48,482 nucleotides of DNA from the NCBI GenBank assembly GCA_022072125.1, contig JAJVIH010000046.1:1-48482 (forward strand), given 5' to 3'. Numbering within the stretch: the first letter of the stretch is position 1; each line of letters starts with the position of its first letter. A model generated the notes under the pieces. The model was given only the letters and a program-made list of their open reading frames with translations. It was not told where the DNA came from and did not search any database. A program made the translations under genes and the position numbers. This DNA is from Myxococcota bacterium (lineage in GTDB: Bacteria > Myxococcota > JAJVIH01). Positions 1 through 48,482 of this stretch are shown here, piece after piece.

Positions 1-115
1 CACCCGTGCGGCAGCGGCCGGATCATCCGCCCGCGCGCGGCCGGACGCCGGGATCGTTCGGGCTGGTGGAGGCAGGATGCGGGCGGGCGCGCTCCCGGGC
101 CTGGCGCGGGGCGGG

Positions 116-143
116 GCCTCCGCTGCCTTGCGGCAGCGGAGGC
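116..143. terminator. perfect GC-rich hairpin, possible terminator
   Basis: Twelve-base arms (116-127 and 132-143) pair perfectly around the loop TTGC. The hairpin lies about 110 bp beyond the stop of the lipoprotein gene that ends at 253 on the minus strand. Neither side has a T-tract, so it is not a classical intrinsic terminator; it could be a transcript-end stabiliser or part of something to the left. I see no convincing gene in 1-252. Confidence 0.3.
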
Positions 144-252
144 GGACCTCCATGCGAGCATGGTCGCATCATCAACAATCGCCAACCGCGGAGGGAACGA
201 TGGGCGCCGCCCGCCTGGTACATGAATGCTTTTTCGCGCCCAGTATCCGCTG

Positions 253-1011
253 TTATTTCTGGTGCGGCAGGAAACCGGAAAGAGAGCCCGCCGCCGTGGT
301 TGCGGCGGAGTTGTCCGGCAGGCGCGGCCCGTTCCACGTGAGATCCGCCAGGACCGCGCCGTCGAAATCCAGTTCGCCGGTGAGGCGGACCGTGGCGACC
401 GCGGGCAATCCCGCCGGCGGGGAACCGCGCACGATCAGCTTCTCCACCGCGATTTCCGGCGGCGGAATCAAGACCCCCGGACGGCCTGTCCGCAATGGAA
501 TGGCGTGGAAGGTTTGTCCCCCCACCAGCGCCAGGACAATGCAATCGCATTCACGGTTCAACTCCACCGAGGCGCTGACGAACGCCCCGGCGTCTCCCGG
601 GCGATGCCGCCAGGTCAGAAGTCCCACGTATTTCTGGGCGGCGCGCAGGCGCGAGCGCACGGGAATCTCCCGCCGCCCGGCGTGGGACCCCTCGTGAACC
701 AGCGTCCCCGTGAAACCGGGGACCATGCGCACGCCGGTTTCATGGGTCCCCGCCCGCAGGATGAGTTCCGAAGGAGGAATGGTGAAAATGGATGGCGAAG
801 CCCCGCCGCCCAGGGGAAGAATGGCCTTGTCTTCCGAATACAGAAATTCCGGCCAGGAAGAGGCCGGCGGCGGCTCCCGCGGTCCGCTGTCCGGAACCGG
901 AATGGGAGGCGCGTTTCCGCCGTCAAAGACGGAAGAGCGTCCCTCGCAGGCGCCCAACAGGAGCAAGCCGGACAGAAAAACGGTGATGGGGAGGTCGTTT
1001 CCTGTTCTCAT
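253..1011 (-). CDS. putative lipoprotein of unknown function
   Basis: A 252-residue protein starting at the ATG at 1011. This start places a short N-terminal region and a hydrophobic stretch (residues 7-21) directly before a lipobox LGAC with Cys22, so it should be processed by signal peptidase II. An in-frame ATG at 1023 is also possible; neither has a strong ribosome binding site. After the Cys comes a Pro/Ser/Asp-rich linker (about 23-55), then a probably beta-rich region with a C-D-C motif. I recognise no catalytic motif or family. It lies downstream of glpK on the same strand with a 198-bp gap, so co-transcription is possible but not shown. The lipobox is seen; envelope location is inferred; function is unknown. 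Confidence 0.6.
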   Translation of the reverse strand: MRTGNDLPITVFLSGLLLLGACEGRSSVFDGGNAPPIPVPDSGPREPPPASSWPEFLYSEDKAILPLGGGASPSIFTIPPSELILRAGTHETGVRMVPGFTGTLVHEGSHAGRREIPVRSRLRAAQKYVGLLTWRHRPGDAGAFVSASVELNRECDCIVLALVGGQTFHAIPLRTGRPGVLIPPPEIAVEKLIVRGSPPAGLPAVATVRLTGELDFDGAVLADLTWNGPRLPDNSAATTAAGSLSGFLPHQK

Positions 1012-1209
1012 GGAAACCCGCATGCATGGGCCTGCCGCAATCCACCCGGAGAAGCGGGCTGGAGCGCCAGACCGGCCCCTGGCCGGTGTATCCCGGGAGT
1101 GGGAACACAAGCGGCGGTTCATTGCAACGGCGGCGGCGCATCCTGGTCACGCCCGGGCGGAACGCAGGACGCCGGAACGGGGCTGGAGCGGAACAATCCC
1201 GGGGGTGCG

Positions 1210-2709
1210 TCAGCTTTCCGCGTTGAGGCGGGCGCGCCGCACCGCCAACCGCCATTTCGCGAGGTGCTGCTCGCGGGCGGCCGCCTTGATGGAAGGCTTC
1301 CACGCCGCGCCCTGTTTCCACGATTGGAGCAATTCCTTCTGGCTTTTCCACACGCCCGTGGCCAGTCCCGCCAGCGAGGCGGCGCCCAGCGCGGTGGTTT
1401 CAATATGGGCCGGGCGCACCACCTGGACATCCAGGATATCCGACAGGAACTGCATGAGCAGGCCGTTGCCCGACGCGCCGCCGTCCACCCGCAGGGATTT
1501 CATGCGGCGGCCTGTGTCCCGCTCCATCGCGGCGATCAGATCGCGGGTCTGGAAGGCGATGCCCTCCAGCGCGGCGCGGGCGATATGGCCTGGTCCGGTG
1601 TCGCGGCTCATTCCCGCGATGACCCCGCGCGCGGAGGCGTCCCAGTACGGCGCGCCAATGCCGGTCAGCGCGGGCACGAACACCACTTCGCCGGTGGAAT
1701 CCACGGTCCGGGCCAAGGCTTCCACTCCGGCGGAGGTCTTGATGAGCTTCAGGTTGTCGCGCAGCCATTGCACCGCCGCCCCGGCGACGAAAACGCTGCC
1801 TTCCAGCGCGTAGACCACCGGGCCTGACGCCGGCTTCCAGGCCACCGTGGTGAGCAGGCGCTCCTTGCTGTCCACCGGCCGCGCGCCGGTGTTGAGCAGC
1901 AGAAAGGCGCCCGTGCCGAAGGTGCATTTGGCCTCGCCCTCGCCGAAGCAGCCCTGGCCGAACAAGGCCGCCTGCTGGTCCCCCGCGATGCCCGCGATGG
2001 GAACGCCGTCCGGCAGGCAGTCCAGGCCCGAGGTGGTGCTGACCACCTCGCTGCTGCCCCGCACTTCCGGCAGGATTTCACGCGGAACTTCGAGTTTGTT
2101 CAGCAGCACGTCGTCCCAGTCCAGCGTGCGGATATTGAACAACATCGTGCGCGAGGCGTTGGAGGCGTCGGTCATATGGGCCCGGCCGCCCGAGAGCCTC
2201 CACACCAGCCAGGCGTCCACCGTGCCGAAGGCCAGCCTGCCCCTGGCCGCCGCGCTCCGGACGGATTTCGATCGCTGGAGAATCCACCGGACCTTGGTGC
2301 CGGAGAAATACGGGTCAATCACCAGCCCGGTGCGCGAACGCACCTCCTCCTCGAAACCGCTGTCCGTCAGTTCGCGGCAGTAACCGGCGGTGCGGCGGCA
2401 TTGCCAGACGATGGCGTTGTGGATGGGTTCGCCGGTGGCCCGGTCCCAGATGATCGCGGTTTCCCGCTGGTTGGTGATTCCCACCACGCCGATGTCGCCG
2501 CCCTTGATTTTCGCGGCCTTGAGCGCGGCGCGGATGGCCGCGACCGAGGAGTTCCAGATATCCAGGGGGTTGTGCTCGACCCATCCGGGTTTGGGATAGA
2601 TCTGCGGATATTCCACATTCTTCGAGCCCAGCGCCTGCAGTTCCTCGTTGAAAACGATCGCGCGGCTGCTGGTGGTGCCCTGATCAATGGCGAGGATGAA
2701 TTTGGCCAT
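1210..2709 (-). CDS. glpK: glycerol kinase
   Basis: ATP-dependent phosphorylation of glycerol to sn-glycerol 3-phosphate in the cytoplasm. The 499-residue length is normal for the FGGY sugar-kinase family. The N-terminal phosphate-binding motif DQGTTSSRAIVF is present, as are the glycerol-binding W-E/H region (GWVEHNPLDIW), the GDQQAALFGQ segment, the CTFGTGAFLL adenosine motif and the C-terminal DGGASGNGLLMQF motif. The start at 2709 has GGAG 7-10 bases upstream and a good promoter at 2746-2774. No glpF or glpD is adjacent, so glycerol uptake and oxidation are encoded elsewhere or absent. GpsA, which makes the same product from DHAP, lies 6 kb away. Family assignment is certain from the motifs. 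Confidence 0.97.
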   Translation of the reverse strand: MAKFILAIDQGTTSSRAIVFNEELQALGSKNVEYPQIYPKPGWVEHNPLDIWNSSVAAIRAALKAAKIKGGDIGVVGITNQRETAIIWDRATGEPIHNAIVWQCRRTAGYCRELTDSGFEEEVRSRTGLVIDPYFSGTKVRWILQRSKSVRSAAARGRLAFGTVDAWLVWRLSGGRAHMTDASNASRTMLFNIRTLDWDDVLLNKLEVPREILPEVRGSSEVVSTTSGLDCLPDGVPIAGIAGDQQAALFGQGCFGEGEAKCTFGTGAFLLLNTGARPVDSKERLLTTVAWKPASGPVVYALEGSVFVAGAAVQWLRDNLKLIKTSAGVEALARTVDSTGEVVFVPALTGIGAPYWDASARGVIAGMSRDTGPGHIARAALEGIAFQTRDLIAAMERDTGRRMKSLRVDGGASGNGLLMQFLSDILDVQVVRPAHIETTALGAASLAGLATGVWKSQKELLQSWKQGAAWKPSIKAAAREQHLAKWRLAVRRARLNAES

Positions 2710-2745
2710 GGCTGCTCCAGCGGGTGATGGGATGACTGGATGCGT

Positions 2746-2774
2746 GTATTAGCACCGCGGCCCGCATGCGCCAA
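2746..2774 (-). promoter_or_regulatory. sigma-70-type promoter for glpK
   Basis: On the minus strand, TTGGCG (2774-2769) and TAATAC (2751-2746) are separated by exactly 17 bp. Transcription would start near 2739, giving a leader of about 30 nt that contains the glpK ribosome binding site. The rest of the 342-bp glpK/oxidoreductase gap (2710-3051) holds no gene that I can support. Confidence 0.5.
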
Positions 2775-3051
2775 GCAGCGCACGGGCTTGAGTCCGGTAG
2801 GCCGGCGCGGCCGGGTTTTGATCCGCCGGGCGTCTTCCGCTCCCGCACGCCGGACGCCGGGCGCGGCGGCGCGCGATGATCTTTCCGCCCGCAACCATGG
2901 CTCCACGGCCGCGGGCCGGAAAAAACCCGGCCTCCCGGGCTGTTTGCCACCCGCGGCCCGGACCGTGTAAGCAATCCGCATGTTCACGGGCGTGGAGATG
3001 GGGCGCGCATGAAGAAACACCACGGGTTCCCCGCCGGAAAACACAGGCGCC

Positions 3052-4428
3052 ATGCACGAGGTTGAGGCGGATATTGTCGTCGCCGGGGCGGGAGTCGCCG
3101 GGTCCGCGGCCGCCGCTTTCCTCGCCCGCGCCGGGCGGAAGGTCGCCGTGGTCGAGGCGCGCGCCATCCACCTCGCCGGACCGCGCTGGGTCAATTATGT
3201 TCCCCCCTGGATGTTCGCGGAGGCGGGCATTGACAGGCCCATCGAGCCGGAATTGCTGGCCCGCGATTTTCCCCTGACCGCTGTCTCCGCCACGGGCAAG
3301 GGACGCATCCACATCCCGAAAAATCCCGCCCATGCGGTGGACATGCGGCGGCTGATCGCGCGCCTGCACGCCATGGCGGAACAGGCGGGCGCGCGGTTTT
3401 TCGGGCAGACCCGGATTGACTCCCTGGAGTTCGATGGAGACCGGCCCGCCATCTTGATCGCCCAGGAGCGCGTTCCCGGCCAACCCGAACGCACCCTGCG
3501 GCTGCGCGCCCGCGCCTTCGCCGACGCCACCGGTCTGCATGGCGCCCTGCTGCGCCGCCACCGGGAACTCTCCGCCCTTTGTCCGCCCGTCGCGCGCCGC
3601 GACATCTGCACCGCCGCCCAGGAAGTGCGGCGGGTGGCGGCCGCCGAAGGCGCGTTGCGGTTTCTGGACGAACACGGCGTCAAGCCGTCCGGCAGCCTGG
3701 CGTTCATGGGCGTGGCGGGCGGTTTTTCCACCCTCAGCGTGCAGGTGGACGCCAACCTCGGCACGGTGGATTTGCTCGCGGGCGGCGCGGGCGATGGTCC
3801 CTCCGGCCGCGAACTGCTGCGGGATTTCATCCGGCGGCAGCCGTGGATTGGGGAACTGGAGTCCGGCGGGGCGGCGGCCATTCCCTTGCGCCATCCCCAT
3901 GTGTTTCTGGCGGCCCCCGGCCTGTTCCTGCTGGGCGACACCGCGTGTCAGGTCTTTTCCGCCCATGGCAGCGGCGTGGGCATGGCGCTGATCGCCGCCC
4001 GCACCCTCGCGGACGCGCTGGCGGGGCATGATGATCCGGGATCGCCGGCGGCGGCGTTTGATTACAGCCGATCCTTCCACCGCCGCTGGAGCGGCGTGCT
4101 GGCGGCGATGGATATCTTCCGCCGGGCGGCGCAGGGGCTGACGGGCGAGGAACTGGCGCGGTTGATGGAAAGCGGCCTGGTGACCCCCCGCGGCATGACC
4201 GCCAATCTGGATCAGCGCCCGGTTCCGCCCACCCCCGCCGATCTCTGGCGGTTCACCGGCGCCCTGCTGCGGGGACGGGGACCTCCCGCGCGATTTCTGC
4301 GCGCCCTCGCGCGCGCGCCGCTGGCCGGGCGGGTGATGTCCCATCCGCCCGCCGCAAACAGCCACGCTGCGTGGAATCGCTTCGCACGCCGCGTGGAGAA
4401 GGTGTCCGGTGAAACCGCGGAAGGATGA
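3052..4428 (+). CDS. FAD-dependent oxidoreductase, geranylgeranyl-reductase/halogenase-like fold
   Basis: A 458-residue flavoprotein of the p-hydroxybenzoate-hydroxylase-like superfamily. The N-terminal Rossmann motif is GAGVAG (G12, G14, G17), with an acidic residue ending the second strand (VVEAR) to bind the FAD ribose. The second FAD motif LLGDTACQVFSAHGSGVG lies near residues 300-315. A DATG-type motif (ADATGLHGALLRR) is near 160. Substrate cannot be read from sequence; the halogenase WxWxIP motif is absent, so halogenation is unlikely. It is divergent from glpK and its stop directly abuts the stop of the convergent gene at 4429. Reduction or hydroxylation of a lipid or polyketide-like substrate is possible, but that is a guess. 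Confidence 0.85.
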   Translation: MHEVEADIVVAGAGVAGSAAAAFLARAGRKVAVVEARAIHLAGPRWVNYVPPWMFAEAGIDRPIEPELLARDFPLTAVSATGKGRIHIPKNPAHAVDMRRLIARLHAMAEQAGARFFGQTRIDSLEFDGDRPAILIAQERVPGQPERTLRLRARAFADATGLHGALLRRHRELSALCPPVARRDICTAAQEVRRVAAAEGALRFLDEHGVKPSGSLAFMGVAGGFSTLSVQVDANLGTVDLLAGGAGDGPSGRELLRDFIRRQPWIGELESGGAAAIPLRHPHVFLAAPGLFLLGDTACQVFSAHGSGVGMALIAARTLADALAGHDDPGSPAAAFDYSRSFHRRWSGVLAAMDIFRRAAQGLTGEELARLMESGLVTPRGMTANLDQRPVPPTPADLWRFTGALLRGRGPPARFLRALARAPLAGRVMSHPPAANSHAAWNRFARRVEKVSGETAEG

Positions 4429-5010
4429 TCAGCGGGCCGCCTGGGCCACGCCGCCCTCCTTGCGGATCGGCACGATCTCGAACGTCGAGGAGGATTTGAC
4501 CGGCACCGTCACACCGGTGCGCTTGTTGAACAGGCGCACTTCAATGGCCGGACGCTTTTCGAAACGCATCAGACCATCCTGGGTGAAGTTGACCACCTGC
4601 ACTTCGTAGCTGTCGCCGTCGGTCACCTCGAATTCGTGGGTGGAGCGGACGTGAAATTCATAGTCGCGCAGGTAGGTGAACAATCCATGCTCTCCGCGAT
4701 AGATCGACTGCACATCCAGACGGTGCCTGCCCGAGGGAATGCGATGCGTTCCGATATCAATTTTTTTGGTCGCCTGGAAGCTCTTGTTCCGCCTGACCGC
4801 GGGCAAGGCGATGACATTATCGTTCAGATAATACGCCGTATTGCGCAACTGGTATGTGCCGGGCATCTGATCCACATGCATGACCCACAACTCGGATTTG
4901 AGGCCAGGCCCCGTCGAGGAAGCCCCAGTGGCCGGCTTGCCCTGCGCGTAAGCCGGAACAGCGATGAAAATGGAAAAAGACAGCACGCAGGCCGTCAATA
5001 GGTTGGACAT
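4429..5010 (-). CDS. exported protein of unknown function
   Basis: A 193-residue protein from the ATG at 5010, preceded by GGGGGA. The N-terminus is a clear Sec signal peptide: hydrophobic residues 4-20 and an AYA-QG cleavage site near residue 23. The mature part looks beta-rich, with a central segment rich in Tyr, Arg and His (about 60-130), and no cysteines. I recognise no enzyme motif. It lies downstream of the lipid A operon on the same strand, 123 bp after lpxI, where lpxB is often found, and could be expressed by read-through. Periplasmic location is inferred from the signal peptide; no function is proposed. Confidence 0.7.
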   Translation of the reverse strand: MSNLLTACVLSFSIFIAVPAYAQGKPATGASSTGPGLKSELWVMHVDQMPGTYQLRNTAYYLNDNVIALPAVRRNKSFQATKKIDIGTHRIPSGRHRLDVQSIYRGEHGLFTYLRDYEFHVRSTHEFEVTDGDSYEVQVVNFTQDGLMRFEKRPAIEVRLFNKRTGVTVPVKSSSTFEIVPIRKEGGVAQAAR

Positions 5011-5133
5011 AACATGATCCCCCAGAAAAACGTGGTTTCCTCGCACCCGCCCGGGGTCATAACCGTCCCGGGAATGAACGTCAAGCACGCCACGCATTGG
5101 CGAGCGACTTCATTGGATGGAAGCGGGAGGCGG

Positions 5134-5940
5134 TCAGACCCCGGTGACGAACAATCCCAGGTCATCGGCGAGGGCGATCGTCCGTTCCTTTTCAATGATC
5201 CAGGCGCGGCGGGCCGCCACCGCCGCGCCCCGGGCGCCCGCCGCATGCAGGTTGAGGATGGTTTGCGGGCCAATGGCCGGCAAATCAAAGCGCTGGTCGT
5301 GGTTCAAACCTCCGGCCTTGACCAGCACAAAGCCGCCGGAGGACAACTGTCCCGCCCGGGCGATCAGGGCGTCGGCGCCTTCGATGGCTTCCACCGCCAA
5401 ACAGACGCCCTTATGGATGGCCACGGCCTGACCCACCTCCGCCTGGTTCAGCACGCGCAAAATCTCCATGCCGGTTTCGATGTCCCGGCGCCCGGCGGCG
5501 TCCGGTTTGCGGCGGGTCACCGGACCTTCCCCGGCCAGCCACTCCGGAATGATTTCATGCCCGGCGCGCACGGCGACGCCGTTCGACTCCAGGTGGTCCG
5601 CCAGCGCCGTCAGCAGGGAATTATCGCCGCGCCATTTGAGCCGCGCCAGCAGCAGCATCGCCGTTGCATCCGGACGCGCGCCGCCGAACAGCCGGGTCTT
5701 GCGGACGCCGCCCGCGAAAACCGCGGCGGAAGCGCCGGCCTCCAGAAGGTGATCGGTCAGCGCGCCGATTTGTCCCACATGAATCCAGCGGACCGGCGCA
5801 AGGCCGGCGATGGCGGGATCGGTCTCTCCCTCGTGCGCCACCACGATAACCGGGCGGCCGTTCTCCGCCAGGCGGCGGACAATCGCGAGGGGCAGCGCGC
5901 CATTGCCCGCGATCACGCCAATGGGCGCGGGATCACTCAT
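5134..5940 (-). CDS. lpxI: UDP-2,3-diacylglucosamine pyrophosphatase LpxI
   Basis: Hydrolyses UDP-2,3-diacylglucosamine to lipid X and UMP in lipid A synthesis; LpxI replaces LpxH in many alpha- and deltaproteobacteria. The 268-residue product matches the family length. Recognisable features are the N-terminal IGVIAGNGALPL motif, VAHEGETDP, the central GGVRKTRLFGGARPD region, and the C-terminal segment with GLNHDQRFDLPAIGP followed by NLHAAGARG. The start at 5940 overlaps the 3' end of lpxA by 8 nt, implying translational coupling. It is the last gene of the skp-lpxD-fabZ-lpxA-lpxI run. No lpxB follows. Confidence 0.93.
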   Translation of the reverse strand: MSDPAPIGVIAGNGALPLAIVRRLAENGRPVIVVAHEGETDPAIAGLAPVRWIHVGQIGALTDHLLEAGASAAVFAGGVRKTRLFGGARPDATAMLLLARLKWRGDNSLLTALADHLESNGVAVRAGHEIIPEWLAGEGPVTRRKPDAAGRRDIETGMEILRVLNQAEVGQAVAIHKGVCLAVEAIEGADALIARAGQLSSGGFVLVKAGGLNHDQRFDLPAIGPQTILNLHAAGARGAAVAARRAWIIEKERTIALADDLGLFVTGV

Positions 5941-6757
5941 CGTCCCCGGGATGGACGGCGCCGGGATTCTTGCGCCAGGAACACAGACCCATTTTACCGC
6001 CCGCCACGAACTCCAGCAGTTCCGCCGTTTCAGGATGCTGGCGCGCCAGGCTTTCCCGGATTTCCGCCAGATGCCGCTCGCGGCTTCCATGCGTGGAAAA
6101 CAGGATGCGCAGGGCCTGCCGGTACGCCCCCATGGCCCCGCCAGACCAGCCGAGTTTGCGGCAGCCTTGTGCGTTCAGTCCCAGCAGCCGGGCGCGGTCC
6201 CCCGCCGCGCGCACGCAGGGCGGCACGTCGGCCGGAACCATGGCCCCCGCCGCCACGAACGCGCCGCGCCCGATGCGCGCGAAGGGACCCACGGCGGCGA
6301 AACCGCCAAAAGCCGCCTGATCGCCCACCATCACGTGGCCCGCCAGGGTGGCCCCGTTGGCGAAAATGCAGCCGTCGCCAATGACGCAGTCATGGGCGAT
6401 ATGAACATAGGCCATGAACAGATTGCCCGCGCCGATGCGGGTGACGCCCCCGCCATGGGCGGTGCCGCGGTTGACGGTCACCGACTCCCGGAAGGTGTTG
6501 CCGTCGCCGATGATCAACTCCGACGGCTCGCCCCTGAATTTGAGGTCTTGCGGCTCCCCGCCCAGCACGCAAAAAGGATGCACGCGGTTCTTGCGGCCCA
6601 TCCGCACCCCGGAGCGGATGACCGCATGGGCGTCAATCACGCAGCCGGGGCCGATCTCCACGCCGGCTTCAATGACCGCGCCCGGGCCGATGATCGCGTC
6701 TCCGGCGATTTTCGCCTGGGGGGAAATCCATACCGGAGAATGACTGGACCTGTTCAC
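5933..6757 (-). CDS. lpxA: UDP-N-acetylglucosamine acyltransferase LpxA
   Basis: First committed acyl transfer of lipid A synthesis, moving a hydroxyacyl group from ACP to UDP-GlcNAc. The 274-residue protein shows left-handed beta-helix hexapeptide repeats from about residue 10 to 190 (IGPGAVIEAGVEIGPGCVID and similar), the substrate loop NTFRESVTVNRGT, and the catalytic-His segment MAYVHIAHDCVIGDG. The C-terminal helical part (about 195-274) contains LLGLNAQGCRKLGWS. The start is GTG at 6757, overlapping the fabZ stop as GTGA, so translation is probably coupled. An upstream in-frame ATG exists but would lie deep inside fabZ. Confidence 0.95.
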   Translation of the reverse strand: MNRSSHSPVWISPQAKIAGDAIIGPGAVIEAGVEIGPGCVIDAHAVIRSGVRMGRKNRVHPFCVLGGEPQDLKFRGEPSELIIGDGNTFRESVTVNRGTAHGGGVTRIGAGNLFMAYVHIAHDCVIGDGCIFANGATLAGHVMVGDQAAFGGFAAVGPFARIGRGAFVAAGAMVPADVPPCVRAAGDRARLLGLNAQGCRKLGWSGGAMGAYRQALRILFSTHGSRERHLAEIRESLARQHPETAELLEFVAGGKMGLCSWRKNPGAVHPGDDE

Positions 6758-7197
6758 TCCGCTTTCCTGATCACCCGCGCGGTGATGACCGCTTCGCACG
6801 CGAGTTCTCCCCCGGCTTGCGCGCGCGCCGACTGTTTCCACACCCCCAGTTTTTGTTGCAGAATCCGGCATTCCATGTCCAGCCGGTCGCCCGGTATCAC
6901 CTGGCGCCGGAATTTCACCTTGTCCAGACCGGTCAGCAGGAACAAATCCCGCTCCGGATCGTACCCGCCCGATTCATATACCAGCAGGCCCGCCAATTGC
7001 GAGAGCGCTTCCAGCGTCATCACCCCCGGCAACACCGGATGCTCCGGAAAATGCCCGGGAAAAAACGGCTCGTTGATGGTGACGTTCTTGAACCCGCGAA
7101 TCCATTCGTTCGCCCGGAAGTCCTCGACCCGGTCCACCAGCAGAAAGGGGAAACGGTGCGGCAGGACCTGCTGGATATGCCGGATGCCGCGCGTCAT
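6754..7197 (-). CDS. fabZ: 3-hydroxyacyl-ACP dehydratase FabZ
   Basis: Dehydrates 3-hydroxyacyl-ACP in type II fatty acid synthesis and so competes with LpxA and LpxD for the same acyl-ACP pool. The 147-residue product is a typical single hotdog domain. The catalytic His is in FFPGHFPEHPVLPG and the catalytic Glu in TLEALSQLAG. The N-terminal substrate segment reads QVLPHRFPFLLVDRV. The ATG at 7197 lies 4 bp after the lpxD stop; the 3' end overlaps lpxA. Its position between lpxD and lpxA is the conserved order in many proteobacteria. Confidence 0.97.
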   Translation of the reverse strand: MTRGIRHIQQVLPHRFPFLLVDRVEDFRANEWIRGFKNVTINEPFFPGHFPEHPVLPGVMTLEALSQLAGLLVYESGGYDPERDLFLLTGLDKVKFRRQVIPGDRLDMECRILQQKLGVWKQSARAQAGGELACEAVITARVIRKAE

Positions 7198-7201
7198 GCT
7201 G

Positions 7202-8260
7202 TCAGCGGCGGCGGGCGGCGACGAACTGATTCTCCAGTTCCTTGAGCCGTTTTTCCAGTTCAGGCAGGCGCTGGACAATCGCCTGGCCGCGCAGCCAGCG
7301 GAAATGCTCCACCGCCGGATAACCCGCCACCGTGCAGTGCGGACCCACGTCGTTGATGACGCCCGACTTGCCCGCGATCACGGCGTTTTCGCCCACGGTC
7401 ACATGTCCGGTCACGCCCACCTGCCCGCCCAGCACCGCCCCGTCTTCAATGCGGGTGCTGCCCGCCACGCCCACCTGGGCGGCGATCAGGCAGCCCTTGC
7501 CCACATGAACGTTGTGGCCAATCTGCACCAGGTTGTCGAATTTGCTGCCCGCGCCGATGCGCGTCTCGCCGATGGCTCCGCGATCAATGCAGCAGTTGGC
7601 CCCCAGGTCCACGTCGTCCTCGATCACCACCACGCCCAACTGGGCGCCGCGCAACATGCCCTCGGAGGATTTCACGAAGCCAAATCCCTCCGCCCCGATC
7701 ACGCATCCCGAACCGATGCGCACCCGGGCGCCGATGGTGCAATAACCATGGATGGTCACCCGCGGACCGATATCGCAGCCTTCGCCGATGGTGATGTCAT
7801 TTTCAATGACGCCGCCGGCGCCGATGCGGGTTCCGCCGCCGATGCGCACCCGGGGCCCGATGACCGCGTTGTTCTCCACCCGCGCCCGCGGGTCCACTTC
7901 CGCCAGGCGGTGGATATAGGCGGAGGGTGCGATCCACGGCTCCACCTCCGGCGGGGGAAACATCACCGCCACGATTTTCAGGAAGGCGATGTCCGGGCGG
8001 GCGTGCTCGATCAGGGCCGCATTGGGCAGGATATCGTCAATCTCCTCGCGGTCGCGCGGGGTGACGATCAGCAGCGCGGCCTTCGAGCGCAACAGACGCT
8101 CGCGGTAGCGGTGGTCGGAATAGAAAGCGACAGCCCCGCTGTCTTCCTCGCCAATCGCCGCCACGGCGTTGATGGAGAGGGAGGCGTCGCCCGCCAGCCT
8201 GCCGTTGCAGATGCTGGCGAGTTCGCCGGCGGTGAAGGATCGCAGGGCTGTGACGGCCAT
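7202..8260 (-). CDS. lpxD: UDP-3-O-acylglucosamine N-acyltransferase LpxD
   Basis: Third step of lipid A synthesis: N-acylation of UDP-3-O-acylglucosamine using hydroxyacyl-ACP. The 352 residues comprise an N-terminal uridine-binding domain (about 1-110), a left-handed beta-helix of hexapeptide repeats (about 115-310) and a C-terminal helix likely to form a coiled coil (LPELEKRLKELENQF). The catalytic His lies in LVQIGHNVHVGKG. The C-terminal helical tail is a little longer than in the E. coli enzyme. It starts 15 bp after the skp stop and ends 4 bp before fabZ. Confidence 0.96.
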   Translation of the reverse strand: MAVTALRSFTAGELASICNGRLAGDASLSINAVAAIGEEDSGAVAFYSDHRYRERLLRSKAALLIVTPRDREEIDDILPNAALIEHARPDIAFLKIVAVMFPPPEVEPWIAPSAYIHRLAEVDPRARVENNAVIGPRVRIGGGTRIGAGGVIENDITIGEGCDIGPRVTIHGYCTIGARVRIGSGCVIGAEGFGFVKSSEGMLRGAQLGVVVIEDDVDLGANCCIDRGAIGETRIGAGSKFDNLVQIGHNVHVGKGCLIAAQVGVAGSTRIEDGAVLGGQVGVTGHVTVGENAVIAGKSGVINDVGPHCTVAGYPAVEHFRWLRGQAIVQRLPELEKRLKELENQFVAARRR

Positions 8261-8275
8261 ATAGGTTCCGCGAGG

Positions 8276-8866
8276 TTACTTTTTTCCGGGCTCCGGTTTG
8301 GCGTCCTTGTTCTCGCCTTCCTTGGGAGCCGCGGCCTTGGAGGGATACCGTTCATTGTACAGCCGCACCAGTTGTTCGGTGACATTCATTCCCGGCTTGG
8401 CGTAGATGATATTGGTGTCGGTTTTCTCCATGATCATGACGAATCCCTCCTTCTCGGCGATCTCCTTGGCGATGATGCTCATCTTGCCGAAGATTTCCCG
8501 GGTCAGGCGGCCCTCCTCCTTGCTGAGTTCGGTCTGCAGCTTCATGTAGAGCTGCTGCAGTTCCATGAACTTCTTCTGCAGTTCGGTTTCCTTGGCGCGG
8601 CGGGCGTCCACGGTCAGCAGGTTGGCCTGGGCGTCGTATTCTTCCTTGAGTTTCTTGAGTTCTTCCTGCTTCTTGTCGAGGGTTTTCTGTTTTTCGTCGA
8701 AGTCCTTCTTGAGGGCGGCCTTGGCGTTCCGGCCTTCATCCACCTCGCTGAGGGCGGCCTGCAGGTCCACATAGGCGATCTTGACGTTCTGGGCGGCCGC
8801 ATCCAGCGCGAACAGCGCCAGCGCCAGCGCCAGCGTGGCGGTTCCGGGCAGTTTGATAAGGTTCAT
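8276..8866 (-). CDS. skp: periplasmic chaperone Skp/OmpH
   Basis: Holds unfolded outer-membrane proteins in the periplasm on their way to the BAM complex. The 196-residue protein begins at the ATG at 8866 (CAGGA about 11 bases upstream). It has a signal peptide (hydrophobic 8-24, cleavage near DAAAQN), the strand KIAYVDLQAAL, then a long charged coiled coil rich in Lys/Glu (about 50-145) typical of Skp tentacles, and the closing strands GFVMIMEKTDTNIIYA. The C-terminal 30 residues are an extra charged tail ending GKK. An in-frame ATG at 8890 has no better signal. It heads the lipid A operon; bamA, usually just upstream, is replaced by the divergent gpsA. Confidence 0.92.
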   Translation of the reverse strand: MNLIKLPGTATLALALALFALDAAAQNVKIAYVDLQAALSEVDEGRNAKAALKKDFDEKQKTLDKKQEELKKLKEEYDAQANLLTVDARRAKETELQKKFMELQQLYMKLQTELSKEEGRLTREIFGKMSIIAKEIAEKEGFVMIMEKTDTNIIYAKPGMNVTEQLVRLYNERYPSKAAAPKEGENKDAKPEPGKK

Positions 8867-8896
8867 GGCCAGAAATCCTGAAAAAAACAATGCGGG

Positions 8897-8920
8897 GTTG
8901 TCCCGCCAATTGGGCGGGCA
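8897..8920. repeat. inverted repeat in the skp/gpsA divergent region
   Basis: CCCGCC (8901-8906) pairs with GGCGGG (8912-8917) around AATTG, and the arms can extend through TTG/CAA with one bulged T. It lies in the 248-bp region between the divergent starts of skp and gpsA, upstream of both. It could be an operator or a leader hairpin of skp; there is no direct evidence for either. Confidence 0.3.
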
Positions 8921-9063
8921 AGCTATCGGCGGGTCACCCCGCTGTCAACTGCGGAGGCGTTCCGGTGGAGCCTGGACGGCTATCTGGGTGAACGGATCCG
9001 CGTTCTGGCGTGGGGCGGCGGTGATTCGCGCGGTTTCCAGATTCCTCCGTCCGCCCCCCCTTG

Positions 9064-9091
9064 TTGCGGCGGACCGGGGAAGGCGTATAAC
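9064..9091 (+). promoter_or_regulatory. putative promoter for gpsA
   Basis: TTGCGG (9064-9069) and TATAAC (9086-9091) are separated by 16 bp. A start near 9098 gives a short leader containing GGAGG (9105-9109) before the ATG at 9115. Confidence 0.4.
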
Positions 9092-9114
9092 TCCGCATAT
9101 CCATGGAGGCGCCC

Positions 9115-10134
9115 ATGTCCACCGGAAATCAGGTCCTCAAGATTGGAGTCATCGGCGCGGGAAGCTGGGGAACAGCGCTCGCCAAACTGCTGGCGGACCA
9201 GGGACGCGATGTGCTGATCTGGTCCTACGAGGCCGAGGTGGCCCGCCAGATCAACGATTCCCACGAAAACCTGAAGTACCTGCCCGGCGTGCCCCTGCCC
9301 GCCAACCTGCGCGCCACCAACGACATCGAGGCCTGCGTCTACAAGGCGGACTGCATCCTGCAGGTCAACCCCTCCCACGTGGTGCGCAATGTCATGGGCG
9401 GCGTCGCCAAGCGGCTGCCCGACCACGCCCCCATCGTCTCCGCGTCCAAGGGAATTGAAAACGACTCCCTGATGACCATGTCGGAGGTGCTGGAGGATGT
9501 CCTGCCGGAACGGCTGCACCCCTACCTAGTCTACCTCTCCGGTCCCAGCTTCGCCCGCGAAGTGGCGGAGGGCATGCCGACCGCGGTGACCCTGGCCGCA
9601 CATATGGAGCGGGTGGCGAAGCGCGTGCAAGGGATCATCCACACACCGTTTTTCCGCACCTATATCAGCAACGACGTGGCGGGCGTGGAGGTGGCGGGCG
9701 CGTGCAAGAACGTCATCGCCATCGCCGCCGGCGCGGTGGACGGCATGGGCTTCGGCCACAACACCAAGGCCACGGTCATCACCCGCGGCATCGCGGAGAT
9801 CTCGCGGCTGGCGTCGGCCAAGGGGGCCAATCCGCTGACCCTGATGGGGTTGTCGGGGCTGGGCGATCTGGTGCTGACCTGCACCGGCCACCTGTCGCGC
9901 AACCGGGGCGTGGGCCAGCGCCTGGGCAAGGGCGACACCCTCGAACAGGTGCTGGGCGACATGACCATGGTGGCCGAGGGCGTGAAGAACGCCCGGTCGG
10001 TGCATGATCTGGCGGCGCGCCTGGGGGTGGAAATGCCGATTTCAGACGCCGTGTATTCGGTGATATACGAAAAGAAGGATATCCAGCAGGCGATCATTGA
10101 TTTGATGGCCCGTCAGATGAAACGAGAGCATTGA
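9115..10134 (+). CDS. gpsA: glycerol-3-phosphate dehydrogenase [NAD(P)+]
   Basis: Reduces dihydroxyacetone phosphate to sn-glycerol 3-phosphate, the backbone for phospholipid synthesis. The 339-residue length is normal. The N-terminal Rossmann motif is IGVIGAGSWGTALA; the middle shows SASKGIENDS and YLSGPSFAREVAEG; the catalytic-Lys region is VAGACKNVIAIAAGAVDGMGFGHNTKA; the C-terminal helical domain carries GLSGLGDLVLTCTGHLSRNR. The start at 9115 is preferred because GGAGG lies 5 bases upstream; an ATG at 9103 is in frame but has no such site and would cover the promoter. The stop (10132-10134) touches the next gene. Confidence 0.96.
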   Translation: MSTGNQVLKIGVIGAGSWGTALAKLLADQGRDVLIWSYEAEVARQINDSHENLKYLPGVPLPANLRATNDIEACVYKADCILQVNPSHVVRNVMGGVAKRLPDHAPIVSASKGIENDSLMTMSEVLEDVLPERLHPYLVYLSGPSFAREVAEGMPTAVTLAAHMERVAKRVQGIIHTPFFRTYISNDVAGVEVAGACKNVIAIAAGAVDGMGFGHNTKATVITRGIAEISRLASAKGANPLTLMGLSGLGDLVLTCTGHLSRNRGVGQRLGKGDTLEQVLGDMTMVAEGVKNARSVHDLAARLGVEMPISDAVYSVIYEKKDIQQAIIDLMARQMKREH

Positions 10135-10136
10135 TC

Positions 10137-11486
10137 ATGCAGCGCAGCATACCCGCCCTCACGGCAATCCTGATTCTGATCGCCGGCGCGGCCGCCGCGA
10201 AGCCACCGGCGCCGGCCGCCGCCACCGGAACGGAAACCGCCTCCCCCGCCGCCGGCGCGACCTCCGCCGCGAGCACGGCCCCGGCCGACATCAGCCTGAC
10301 CGCCGAGGAGCACCTGAGCCTGGGCGCCGCCGCCTTCCGCGTCAACGATTTCGACAAGGCGCTCTGGCATTTTGAAGAGGCCAACAAACAGTACCGGAAT
10401 TATCCGCCCGCGCTGATCCTGCGCGCCAACGCCCGCTTCGCCACCGGACAATTCGGCGGCGCGGGCGCCGACCTGACGCAAGCGATCGCCAGTTCGCCGA
10501 CCGCCATCCAGGAAATCCACAACGTCCGCGACATGTGGCGGGATTTCGAAACCTACCAGCGGCGCTTTGACGAACTGGGCCTGCGCGTCAACAACGGCGA
10601 GGCTTCCATGCAGGAGATCATCCTGTTCGGGTTTTATTACCAGGTGGGCGGATATCCCGGGGATGCGCGCAAGGTGCTGGAACAGCTCGACGCGCGGGGG
10701 CGCGAAGCGACCGCGGCCAAACGGGTGGCGGAATTCGAGCCCGATTACGCGGCCTGGATTGATTTGCCCGAGCCGCCGGAGGTGAAGCAGCCGAAACAAT
10801 CCCGGCGCAAGTCCTCCACTGGCGGCGGCGGGTGGATGCATCACGAGTACCGCTTCCGCGCGCCATCCGGTCCGCCTCCTCCCAGCATCCCTCCTCCTCC
10901 CAAGGTCATCCGTTTTCCCGACAACCGGGACAAGCGGCTGTTCACTCTCGGGTTTGATATTGGCGGCGGCTACGCAACCGGCAAGCTGGGCCGGTATTTG
11001 CGGGCGGGTCCGTTCACGCGCTTCTTCTTTGCTTTCCTGCCCGGGCGGTTCGAGGCCGATCTGTCCTTCGCCTTCCGCGGGCTGGACGCGCGCGACTATA
11101 TTTCCGCCGCGGGCAACAAGCTGGTTCCCTTTGCTTTCGTGAACGACAACTTCTTCGGCTTCAGCCTGGGGGTGGATGGCGCCTACCATTTCCTGCCGAA
11201 GAAGAGTGTTTTCGATCCCGCGCTGCGCCTCGGCTACGACGCCCATTTCATCCAGCTTGTGGACATGCGCGGGCGGCGTTTTCAGGAGCATCCCACCGAG
11301 TTGTTCGTGCGCGGCCATGGTCCCAAGGCGGCGGCGGACTTCAATTTTCCGATTCCCTTCATCATGACCGATTTCGTGCTGGGCCTGAGCACGAGCTATT
11401 CGGTCTTCATCGTGCAGGATGAAGCCGGCCGGAATTTCGACGGCGGCATCCTGGATGTGGCCATCCGCCTGGGTTTCCGTTTCTAA
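10137..11486 (+). CDS. exported TPR-like protein with C-terminal beta-barrel-like domain
   Basis: A 449-residue protein from the ATG at 10137, two bases after the gpsA stop. A TTG at 10131 overlapping that stop is an alternative. The signal peptide has hydrophobic residues 6-21 ending in AAAAK, followed by an Ala/Pro/Thr-rich linker to about 45. Residues ~50-215 read as helical repeats (HLSLGAAAFRVNDFDKALWHFEEA), like TPRs. A basic, Pro-rich linker (about 220-258) precedes a Gly/aromatic-rich, probably beta-stranded region (about 262-449) with alternating strands and a terminal Phe (LGFRF), the usual last residue recognised by the BAM machinery. I infer an outer-membrane barrel with a periplasmic TPR part. 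Function is unknown. Confidence 0.75.
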   Translation: MQRSIPALTAILILIAGAAAAKPPAPAAATGTETASPAAGATSAASTAPADISLTAEEHLSLGAAAFRVNDFDKALWHFEEANKQYRNYPPALILRANARFATGQFGGAGADLTQAIASSPTAIQEIHNVRDMWRDFETYQRRFDELGLRVNNGEASMQEIILFGFYYQVGGYPGDARKVLEQLDARGREATAAKRVAEFEPDYAAWIDLPEPPEVKQPKQSRRKSSTGGGGWMHHEYRFRAPSGPPPPSIPPPPKVIRFPDNRDKRLFTLGFDIGGGYATGKLGRYLRAGPFTRFFFAFLPGRFEADLSFAFRGLDARDYISAAGNKLVPFAFVNDNFFGFSLGVDGAYHFLPKKSVFDPALRLGYDAHFIQLVDMRGRRFQEHPTELFVRGHGPKAAADFNFPIPFIMTDFVLGLSTSYSVFIVQDEAGRNFDGGILDVAIRLGFRF

Positions 11487-11493
11487 CGGGCGC

Positions 11494-11518
11494 CGCGCCC
11501 CCGTTGAAAGCGGGCGCG
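11494..11518 (+). terminator. possible weak terminator hairpin
   Basis: CGCGCCC (11494-11500) can pair with GGGCGCG (11512-11518), starting 8 bp after the stop codon at 11486. There is no T-tract, so intrinsic termination is doubtful. Confidence 0.25.
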
Positions 11519-11572
11519 CGCTCGCCTCGTGACGCCTGTCACTGCGGAAGGGGCTGGAAATTCTTTATCTTT

Positions 11573-11601
11573 TTGACAAGGATGGGGGGCAGGGTTATCG
11601 A
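11573..11601 (+). promoter_or_regulatory. putative promoter for the PqqD/M50-like/cNMP-binding gene
   Basis: A consensus -35 TTGACA (11573-11578) is followed after 17 bp by TATCGA (11596-11601), a weak -10. It sits in the 153-bp gap before the gene at 11640, which has its own ribosome binding site (AAGGGGG). This suggests the 11640-14184 pair is transcribed separately from gpsA and the TPR gene. Confidence 0.4.
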
Positions 11602-11639
11602 GGATTCGACCCTTAACCTTCCCATTCAAGGGGGCGTTC

Positions 11640-13772
11640 ATGTCGGAACACCTGGAGGAATTCAAGCCCAAGCTGCGTCCCGGCATCCAGCAGATTCCAT
11701 TGCCCGAGGGCGCGGTCGCGATCAAGGAGCCCCGCAACGGCGTTTACTGCGAGGTGGAAGCGGACGAGGCGTTCCTGCTCGGGTTCATGGACGGCTCGCA
11801 TTCCGTGGGCGATCTGGCCCACCAGTACATGCAGAAGTTCGGCAAGATCAGCATCCGGAAAATCATGTCGCTGCTGGCCAACCTGGGGGATCGCCGCCTG
11901 CTGCTGAATCCGGATGAAGAACTCATCAAGCTCAATCTGCTCCATCCCGCTCCCCCGGAAAATATCTTCGGCAAAATCCTGCGCGTCCTGACCCGGCTGG
12001 AAATATATGACCCGGTCACCACCAGGCTGCTGCAAAAATTCATGCGTCCGGGCATGTGGATTGGCATGCTCGGCGTGCTGGGGCTCACGGTCGCCTACGC
12101 GGGGGGCCGCATTATCACCACGGGTCACCGCGAAGCGGGCGAGGCAGGACTGCGCAGCGCGCCCGAGAACCTGTTCAGCGTCAGCGGATCCTACATGATG
12201 GGCCTGATCGCCATGATCCTGGCGGTGATGTTCGTGCAATCCGTCCGGGAACTGGCCAAGGGTCTGGCCCTGGTGGAGCAGGGCGGGCAGATCCACGCGG
12301 CCGGTTTCTGCTTCACCGGATTCGTTCCTTTCCTGGGCGTTGATACGCGGGATGTGTTCATCACCGGCCGCCTGGGACGCCGCCAGCTCGCCCAGGTGGG
12401 AATCACGTCCTACGTCTTCACCAGCATTCTCGGCCTGATGTTCATGATGACCGCCGAAGACGACGGCTCCCATATTTTCTGGAGCCAGACCGCGCTGGTG
12501 TCCTTCATCGGACTGCTGCTGGCGATCTGCCCGTTTTTGGGCAAGAGCGATCTCTCCCTGATGATCGCGGAGATGCTTCCGGGGGTGAACTGGCAGGTCA
12601 ATTTCCGCAGCTACCTGCACAAGCGGCTGTTGTCCCGCTTCTTCAGGAAGGACCAGTTCGACAACGAGCAGGTTTACCTGGTGGCCGGCATTTACGGCCT
12701 GCTGTGGTTCATCGGCGCCCTGGTGATGCTGGCGATGGCGGCGGCCAACTACCTGGTCCGATTCTGGATTGATCGCGGCAGGGCGCCGGATGCGCAGGAC
12801 AACGCGGCCAATCTGATCCTGCTCGCCATGCTGTCGCTGACCATCCTGCTGGTGGCGCTCGCCTTCTTCTGGGAAGTGATGCGTCTGCTCACCGCCGGAA
12901 CCATGGAGAAACTCGACACCGCGCGCAGGACTGGCAAGGTGGCCTCCACCGCAGCCGTGGCGGGCGACGCCCAACTGGTCCAGGAACTGCGCAACATTCC
13001 CCTGTTCGCGGCGATGTCCAACGCGGACCTGACGCAACTCGCCCACGCGGTGGAACTGCGCACCTACAAGGCGGGCAACTACATCATCCGGCAGGGGGAT
13101 CAGGGCGACGAGTTCTACAGCATCCGGCGCGGGGCCGTGGAGGTGCGCATCACTTCCAATACCGGCCTGGAAGGCACGGTGGCCCGGCTCCAGCCAGGCG
13201 ACGGATTCGGAGAAATCGCCCTGCTGCAACAGGTTCCCCGCACCGCCAGCGTGCTGGCCACCGAGGATACAGAGGTCTTCGCCATGAAGCGCGACGATTT
13301 CATCGCCGCCTGCCAGAAGGCCAATCTGTCGCCGGACAAGGTGACCAGCCTGCTGCGCATGCTTCAGTATCTCAAGACGCTGGATTTCTTCCGCGACCTT
13401 TCCTCCGGGCAGTTGCTCAAGCTGGCCACGCAACTGCGGCCTGAAAGCGCCAACCCGGGTGATTATGTGATTCGCCAGGGGGAAATCGGCAATAAGTTCT
13501 ATTTGCTGCAAGGGGGAGAGGTGGACATCGCCATCGGCGATTCCCCGGCGAATGAAAAGGTGGTGGCCTCCCTCAAACCAGGCAGCTACTTCGGCGAGAT
13601 CGCCCTGCTCAAGAATATCCCCCGCACCGCCAACGTGAAGGCGAAGACGCCGGTGCAACTGCTTTCACTGACCAAGGAAGTGTTCCTGGACATCGTGGCG
13701 TCGAATTTCCTGATGTCCATGAACCTGGAACGCACCGGAGACCGGCGTCTCCAGATCAGCGCGCAGGAGTAG
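11640..13772 (+). CDS. membrane protein: PqqD-like, degenerate M50 protease and tandem cyclic-nucleotide-binding domains
   Basis: A 710-residue multidomain protein. Residues ~20-100 resemble a PqqD peptide-binding domain (A-F-L-L-G-F-M-D-G-S near 45-53). Residues ~135-415 hold about six membrane segments arranged like the M50 site-2-protease/peptide zinc metalloprotease family. At the position of the HExxH zinc motif the sequence reads RELAK (203-207), so both histidines are lost while Glu204 remains. The downstream Asp sites (D238 in DTRDVF, D304 in KSDLSLM) seem retained. Residues ~450-570 and ~580-695 are two cNMP-binding domains, each with an intact phosphate-binding cassette (FGEIALL at 523 and 651; PRTA at 533 and 661). 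I infer a non-catalytic membrane receptor or transporter gated by a cyclic nucleotide. It is 4 bp from the next gene. Confidence 0.82.
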   Translation: MSEHLEEFKPKLRPGIQQIPLPEGAVAIKEPRNGVYCEVEADEAFLLGFMDGSHSVGDLAHQYMQKFGKISIRKIMSLLANLGDRRLLLNPDEELIKLNLLHPAPPENIFGKILRVLTRLEIYDPVTTRLLQKFMRPGMWIGMLGVLGLTVAYAGGRIITTGHREAGEAGLRSAPENLFSVSGSYMMGLIAMILAVMFVQSVRELAKGLALVEQGGQIHAAGFCFTGFVPFLGVDTRDVFITGRLGRRQLAQVGITSYVFTSILGLMFMMTAEDDGSHIFWSQTALVSFIGLLLAICPFLGKSDLSLMIAEMLPGVNWQVNFRSYLHKRLLSRFFRKDQFDNEQVYLVAGIYGLLWFIGALVMLAMAAANYLVRFWIDRGRAPDAQDNAANLILLAMLSLTILLVALAFFWEVMRLLTAGTMEKLDTARRTGKVASTAAVAGDAQLVQELRNIPLFAAMSNADLTQLAHAVELRTYKAGNYIIRQGDQGDEFYSIRRGAVEVRITSNTGLEGTVARLQPGDGFGEIALLQQVPRTASVLATEDTEVFAMKRDDFIAACQKANLSPDKVTSLLRMLQYLKTLDFFRDLSSGQLLKLATQLRPESANPGDYVIRQGEIGNKFYLLQGGEVDIAIGDSPANEKVVASLKPGSYFGEIALLKNIPRTANVKAKTPVQLLSLTKEVFLDIVASNFLMSMNLERTGDRRLQISAQE

Positions 13773-13776
13773 TCCC

Positions 13777-14184
13777 ATGGGTATGATGACGAAAATCATC
13801 GCGGTGGTGGCTCTGGGAGCAGCAGGCGGCGGCGGCATGGACAAAATCAAGGGCGCGGTCGCCAAGGCCTCCAGCATTTTCGCGGCGGAAACCACAAAAA
13901 TCGAGTTGAATGAACAACTCCACCAGGTCCGCTCCTACCTCGCCGACAACAACATGCAGTACCCCTACAACTACGCCGATTTTCTGCGCAAGAATTTCGA
14001 CGCCAAGGGGGGGCGGGATCCCGCGGTGGACCAGTGGGGGAGCCCGTACCAGCTCGAACCCAATGACGAAGGGTTCAAGGTGCGATCCTGCGGCCCCGAC
14101 AAGCAATGCAATACGGACGACGACATCATGGTGGCGAACAGTTCGCTCGCCCGCATGAGACGCCAGGTCATCAACACCAACTGA
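13777..14184 (+). CDS. GspG-like pseudopilin-domain protein lacking a prepilin signal
   Basis: A 135-residue protein. The start at 13777 has AGGAG seven bases upstream. The C-terminal half has the hallmark order of type II secretion major pseudopilins: D-P-x-V-D-Q-W-G-S-P-Y (about 83-93), then a Gly/Cys turn and C-N-T-D-D-D-I (about 111-117), equivalent to the calcium-binding end of GspG. The N-terminus is different. There is no K/R-G-F-T-L-x-E prepilin cleavage site and no long hydrophobic helix, only a short apolar stretch (about 5-17) with a Gly run. Two cysteines (near 104 and 110) could pair. It is almost certainly co-expressed with the cNMP-binding membrane protein. Location and function are unknown; it may be a substrate or soluble partner of that protein. 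Confidence 0.7.
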   Translation: MGMMTKIIAVVALGAAGGGGMDKIKGAVAKASSIFAAETTKIELNEQLHQVRSYLADNNMQYPYNYADFLRKNFDAKGGRDPAVDQWGSPYQLEPNDEGFKVRSCGPDKQCNTDDDIMVANSSLARMRRQVINTN

Positions 14185-14518
14185 TCGGGGTGTGGACCGC
14201 CCGGAATCCTTGTTCATCCGGAACAATCACGCCGGCATCGCCGCGGGATGCGCGCAAACCCATCCCGGTCATGTTGCGACCCATTCCTCAACAAGAGCGT
14301 AACCTCACCCTGACCGGCGCCCGCGGTTTCACGGAGAGATTCCGGAACCTTCCGCCACACGGTTCCGGGCTTGCATCGCGGCGGTCCGCGTCATCCGGTT
14401 TCCCCGCCATCCAGACCCGCGGGGAAAAATCGCGCGCGGGCGTGAAACTCCCCGGGGACCGGGGTATGCTGTCACCCGGTTTACGGATCAACTCCTCCTC
14501 CGAATCCCAGGGAGCGCC
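14185..14518 (+). other. intergenic region, no gene seen
   Basis: 334 bp without a supportable gene. A small hairpin (TTGTTC at 14210-14215 with GAACAA at 14221-14226) follows the upstream gene but lacks a T-tract. I found no confident promoter for the response regulator at 14519. Confidence 0.4.
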
Positions 14519-15922
14519 ATGAACGGCAACAAGCGGGTACTGGTTATCGAGGACAATGACACGATGCGCGAAGGCATCGTGAAGACGCTGGAAAAAATGG
14601 ACCTTCAGGTGGTGGCGGCGCGCAGCGGCCGCGACGGCCTGGACGCCTGGCGCGCCAACCGCGCCGATGTGGTCATCACCGACTACAAGATGGAAGGCAT
14701 GGACGGGCTGGAGGTCATCCGCGCCGTGCGCGAACTGGACGACAGCGCCCTGATCATCATGATCACGGCCTTTGGCACCATCGAGACCGCTGTCAGCGCC
14801 ATGAAGGAAGGCGCCGCGGATTTCATCACCAAGCCGTTTCCGCCGGATGTGTTGCGGGTGCGGGTGCAGCGCGTGCTGGAGATGGGGGACATGCGCCGCG
14901 AGCAGGAGCGCCTGCGCGAAACCAACCGCATGCTCACGGCGGAGCACGCGGCCGAACGCGGTCTCGACGATGTTGTCGGCAAGTCGGAAAAAATGAACCG
15001 GGTCATGGAGACCGTGCGCAAGGTCGCCGGCGCCGATTCCAGCGTGCTGATCATGGGCGAATCGGGCACCGGCAAGGAACTGGTCGCCCACGCCGTACAC
15101 AAGCTGTCGCCGCGGGCCAATGGCCCGTTCATCCGCGTCAACTGCGGCGCCCTGACCGAAACCCTGCTGGAATCCGAACTCTTCGGTCATGAAAAAGGCT
15201 CGTTCACGGGCGCCATCAAGCGCAAGCTGGGGCGCTTTGAACTGGCCGACCGGGGCACCCTGTTCCTCGATGAAATCGGCGAGATATCGCCGGCCATGCA
15301 GGTCAAACTGCTGCGCGTGCTGCAGGAGCGGGAGTTTGAACGGGTTGGCGGCGAGGAGACCATCCGCGTGGACGCGCGCATCATCGCGGCCACCAACCGC
15401 GACCTGAAAAAAGAGGTGGAAGCCGGGAAATTCCGCGAGGACCTGTTTTACCGCCTGCATATCGTCCCCATCCGCCTGCCGCCGCTGCGCGAGCGCAAGG
15501 AGGATATCCCCCTGCTGGTCAACTATTTCATCACCCGGCTGCGCGAACGCACGCACAAGCAGATCGCGGGAATCTCACCCGAGGCGATGGCGCGGCTGCA
15601 GGATTACCACTGGCCCGGCAACGTCCGCGAGGTGCAGAATATCGTCGAGCACATGATGGTGTTCTGCGAAGGCGCGCGCATCGAAATCCGCGACCTGCCG
15701 CCCTTCATCCGGGGCGAGGAGACGGGCGGGGTCAAGGTCGAGGAGATGGTCAAGCTGGGCGAGGAGGACATTCCGCTGGATCGCATTCTGGAAGACCTGG
15801 AGCGCCAGCTCATTCTCAAGGCGTTTGAAAAAGCCCGGGGAGTCAAAACCGAGACCGCGCGCATCCTTGGCATCAAGCCCAGCGCCCTGTACTACAAACT
15901 GGAAAAGTACGGGATTATCTGA
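14519..15922 (+). CDS. sigma-54-dependent response regulator, NtrC family
   Basis: A 467-residue transcription activator with three domains. The receiver domain (1-120) has Asp10/11-type acidic residues (IEDND), phosphoacceptor Asp55 ([10 protein letters not shown]), Thr83 and Lys105 (FITKPF). The AAA+ sigma-54 activation domain (about 150-385) has Walker A GESGTGKE (180-187), the sigma-54 contact loop GSFTGA (227-232), Walker [11 protein letters not shown] near 250 and a WPGNVRE sensor near 366. The Fis-type helix-turn-helix is at the C-terminus (about 430-465; [15 protein letters not shown]). GSFTGA is a tolerated variant of GAFTGA. No sensor kinase lies in the window, so this is an orphan regulator; its targets are unknown. 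Confidence 0.93.
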
Positions 15923-16200
15923 CCGCCCGCGCTCAGACCATCACCATCCGCCGGCGGCGTGGTCCGTGAACGGTTCCGTCCGCAATCCGCCTGTATCAGC
16001 CCTTCGCGCCAATCGTTCGTGCATCGCATAGGCGAACCTCAATCCCGCGCCGATCTCCATCCCGCGCTTGAGGAAATCATCCCGTGTAATCGGGAGATCG
16101 CCGCCCCATTCCGCCGCGGGCCGCCGGCGGCGCGATTCAGACGGAATGGCGAAGATTGAAAACAGAGACGGGGAAAGACGGTTTCTTCACCTGGGGCGCA
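15923..16200. other. intergenic region, no gene seen
   Basis: Convergent gap between the response regulator and the large lipoprotein. I see short GC palindromes (such as CCGCCGGCGG near 15950) but no supportable gene or RNA. The terminator at the right end belongs to the minus-strand gene. Confidence 0.4.
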
Positions 16201-16240
16201 CAAAACAACAACCCCCGCGTGATTCCACGCGGGGGTTGTT
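16201..16240 (-). terminator. strong intrinsic terminator of the Cys-rich lipoprotein gene
   Basis: Fifteen-base arms (16207-16221 and 16226-16240) pair perfectly around a 4-nt loop. On the minus strand the hairpin is followed by GTTTTG. It begins 21 bp after the stop codon at 16262. It could also act weakly on transcripts from the left. Confidence 0.85.
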
Positions 16241-16261
16241 GGGGATTGAACGTGGACCGGA

Positions 16262-18487
16262 TTACTTCTTCGCCGGGCTCTGGTAGACGCTGAAGCCTTC
16301 CAGATCGGTGTTGAGGTCATCCAGGTTCTGGCTGTTCTTGAGGTCAATCAGCTTGCCCGGAGCGGGATCGCCCTTGACCTTCAGAGACTCGACATTCCAC
16401 TTGTCCGCCTTGTCGGTGCCGCGGGCTTCCACACCCAACGCCTTGGCGTCGGGCACGGTGATGCTCGCGGTGCCCTTGGCGGCGTAGAACACCCAGCTCT
16501 TGTCGTTGTCGCCGAAAGCGACGCGGACCAAGCTGGAGCCGGAGCCTTCCTTCAGGGTGAACTTGCGGGAAGCGGGGTCATAGGCCGAACCCTCGCCGAA
16601 GCCCAGGAAGTTGCTGCTGGACAGGTCAACTTCACGCTCCACCTTGTCCGACCAACGGACCAGGCCGGAGATGTTGAAGCCGCTGCTGCCGCCAATGGCG
16701 TCAATCGGAGCCGCCAGCACGATGTAGCCGTACGGACGATTCACGATTCCGCCATGCTGGGGAGCGATGTTCAGGCCCAGTTCGCCATCCTTGAGGGACT
16801 TGTTGCCCTTGGGCGGGGAAATCACGCCATCGCCCGGCACGCCCTGTTCAGGCGAGTCGAGGGCGGCGCCAAGTCCCAGCGGAACCATGCCGAGGTCCTT
16901 GTCCTGAGCGCCAACCAGCACCAGGGCGCCGGAAACCGGCTTGCCGCCCAGGGTGGGCAGTTTGGCCAGCTTCATCTTGACGTTCAGTCCCAGCGGAGCG
17001 GTCAACTTGGCGGTGCGCTTGGGGAACGCGGTGGCGTTGTCATAGTCCGGCTTGCCGGCCTTGAGCGGGGCGTGCTGAACCAGGAGATCCGACTCGATGG
17101 CGTGGCTGAAGTTGGCGAACAGCGGAAGCACCGCCGCCAGGATGGTGCCGATGGGCAGGTCGCCGCCGCCGCCGCCGCCCAGCACCGGGCCGAGGACGTC
17201 AATCAGCTTGGTGACCTCGGACAGGGCGACAGTGCCGCCAACCGCCCAGCCCACACGGCGTCCGGGGGCGCCTTCCACGAAAAATTCACCCTTGGCCTTT
17301 TCGCAGAAGCCCTGAGCCTCGAACACCAGCGCGCCCGGCAGATCAACGGTGTCGTTGAGGCCGAAGGTCGAGCAGGCGAGCGGGGTCGGGATGCTGGAGC
17401 CCAGCAGCATATTCAGGTTGAGGTCAACCAGGTTGCCGCCGATGGACACGCCGACAATCGCCAGCTTCAACTCGTTCTGGGGATTCTTGGCCTTGCTGTA
17501 GTCCATGTTGCCGCGCATGCCGCCGGTCTGGCTCATCACGTCGTTGGCGGGCAGGTGCACCACCACGAGGTCGGAGGCCGATCCGCCGAGCACGGACACA
17601 TAGGCGTAATCCGCCGCGAAGACATGGACGTCATCGCCCGGCTTGCCGCCGGCGATCTCGGCCACGCCATTGGCGTCGGTCTTGCCCTTGGCGGTTCCCA
17701 CCACCACGTCGGCGTTGGCCACGGGCTTGCCGCCGATTTCAGAACGCACCACCACCTTGACGCCAGCCGCGGGCTTGCCCGGGTTGGTCAGCTTGGAGAC
17801 GTTCTTGCAGTCGGCGCCGCCCTTGATCTTGGCCTTGATGTCGGTGGTTCCAGCCTTGGAGCCGCCCTTCGCCAGACCCTTGGCGTCAATGGAGGCCACG
17901 CCGGTGTCGGAAGAGGACCACTCGAACTCCACGCGGCCCACAGCGCTGTCGCCGCCGAAAGCCACCGCGCTGTACTGCCGCTCGGCGCCTTCGGTGATCA
18001 CGCCATCGGGGGTCACGACTTCACAGGAGGCCGGGGCCGGCTTGGGGCATTCGCCGCACTTGCCCAACTCGCAGCACTTGCCGGCGCCACATTCGTTGTC
18101 GGTCGAGCACAGGGGCGGAGCGCATTCTCCAGTCACCACGTTGCAGATTTCACCCGCCTTGCAGTCGCTGTCGGCGGAGCACAGCTTGACGCACTGGGCT
18201 TCCTTGCACACAAACCCCGGCTGGCAGTCGTCGTCAATTTCGCACTCGGGCTTCGGACCGGTGTCGCCGCCGCCGGTATCGCCGGTCGTGGAGTCCGGAG
18301 CGGCCGCATCGGTTCCGCCGCCGCCAGTATCGGGCGTTCCGCCGCCGCCAGTGTCCTTGGCTCCGCCGGCGTCCGTCGGAGTACCAGGAGAGTCCGTATC
18401 GGTCGCGGTGGTATCACCACCGCATGCGGTCATTCCTGCCGCGACGACAGCCGCGAGAGCGACCATCCACAGTTGCTTCAATTTCAT
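16262..18487 (-). CDS. large Cys-rich surface lipoprotein
   Basis: A 741-residue lipoprotein with GGAGG seven bases before the ATG. The signal sequence ends in a lipobox GMTAC with Cys22. Residues 23-80 are a low-complexity Gly/Thr/Asp/Pro spacer. Residues 82-147 hold repeated C-x-D-x-D-C-x-x-G-x-x-C units with about 16 cysteines, likely disulfide-bonded. Residues ~155-230 resemble a bacterial Ig-like domain (WSSSDTGVASIDAKGLAKG). Residues ~245-310 resemble a carboxypeptidase-regulatory-like beta-sandwich (ANADVVVGTAKGKTDANG). The rest is beta-rich with no enzyme motif recognised. This architecture is common among myxobacterial and related surface lipoproteins. I infer display on the cell envelope. 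It is monocistronic, with its own terminator. Confidence 0.85.
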   Translation of the reverse strand: MKLKQLWMVALAAVVAAGMTACGGDTTATDTDSPGTPTDAGGAKDTGGGGTPDTGGGGTDAAAPDSTTGDTGGGDTGPKPECEIDDDCQPGFVCKEAQCVKLCSADSDCKAGEICNVVTGECAPPLCSTDNECGAGKCCELGKCGECPKPAPASCEVVTPDGVITEGAERQYSAVAFGGDSAVGRVEFEWSSSDTGVASIDAKGLAKGGSKAGTTDIKAKIKGGADCKNVSKLTNPGKPAAGVKVVVRSEIGGKPVANADVVVGTAKGKTDANGVAEIAGGKPGDDVHVFAADYAYVSVLGGSASDLVVVHLPANDVMSQTGGMRGNMDYSKAKNPQNELKLAIVGVSIGGNLVDLNLNMLLGSSIPTPLACSTFGLNDTVDLPGALVFEAQGFCEKAKGEFFVEGAPGRRVGWAVGGTVALSEVTKLIDVLGPVLGGGGGGDLPIGTILAAVLPLFANFSHAIESDLLVQHAPLKAGKPDYDNATAFPKRTAKLTAPLGLNVKMKLAKLPTLGGKPVSGALVLVGAQDKDLGMVPLGLGAALDSPEQGVPGDGVISPPKGNKSLKDGELGLNIAPQHGGIVNRPYGYIVLAAPIDAIGGSSGFNISGLVRWSDKVEREVDLSSSNFLGFGEGSAYDPASRKFTLKEGSGSSLVRVAFGDNDKSWVFYAAKGTASITVPDAKALGVEARGTDKADKWNVESLKVKGDPAPGKLIDLKNSQNLDDLNTDLEGFSVYQSPAKK
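18248..18421 (-). repeat. low-complexity coding repeat (Gly/Thr/Asp spacer)
   Basis: This part of the lipoprotein gene encodes residues 23-80, with repeated D-T-G-G-G-G-T and D-T-G-G-G-D-T units. It is a probable unstructured tether between the lipid anchor and the Cys-rich module, and a candidate for length variation between strains. Confidence 0.6.
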
Positions 18488-18566
18488 TCCCGTTTCCTCC
18501 CAGAGAGGTGAGTCGTGGTTAAGCGCTCATCAGCACGTATCAACGCCCAAAAGACAAATAAGGAAA

Positions 18567-18605
18567 TGCCGGAATCCACATTTCGGTAAAACGCTGATTC
18601 CGGCA
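18567..18605. repeat. 10-bp perfect inverted repeat
   Basis: TGCCGGAATC (18567-18576) and GATTCCGGCA (18596-18605) are perfect inverted copies separated by 19 bp, located 80-118 bp upstream of the lipoprotein start. It may be an operator or leader stem-loop of that gene. Confidence 0.4.
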
Positions 18606-18690
18606 CCCTTCGGTCTCTGCGCGCTGAATCGCACCCGTACTTTGGCATTCATCTTGTAACCGATCCGCGCGCCCCCGGTCAAGCAGCGAC

Positions 18691-18709
18691 ATCCGGATTT
18701 CATCCGGAT
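18691..18709. promoter_or_regulatory. two ATCCGGAT palindromes one helical turn apart
   Basis: The 8-bp palindrome ATCCGGAT occurs at 18691-18698 and 18702-18709, start-to-start 11 bp. It lies in the 365-bp divergent gap between the lipoprotein gene and def, about 65 bp before the def -35. The spacing suggests a protein-binding site on one face of the helix. No gene is seen in 18488-18852. Confidence 0.35.
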
Positions 18710-18774
18710 ACCGGAAACCGGCCTTCCGGAGCGGAACCTCCTGCCTGGGTGGGTTTTTCTTCCAGACCGGGACC

Positions 18775-18803
18775 TTGGAAAACCCGGCGGCGCTGGTTAG
18801 ACT
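18775..18803 (+). promoter_or_regulatory. putative promoter for def
   Basis: TTGGAA (18775-18780) and TAGACT (18798-18803) are separated by 17 bp. The leader would be about 43 nt. Confidence 0.45.
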
Positions 18804-18852
18804 GAATCCATATACCTCTCCGCCGGGTGGCGGAGCCCAAACTAGGTTGCCC

Positions 18853-19398
18853 ATGGCGTTGCTGGAAGTGTTGAAATGGCCCGACCCGCGGCTCAAGGAG
18901 ATAGCGAAGCCCATCCGCGAAATCACCCCGGAAATCCGCAAGCTGGCCGAAGACATGGCGGAAACCATGTACGCGGCGGAAGGCATTGGCCTTGCAGCGG
19001 TTCAGGTGGGCGCGCCGGTGCGGATGATCGTGATTGACCCGGCCCGGGAGGGGGAAGCCCCGCGTCTGCAGACCTGCCTCAACCCGGAAATCACCGGCGG
19101 GGAAGGCGAGGCCGTCTATAGTGAAGGCTGCCTGTCGGTGCCCGAAGTGCGGGAAGAGGTGAAACGCTTCGCCCGGATCAAAGTCCGCTACATGGACCTG
19201 GAGGGAAAAACCCGCGAGGAGGATATCAACATGCAGGAACATGGCGTGTTGCCCATCGTCTTCCAGCATGAAATTGACCATTTGAACGGGATCGTCTTCG
19301 TGGAATACCTGAGCCGCCTGAAACGCGAATTCATCAAACGGAAAATGCGCTCGGTTCAGGCCTTCAATCCCAATCGCCCCAGCGAAAAAGTGGCGTAA
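18853..19398 (+). CDS. def: peptide deformylase
   Basis: Removes the N-formyl group from nascent proteins. The 181-residue enzyme carries all three family motifs: GIGLAAVQVG (about 48-57), EGCLSVP with the metal-ligand Cys (about 94-100) and QHEIDHLNG with the metal-ligand histidines and catalytic Glu (about 140-148). The basic tail (KREFIKRKMRSVQ) is typical of bacterial type 1 enzymes. The ATG at 18853 fits the usual MALLEVLKWPDPRL N-terminus; an in-frame ATG at 18775 would lie on the promoter. fmt, the usual neighbour, is not present. Confidence 0.96.
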   Translation: MALLEVLKWPDPRLKEIAKPIREITPEIRKLAEDMAETMYAAEGIGLAAVQVGAPVRMIVIDPAREGEAPRLQTCLNPEITGGEGEAVYSEGCLSVPEVREEVKRFARIKVRYMDLEGKTREEDINMQEHGVLPIVFQHEIDHLNGIVFVEYLSRLKREFIKRKMRSVQAFNPNRPSEKVA

Positions 19399-19493
19399 TC
19401 ATATCGCCGCCAACTCCGTTCGCCCTGGTTCGCGGCCCCGCGGCGCGGCGGGACGATATCACGCGCCAATGAAAAGCGGCGGCCCGCGCCGCC

Positions 19494-19718
19494 TTATTCC
19501 TCGCTGTCTCCGCCGGTGCTGACCTGGCCTGAACGCACCCATTGCACCGCTTCCAGGTGCAACTCCAGCGCCTCGGCGGCGCGCTCCATCACCTCGGCGA
19601 TGCTGGAGCCCGAGGCCGTCACATTGGGAAAGTCCGGAAAACGGGCGCGGAAACGGTTGTCGTGCCCGGTGATGAGCAACGGATAACCCATGATTTCCTT
19701 CTGCAGTTCTGACGCCAT
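19494..19718 (-). CDS. HicB-like small protein, solitary
   Basis: A 74-residue protein resembling the short HicB antitoxin fold: YPLLITGHDNRFRARFPDFPNVTASGSSIAEVMERAAEALELHL has the strand-strand-helix pattern in which F-P-D-x-P precedes a helix with E-A-L-E-L-H. There is no C-terminal ribbon-helix-helix and no hicA-like toxin ORF next to it, so it may be a stand-alone regulator or a remnant. The ATG at 19718 follows a G-rich stretch (GGGGGG). An ATG at 19766 is an alternative that would overlap the ABC permease promoter region. Its start is divergent from the ABC transporter. Confidence 0.65.
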   Translation of the reverse strand: MASELQKEIMGYPLLITGHDNRFRARFPDFPNVTASGSSIAEVMERAAEALELHLEAVQWVRSGQVSTGGDSEE

Positions 19719-19770
19719 CGGACCCCCCAGCGGCACGCCGGACCGGATGGCTTCATTATGAAACATGGAT

Positions 19771-19799
19771 TTCCATCCCGCAATGCTTTCCAGTATAAC
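19771..19799 (+). promoter_or_regulatory. possible promoter for the ABC exporter
   Basis: TTCCAT (19771-19776) and TATAAC (19794-19799) are 17 bp apart. The -10 is good and the -35 poor. Transcription would begin at or next to the GTG at 19806, giving a leaderless message. Confidence 0.35.
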
Positions 19800-19805
19800 G
19801 CGCCC

Positions 19806-20588
19806 GTGATTTCCGCCCTCAAGGAGTTGTACCGCCACCGGGAGTTGCTCAGCCTGCTGACCGGACGGGAACTGGCCGCGCGCTACAAGCAGACCGCCGC
19901 GCGCGGGCTGTGGGCTGTCTTCAAGCCGATGTCCCAACTGGCGGTGTTCGTGGTGGTTTTCGGATCGCTGCTGGAGATTCCCCACGTCCACATGCCCTAC
20001 CCGATCTTCGTGCTGATCGGGCTCATGGCCTGGAACTGGTTCAGCACCTCGGTCAGCCGGGGCGCCGAGCAATTGCTGGCCCAGGGCAGCCTGTTGTGCA
20101 AATCCGCTTTTCCGCGCGAGATTTTCCCCCTGACCCAGGTGCTGGTGGCGCTCGCCGATTTTGGCATGAACCTGGTCCTGCTGGTGGCGCTCTGTCTCAT
20201 CCATGGCGTGGGCCCCTACTGGACCTGGCTGCTGGCCATTCCCGTATCGCTGGGCGTGTTGCTGTTCATCAGCGGATTGGTGCTGCTGTTTTCCGCCCTC
20301 AACATGCTGTTCCGCGACGTGGGCCACGGCTTGGGGCTGCTGCTGCAAATCGGCATGTACCTCTCCCCGGTGTTTTACCCGGCGGCGGTGATTCCGGAAA
20401 AATGGCGCGTGCTGTATTTCCTCAATCCCATGGCGGGGTATATTGAATCGTTGCGCGCATGCATCGGCCTGGGACAGATCCCCCCTCCGCTGCCGCTGGG
20501 CATGGCCATCGCCGGAACCGCGGCCGCGCTGGCGGGCGGATATTTTGTTTTCAAACGCATCGAGCCGGTCTTTCCCGATGTCCTCTGA
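19806..20588 (+). CDS. ABC-2 polysaccharide exporter permease (Wzm type)
   Basis: Membrane subunit of an ABC exporter for O-antigen, teichoic-acid or capsule-like polymers. About 260 residues; the N-terminal cytoplasmic motif LKELYRHRELLSLLTGRELAARYKQT is characteristic of this permease family. About six membrane segments follow (about 35-57, 66-85, 115-140, 148-175, 180-198 and 230-248). The conserved SPVFYP motif lies near 200, followed by LNPMAGYIESLR. I chose the GTG at 19806 because the family N-terminus starts there; an ATG at 19758 would add 16 atypical residues. Its 3' end overlaps the ATPase gene by 11 nt. Confidence 0.88.
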   Translation: MISALKELYRHRELLSLLTGRELAARYKQTAARGLWAVFKPMSQLAVFVVVFGSLLEIPHVHMPYPIFVLIGLMAWNWFSTSVSRGAEQLLAQGSLLCKSAFPREIFPLTQVLVALADFGMNLVLLVALCLIHGVGPYWTWLLAIPVSLGVLLFISGLVLLFSALNMLFRDVGHGLGLLLQIGMYLSPVFYPAAVIPEKWRVLYFLNPMAGYIESLRACIGLGQIPPPLPLGMAIAGTAAALAGGYFVFKRIEPVFPDVL

Positions 20589-21789
20589 AGCCGCACAGCC
20601 GGTCATCCGCTTTGAAGGCGTGTCGAAGGCCTTCGCCAAACCCGGCGCGCGCGAACTGATCGCCCGCCTGCTGCACGGCCACCAGGCCAATGTGACGGGC
20701 GCCTACGCCCTGCAGGACATCAGCTTTTCCGTTCACAAGGGAGAGACCTTCGGCGTCATCGGCGTCAACGGCGCGGGGAAATCCTCGCTGCTCAAGCTGG
20801 TGGCGCGGGTGACTGTTCCCACCACCGGCCGGATAGACGTGCGCGGCCGCGTGACGCCGCTGATCGAACTGGGCGCGGGATTCCATCCGGAGTTTTCCGG
20901 CTACGACAATATCTTCCTCAACGCCGCGGTGCTGGGCATGAAGCGCGCCGAGACGGCGAAAGCCGTGGATGACATCATCGAATTTTCCGGCCTGGGGGAG
21001 CGCATCCACGAGCCGGTCAAGCATTATTCGTCGGGCATGTACGTGCGCCTGGGATTTTCCATCGCTGTGTTCACCCGCCCGGAAATCCTGTTGATTGACG
21101 AGGTGCTGGCGGTCGGCGACATCAGCTTCCAAGCGAAATGCCTGAGCCGCCTCAAGGAATTGAAGGATCAGGGCGTAACCTTCCTGTTTGTCTCCCATTT
21201 CATGAACCAGGTGGTGACGCTCTGCAACCGCGTCATGCTGCTCGACAGGGGCCGCATCGTGGAAATCGGCGACACCCAGACCGTCGTGGACAAATATTAC
21301 GAGGCCATCGCCAACCGCAGCGAGAAGGAGTTCAAGACCACGCTCTGGCGGGAACATGGGGGGGAAGGGGGAAAACCGCCCGTGGTGCTGACGGCGGCCC
21401 GTTTTTCCGGTCCCGGCGGCGGAGATCCGGACGAATTGCCCGCCGGTTCGCCCTGCCGCATCGAGGTGGACTACGAATGCGATCCCAACGTGCCGCCCCC
21501 GGTGCTGCATATTCACCTGCACCACCTCGACGGCACCACCATGATCTCGCAGGCCAACAGCTTCGATGGCGTGACCATTCCCACCGCAGCGGGGCGCGGC
21601 ACCGTGGTGCTGGAGATTGATATTTTGCCTCTGGCGCCGGGTTTCTATGATTTTTTCGCGACGGTCTACGATTCGCAGGGAGTGGCGCCCTACGACCGCC
21701 AGGCGCGCTTCAAGCGGCTGCACATTACTTCCGATCGCCCGCATATGGGCATGCTGAGCCTGCCCCACCGCTGGATCATGAAGACGTGA
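20578..21789 (+). CDS. ABC polysaccharide exporter ATPase with C-terminal substrate domain (Wzt type)
   Basis: A 403-residue partner of the preceding permease. Walker A is GVNGAGKSS (about 63-71), the signature region KHYSSGMYVRLGFSIAV (about 153-169) and Walker B ILLIDEVLAVGD. The usual ABC-signature LSGG is replaced by YSSGM, as is normal in this exporter family. After about residue 255, a C-terminal region (about 275-395) looks beta-rich and corresponds in position to the Wzt carbohydrate-binding domain that recognises the glycan to be exported. The start at 20578 overlaps the permease stop. No glycosyltransferases are in the window, so the polymer cannot be named. Confidence 0.92.
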   Translation: MSSEAAQPVIRFEGVSKAFAKPGARELIARLLHGHQANVTGAYALQDISFSVHKGETFGVIGVNGAGKSSLLKLVARVTVPTTGRIDVRGRVTPLIELGAGFHPEFSGYDNIFLNAAVLGMKRAETAKAVDDIIEFSGLGERIHEPVKHYSSGMYVRLGFSIAVFTRPEILLIDEVLAVGDISFQAKCLSRLKELKDQGVTFLFVSHFMNQVVTLCNRVMLLDRGRIVEIGDTQTVVDKYYEAIANRSEKEFKTTLWREHGGEGGKPPVVLTAARFSGPGGGDPDELPAGSPCRIEVDYECDPNVPPPVLHIHLHHLDGTTMISQANSFDGVTIPTAAGRGTVVLEIDILPLAPGFYDFFATVYDSQGVAPYDRQARFKRLHITSDRPHMGMLSLPHRWIMKT

Positions 21790-21865
21790 CCGCCCGGAAG
21801 GGGAGTTGCATGGACGGCTCTGGAATCCCTCAGGACCAGGGCGGCGGCTTCCATTCCCGCTTGAC

Positions 21866-23245
21866 TCACAACAGATTGGCGGCGAGTTCGGCAAGCGGGG
21901 ATCGCTCGCCGCGGACCAGCGTGCAGTGGCCCGCCATGGATTCGCCGCGGAAACGGTTCACCAGAATGGTCAGGCCGTTGTTGCTGCTGTCCATGTACGG
22001 ATTGTCAATCTGGTAGGGGTCGCCCGTGAACACCACCTTGGTGTTGTCGCCCGCGCGGGTCAGGATGGTCTTGACCTCGTGCGGGGTCAGGTTCTGCGCC
22101 TCGTCCACGATCAGGAACTGGTTGGGAATGCTGCGGCCGCGGATGTAGGTCAGCGCCTCGATCTCCAGCAGTCCCTGGTTCATCAATTCCGAGTAGTTGC
22201 GCGCGCCGCCGCGGGTCTCGCGGGAGGCGCCCATGATCAACTCCATGTTGTCGAAGATGGGTTTCATCCAGGGATTGAGTTTCTCCTCGACCGTTCCGGG
22301 CAGGTAGCCCAAATCGCGGCCCAGGGGAAAGATCGGCCGGGTCACCAGCAGCTTGTGGTACACATTGTCGTCCGCCACCTTGCGCAGACCCGCGGCGATG
22401 GCCAGCAGGGTCTTGCCCGTGCCCGCCTTGCCGACCAGCGTGACCAGCTTGATCTCGTCGTTGAGCAGCAGATCAAAGGCGAAGCTCTGCTCGCGGTTGC
22501 GCGGACGGATCCCCCAGGCCTCGCGTCCCTTGGGCATGGCCTCCACGGTGTGGCGGGTTTTGTCGGTGCGGGCGAGGGCGGAATGTTTGTGCGAGCCTTG
22601 ATCAATCAGGTGTACGTATTCGTTGGCCGACAGCGGTGGATTGAGCGGGCCGAGATCTTCCTGCGGAAGCTGGCCTTTCTCGAAAAAGCGATCCACCAGT
22701 TCTCCCGCCACGTACGCCTCGCGCCAGCCGGTATACAGCTCATTGATATCCACCCGGCCCTTCAGGTAGTTGACCGCCATCAGGCCCAGCGCATCGGCGC
22801 GGATGCGCATGTTGGTGTCCTGCGTCACGAAGATCACCGGCGTCCGGGTTTCCTGGGTCTGCACCAGCAGCGCGACCGCCAGAATCTTGTCGTCCATCTC
22901 CTTCCGGTGATCGAGCGACTGAGGCATGGTCTTGCCGGTGAACATGACGCGCAGCTTGCCGCCGCCCGGCAGGGGAACGCCCTTGTTCAGCGGACCGGTC
23001 TGGCGCAGGTTGTCCAGGTTCCGTGAAATGGCGCGGGCGGCCCGTCCCAGTTCATTGGCCTCGCGCTTGAAGGTGTCTATCTCCTCCACCACGTAGATGG
23101 GGATGATCACGTCGTTGTCGGCGAACTCGAAAATCGCGTGGGGATCGTGCAGCAGCACATTGGTGTCGAGCACGAAGATTTTTTTCACGCCGTGCAGCGG
23201 AATTTTCGACGGGTCCCACAGGTCCGGTTGTTCGGCATGCGGCAT
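21866..23245 (-). CDS. PIN-PhoH family ATPase
   Basis: A 459-residue protein combining an N-terminal PIN nuclease-like domain (about 20-150; VLDTNVLLHDP and a later LDHRKEMDDKILAVAL acidic segment) with a C-terminal PhoH-type ATPase (about 235-455; Walker A GKAGTGKTLLA and Walker B LIVDEAQNLTPHEVK). PIN-PhoH proteins are known as RNA helicase/ribonuclease-type enzymes. Here the first PIN Asp is present in DTN and further acidic residues appear in VVEEID and QDTN, so nuclease activity is plausible. It stands alone between the exporter (convergent) and the uvrA-like gene (same strand, 64-bp gap). Confidence 0.93.
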   Translation of the reverse strand: MPHAEQPDLWDPSKIPLHGVKKIFVLDTNVLLHDPHAIFEFADNDVIIPIYVVEEIDTFKREANELGRAARAISRNLDNLRQTGPLNKGVPLPGGGKLRVMFTGKTMPQSLDHRKEMDDKILAVALLVQTQETRTPVIFVTQDTNMRIRADALGLMAVNYLKGRVDINELYTGWREAYVAGELVDRFFEKGQLPQEDLGPLNPPLSANEYVHLIDQGSHKHSALARTDKTRHTVEAMPKGREAWGIRPRNREQSFAFDLLLNDEIKLVTLVGKAGTGKTLLAIAAGLRKVADDNVYHKLLVTRPIFPLGRDLGYLPGTVEEKLNPWMKPIFDNMELIMGASRETRGGARNYSELMNQGLLEIEALTYIRGRSIPNQFLIVDEAQNLTPHEVKTILTRAGDNTKVVFTGDPYQIDNPYMDSSNNGLTILVNRFRGESMAGHCTLVRGERSPLAELAANLL

Positions 23246-23309
23246 GCGGATTCGCCTTTCGCTGAAGGGCTTGATGGCTGGTGGAATTTTCCTACCATTG
23301 GGGACGGAT

Positions 23310-25856
23310 TCAGTCCAAGGGCAAAAAGGGCAGGAGCCAGGCCCCCATCCGGCTCTCCGGGTGGGACGCCGCGGCCGCCGGAGGTCCGGAGAAAATCACC
23401 TGGCCGCCGCCGGGCCCCGCTTCCGGACCAAATTCAATGAGGTGATCGCACCACGCCGCCACCGCCAGATGATGTTCGATCACCAGTACCGTGTGGCCGT
23501 TGGCGGTCAGCATCTCGAAAATATTCAGCAACGGTTCGATGTCATCCGGGTGAAGGCCGGTGGTGGGCTCGTCCAGCACCGCCAGGGCGCGCCCGGTCCC
23601 GGGGCCGCCCAACTCGCGGGCGATGCGCAGGCGCTGGCTTTCTCCGCCGGAAAGCGTGTGCGCCGCCTGACCCAGGCCCAGATACCCCAGACCCACGGCG
23701 CATAACATGTCCAGCCGTTCGCGCAGGCCGGGGATTGGCGCGAAGAGCCGGGCGGCCTCTTCGCCGGACATGGCGAGAATACCGGCGATGGAGTGGCCGC
23801 GATAACGGATATCGAGGGTCTCGCGGTTGTAGCGGGCGCCATTGCAGGCTTCGCAAATCACCCAGGCGTCCGGCAAGAACACCATGCCGACGCGGCGCAC
23901 GCCAAGCCCCTGGCAGTTTTCGCAGCGCCCGCCGCGCACATTGAAGGAGAAGCGGTTGGCGCCATAACCGCGCGCCCGCGCATCGGGCAGTCCGGCGAAG
24001 AGTTCGCGCAGCAGGGGCATGATCCCCAGCACGGTGGCGGGACACGAACGCGGCGATCGTCCCAGCGGAGATTGATCCACCACCAGCACCCGCTGAACGG
24101 CGTTCGCGCCGGCGATGGACCTGTACGGCAATCCCGTGCTGGCCCCGCCATGCAGCCGCGCGCGCAGCGCCGGAACCAGCGTGTCCATCACCGCGGATGA
24201 CTTGCCCGCGCCGCTCACCCCCGCCACGCAGACGCACATGCCCAGGGGAATGGCCATCTCCGCATTGCGCAGGTTGTGGCCGGTCATGCCCTTGATGATT
24301 AGCTTCCCGGCGGATTTTCGCTTGCCGGATCGGGCGGGAAAGCTCTTCCTTCCCGACAACCATGGGCCGGTCACGCTGGAGGGATTCTGTTCCAGCCCCG
24401 CGGGAGCGGCCCCGGCGAGCACTTCCCCGCCCCGCTTTCCCGCGCCCGGACCCATGTCCACCACCCAGCCGGCCGCGCGGATGATATCCAAATCATGCTC
24501 CACCACCACCACCGTATTGCCGGCGTCGCGCAGGGCCAGCAGGCACTGTATCAACCGTCTCACGCCGGCGGGGTGAAGCCCGATGGAGGGCTCGTCCAGC
24601 ACGTACAACACGCCGGAAAGCCCCGCGCCGATCTGCGTGGCCAGGTGCAGCCGCTGGATTTCACCGCCGGACAAAGCGCGCGCGGAGCGATCAAGGGTCA
24701 GGTACCCAAGCTCCAGTTCACGCAGAAAGCGGGCGCGGCCGCGCAATTCCTTCATCAACGGAGCGGCGGCCGCCTCCAAGCTGGCGGGGAAATTCCAGCC
24801 GTCCATGTCCGCGGCGAATTGATCCAGGCTCATCCCTTCCAGTTCGTGGATGGCCCGGCCATTGACCCGCACATGACGCGCCTCGATGCGCAGCCGCGCG
24901 CCCAGGCAGGAGGGGCAATGGCGGGATTGAAACGCGGCGGGCGCTTCCTCCGCGGACTCCTCCGCGCCATCGTTGTCCGGGCTTTCCTGATCCGGCGGCG
25001 CGGATTGCAGCCCGGTCCCCCCGCAGACCGGACAGGCGCCCATCGGACTGAACCAGGAGAAGAGTTCAGGCTCCAGCGGCGGATAACGGATATCACAAGC
25101 GGCGCAGTAGGGGCTGGTGCTGTAATAGCGTGTTTGGCCGCCGCACAACACGCCTGCGACGCCATTGGCGGCGCGCAGGGCCAGTTCCAGCGAATCGGCG
25201 ATGCGGGCGCGCACGCCGGGACGGATGACGGCGCGGTCCACCACGATCGAAACCCGCGCCTTTTCCGGCAGCAAAGCTTCCGCGGGCGGTTCGCCGAGGT
25301 CGAAAATTTCGCCGCTGATCTCCGCCCGGGTGAAGCCCTGGCGCGCCAGATCATCGAACAGCGCGCGGATGGTGGATCGCGGGTGTTCGCGCAGCGGCGC
25401 CAGCAATATCACCCGCTCCCCGTCTGGCAGCGCCGTCAGTTCGTCGCAGATCGCCGCCACGTTCCACGCCCTCAGCGGCGCGCCGCAGGAGTAACAGCTT
25501 GCATCGCCGGTCCGCGCGAAGAGCACGCGCAGGAAATCGTGGATATCCGTCTGCGTGGCCACGGTGGCGCGCGCGCCGGCGGGCGGGCGGCGTTGCGACA
25601 CCGCCACCGCCGGACGCAACCCTTCAATGCCGTCCACGGGAGGGTCCGGCAACTGGGCGATGAACTGCCGCGCGGAGGGAGACAGGGATTCGATGAAGCG
25701 GCGCTGGGCCGCCGCGAACAGCGTATCGAACGCCAGCGAGGATTTTCCCGATCCCGAGGGTCCGGTGATCACCACCAGTTCACCCGCGGGAAAACGGACG
25801 CTGATATTTTTCAGGTTGTGGGTGCGGGCGCCCCGGATGCTGATGAATCCGCTCAC
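23310..25856 (-). CDS. UvrA-family ATPase lacking the insertion domain
   Basis: An 848-residue homologue of excinuclease subunit A, about 90 residues shorter than normal. Seen are Walker [10 protein letters not shown] (32-40), CYSC (121-124), a full UvrB-binding-like segment (about 150-245; [27 protein letters not shown]), the first zinc module (C251/C254, C275/C278), signature LSGGEIQRL (395), Walker [10 protein letters not shown], second Walker [10 protein letters not shown] (546-554), zinc module C645/C648 and C668/C671, and second signature LSGGESQRL (735). Between the first zinc module and CPSCLGARL (314) the usual ~110-residue insertion domain is replaced by a 29-residue acidic linker. 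GTG start, coupled to pdxA by GTGA. It may be a UvrA paralogue or the main UvrA of this organism. Confidence 0.9.
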
Positions 25857-26824
25857 GTTCCCGAGTTGATCATGCGGCCGCGGTTCCGGGCAAGCCGCGC
25901 CGCCAGGGAGACCGCCGCCAGCAGGCTGGTTTCGGACGCCGCTCCCCGCCCCGCGATTTCATAGGCGGTTCCGTGATCCACGCTGGTGCGCGGGAACGGC
26001 AGCCCCAGGGTGACATTCACCACATCGCCCTGATCCAGCAGTTTCACGGGAATCAACGCCTGGTCGTGGTACATGCCTATCACCGCGTCGAAGCCGCCGC
26101 GCAGCGCCCGCGTGAACACGCTGTCTCCCGGGAATGGTCCGGAAATGTCCATTTCACGGGACAACAGCGCCACCGCCGGAGCAATCACCTGCTGCTCCTG
26201 GCCGCCAAAGAGGCCGTTGTCGCCGCAATGGGGATTCAGCCCCGCCACGGCGATGCGCGGCTTCCCGATTCCGAAGCCTTCGCGCAGGGCGGCATGCAGC
26301 AGGCGCGCGCTCCCCGTGATCAATTCCCGCGTGATCGCGCGCGGAACCTCCGACAGCGCCACATGAACGGTCAGCGGCAGCGTGCGCAGGCGCGGACCCG
26401 CCATCAGCATGGCGGTTGCGCATCCGCCGCAGCGATCTCCCAGCATCTCCGTATGCCCGGGAAAATCGAATCCGCCCTGGTTCAGCCAGTATTTGTTGAT
26501 GGGCGCGGTGACGAGCGCATCAAATTCGCCGTTCAGGCAGGCGGCGATGGCGCAGTCAATATACCGCCCCTGCGCCTCGCCCGCCGCCCGCGATCCGCGC
26601 CCGGGATGCGCATCCTCCGCGGCCAGTTCGCCGGCGGCGCGCAATTCATCCCCGGCGGGCGGCGCGAGCCCAAGTTGACGGGCCGTCCGCTCCAGCACCC
26701 CTGGATCGCCGAACACGGCCGGCTTCGCGTATTCCCTCAGCCGGGGCAGCGCCTTCAGAATGATTTCCGGGCCGACGCCGCAGGGGTCGCCCATGGTCAG
26801 GGCAATGCGCGGCGGGGAACTCAT
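25853..26824 (-). CDS. pdxA: 4-hydroxythreonine-4-phosphate dehydrogenase
   Basis: Oxidises 4-phosphohydroxy-L-threonine in the DXP-dependent route to pyridoxal phosphate. The 323-residue length is normal. Motifs seen are the N-terminal [14 protein letters not shown], the metal-binding His in GHTEMLG, the second ligand region [24 protein letters not shown] with the third His, and the C-terminal [15 protein letters not shown]. It overlaps the SurA-like gene upstream (ATGA) and the uvrA-like gene downstream (GTGA). The pairing of pdxA with surA is common in proteobacteria (surA-pdxA-ksgA); here uvrA takes the place of ksgA. Confidence 0.97.
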
Positions 26825-28077
26825 GGCCTGGACGTGGAAGAGGCCGTCACCGGCGCGTTTTCCAGCAGTTTGGGAGCGCGCAGTCCGCCGCCGGATGGCG
26901 ATTCGCCGGCGGGAGCGCCAGAACCAAAATTCAGTTTCAGGCGCGGGGCTTCGGGAAATCCGCCGGGAGAATCCGCCGTATCGGATGGCTCGCCGTCCGG
27001 CCGCGGGACCGGCGGCGGAATCTCCCCTCCGGCGTTCGCGGAGGAATCCGGCGCCTTGAGGGGTTCGCCCAGACCCGCCATTTTGCGGTAGTCCACTTTC
27101 ACCACCACATGGGACTCCTCGCGCAGGCCATCGAGATATTTTTTGGTCTCGGTCATGATCTCTTCCTGCATCAACCGCTCGCGGATGCGTTCCTTGACCT
27201 GATCAAACGGGGCCGCGCCCTTGAGCCGCCGGCCGGTCACCTGCACCACGTGCCAGCCGGAAGGACTCCTGATCAGCGTGGCCTCGTTTTCCTTCAGGCT
27301 GAACAGGGCTTTTTCCATTTCCTCGAAGAAATAGCCCTTGCCATGCCATCCCAAATCACCGCCGCCCGCCGCGCTGGGGTCTTCCGAATGCTCCCGGGCC
27401 AGCTTGCCGAAATCCGCCCCCTTGCGCACCGCCGTCAGCAGGTCCTCCGCCTTCTTTTTCACCGCTTCGCGCGCGGCGTCATCCATGTCCGTTCCGATCC
27501 GCAGCATGATATGACGGCCCTGAACCTCCTCTTCGAGCTTCATTTTCCTCATCTGTAATTCATAATAGGCCTGCAGCCGCGAATCGGGAATCTTGATGCG
27601 CGAGCGCACCTTCATGCCGATCAGGCGTTCGCGTTCAATCTGCGAACGCAGGGTGTCGCGGTAGGACTCCATCGAGACGCCCCCGGCCTCCAGCGCGTCC
27701 TTGAGCTGATCCAGGGTGATGTTGTTCTGCTTCGCGGTCTCCTGAATCATTCCGTCAATATCGTCATCGGCGGCCTCCAGCTTCTGCTTTTTGGCCTCGG
27801 CCTTCATCAGTTTTTCGTAAATGAGTTCGTCCAGGATATCGGCGTAGAGCACATACAGCTTGTCCTTCGACAGGTTGTCGAGGCTGGCGATGCCGAGACG
27901 CGGAGCGATCAGCGTGGCGCGCTGCCGCACGTCGGTCATGGTGATGATCTCGTCATTCACCGAGGCGATGATCTGCTCGACAATGCGCGCCAATGCGGCG
28001 CCGGACGCCGCCAGCAGCGCCAACACCAGAACCAGTCCCGCAGCGCGCGGGGCGCCAGAACGCTTCATGGGCCTCAT
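26821..28077 (-). CDS. SurA-like periplasmic peptidyl-prolyl isomerase
   Basis: A 418-residue exported folding factor. The signal peptide (hydrophobic 13-28) ends with AALAR. A SurA N-domain follows (about 31-170; IVEQIIASVNDEIITMTDV), then one parvulin domain (about 185-285) with EVQGRHIMLRI, DPSAAGGGDLGW and SPSGWHVVQV. E. coli SurA has two parvulin domains; this has one. The last ~90 residues are a Pro/Gly/Ser-rich tail without predicted structure. ATG at 28077 overlaps the preceding lipoprotein stop as ATGA, and the stop overlaps pdxA, so the three are translationally coupled. Confidence 0.92.
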   Translation of the reverse strand: MRPMKRSGAPRAAGLVLVLALLAASGAALARIVEQIIASVNDEIITMTDVRQRATLIAPRLGIASLDNLSKDKLYVLYADILDELIYEKLMKAEAKKQKLEAADDDIDGMIQETAKQNNITLDQLKDALEAGGVSMESYRDTLRSQIERERLIGMKVRSRIKIPDSRLQAYYELQMRKMKLEEEVQGRHIMLRIGTDMDDAAREAVKKKAEDLLTAVRKGADFGKLAREHSEDPSAAGGGDLGWHGKGYFFEEMEKALFSLKENEATLIRSPSGWHVVQVTGRRLKGAAPFDQVKERIRERLMQEEIMTETKKYLDGLREESHVVVKVDYRKMAGLGEPLKAPDSSANAGGEIPPPVPRPDGEPSDTADSPGGFPEAPRLKLNFGSGAPAGESPSGGGLRAPKLLENAPVTASSTSRP

Positions 28078-29036
28078 TTCAACCGCGACAGCACTTCCGG
28101 GTCAACCGTGATGGAGGCGGTGCGGCGCAAGCTGTCGAGCAGTTCCTTTTCCGCTTGCAGCTCCTTGCGGCGGCGGAGCTTTGTGCGGATTTTTTCCTTG
28201 ACCTGATCCAGCCCGGGTTTGAACTCGGGATAGCGGTCCGCCACCTTGAAAATATGAAAACCGTGATCGCTGGGAAAGACCGGGCTTACCCCCCCCTTGC
28301 GCAGGGCGAAACAGGCTTCGTCGAATACCGGCGGCATGACGCCGCGCGCGAAAGTGCCCAGGTCGCCCCCACGCTCCGCCTCGGGACCGGTGGAGAACTG
28401 GCGGGCCAGTTCCTCGAACGGCTCGCCTTTCATGATGCGGCGGCGGAGGTCCTGGGCGTCGGATTCGTTCTTCACCACGATCTGCAGGGCGTGAACCCGT
28501 TCAGGCCGCTGAAATTCCGCGCTGTTCTGCTCGTAATAAGCCGCGATCTCGGCGTCGGTGACCAGCACCCTCGCGAAAACATCCTTGTGCAGCAGGTGGT
28601 GGACCAGCAAACGTTCGCGCACGCCTTCCCGGATTTGTTGGGGGACGACGCCGCGCGCTTTCATGTGCGCCTGCAAATCCTTCTCATCGGGATACCCGGC
28701 GCCCAGAATCCAGGCGGCGTTGTCCAGATCGCTCTGCTCCACCTTGACGCCGCGTTTCATCGCCTCGCCAACCAGCAGTTGTCTGTCAATAAAACGCTCC
28801 ACGAAGTCACGCCGCACCTTCTCCGCTGCGGGTTCGGCGATGGCTCCGCCCGGAATTCCAGTCACCAGTGATCTCCATTCGCTTTCCACCACCGCCGCGG
28901 GAATCACCCGGTTGTTGATGCGGATGGACGGCGGCGGCTTTTCCACCGGCGCCGGATCGGGCGTGCAGCCCGCCAAAAGCGCCGCCAGCAGCGCCGCCCT
29001 CCCCCATGTTCCGCGGGTGACTGACAGGCCCGGCAT
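28074..29036 (-). CDS. parvulin-type peptidyl-prolyl isomerase lipoprotein
   Basis: A 320-residue PpiC/SurA-type protein anchored by lipid: lipobox LLAGC, Cys24. A helical SurA-N-like region (about 40-165) precedes a parvulin domain (about 175-275) with ERVHALQIVVK, AERGGDLGTFARG and SDHGFHIFKV. A basic helical tail closes the protein (KIRTKLRRRKELQAEKELLDSL). The start (29036-29034) shares one base with the stop of the upstream gene (TAATG), which implies coupled translation. It probably acts on outer-membrane or secreted clients alongside the two other isomerases in the run. Confidence 0.92.
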   Translation of the reverse strand: MPGLSVTRGTWGRAALLAALLAGCTPDPAPVEKPPPSIRINNRVIPAAVVESEWRSLVTGIPGGAIAEPAAEKVRRDFVERFIDRQLLVGEAMKRGVKVEQSDLDNAAWILGAGYPDEKDLQAHMKARGVVPQQIREGVRERLLVHHLLHKDVFARVLVTDAEIAAYYEQNSAEFQRPERVHALQIVVKNESDAQDLRRRIMKGEPFEELARQFSTGPEAERGGDLGTFARGVMPPVFDEACFALRKGGVSPVFPSDHGFHIFKVADRYPEFKPGLDQVKEKIRTKLRRRKELQAEKELLDSLRRTASITVDPEVLSRLK

Positions 29037-31090
29037 TACTTCGGCTGTTGCTTGCGGGCCTCATTCTCCCTGATGATGCGGTCCGCTTCTTCCTTGGTGA
29101 TCGGCGTGGCCTTCATGATCTTGCCCGGCGCCCCCGATTCCTTGAGCTCCTTCACCAGGGCGTCCTGATCATGGTTGAGCTTGACGCCCTTCAGGGCCTC
29201 GTCGTTGATGGTCACGCCCGCCTTGTCGCGCAGGCCGTCCAGCCAGGCTTTCTGCATGTCGTTGCGTTTCTGGTAAAAGAGGCGGCTCTTGATCGAGTCC
29301 TTCACGTCCTCGAACTCCTTTTTCACCGGCGGCGTGCGCCCCCGGTAGACGATCAGATGCCAGCCCTTGTCGCCGCGCACGGGCTCCTTGTACAGCTCGC
29401 CATCCTTGTTGAGGGAGAAGGCGGCCTCCGCCACCGCGGCGCCGGATTTCTCCGTCAATTCCTGCTTCGTGTAGTAGCGCAGGTCGCCCTTGTAAGGCTT
29501 CGACTCCTGATCCTCGTTATAGTCATCGGACATCGCCCCGAAAAAGGCGTTGTTGGACTTGTTCTTGAGTATCAGGGCGTGCAGCCGCTTCATGCCCTCG
29601 CGCACCGCCTCGCCGGATTTGGGGTCCGCCGCATTGACAGACCGGAAAATGTGGCTGATGCGCACAGTTTCATCCTTCTGGTAATCCTTCACGTTGTCGT
29701 TGTAGTACTTGCGGGCGTCGTCATCGGAAACCAGGTCCTTGGTGTTGCGCCGTTCAAATTCGTCGTAGGTGAAGCGGTACACCAGGTCCGCCTGCATGCG
29801 GCGGATGAATTCCGGATTGACATGCAGGCCCAGCGCGCAGCCTTCCTGCGCCAGCACCTCAAGCTGCATCATCGAGTGGATGTATTCCTTCACCGCGTCA
29901 GGCCGCGCGTAATTGGCGCGCACGTAAGGCGACATGCCGGTGAAGCGCTGGATCATATCCTGATCGGTGATTGTGAACCGGCCCACCTTGTACAGGGTTT
30001 TGCCCGCGGACTGAACGGGCTCGCCGCACAGGGTCATGGGGCGTTCCGGCTCGGCGGCGGCCGTGGGGGTGACCTTGCCCTGCGGAATCGCGGCGCGAAT
30101 GGGATCGAACAGGCTTTCATCCAGCGACGCGCTGGTTTTCTTCTTGAGGCCGTCAATCCATTCCTTGATGGCGGGCTCGCGCTTCTTGAAGTACAACATC
30201 TTGCGGATGCGGTCCTTGCTGTCCTCGAAGGTCTGGGACACCGCCGGGCGGCGGCCGATGAAGCGGATGAGGTGCCAGCCGTCCTTGCCCTTGACCGGCT
30301 GCTTCGTCCATTCGCCCAGGGTGTTCAAGGCGGAGGCGGCCTTGACGAAATCCTCGCCGAATTTTTCCGTCAACTGGGCGGCGGTGAAGTAGTTCAGGTC
30401 GCCGTTGGATGATTTGGTTCCCTCGTCCTCGCTGAGATCGCGCACGGTTTTTTCAATGAACGGCAGGTCCCGGAAACGGGCGGCGAGTTGTCCCGCGACC
30501 GCCTGCAGTCTGGCTTTCGCGGCGGCCGAGGCCCTGGCGTCGGCATGGTCCGCCTTGCGGAAGATATGGGCCACGCGAAGGGCCTCCGGCTGGTTGAACT
30601 CGGCGTTGTTCTCCTCGTAGTACTTCCTCGCGTCCGCGTCGCTGACCAGGCTGTCCTGATTCTTCTTCTCGAAGGCCTCGGTGATGGCGGCCTGGGCCAG
30701 ATCGCCCTTCGCCCGCTCGATCATGGACGCATTCTTGTGGAAACCTTTCGCGCACGCCTCCTGGCGCAGCACTTCGTCCTTCACCAGCCCTTCGACAAAC
30801 TCCTTGCGGCGCTCGAAGGCGGCGAAGGTCGCGCGCACGGAAGGCGGAAAGGCGTTGATGCGATCGGCGATTTCGCCGGCGTGAAACTCGCGTTTGCCCA
30901 CCTTCATGACCACGGGGCCTTCCTGGTTGGCGCCCGTGTCGCCGCACAACGCTTCGTAAAAGGCGGCGGTTCCGGATGCGGCGGATTTGCCGTCCTGGCC
31001 GCTGGCGGCGGCGTCCTTTTGATCGCTCTTTTCACATCCAGCGGTGGAAAACGCCAGCGCGGCGCACAGCCAGAAGATTCTCCCGTTCAT
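29036..31090 (-). CDS. tandem-duplicated parvulin-like lipoprotein
   Basis: A 684-residue lipoprotein (lipobox STAGC, Cys19) made of two copies of a SurA-N plus parvulin unit, about 60-320 and 365-625. Matching landmarks are EVLxQExC (106 and 411), SHIF/AHIF (His175 and His480), GDLxYF/YY (230 and 535) and GWHLI (271 and 576). Every pair is exactly 305 residues apart. The parvulin cores are recognisable (H-I-F, G-D-L, G-W-H) but diverge more than in the two neighbouring isomerases, so activity is uncertain; a chaperone role is equally likely. A charged tail follows (about 640-684). It begins 54 bp after mfd. Confidence 0.88.
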   Translation of the reverse strand: MNGRIFWLCAALAFSTAGCEKSDQKDAAASGQDGKSAASGTAAFYEALCGDTGANQEGPVVMKVGKREFHAGEIADRINAFPPSVRATFAAFERRKEFVEGLVKDEVLRQEACAKGFHKNASMIERAKGDLAQAAITEAFEKKNQDSLVSDADARKYYEENNAEFNQPEALRVAHIFRKADHADARASAAAKARLQAVAGQLAARFRDLPFIEKTVRDLSEDEGTKSSNGDLNYFTAAQLTEKFGEDFVKAASALNTLGEWTKQPVKGKDGWHLIRFIGRRPAVSQTFEDSKDRIRKMLYFKKREPAIKEWIDGLKKKTSASLDESLFDPIRAAIPQGKVTPTAAAEPERPMTLCGEPVQSAGKTLYKVGRFTITDQDMIQRFTGMSPYVRANYARPDAVKEYIHSMMQLEVLAQEGCALGLHVNPEFIRRMQADLVYRFTYDEFERRNTKDLVSDDDARKYYNDNVKDYQKDETVRISHIFRSVNAADPKSGEAVREGMKRLHALILKNKSNNAFFGAMSDDYNEDQESKPYKGDLRYYTKQELTEKSGAAVAEAAFSLNKDGELYKEPVRGDKGWHLIVYRGRTPPVKKEFEDVKDSIKSRLFYQKRNDMQKAWLDGLRDKAGVTINDEALKGVKLNHDQDALVKELKESGAPGKIMKATPITKEEADRIIRENEARKQQPK

Positions 31091-31144
31091 CGTGATTTCT
31101 CCAGCGGATCGTCCGGAAATCCTGATAAATCCATGAGTTCCGGG

Positions 31145-34100
31145 TCAGGGGCTACTAGCATGGGCCGCCAGCCCCCGCAACCTGTCAATCAGACCGGAGA
31201 GCATCTTTTCCGGCTCGCCGGGAAAAGGCGTGGGGAAGCCCAGATCCATTTTCGGCGTGAGGGAAGCGCCGTTTCTGGCGTCGTTCACATACCGGACCAG
31301 CCCTTCGGGGCGCAGCGCGCCCTTTTCCCCCAGCGCGATCACCGTGCGCGGACCCCGCACCGACAACTCGCGGACGCCCATTTCCCGCAGCAATACCTTG
31401 ATCATCGAAACATCGCGCAGGTTCCGGGTTTCATTGGGCGGCGCGCCGTAGCGATCCGCCAGTTCATCCCAGATATCCTCGATCTCCCGCAGCGACGCCG
31501 CCGAGGACATGCGCTGGTAATATCCCAGCCGCTCGTGGATATCCGGGCAGTAGCGCTCGGGAATGAGGGCGGTGACGGGAATGCTGACCTCCGGGTCCAC
31601 CTCCGCCGCCTGGCCCTCGCCGCGGAGCTGGCGGATCGCCCGCGCCAGCAGTTCGTTGTATAGATCGAAACCCACCGCAGCCACATGACCGGACTGATCC
31701 TTGCCCACCACATTGCCCGCTCCGCGGATTTCCAGGTCCCTGGAGGCGATGTGGAAGCCCGCTCCCAGTTCCTGGTGTTCCGCGATGGCGTCCAGGCGCA
31801 TTTCCGCCTCGCGGGTCAGACTCGACAGGTTCTTGACCAGCAGCCAGGCGTAGCCGCGTTCCTTGGAGCGGCCGACACGCCCGCGAAGCTGGTAGAGCTG
31901 GGCCAGGCCCAGGTATTCCGCACGGTTGATGATGATGGTGTTGACGGCGGGAATATCCAGGCCCGATTCAATCAGCGTGGTGCATAGCAGCAGATCGTAC
32001 TCGCGGTTGACAAATTCGACCATCACCCGCTCCAGTTCCGCGGGGTTCATTTGCCCGTGGGCGACGCCGATGCGCAGGGAAGGCAGGAGTTTGTTCAACC
32101 ACTGCTTCATGGCGCCGATGCTCTGGATGCGGTTGTGAACGAAATAAAGCTGGCCGCCCCTGCCCAGTTCGCGCTCGATGGCGTCGCGGACCACCGCCGG
32201 ATCAAATTTGCTGATGAAGGTGCGCACGGGCAGGCGGTCCGCCGGCGGCGTGGCGATCAGGGACAGGTCGCGGATGCCCGAAAACGCCATCTGCATGGTG
32301 CGTGGTATCGGCGTGGCGCTCAGGGTCAGCACGTCCACTTCCGCACGCAGCTTCCGGATTTTCTCCTTGTGCTGCACTCCGAACCGGTGTTCTTCGTCAA
32401 TGATCAACAGGCCAAGGTCCTTGAACCGCACGTCGTTGGCGAGCAGCCGGTGCGTGCCGATGACGATGTCAATTTTTCCTTCCGCCAGGCGCTCCACGAT
32501 CTCCCGGGCCTCGGCGTCGCTGCGGAAACGGCTCAGGGACTCCAGCCGCACCGGGAAATTTTTCATCCGGCGCAAGAATGAATTGAAATGCTGTTGCGCG
32601 AGAATGGTCGTGGGCGCTAGCACCGCCACCTGCTTGCGATCGAGCACCGCCTTGAACGCGGCGCGCATGGCCACTTCGGTCTTGCCATAGCCCACATCGC
32701 CGCAAATCAGGCGATCCATGGGTTTGGGGCTGGCCATGTCCTGGATGACATCCTGAATGGCCTTGAGCTGATCGGGGGTTTCCTCGTGCTCGAACTCCGC
32801 CTCGAAGGCTTCGAACAGGGTGTCTGGCGGCGAGAAATGGAATCCCTCGCGGGTCTGCCGCAGCGCGTACAGGCGCAGCAGGTCCGCGGCCATTTCCAGC
32901 AGATGATCGTAGACCTTCGAGACCCGTTTCTCCCAGGTCTGGCCGCCCAGCTTGTCCAGCCCGGTTCCTTCGCCGCCTCCCGTGAATTTGCGCAGCAGGG
33001 AAAGACTGGCGACCGGCACGTACAGCCGGTCATCACCCTTGTAGTTGAGCAACAGGAAGTCGTTTTCCACCCCCTGAACGGCCAGTTTGATCAGCCCGCC
33101 GTAACGGCCGACGCCGTGTTTGACATGCACCACCAGATCGCCGGTTTCCAGTTCGCGCAGGGTGGGAATGAACCCCTTGCGGATCTCCCGCTGGTCCTCC
33201 GCGCGCCGGGCCGCCGCGCCGAAGATGTCTTCCTCTCCGATGAACGAGATGCGTTCGCCAGGCCAATAAAATCCCTGCGCCGTTCCGCCGGACCAGATGG
33301 TCGCGGGCGCCGATCGCATTTGCGTATCCGGAATATCCAGCGGCGACTGGATATCGCCCTGGGGTTCGACCCGCCGCGCCTGAAACCGGTAGTGCGCCAG
33401 CATGTCGTACAGGCGCATGGCGCGGCCGCGGCTTTCGCAACCGATCACCACGGCGGCGCCCGTACGGCGGTGCTGGCCGGCCAAGGCGATCACCGGGGCC
33501 AGCATTTCGCCTTCCGGCTGGGCGACGATCTTCTCGCGCAGCCCCGTCAGCGGCTGGACATCACATTCGGCCTCTTCCATCCGCTGGAAAGGCCAGAAAG
33601 GCGTCCCTTCGCCCGTGACGGCGGAGGATGAGGCGCTTTCCGCATCCGCCTGCTCCACCGCCGCGCGCGGCGCCAGGCGATCCATCAACTCCTGAACCGG
33701 AACGAAATAACCGGCGGGATCAAAATGGATGCGGCCCCGGGCGGCGGGAGACGCGCGTTCGTGCTCGCATTCCTCCTGGAGGCGGATCAGTTGGCGCTCC
33801 AGCAGGCGGGGCTGGCAAACCCACCAGAGGGCGTCCTTCAAAGGCTCCAGATACTCCGCGAAGGCGGGCGCATCCGGGTAAAACGCGGGGAACAGGGCTT
33901 CCCCGCCGATGGCGTGCCGCCGCTGCCGCAGATCGGTCACCACTTCGCGGACCACGCGGGAGCTCAGGTCCAGTTCCGCCGCCCGCGCGTTGATGCGTTC
34001 AATGGCGGCGCCGGTCAGCGCGCCGTCCATCACGATGTCGCGCATGGGGGGAATCCACGCCTCTTCCAGGGTGTCGAGGGTGCGCTGGCTTTTGGGATCA

Positions 34101-34711
34101 AAGGTGCGGATGCGATCAATGTTGTCGCCGAACAGTTCGATGCGCAGCCCCGCGCCCAGGGTCGGCGGATACAGATCAATGATGCCGCCGCGCAGGCAGA
34201 AGGTTCCCGGGTCCTCCACCAGCGGCGCGCTGTGATAGCCCATCTCGACCAGGTGGGATGTGAACTGCTGGCGATCCAGTTCCGCCCCCAGCATGACGTA
34301 TCCGGTGTGTTGTTTCAGCACCGCGCGCGGGATGACCCGGCTCGCCATGACGCGGATGGGGGCCACCACGCAACGCACGGAGTCCGGGTTTTCGCTCAGC
34401 AGATGCAGCAGGCGGATGCGCGCGCGGATGTCGTTGCGATCGGCGGAGAGCCCCTGCCAGGGCAGGACGCTTTCTTCCGGCGCCACATGCACGCGCGGGG
34501 ACCAGCCGTGACCCAGGAAAAAGAGGAGTTCACTCCGCCAGACGGACGCCGCGGCGGTGTCGTTGACGAGAATGACCAGCGGACGGCCGGTCTGGCGGAG
34601 GATTTCCGCGGCCGCCCAGGCTGGACTGGACGCACGAAGGCCCCTCAGACGGAGCTTGCGCCCCTCCGTTCCCAGCGCATCCACCACTTGCTGCAACCGC
34701 CAGTGCGCCAT
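31145..34711 (-). CDS. mfd: transcription-repair coupling factor
   Basis: Displaces RNA polymerase stalled at DNA damage and recruits UvrA. The 1188-residue length matches the family. The N-terminal UvrB-homology region (about 1-350) is followed by the CarD-like RNA-polymerase-interaction domain (about 515-590; LETGDLVVHVKHGVGRYGG). The RecG-like translocase has Walker A GDVGYGKTE near 675, the DEEH box (LIIDEEHRFGV), a TATPIPRTMQM motif and the Q-L-R-G-R-V-G-R-S motif. The C-terminal UvrA-binding-masking domain comes last (VTALIPERYCPDIHERL). No ribosome binding site precedes the ATG, but a promoter ends 9 bp upstream, suggesting a leaderless mRNA. It heads the run ending in the uvrA-like gene. 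Confidence 0.97.
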   Translation of the reverse strand: MAHWRLQQVVDALGTEGRKLRLRGLRASSPAWAAAEILRQTGRPLVILVNDTAAASVWRSELLFFLGHGWSPRVHVAPEESVLPWQGLSADRNDIRARIRLLHLLSENPDSVRCVVAPIRVMASRVIPRAVLKQHTGYVMLGAELDRQQFTSHLVEMGYHSAPLVEDPGTFCLRGGIIDLYPPTLGAGLRIELFGDNIDRIRTFDPKSQRTLDTLEEAWIPPMRDIVMDGALTGAAIERINARAAELDLSSRVVREVVTDLRQRRHAIGGEALFPAFYPDAPAFAEYLEPLKDALWWVCQPRLLERQLIRLQEECEHERASPAARGRIHFDPAGYFVPVQELMDRLAPRAAVEQADAESASSSAVTGEGTPFWPFQRMEEAECDVQPLTGLREKIVAQPEGEMLAPVIALAGQHRRTGAAVVIGCESRGRAMRLYDMLAHYRFQARRVEPQGDIQSPLDIPDTQMRSAPATIWSGGTAQGFYWPGERISFIGEEDIFGAAARRAEDQREIRKGFIPTLRELETGDLVVHVKHGVGRYGGLIKLAVQGVENDFLLLNYKGDDRLYVPVASLSLLRKFTGGGEGTGLDKLGGQTWEKRVSKVYDHLLEMAADLLRLYALRQTREGFHFSPPDTLFEAFEAEFEHEETPDQLKAIQDVIQDMASPKPMDRLICGDVGYGKTEVAMRAAFKAVLDRKQVAVLAPTTILAQQHFNSFLRRMKNFPVRLESLSRFRSDAEAREIVERLAEGKIDIVIGTHRLLANDVRFKDLGLLIIDEEHRFGVQHKEKIRKLRAEVDVLTLSATPIPRTMQMAFSGIRDLSLIATPPADRLPVRTFISKFDPAVVRDAIERELGRGGQLYFVHNRIQSIGAMKQWLNKLLPSLRIGVAHGQMNPAELERVMVEFVNREYDLLLCTTLIESGLDIPAVNTIIINRAEYLGLAQLYQLRGRVGRSKERGYAWLLVKNLSSLTREAEMRLDAIAEHQELGAGFHIASRDLEIRGAGNVVGKDQSGHVAAVGFDLYNELLARAIRQLRGEGQAAEVDPEVSIPVTALIPERYCPDIHERLGYYQRMSSAASLREIEDIWDELADRYGAPPNETRNLRDVSMIKVLLREMGVRELSVRGPRTVIALGEKGALRPEGLVRYVNDARNGASLTPKMDLGFPTPFPGEPEKMLSGLIDRLRGLAAHASSP

Positions 34712-34720
34712 GGCGGCGGC

Positions 34721-34750
34721 GTCTTAGCATGGGGCCGGAAGGCCGGGCAA
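34721..34750 (-). promoter_or_regulatory. putative promoter for mfd (leaderless)
   Basis: On the minus strand TTGCCC (34750-34745) and TAAGAC (34726-34721) are 18 bp apart. The -10 ends 9 bp before the mfd ATG, so the transcript would start within a few bases of the start codon. It lies between the terminator at 34758-34786 and the gene, which is consistent with mfd needing its own promoter. Confidence 0.45.
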
Positions 34751-34757
34751 ACGGCGA

Positions 34758-34786
34758 AATAAAAGGCGGCCCGCCTGGGGGCCGCC
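34758..34786 (-). terminator. intrinsic terminator between the 34889 lipoprotein gene and mfd
   Basis: GGCGGCCC (34765-34772) pairs with GGGCCGCC (34779-34786). On the minus strand the hairpin is followed by TTTTATTT. It lies about 100 bp after the stop of the lipoprotein gene at 34889. Confidence 0.75.
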
Positions 34787-34888
34787 ACACGCCCGTCCGG
34801 TTTCCCCCCGGGTCAAGGCGTTCTGTAAAACCATGCGCACGCTAACCCGGGGGATTGCGCCATGCAGTGACGGCGATCACACTCCCTG

Positions 34889-35374
34889 TCACAGCGGACG
34901 GGTGATGGTCAGATCGGACTCCATGCCTTCACCCCCCAGCGCGGGCTTGGTGCGAAACTCCATCACGGCGCGCGGGCGCTTCCAGCGCCAGGTTTCAATC
35001 GTTCCATACTCCTTCTTTTCCACCGCGCGTTCCCCTTCGCCCCATTTGGCCCGCGCCATTTCCACGAATTTTTCCGGGGAGGCGTCCTTGCGCAGCAGCA
35101 GGACCAGTTTGGTCAGGGAGCGGGAGTCGTCGAAGGTGTAGATCACGCTGGCGAACCAGGGGTCGCCGGCGATGGTTTCCGCCAGCTTGTCTCCCCGTTC
35201 GGTGGTTTTTTCGGACTTCGCGAATTTGTGCTTGAGCAACACGCTCGACGCCGCTTCGCCAAAGTCCACATCGGCGACCGGCTCCGGCAGATCGGGGTTG
35301 CCGCGCTGGCAGCCCGTGAACAGCACGAACACCATGCCCCATGCCCACCCGCGGATTCCTGATTCGCCCGCCAT
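34889..35374 (-). CDS. putative lipoprotein of unknown function
   Basis: A 161-residue protein. The ATG at 35374 has GGAGG six bases upstream and gives a signal sequence ending LFTGC (Cys22), a slightly unusual lipobox with Phe at -3. The mature part is small and charged, with conserved-looking strands (WFASVIYTFDDSRSLTKLVLLLR and ETWRWKRPRAVMEF) but no motif I recognise. It has a clear terminator and is divergent from the Cys-rich lipoprotein at 35442; the two starts are 67 bp apart and may share regulation. Function unknown. Confidence 0.7.
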   Translation of the reverse strand: MAGESGIRGWAWGMVFVLFTGCQRGNPDLPEPVADVDFGEAASSVLLKHKFAKSEKTTERGDKLAETIAGDPWFASVIYTFDDSRSLTKLVLLLRKDASPEKFVEMARAKWGEGERAVEKKEYGTIETWRWKRPRAVMEFRTKPALGGEGMESDLTITRPL

Positions 35375-35402
35375 GACCCCTCCGTTTGTTGTCCGCCTCT
35401 GT

Positions 35403-35432
35403 TTGCACGCGATCCACAGCACGGCCTATAAA
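35403..35432 (+). promoter_or_regulatory. promoter for the 35442 lipoprotein gene (leaderless)
   Basis: TTGCAC (35403-35408) and TATAAA (35427-35432) are 18 bp apart. The -10 ends 9 bp before the ATG at 35442, and that ATG has no ribosome binding site, so the message is probably leaderless. Confidence 0.5.
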
Positions 35433-35441
35433 TCCAGCAAG

Positions 35442-35888
35442 ATGATCCGCCCGTCAACTTCGGTTCCCGCCCTGTGTCTCCTCGTGATCGCCTGCCTGAC
35501 CGCGTGCAGCGAAAAAAAGCCCCCGGCTCCGGTGATCGTCTTCGAGCCGCCGCCCGCCGCCCCCGCCGCGGATGCGGGCGCCGCCGCGACGCCCACCGCC
35601 CCGGATGCTTCTCTTCCCGATGTGGGCCCCCAGCCCGCCGTGGGTGAGGGCATCCTGGCCTGCGACGCCTTCAAAAAATGCATGTGCGAGATTATCGAAG
35701 ACAAAAACCAGTGCCCGCTCGACCGGAATTTCAGCGTGGTGACCTGCGCCCGCGATCCGGCGAGTTGCTATTGGACCTGCCGCGACGCGGTCGAGCGCGT
35801 TCAGAAAGACCGCGAGCAATGCCTGGACCTGGAAATCCCCGAACCGGGCTCCCTCACGGGCTCCAGCGACGGCGGCGGGGGGGACTGA
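35442..35888 (+). CDS. small Cys-rich lipoprotein
   Basis: A 148-residue lipoprotein with lipobox LTAC (Cys22). A Pro/Ala-rich tether (about 27-65) leads to a compact domain (about 70-132) with eight cysteines, probably four disulfides. Spacing begins A-C-D-A-F-K-K-C-M-C, and the later cysteines occur in Q-C-P, T-C-A, S-C-Y, T-C-R and Q-C-L. It ends in a Ser/Gly/Asp tail. I do not recognise the domain. Longer in-frame starts exist upstream but would run through the divergent lipoprotein gene and its signal sequence. Its stop faces the transketolase stop 15 bp away. Confidence 0.7.
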   Translation: MIRPSTSVPALCLLVIACLTACSEKKPPAPVIVFEPPPAAPAADAGAAATPTAPDASLPDVGPQPAVGEGILACDAFKKCMCEIIEDKNQCPLDRNFSVVTCARDPASCYWTCRDAVERVQKDREQCLDLEIPEPGSLTGSSDGGGGD

Positions 35889-35903
35889 GCAGCCGGGCGG
35901 AAC

Positions 35904-37844
35904 TCAACCCAGCAATTTGATGGCGGCGTTGGCCAGATCGGCGGGGCTCAGGCCCTGTTCGGCGAACAACTCGTCCGGGACCCCCGAACTTCCGAAGCGC
36001 GTGACGCCCATTTTCAGGAAACGGGTGGAAATGCCGGCCTCCGCGAGCGCATTGGCGGTCAGGGCGCCCAGTCCGGTGTGGATATTGTGATCCTCGTACG
36101 TGATGATGGCGCGGGTTTCGCGCGCCGCCGCCAGCACGGCGCCGCGGTCGAGGGGAATCACCGAAGCCATGTTGATCACGCGGGCGTGAATCCCCTTGCC
36201 GCGCAGCAGTTTCCACGCCTCGAGCGCACGGCAGACCATGCAACCCATGGCGATGATGGCGACATCGCGGCCCTCGCGCAGCACATCGGCCTGGCCGGGA
36301 ACAAAGCGCCAGTCCCCGGCGTAGGCCGCGGCGCCGTTTTCCCGCGTCAGCACCGGAACCTTCGAGCGCCCCATGGCCAGAATTTCCGGGCGCGAACTGG
36401 ACGCCATATGCCGCACGGCGCGATCGGTCTGGTTGGGATCCGCCGGAACGAACAGGTGGAAATCCAGCATGCCGGAAGCCAGGCCCACATAATCAATATT
36501 CTGGTGGGTGGGGCCATCCTCGCCCACATCCAGCCCCACATGGGTCATGCATACCTTGAGCCGGGCGCCGTTGATGGCGTTCAGCCGCTGCTGGTTGTAC
36601 GACTCGGCGATGGCGAACACCCCGAAGGTGGAGAAAAACACCGCGTGTCCTTCCCGGGAAAGAGCGCCCGCGCAGACGGCGGTATGGTGTTCCTGGATGC
36701 CCGCCTCGTAGAAGGCCGCGGGGGAGGTTTTCTCGAAAGCGTCCATTTTGACGCTGCCCTGCAGGTCGCAGGAAAAGCCAATCACGCGCGGGGGAACGCC
36801 GGGCAGGTTGTTGAGCCGGGCCAGATCATCCAGCGCGGCGCCATAGGCGGAACGGCAGTCAGTGGAAGCGCTGGCGTCATAGTCTCGCGGCGTTCCGGGG
36901 TTCAACACCGCCGCCGGGGCCTCGAAATAATGGTGTTCGCGCGGGGATGGCTTGTGCTGTTTGCGCTGCTCCGCGAGTTTCGCCAAGCGGTTTTCCACGC
37001 CGAGGTGGGCGAAGGCTTCCGCCGCCTGCTCGTGAGAAGCCGCCGAACCGTGGAATTTGGCCTTGTTCTCCATGAAGGGCACGCCCTTGCCCATCACGGT
37101 CCGCGCCAGCACGGCGGTGGGCGCCGATCCCGCCGGAACCGTCAACGCCCGCCGCAACGCCCGGTGGAGTTCCGGCAGATCATGGCCATCGGTTTCGATG
37201 ACGTTCCAGCCGTCGCCGCGCCAGTTGGCGGCGATATCCTGCGGCATGATTTTCGAGGTCTCGCCGCCAATCTGCAGGCCGTTGACATCCACCACCGCGC
37301 ACAGGTTGTGCAGGCCGTATTTGACGGCGAACCGCCGCGCCTCGCCGATCTGCCCCTTCTGCTGCTCGCCGTCTCCCATGCACACGATGGCGCGCGCGCC
37401 GCCGCCGCGCAGCCTGGACGCCAGCGCCATGCCGCAGCCCGCCGACAACCCCTGCCCGAGGTTGCCGGTGGACCATTCCACGCCCGGAACCACGCTCTCC
37501 ACATGGCCGGAAAACAGCGCGCCCGCGCGGCGGAACTCCACCACCATCCGCGTGGGATCAAAATACCCGGCGTCCGCCAGCACCGCGTAAACGCCAGGGC
37601 TGACATGGCCGTGGGAGATCACGATGCGATCCCGATCCATCCGCCGGGGATTGGCGGGGTCGTGATTGGCCATCGCGTAGATCAGCATCAGGAAATCAAG
37701 GCTGGACAGGGAGCCGCCGGGGTGGCCGCTGCCCGCCAGCGTGGTGCATTCGATGATCCACTGCGCGCACCGGCGGCGTGTGGCGGCCAGTTCTTCCAGA
37801 TCACGGGAATTCAGGGTCTCCTGCGTCAGGGGAATGCGCAGCAT
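35904..37844 (-). CDS. tkt: transketolase
   Basis: Thiamine-diphosphate enzyme moving two-carbon units between sugar phosphates in the pentose phosphate pathway. The 646 residues hold both halves in one chain. The N-terminal TPP domain has GSGHPGGSLS near 40 and the metal motif GDGEQQKGQIGEA near 153. The pyrimidine domain has catalytic Glu in FYEAGIQEHH and the HVGLDVGEDGPTHQNIDY loop, and the C-terminal domain ends with TRFGSSGVPDELF. The pyrimidine and C-terminal parts look closer to the split (two-subunit) archaeal/DXS-like type than to E. coli TktA, an impression to be tested by phylogeny. ATG at 37844 has GAGGAA upstream; a promoter is at 37880-37908. Confidence 0.93.
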   Translation of the reverse strand: MLRIPLTQETLNSRDLEELAATRRRCAQWIIECTTLAGSGHPGGSLSSLDFLMLIYAMANHDPANPRRMDRDRIVISHGHVSPGVYAVLADAGYFDPTRMVVEFRRAGALFSGHVESVVPGVEWSTGNLGQGLSAGCGMALASRLRGGGARAIVCMGDGEQQKGQIGEARRFAVKYGLHNLCAVVDVNGLQIGGETSKIMPQDIAANWRGDGWNVIETDGHDLPELHRALRRALTVPAGSAPTAVLARTVMGKGVPFMENKAKFHGSAASHEQAAEAFAHLGVENRLAKLAEQRKQHKPSPREHHYFEAPAAVLNPGTPRDYDASASTDCRSAYGAALDDLARLNNLPGVPPRVIGFSCDLQGSVKMDAFEKTSPAAFYEAGIQEHHTAVCAGALSREGHAVFFSTFGVFAIAESYNQQRLNAINGARLKVCMTHVGLDVGEDGPTHQNIDYVGLASGMLDFHLFVPADPNQTDRAVRHMASSSRPEILAMGRSKVPVLTRENGAAAYAGDWRFVPGQADVLREGRDVAIIAMGCMVCRALEAWKLLRGKGIHARVINMASVIPLDRGAVLAAARETRAIITYEDHNIHTGLGALTANALAEAGISTRFLKMGVTRFGSSGVPDELFAEQGLSPADLANAAIKLLG

Positions 37845-37879
37845 GGTTCCTCGCCATGTTAAGGTTGTAAAACGGGCGC

Positions 37880-37908
37880 ACCATAGCAAGCCGTCCCCGC
37901 CCCGGCAA
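37880..37908 (-). promoter_or_regulatory. sigma-70-type promoter for transketolase
   Basis: On the minus strand TTGCCG (37908-37903) and TATGGT (37885-37880) are exactly 17 bp apart. Transcription would start near 37873, about 29 nt before the ATG, with the ribosome binding site inside the leader. Confidence 0.5.
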
Positions 37909-38074
37909 TCGCCGCCTGGCGCCCCCATCGCTCCGGAGTTGAATCCATGGCTGATATATTGCGCCGCCCGTATCCATTGCACCGGAGACACCGGCGGAAA
38001 GGCGCGGGTTCCCAGAGGGCGAACCATTGACGCCGGTGATCCGGCCCGGGCGCGCCTGACCCTATCCGCCTGGA

Positions 38075-39535
38075 TCACCCGATCACGCTCACGCGCAAGG
38101 TGACTTCTCCCAGGCGGATTTCATAGCCGTCCCGCAGCACCGCGCCCTTCTCCGGCGGAACCTGCTGGCCGTTCACCTCGATGCCATTGACGCTGCCCTT
38201 GTCCACCACCGCGAATTTGCCTTCCTTGTACTCCAGCGTCGCATGTTTGCGGGACACGCTGTCGTGCGGCAGACAGACCTCGCATTCCGGGGCGCGGCCA
38301 ATAATGACCGGCAAATCCTTGATGGCGAATTCCTTTGTTTCGCCCGCCGTGGGTCCGTTGACCACGGAGATTGTCAGCAACGCCAGCTTGCGGCGGGGCA
38401 GCGGCGGCGGTGCGCCGGTGTTGATGGCCCGCGTCCGGTCTTCATCCGCGATGGCCGGCATGGCGCCGTGGGATTGCGGCCGCGGCGGATTCGGGACTTG
38501 GGGCGGCGGCGCCAGGTTCGAGTTGGACTGCGGGCGATCCATGGACCGGGGCTGAAGTTTGCCGCGCGGGCGGATGGGCGTCAGGTTGTCCCGCTGTTCC
38601 GGCGAGGGAATCTGCGGCGCGGTCGAGGGCCTGGTCTCCGGGGCGGGGCGCTGCCCCTGGGATGGCGGAGGCGGAGGCAGCATGGAGCGGCGTTTTTGCG
38701 GGCCGGCGTTGGGGTCCAGATCCGACCCCACCAGCCCTTCCAGACCCGGCAGGGCGCCGGCGGACTGGTAGTCGCTCCCCAAATCCCTGTTCAATCCATC
38801 CGCGGCGTCCACGGTATTGGGCTGGTAGCTGTGCCCGTAACCGCCTTTGGAGATGTTGGGATCGAGAGATATCCCGGGATCGGCGGAAGGCAGGGGGATT
38901 GAACGGACGGGGCGGTACTTCATGGCCGGCGGGGTGGAAATTCCGCCGGTTTTTTTTCCGCCGGAAATATCCTCAAACCCCTTGAGCCGGTGATGATCAA
39001 TGTAGGTGAACTGCCGCAACAGGACATGCAGGGCCACCCCGATCGCCGTCATCCCCGCCAGCACGATGAGGTTGTCTGAACGCCCGACCCCAATCAACAA
39101 CAACACCGCGCCGGCGAAGGGCGCGAACAGAAATTCAATGGTAAACGCGAGGAAAGTCCCCAGCGCGGCGCCGACCACGAACAGGACAATCGCCGATCCC
39201 GGCTGCTCGATGGGCATCCAGTAGGGGAACAGCACGCCCAGCATCAGCGCGAGAATGAACTGGGGCGCATAATGCCAGACAAAGCCGGTGGCGCCGGCGG
39301 CGAGCGCCCACGCGGCGATCAGGATCACCCCCTGCGGCGGTCCGTCGAGAACCTGGGCCGCCGCCGCCTCCATCACCCTGCAATTCAGGATGACGAATGG
39401 AAGCACCCCGAATACCCGGTAGCCCCAATATCCGGCGATCAGCCAGGCGCCGCCCAGAACGGTGAGCGCCAGCGCGACCCCGGCAGGCAGCCTCAGCGCG
39501 GCGTGGGTGAAGACTTCGACAAAGCTTGGCGGCAT
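38075..39535 (-). CDS. multi-spanning membrane protein with C-terminal FHA domain
   Basis: A 486-residue protein from the ATG at 39535. Residues ~10-185 contain about six to seven hydrophobic membrane segments. Residues ~205-395 form a long Pro/Ser/Gln/Arg-rich linker with little predicted structure. The C-terminus (about 400-486) is an FHA phosphothreonine-binding domain with the diagnostic residues G-R in VIIGRAPEC, S-R-K-H in DSVSRKHATL and S-V-N-G in DKGSVNGIEV. I infer a membrane receptor that docks phosphorylated partners of a Ser/Thr kinase on its cytoplasmic side. No kinase gene is in the window. It is divergent from the MerR gene. Confidence 0.88.
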   Translation of the reverse strand: MPPSFVEVFTHAALRLPAGVALALTVLGGAWLIAGYWGYRVFGVLPFVILNCRVMEAAAAQVLDGPPQGVILIAAWALAAGATGFVWHYAPQFILALMLGVLFPYWMPIEQPGSAIVLFVVGAALGTFLAFTIEFLFAPFAGAVLLLIGVGRSDNLIVLAGMTAIGVALHVLLRQFTYIDHHRLKGFEDISGGKKTGGISTPPAMKYRPVRSIPLPSADPGISLDPNISKGGYGHSYQPNTVDAADGLNRDLGSDYQSAGALPGLEGLVGSDLDPNAGPQKRRSMLPPPPPSQGQRPAPETRPSTAPQIPSPEQRDNLTPIRPRGKLQPRSMDRPQSNSNLAPPPQVPNPPRPQSHGAMPAIADEDRTRAINTGAPPPLPRRKLALLTISVVNGPTAGETKEFAIKDLPVIIGRAPECEVCLPHDSVSRKHATLEYKEGKFAVVDKGSVNGIEVNGQQVPPEKGAVLRDGYEIRLGEVTLRVSVIG

Positions 39536-39591
39536 ACAGGCCCTTTTCCAGTACAAATCGCCATGGCGCAATTCACCGGGACACCTCAATC

Positions 39592-39660
39592 TTGTCAAAT
39601 CCGGACAATCCCAATAAAAAGGCGGTTGATAACCTCTATTTAATATAATACAGTTAATCT
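39592..39660. promoter_or_regulatory. AT-rich divergent promoter region of the FHA and MerR genes
   Basis: A visibly AT-rich island in otherwise GC-rich DNA. On the minus strand a consensus TTGACA (39598-39593) sits about 60 bp before the FHA gene, with only a weak -10 17 bp on. On the plus strand a perfect TATAAT (39644-39649) lies 38 bp before the MerR ATG; the nearest TTGATA (39626-39631) is only 12 bp away, so the -35 is unclear. MerR autoregulation here is plausible. Confidence 0.45.
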
Positions 39661-39687
39661 GTACATCCCGTTCACCTCTTCATTTGC

Positions 39688-40206
39688 ATGGACACGCTCT
39701 CTCCAGAGGAATTGTCGGCGCTTGAAAACGCCTATCCCGATGGGCTGACTTCGGCCCAGATCATTGATTTTTTCCAGGATCGCGGCGTGCGTCTCTCGGA
39801 AGCGACTTTCCGCAAATACGTCCAGCTTGGCCTGTTGCCCCGCTCGCGCCGGGTGGGCGCCAAGGGAAAGCACCGGGGCTCCCGCGGATTGTATCCCGCC
39901 GACACCATCCGCCGCATCCACGCCATCAAGGGAATGATGGAACTGGATCTGACCCTGGAGCAGATCCAGCGCAGCTTCTTCGGGTTCAAGAACCGTATCG
40001 AAGCCATGGCCCGCGAGACCTCCGAAATCATCTCGGAGTTCGAGGACGAAATCCGCCGCCGCGAGTTCCGCGGACAGGAAGCGGAGCGGATGTCCGCCGA
40101 ATTGCAGGATATCCGCGAACAGGCCAACCGGCTCATTGACCGCATCGAACGGACGGGCAGCCGCATTGTCGCGGGCCCGCGGCCGGGCGGCGGCGAATCG
40201 CCGTAG
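39688..40206 (+). CDS. MerR-family transcriptional regulator
   Basis: A 172-residue DNA-binding protein. The N-terminal winged helix (about 18-90) has helix-turn-helix GLTSAQIIDFFQDRGVRLSEATFRKYVQLGLLP and a wing followed by LYPADTIRRIHAIKGMM, the usual MerR layout. It is followed by a long coiled-coil helix (about 95-160; LTLEQIQRSFFGFKNRIEAMARE) for dimerisation. There is no C-terminal Cys or effector domain, so the inducer cannot be predicted. The next three genes lie on the same strand with small gaps and may be co-transcribed with it. Members with this architecture occur in myxobacterial regulatory regions, but I cannot name an orthologue. Confidence 0.88.
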   Translation: MDTLSPEELSALENAYPDGLTSAQIIDFFQDRGVRLSEATFRKYVQLGLLPRSRRVGAKGKHRGSRGLYPADTIRRIHAIKGMMELDLTLEQIQRSFFGFKNRIEAMARETSEIISEFEDEIRRREFRGQEAERMSAELQDIREQANRLIDRIERTGSRIVAGPRPGGGESP

Positions 40207-40227
40207 CGTGAGACGGATGAGGGGTTC

Positions 40228-40497
40228 ATGAACGATATGCGTGAAAAAAACCGTATATCATCCGTGCGTCCCATGGCGGTCTGGACGCCGCGGCGCGAAA
40301 TTCTGTCCCGGGACGAGGAAATGCTTTGCCTGCTGGCCGTCGAATACGGCCTGCTGGATGGCGGAGCGGGGCTGACTGGCGGAGCGGAGATATTCTTCCG
40401 CCGTTTCTGGTTTCACATGGAAATCACCCGGCTGCGCGAAACCACCATTGGCGGACCAGAACCACATTATTTCCAGCTTGGAGAACACGAATCGTGA
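40228..40497 (+). CDS. small hypothetical protein
   Basis: An 89-residue open frame 21 bp after the merR stop, with GAGGGG a few bases upstream of the ATG. The protein has no signal peptide or recognised motif; the C-terminal half is rich in aromatic residues and Glu. It ends 32 bp before the sigma-like gene and fits neatly into the same run, which supports it being real. Without homologues it remains uncertain; it could be a non-coding spacer. Confidence 0.4.
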
Positions 40498-40529
40498 ACC
40501 CACTGGACACGATCGAGGGAGGGCGAAAC

Positions 40530-40949
40530 ATGAGCGAACACCGTAAAAAAGGCCGGCGGCGATCCAAAACCATCTCCTGCAAGAGCCGTCCGCGCGAGGG
40601 CATTCTGTCCGAGGAAGACCGGAATGTGCTGGGGCAGATGGAGGAGGCCCGTCCCAAGCGCCGCGACGACTGCCGCGCCATGCCCCGGCCCTGTCTGTTC
40701 GTCTCGTGCAAGCACCACCTGTATCTGGATGTGAACCCCATCACCGGCTCCATCAAGATCAACTTCCCCGACAAGGAGCCCTGGGAGCTGGAGGAAACCT
40801 GCGCCCTGGACGTGGCGGATCGCGGCGGCATCACGCTGGAGGAGGTGGGGCAGATCCTCAACCTCACCCGCGAACGCATCCGCCAGGTGGAAGTGACCGG
40901 CCTGAAAAAGCTCAACTCGATCAGCGACGAAGCAGGCCTGAGCGATTGA
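40530..40949 (+). CDS. orphan sigma-70 region-4-like DNA-binding protein with Cys cluster
   Basis: A 139-residue protein with GGGAGGG before the ATG. Residues ~101-127 ([21 protein letters not shown]) match sigma-70 region 4.2, the -35-recognising helix-turn-helix, but there is no region 2 or 3, so it cannot be a complete sigma factor. Ahead of it, C48, C55 and C60 followed by K-H-H, then C91, form a possible metal site (C-x6-C-x4-C-K-H-H). The N-terminus is Lys/Arg-rich. I recall similar small proteins in deltaproteobacterial genomes annotated only as sigma-like helix-turn-helix proteins. It may act by touching the RNA polymerase beta flap or as a DNA-binding regulator. The next gene overlaps its stop. 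Confidence 0.85.
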
Positions 40950-41788
40950 ACCTCCGGTCCGCAGCAAGCAGGGCCGCCCTCTGCGCGGTCCTGGCGCTTT
41001 GGCCCGCGCTGGCGTTTCCGCAACCGGCGACCGTTGGCGCGCAGACCGCCCCCATGCTGGACGGCGCGCTTCCCCGCCCGCAAATCCGCCTGGTGAGCGC
41101 CAGTTACCGGGCCATGGTGAACGCGCTCCCCGCCTCGCCCGCGGCGGGTTCCGAAGTCCAGGTGGAGGCGGAATTTGTCTTGTCCAACACGGGCGCCGCG
41201 TGGTCGGGTCTGGCCGAGTGGCCCATTCTGGATGATTATCCCTGCGCGCTGAAGCATGTGGAAGTGATCCTGTCCGGCGATGGCGAAGGAGAAGCGCCGG
41301 TGATCGCCCACCGGAAACCGGGCCGCCGTCCAGCGGAGACCATCGAGCCGCGGTTGTTATCCGCCAGCGCGGCGTCCGCCAGCGCGCCGCGCGCGTATGC
41401 ACAGAGCGCGGCGGCATGGGTGTTCCGGATTCAGGCCGCGGGGGAACGCACGATCATCCGGGCGAGGGCGGAATGCAGCCTGGCGCCGCCGGAAAAATGG
41501 CAGGCCCCGGGCATGCAACCTCCGTCATTCTTCCGGCAGGGGCGTTGGGGCGGATTCGTGTTGCCTCTCTCCTGGCTGCGCGGGTGGGGACCAACCCCGG
41601 CCCCGGTGACGGTGCGCGTGACCTTTCCGCAGGCCATGCCGCCAAACTCCATTGCGGCGAGCCATTCTCCCGCCGCGCCCGTTCAGGCGGCCGGCGCTTC
41701 CGTGGACCACCTGGAATGGCGCTGGATCACCTCGCCGCCCACCACCGATTTGATGCTCTGGCTCCGCGGCGGCGGAAGCGGAAACTAA
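40946..41788 (+). CDS. secreted protein of unknown function
   Basis: A 280-residue protein that I start at the TTG at 40946, overlapping the preceding stop as TTGA. This start gives a signal peptide at once: basic residues 3-9, hydrophobic 10-22 and a likely cleavage after A-F-P-Q-P. No in-frame ATG lies between the sigma-like gene and this point that would keep the signal peptide. The mature protein is rich in Ala/Pro with probable beta-strands ([30 protein letters not shown]). No motif is recognised. Coupled translation links it to the sigma-like regulator. Function is unknown. Confidence 0.6.
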
Positions 41789-41894
41789 ACCGGGGAGCAC
41801 GCGCGGGAGGGATTCCGGCGATGGCGCCTCCTGAGCGAAGGGCGGAATGATGAAGGTCCGGCGGATCACTCCCGGCATATTCCTTCACCATCAT

Positions 41895-41915
41895 GACCTC
41901 CAGAATGTGACCTCA
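41895..41915. repeat. direct repeat TGACCTC upstream of lon
   Basis: TGACCTC occurs at 41895-41901 and 41909-41915, 14 bp apart, about 55-75 bp before the putative lon promoter. It may be a regulator binding site; chance is not excluded. Confidence 0.25.
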
Positions 41916-41966
41916 TTGTTCGTGGATTGACAAAGCTCCCGCCCCAACCTTCTTCGCGGGCTTCCC

Positions 41967-41994
41967 TTGCCTGACCGGGAAGGGGTGTTAGATT
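41967..41994 (+). promoter_or_regulatory. putative promoter for lon
   Basis: TTGCCT (41967-41972) and TAGATT (41989-41994) are 16 bp apart. The -10 resembles that of def (GTTAGACT). I found no convincing heat-shock sigma-32 sequence or CIRCE element in the 259-bp gap before lon. Confidence 0.38.
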
Positions 41995-42047
41995 CCCCTT
42001 CAAGTGCTTGCGGGCGCATCCGTTTCCGGCCCGCGCGAAAGGAAGTC

Positions 42048-44489
<2,442 letters not shown>

Positions 44490-44504
44490 TCGCGGCGGGA
44501 ATTG

Positions 44505-44546
44505 ACCCCCCAGTGGCCCGGACGCGGTCACTGGGGGGTTGTTTTT
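44505..44546 (+). terminator. intrinsic terminator of lon
   Basis: Eleven-base perfect arms (44505-44515 and 44529-44539), extendable by three more pairs, are followed by TGTTTTT. It starts 16 bp after the lon stop. The remaining 44547-44768 gap holds no gene that I can support. Confidence 0.85.
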
Positions 44547-44768
44547 CACCGGATTCTATTCCCGGAACCAATCACCTGACTCTCCATGGCGGGCAAGCCG
44601 CGCTCCCTTCACCTGGAGACAACGATTGGGTTTCCGGGCGGCGATGGCCGGATCCGGCAGGCATCGCATATCGCAAATTCACCTTGCCGCCGCGGGCGGC
44701 GGATGGGGCGCGCGCAAAATCCCACAGGGAATTTCCCGGAAGAGAACCAACGATGAATCACGGGCGGG

Positions 44769-46733
44769 CTAGCGGCGGCGGCGGCCGGTGTTCATGTCGA
44801 GCAGATCGTCTTCATCGAGGGTTTCGTAATCCTCCTCGGCGGCGGGCGCGGGGGATTTCGGCGCCGGTTTGCCCTCGATCTCCTCCATCACCAGGCGCTC
44901 GATTTCTTCTTCCGTCAGTTCGCGGCGCGCGGAAGCCGGACGGGCGGGCGCCGGAGATTTTCCCGTTCCGCCGCTCTTCTTGAGCACCATGGATATCTGA
45001 TCGGGATCCAACTCCTCCAGTTCCTCGACCTCGTCTTCGTCCAGTTCCATGCGATCAATATCCGCCATGAGCTGGGCGAGGGCGGCGCGGCTTTCCGGAC
45101 TTTCCCGATCCTTTTCCAGTTTCTGGATGATGCGCGTATCCAGGCGCGGCGGGTCGCCCGGCTGATCCTCGTCATCCGCCGGCGGCTCCGGCCGGGCCTG
45201 CGCCATCGCCTCGTGCAACAGTTCCTTTTCGCGCGCCATGATGCGCTCGCGCAGGCTCAATGCCTTCGACGCCGGCTTGTCCGCGTTGGTGGACTCGCCG
45301 GGGGGCGTCCAGGCGTCTTCCGCGTCAAAGGGGGGCCGCTCATCGTGCGCGGGCGGACGCGCGGCGGATTTTCCCGCCGTGGCGGGACGGGCGGGCGAAG
45401 GCTCCGCATGGGAAAGCGGGCGGGCCTGGCTGGCCGGACGGCTTTCGCCCACCGCCGGACGCGAGGAGGTGGGCGGACGGTGCGGCGGAGAGAGCGCGGC
45501 GGTTTCATCCGGTTCCAGGCGGATGGGCCGCGCCGCCGCGGAGGAAGCGGGCCGGGGGGCGCCGGCGGACTGGGCGGGCGCCGCAACCGGAACCACTGGC
45601 GCCGGGGGCGCCGGCGGCTCCAGATAACCCGGGACGGCGTTGGCGGCCGCGCCAAAAAACGAGTTGGGAAAATCGCCCAGTCCGAGCGCGCGGATTTTAT
45701 CCAGGAAGCCGGGGAGGTATCCGGTTGGAGACAGGGTTCCCAGCACCTTGCCGCTTTTCGCCCGCCCCGCCATGTGAAAGCGGAAGATGTCGGCGGTGCG
45801 GTAGTCGCCCTTGTCGCTCAGCGGCAGCACCTCGGAGATATGGGTGATCTTGCGCGAGCCGTCCTGCTGTCGGCTGGCGCACACCACCACATGCACGGCG
45901 GCGGCCAGCAGGGAGCGGACGGCCACCATGGGCATGTCCACCTCGCTCATCAGGCACAACGATTCCAGGCGGCGCAGGGTTTCGGTCGGGGTGTTGGCGT
46001 GGGTGGTGCACATGCAGCCGGAGTGGCCGGTGTTCATGGCCTGGATCAGGTCGAAGGCCTCCGGGCCGCGCACCTCGCCGATGATGATGCGATCGGGCCG
46101 CAGGCGCAACGAGGAATGCAGCAGGTCGGCGATGGACACCGCGCCCTTGCCGCGCTCGTCGGCGGGGCGGCTTTCAAACGGCACCAGATGCTCCTGCTGG
46201 AGCTGGAGTTCCGCCGAGTCCTCGATGGTGAGAATGCGCTCTTCGTTGGGGATATACTGGCTCAGCACGTTGAGCAGCGTGGTCTTGCCCGAGGAGGTGC
46301 CGCCGGCGATGACCATGTTGAGATGAGACTGCACGCAGGCGCGCAGGAACTCAGCGGCTTCCTCGGTGATGGCGCCGAAGCCGATGAGTTTGTCCATGTT
46401 GGCGCCGGCGGGGAAGAACTTGCGGATGGCGATGGCGACACCCTTGCGCGAGACCGGCGGCAACACCACGTGGATGCGCGATCCGTCGGGCAGGCGGGCG
46501 TCCAGCCGGGGCCGCTCTTCATTGAGCGGACGGCCCACGAACTGGGCCATGTTGCGGGCGGCCGCCAGCAGGCCGTCGGCGGTGAAGCTGGCGTTGACCT
46601 TTTGCAGCTTGCCCGCGGATTCAATCCACACTTCATCGGGACCGTTGATCATGACTTCGCTGACCCGGGGATCGTCCAGATAACCCAGCACCGGTTTGAG
46701 AAAGGCGCGCAGTGAATCGTTGTACATGCTCAT
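44769..46733 (-). CDS. CpaF/TadA-type secretion ATPase with long disordered tail
   Basis: A 654-residue secretion ATPase of the type IV pilus/Tad family, which powers pilus assembly at the inner membrane. The N-terminal domain (about 1-110) precedes the RecA-like core with Walker A GGTSSGKTT (144-152), Walker B RIIIGEVRGPEAF (Glu220), the Asp-box LTIEDSAELQ (169-178) and the His-box THANTP (244-249). The recognised family part ends near residue 380. The last ~270 residues are Pro/Ala/Arg-rich and then strongly acidic, with no predicted fold, far longer than usual. No other tad/cpa genes (pilin, TadB/C, RcpA) are adjacent. The start is 6 bp after the TlpA-like gene. Confidence 0.9.
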   Translation of the reverse strand: MSMYNDSLRAFLKPVLGYLDDPRVSEVMINGPDEVWIESAGKLQKVNASFTADGLLAAARNMAQFVGRPLNEERPRLDARLPDGSRIHVVLPPVSRKGVAIAIRKFFPAGANMDKLIGFGAITEEAAEFLRACVQSHLNMVIAGGTSSGKTTLLNVLSQYIPNEERILTIEDSAELQLQQEHLVPFESRPADERGKGAVSIADLLHSSLRLRPDRIIIGEVRGPEAFDLIQAMNTGHSGCMCTTHANTPTETLRRLESLCLMSEVDMPMVAVRSLLAAAVHVVVCASRQQDGSRKITHISEVLPLSDKGDYRTADIFRFHMAGRAKSGKVLGTLSPTGYLPGFLDKIRALGLGDFPNSFFGAAANAVPGYLEPPAPPAPVVPVAAPAQSAGAPRPASSAAARPIRLEPDETAALSPPHRPPTSSRPAVGESRPASQARPLSHAEPSPARPATAGKSAARPPAHDERPPFDAEDAWTPPGESTNADKPASKALSLRERIMAREKELLHEAMAQARPEPPADDEDQPGDPPRLDTRIIQKLEKDRESPESRAALAQLMADIDRMELDEDEVEELEELDPDQISMVLKKSGGTGKSPAPARPASARRELTEEEIERLVMEEIEGKPAPKSPAPAAEEDYETLDEDDLLDMNTGRRRR

Positions 46734-46739
46734 GGCGCG

Positions 46740-47474
46740 TTATCCTCCCTGCTTGCGTTCATCCCGCCCGCCCAGCATGCGGGCGAACCAGTTTCGCGCC
46801 GCCGGGCCGTCCCAATCCTGCCGGTTCACGAAGCGCGCGACAATGCGCCCTTCGGGATCAATCACCCACGATTCCGGAAATTTGGTGGTTCCAAAACCGG
46901 ATGACACCCGCGCCTCCGGATCCAGCAAATGACGGAATGGCAATACCTTACCACCAGTTTTGGATTTCCAGAAATCATCCATGACCGTCCAGTCGCCATC
47001 CACGCTGACGGCCACCAGTTCGATATTCCGGCCGGAGAGGCGCCCCGCCAGTTTGAACAGTTCCGGCATCTCCGCCTCGCAGGGCGGGCAGGCGGCGAAC
47101 CAGAAATGCAGGAACACCCATTTGCCCCGCTGATCACGCAGGGAGAAACGGGCGCCCTGGCGATCGGACAGATCAAAATCAGGGGCCGGACGGTTTTCCG
47201 GATTGGGCTTGAAACCCGCCGGCTGGGGAGCGCCGCTTTTCCCCAGCTGGGTCTGAAGCTGGGATATCTGGTTCTGGAAAAATTGCGCCTGCCGGTTGGA
47301 GCGCGTGCGCTGGGTTTCCTCGATCAACTGCTCCAGGCGGGCGTTGTCCCAGACCTTCCACGCCGCCAGCCCCGCCAGCAACAACAGGGCCGCCAGCGCG
47401 AACCAGCGCTTGACGGATTCTTTTTCCTGGGACCCTTCTTCCAGCATGAATCTGGCGGGCGGCGCGGCGCTCAT
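46740..47474 (-). CDS. membrane-anchored TlpA-like thioredoxin-fold protein
   Basis: A 244-residue protein with an N-terminal cytoplasmic segment, one membrane helix (about 23-40), a coiled-coil stretch (about 45-78; Gln-rich) and a periplasmic AhpC/TSA-thioredoxin domain (about 95-235). The redox motif is C129-P-P-C132 in FWFAACPPCEAEMPEL, and the cis-Pro loop is TTKFPESW (P200). TlpA/ResA-type proteins reduce disulfides or help cytochrome c maturation; no cytochrome genes are adjacent. It overlaps the preceding gene by ATGA and lies 6 bp before the CpaF gene, so the three are probably co-expressed. Confidence 0.9.
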   Translation of the reverse strand: MSAAPPARFMLEEGSQEKESVKRWFALAALLLLAGLAAWKVWDNARLEQLIEETQRTRSNRQAQFFQNQISQLQTQLGKSGAPQPAGFKPNPENRPAPDFDLSDRQGARFSLRDQRGKWVFLHFWFAACPPCEAEMPELFKLAGRLSGRNIELVAVSVDGDWTVMDDFWKSKTGGKVLPFRHLLDPEARVSSGFGTTKFPESWVIDPEGRIVARFVNRQDWDGPAARNWFARMLGGRDERKQGG

Positions 47475-48482
47475 CCGTCGCGCATGGAGGCCACCGCCGA
47501 TCGCAACACAAAAATCCGCTCCACCATGCCGCGTTGCTGGGTGGGATAAATGGTCAGGAAGGAATCATTGCCATCCTTGTCGGGCGTGAGACCGCCGATT
47601 TCCCTGCCATCCTCGAAGGTCACCGTCACGGGGACCATGTTGGCCGGGGGCTGGAATCTGGTTTTGCCTTCCATGACGAAAACCGCCTTGACGCCTTCCA
47701 TGGGCACATCGGAAGCGGCGCCGTTTTCCTGTTCAAAAAACTGGATGGACTGATCGCGGCTCCGCAACTGCCGCAGGAAGCCGCGCTTGATATCCCCCGC
47801 CTGAAAGTGGATGGCCACCTTGCGCATCTCCGATCCCACCACCAGATCGCGGCCCGGGCCGGCCATGACGCCGCTTTTCTTCGCGCGAGACGGATTGGGC
47901 AGGCCCAGGGTCAAATCCAGCGGCTGGGTGACAAAGGGGCTCTTCGCCGAAGGCGTGCTGTCCACCATGCCCGGAACCGCGGTGGGCAAATCGCTCGACT
48001 CAATCCGTTCCGTCATGAAGGGGTTGGCCCCTTCGGCGCGCGGAATGGTCACCGGGCCGCCCAGCCCCGCGAAGGGGTTATCGGGATTGACCGCGGAAGG
48101 CCGGGACATGCTGACCTGACGCGCGGTCGCGGCTTCCTTGGCGGAGGCCTGCATGGTGGCGGCGGAGAAATCCAGCCCCGACAGATCATCCACCAGCGGA
48201 GAGGCGTTCACCTCCATCCCCGCCTGGAACTTGCTTTGACGATCCAGCGCGGCGGCGGATTGCGGGGGCAGGTTCGGCGGCGGCGGAACATCGAAGAAGT
48301 CGAGCGGATTGGGCAGCCCGCCGGGGGTCTGCGGCGGCTTCAGCATGGCGAAGGGTCCCGGAACCGCCGGTTTCACCGGAGATTCATCGTCCGGAAGCGT
48401 GGGAACCATGATGGTCTGTCCGGTCACGCCCTCCACCGCATCGAACGTTTCGTATTCGGTGTCATCGCCTGCCTCGGCCGGC
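47471..48482 (-). CDS. protein with Pro-rich region and C-terminal beta domain, 5' end off the window
   Basis: The reading frame stays open to the right edge, so the true start is outside; a GTG at 48436 is only an internal candidate. The visible ~337 residues begin acidic, then run Pro/Ser/Ala-rich without clear structure (to about 200 from the edge). The last ~115 residues look like a beta-strand domain: KVAIHFQAGD, then EGVKAVFVMEGK, then VPVTVTFEDGREIGGL and VERIFVLRSAV. This order (strand with F-x-D/A-G, L/V-K-A-V-F-V, then V-T-F-E-D-G-R) resembles an uncharacterised domain (DUF6982-like, from memory) often attached to other modules in deltaproteobacteria. The stop overlaps the TlpA-like start as ATGA. 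Confidence 0.65.
   Translation of the reverse strand, partial: PAEAGDDTEYETFDAVEGVTGQTIMVPTLPDDESPVKPAVPGPFAMLKPPQTPGGLPNPLDFFDVPPPPNLPPQSAAALDRQSKFQAGMEVNASPLVDDLSGLDFSAATMQASAKEAATARQVSMSRPSAVNPDNPFAGLGGPVTIPRAEGANPFMTERIESSDLPTAVPGMVDSTPSAKSPFVTQPLDLTLGLPNPSRAKKSGVMAGPGRDLVVGSEMRKVAIHFQAGDIKRGFLRQLRSRDQSIQFFEQENGAASDVPMEGVKAVFVMEGKTRFQPPANMVPVTVTFEDGREIGGLTPDKDGNDSFLTIYPTQQRGMVERIFVLRSAVASMRDG

Follow-up and report, generated by a model that had tools for sequence, protein, structure and literature searches.

The window that we analysed is a stretch of 48,482 nucleotides, which is contig C30 of a 3.97-Mb Myxococcota genome. We will focus on a pair of genes on its forward strand (Table 1). 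The first encodes a predicted membrane protein that, judged by sequence comparison, is a member of the M50 homologous superfamily, but without the HExxH motif that defines the active M50 proteases; it is termed here the pseudo-M50 protein. The second, which starts 4 bases past the end of the first and was absent from the first-pass annotation, encodes a smaller protein with a GspG-like C-terminus, termed here the partner. Directly upstream of the pair, a TTG-start gene (10131-11486, +) encodes a protein of 451 aa that has TPR and whose C-terminus is possibly outer-membrane-like; no counterpart of it was seen beside the pseudo-M50 gene in two related loci, L012 and L013. Several other genes of the window can be recognised. 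LpxI, LpxA, FabZ, LpxD and Skp/OmpH-like genes lie in series at 5134-8890 (-), as read by eye, and 16262-18487 (-) encodes a predicted surface protein of 741 aa, whose N-terminus is rich in Asp, Thr and Gly and which has Cys-rich repeats as well as matches to Big_2 and MG3. An O-antigen/polysaccharide export pair at 19758-21789 (+) consists of a permease, ABC-2-like as judged by eye, and an ATPase whose C-terminal domain is of the Wzt type, and PdxA is followed at 25853-31090 (-) by three consecutive SurA/PPIC-type peptidyl-prolyl isomerase genes, the last of which has two rotamase domains.

Table 1. Features of the pseudo-M50 gene and its partner (positions in the window; residues in the encoded protein).
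Feature	Position	Strand	Basis
Pseudo-M50 membrane protein, 710 aa: RRE/PqqD-like domain, six TM helices, two cNMP-binding domains	11640..13772	+	ORF, profiles, hhalign
Probable PqqD/RRE-like N-terminal domain, about residues 10-92, three strands then three helices	11667..11915	+	hhalign, AF2, Foldseek
Degenerate M50 core, six predicted TM helices	12060..12869	+	hydropathy; TM-only hhalign to active M50
Predicted TM helices, residues 141-159, 181-199, 250-268, 279-297, 347-365, 392-410		+	hydropathy
R203-E-L-A-K207 at the HExxH position	12246..12260	+	ORF translation, hhalign
D304, in register with the Asp that is the third zinc ligand in active relatives	12549..12551	+	hhalign
First cNMP-binding domain, cassette FGEIALLQQVPRTASV from residue 523	12978..13325	+	Pfam PF00027, Foldseek
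Second cNMP-binding domain, cassette FGEIALLKNIPRTANV from residue 651	13362..13739	+	Pfam PF00027, Foldseek
Partner gene, 135 aa, hydrophobic N-terminus, GspG-like C-terminus	13777..14184	+	conserved downstream; GspG structure matches
GspG-like motif DxWGxPYxL...SCGPDxxCNTDDDI, residues 84-119, pseudopilin calcium-site region	14026..14133	+	family profiles; GspG structure matches

In the pseudo-M50 protein, RELAK sits just beyond the second TM helix of the hydropathy prediction and is directly followed by GLALVEQGG. The even number of predicted helices would place the PqqD-like and cNMP domains on one side of the membrane. A frameshift or an assembly error was ruled out as the source of RELAK, as the frame stays open over 731 codons and is collinear with that of the relatives. 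These relatives, which share the same layout, come from whole-genome profile searches of Myxococcota; a direct scan of the genome contigs with the window protein returned none, and neither did tblastn on plasmids. They fall into clade A (the window protein with G024, G029 and G052) and clade B (an Archangium-type family and one other family; loci L080-L087), while G169 is listed apart from both.

The assignment to M50 depends on profile comparisons, since the two cNMP-binding domains are all that Pfam recognises in the window protein. Residues 20-365 are collinear with the NCBIfam model of the daptide intramembrane metalloprotease (NF041824, E=2e-6), in a match that lies well under the curated cut-off of 300 bits of this model. 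An hhalign comparison of 12 family members with 9 HExxH-bearing PqqD-M50 proteins, which were obtained by an NF041824 search of Myxococcota and some of which have recognisable Pfam PqqD and M50 domains, gave a probability of 98.2 and E=5e-14. With the N-terminal domain removed, so that only the TM part was compared, the value was 6e-9 (reversed control 0.52), and each sub-clade taken singly also aligned with the active M50 proteins (4e-7 for clade A, 1e-5 for clade B), the reversed-sequence controls ranging from 0.14 to 0.92. In the register of these alignments, R203 and K207 occupy the places of the two His of HExxH, D238 matches the xVSD Asp, and D304 matches the Asp of (N)PxxxxDGY, which is the third zinc ligand. 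The collinear profile and the in-register alignment thus bear out the earlier proposals that RELAK replaces HExxH in an M50 homologue and that the window protein keeps D238 and D304 at the later family positions. Structure prediction is less informative here: in the AF2 model of the window protein, built on Archangium-type alignment rows, the membrane domain mostly has a pLDDT under 50, and a model of the clade B relative L080 without its cNMP domains (pTM 0.57, pLDDT 63) is weak in the same domain and gave no S2P match in Foldseek.

The closest known proteins are the PqqD-M50 metalloproteases of the daptide and YydH-LiaK epipeptide type (NF041824, NF058609; PF02163 with PF05402), in which a PqqD-like domain and an M50 core are collinear with those of the window protein and the core positions GG, xVSD and PxxxxDGY are common to both. 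The window protein differs from them in that both zinc His are replaced and two cNMP domains follow at the C-terminus.

This replacement extends to the whole family. HExxH is absent in all 14 relatives with the PqqD-M50-cNMP architecture found in Myxococcota, in which the position reads RFLFR, RNIFR, KGICQ, RDRFK, RDRCK, RDRMK, RDRLQ, RERVK, RARFK, RGFVR, RRFFQ or, in G169, RQATH. (KGICQ, from L029, was aligned by eye, as MAFFT opened a gap at the motif.) The first His is thus an Arg, or a Lys in one relative, and the second a Lys, Arg or Gln, except in G169 (L115/L126, 3-2330, +), which retains the second His, has a partner gene downstream and may represent an evolutionary intermediate. The first-pass annotation had proposed to check whether the loss of both histidines is fixed in the family; every relative lacks HExxH, with G169 alone keeping one of the two. 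Chance degeneration in a single genome can be rejected because every relative is without the motif and the first position is always Arg or Lys. In a maximum-likelihood tree of the sampled sequences, the pseudo members are split from the HExxH members by one branch (support 97/93). A single loss of HExxH for the whole group is the simplest reading of this tree rather than a proof, because the position of the root is not fixed and L029 and G169 form long branches.

What remains of the active site has to be considered, since the protein might still be a hydrolase, working through a non-zinc or shifted site such as E204/D304 or one remaining His. The window protein does retain E204, at the position of the catalytic Glu, together with D304, and G169 its second His. 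The position of E204 is, however, occupied by E, F, N, D, G, A, R or Q across the family, and D304 is retained in clade A but missing from clade B and G169. Full invariance in the alignment is seen for columns of G, L, P and W, R203 and D235 come close to it, and no other invariant set of His, Asp or Glu is found; we thus regard a persisting hydrolase as highly improbable. From its sequence, zinc proteolysis by the window protein is very unlikely, and an alternative zinc triad, one of the two results that the first-pass annotation had named as contradicting it, was not seen. For the G169 protein, with its one remaining His, a weak or different metal site retains a slight likelihood. As a speculation, the Arg/Lys pair of clade A might form a salt-bridge network with D304 and E204 that takes the place of the zinc.

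The C-terminal part would connect the protein to second messengers. Its two cNMP-binding domains, already noted in the earlier reading, are certain: PF00027 matches two stretches (E=7e-46, 154.7 bits against a cut-off of 27.5), both phosphate-binding cassettes follow the pattern FGEIALL...PRTA, and their Glu and Arg (FGE...R) are kept in nearly all the relatives. In Foldseek, the pair matches the tandem CNB regulatory structures of PKA/PKG (E 4e-23), from which the window protein differs in that its pair is joined to a six-TM pseudoprotease and not to a kinase. Six matches of the class III nucleotide cyclase type occur in the genome itself. These sequence features suggest that the C-terminal domains are sensors of cAMP or cGMP. 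None of the HExxH-bearing PqqD-M50 comparators found in Myxococcota carries a cNMP domain.

At the other end of the protein, the N-terminal domain is likely PqqD/RRE-like. Pfam PqqD does not match it directly, but hhalign sets it against the PqqD of the active PqqD-M50 relatives, and the AF2 model, with a pLDDT of 75-84 over most of the domain, shows three strands followed by three helices, a topology that fits the winged fold. With the L080 domain, Foldseek returned TbiB1 and TigE (probability 0.97-0.99, but E 0.45-0.83; for TbiB1, 0.98-0.99 and 0.5-0.8), RiPP proteins with leader-binding domains, these fold matches including lasso-peptide RRE structures. The PqqD-like head of the first-pass annotation is thus probable from alignment and fold. 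Weak matches of the PqqD/RRE-like domain were also observed on open frames of differing length at L116-L125, in various Myxococcota genomes.

A putative leader-binding head and cyclic-nucleotide domains could also belong to a transporter. The membrane domain would then be a cyclic-nucleotide-gated transporter or an exporter accessory, in which the dead core moves a peptide or small ligand that the RRE-like domain loads. The RRE-like domain does suggest peptide binding, the cNMP domains have a sub-threshold match to TIGR03896 ("bacteriocin-type transport-associated"), although CNB pairs generally may do likewise, and L052, a PqqD-M50 relative, carries HlyD export domains in the same polypeptide. 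However, neither Pfam nor NCBIfam finds a transporter family on the membrane domain of the window protein, no conserved RiPP precursor or ABC exporter adjoins the gene in the loci that were read, and the homology points to proteases and not to carriers. By homology no relative is an unrelated transporter either, which was the second result named as contradicting the earlier reading. We consider a transport function unlikely, if somewhat less so than a persisting hydrolase. The earlier reading, a dead M50 protease repurposed as a receptor, chaperone or peptide transporter, is thus upheld in part: homology, ligand loss and domains agree with a dead protease, for which the role of receptor, chaperone or transporter is putative, and no evidence was found for peptide transport or for the channel presumed by its "cytoplasmic gates".

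The partner gene gives a further indication of function. Its orthologues lie directly downstream of the pseudo-M50 gene in L012, L013, L029 and G169/L126, which makes five genomes with that of the window, and in L012, L013 and G169 the stop and start codons of the two genes overlap by 4 nt. Among 189 Myxococcota genomes, the five genes adjacent to a pseudo-M50 gene are the only strong matches to the partner profile, the remaining ones being weak and mostly restricted to the C-terminal motif. The flanking genes that were read differ between L012, L013 and the window, so it is the pair that is conserved, and not a larger island. In the clade B loci (Archangium type and the f28 genome), no partner gene adjoins the pseudo-M50 gene, and the partner is therefore dispensable for the family as a whole.

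This last observation leaves room for two functionally separate genes, namely a general cAMP-responsive membrane scaffold and an unrelated small secreted protein that happens to share its operon, as the clade B pseudoproteases would then work alone. Such a coincidence has to recur in five genomes that are divergent and whose flanks differ wherever they were read, and strong homologues of the partner occur nowhere else in the 189 genomes; we give it about one chance in five of being correct, and prefer to see the two genes as functionally linked.

By sequence, the partner carries the C-terminal module of GspG but fails as a member of the GspG family (TIGR01710, PF08334). A profile of 4 partner orthologues matched four solved GspG structures over the DxWGxxY...DD region (E 2.4e-4 to 5.6e-3), within the shared DxWGxxYxL...SxGxDxxxxTxDD region, and Pfam T2SSG weakly matches three of the orthologues, each independently. 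The family scores are nonetheless sub-threshold (14.7 against 21 bits for Pfam, 12.6 against 88.85 bits for TIGR01710), and no prepilin peptidase site of the GFTLxE type was found at the N-terminus. The N-terminus and these scores rule out a true T2SS pseudopilin. The gene also differs from gspG in lying outside the T2SS cluster, and another, separate gspG-like gene is present on contig C8 of the genome.

Homology, ligand loss, domain architecture and the conserved gene pair can all be read from the sequences. The explanation that we favour, with somewhat better than even confidence, is that the pseudo-M50 protein has no proteolytic activity and acts in the membrane as a receptor or scaffold that responds to cyclic nucleotides, of which the co-translated GspG-like partner is the probable client in the clade of the window. 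The absence of catalysis, the cNMP ligand, the topology of the partner, the physical interaction and the direction of signalling are what we infer in this model. Its ancestor would be a PqqD/RRE-fused M50 intramembrane metalloprotease of the daptide/epipeptide-protease type, which would have lost its zinc site, with Arg and Lys in place of the two His, and gained a PKA/PKG-like CNB pair at its cytoplasmic C-terminus. The binding of cAMP or cGMP to this pair would cause a conformational change that passes to the six-helix pseudo-active-site domain, and this domain would still bind a peptide, either membrane-inserted or leader-like, but no longer cleave it. For the clade of the window, the likely ligand would be the co-translated partner, with its hydrophobic N-terminus in the inner membrane and its calcium-binding pilin-like cap in the periplasm. 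The most specific version, a two-gene transmembrane module in which an Arg/Lys site-2 pseudoprotease reads cytoplasmic cAMP or cGMP and holds, without cutting it, a periplasmic pilin-like calcium-binding protein, is put forward more tentatively, at roughly one chance in three.

There are precedents for such dead proteases. The plant chloroplast protein EGY3 is a pseudoprotease of the S2P family that is described as non-proteolytic and as stabilising other proteins (PMC10978774). Like the window protein, it is an M50 homologue without HExxH; it differs in being a plant plastid protein. To our knowledge, neither PqqD nor cNMP domains have been reported in EGY3. The iRhoms of the rhomboid family are described as dead intramembrane proteases kept as regulators of membrane clients (PMC3149277). 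Here the likeness is an analogy of functioning, as the iRhoms are eukaryotic, have the unrelated rhomboid fold and are not known to carry nucleotide domains. A search of the open literature, a scope outside which most subscription journals fall, found no paper on the combined terms of this architecture.

Few descriptions exist of S2P-family pseudoproteases from bacteria, and the nearest cases that we found are the plant EGY3 and, in another fold, the iRhoms. A clade in which the loss of the zinc ligands accompanies the gain of second-messenger domains would make the conversion of an intramembrane protease into a ligand-controlled receptor testable, and would provide a connection between cAMP/cGMP and the myxobacterial membrane.
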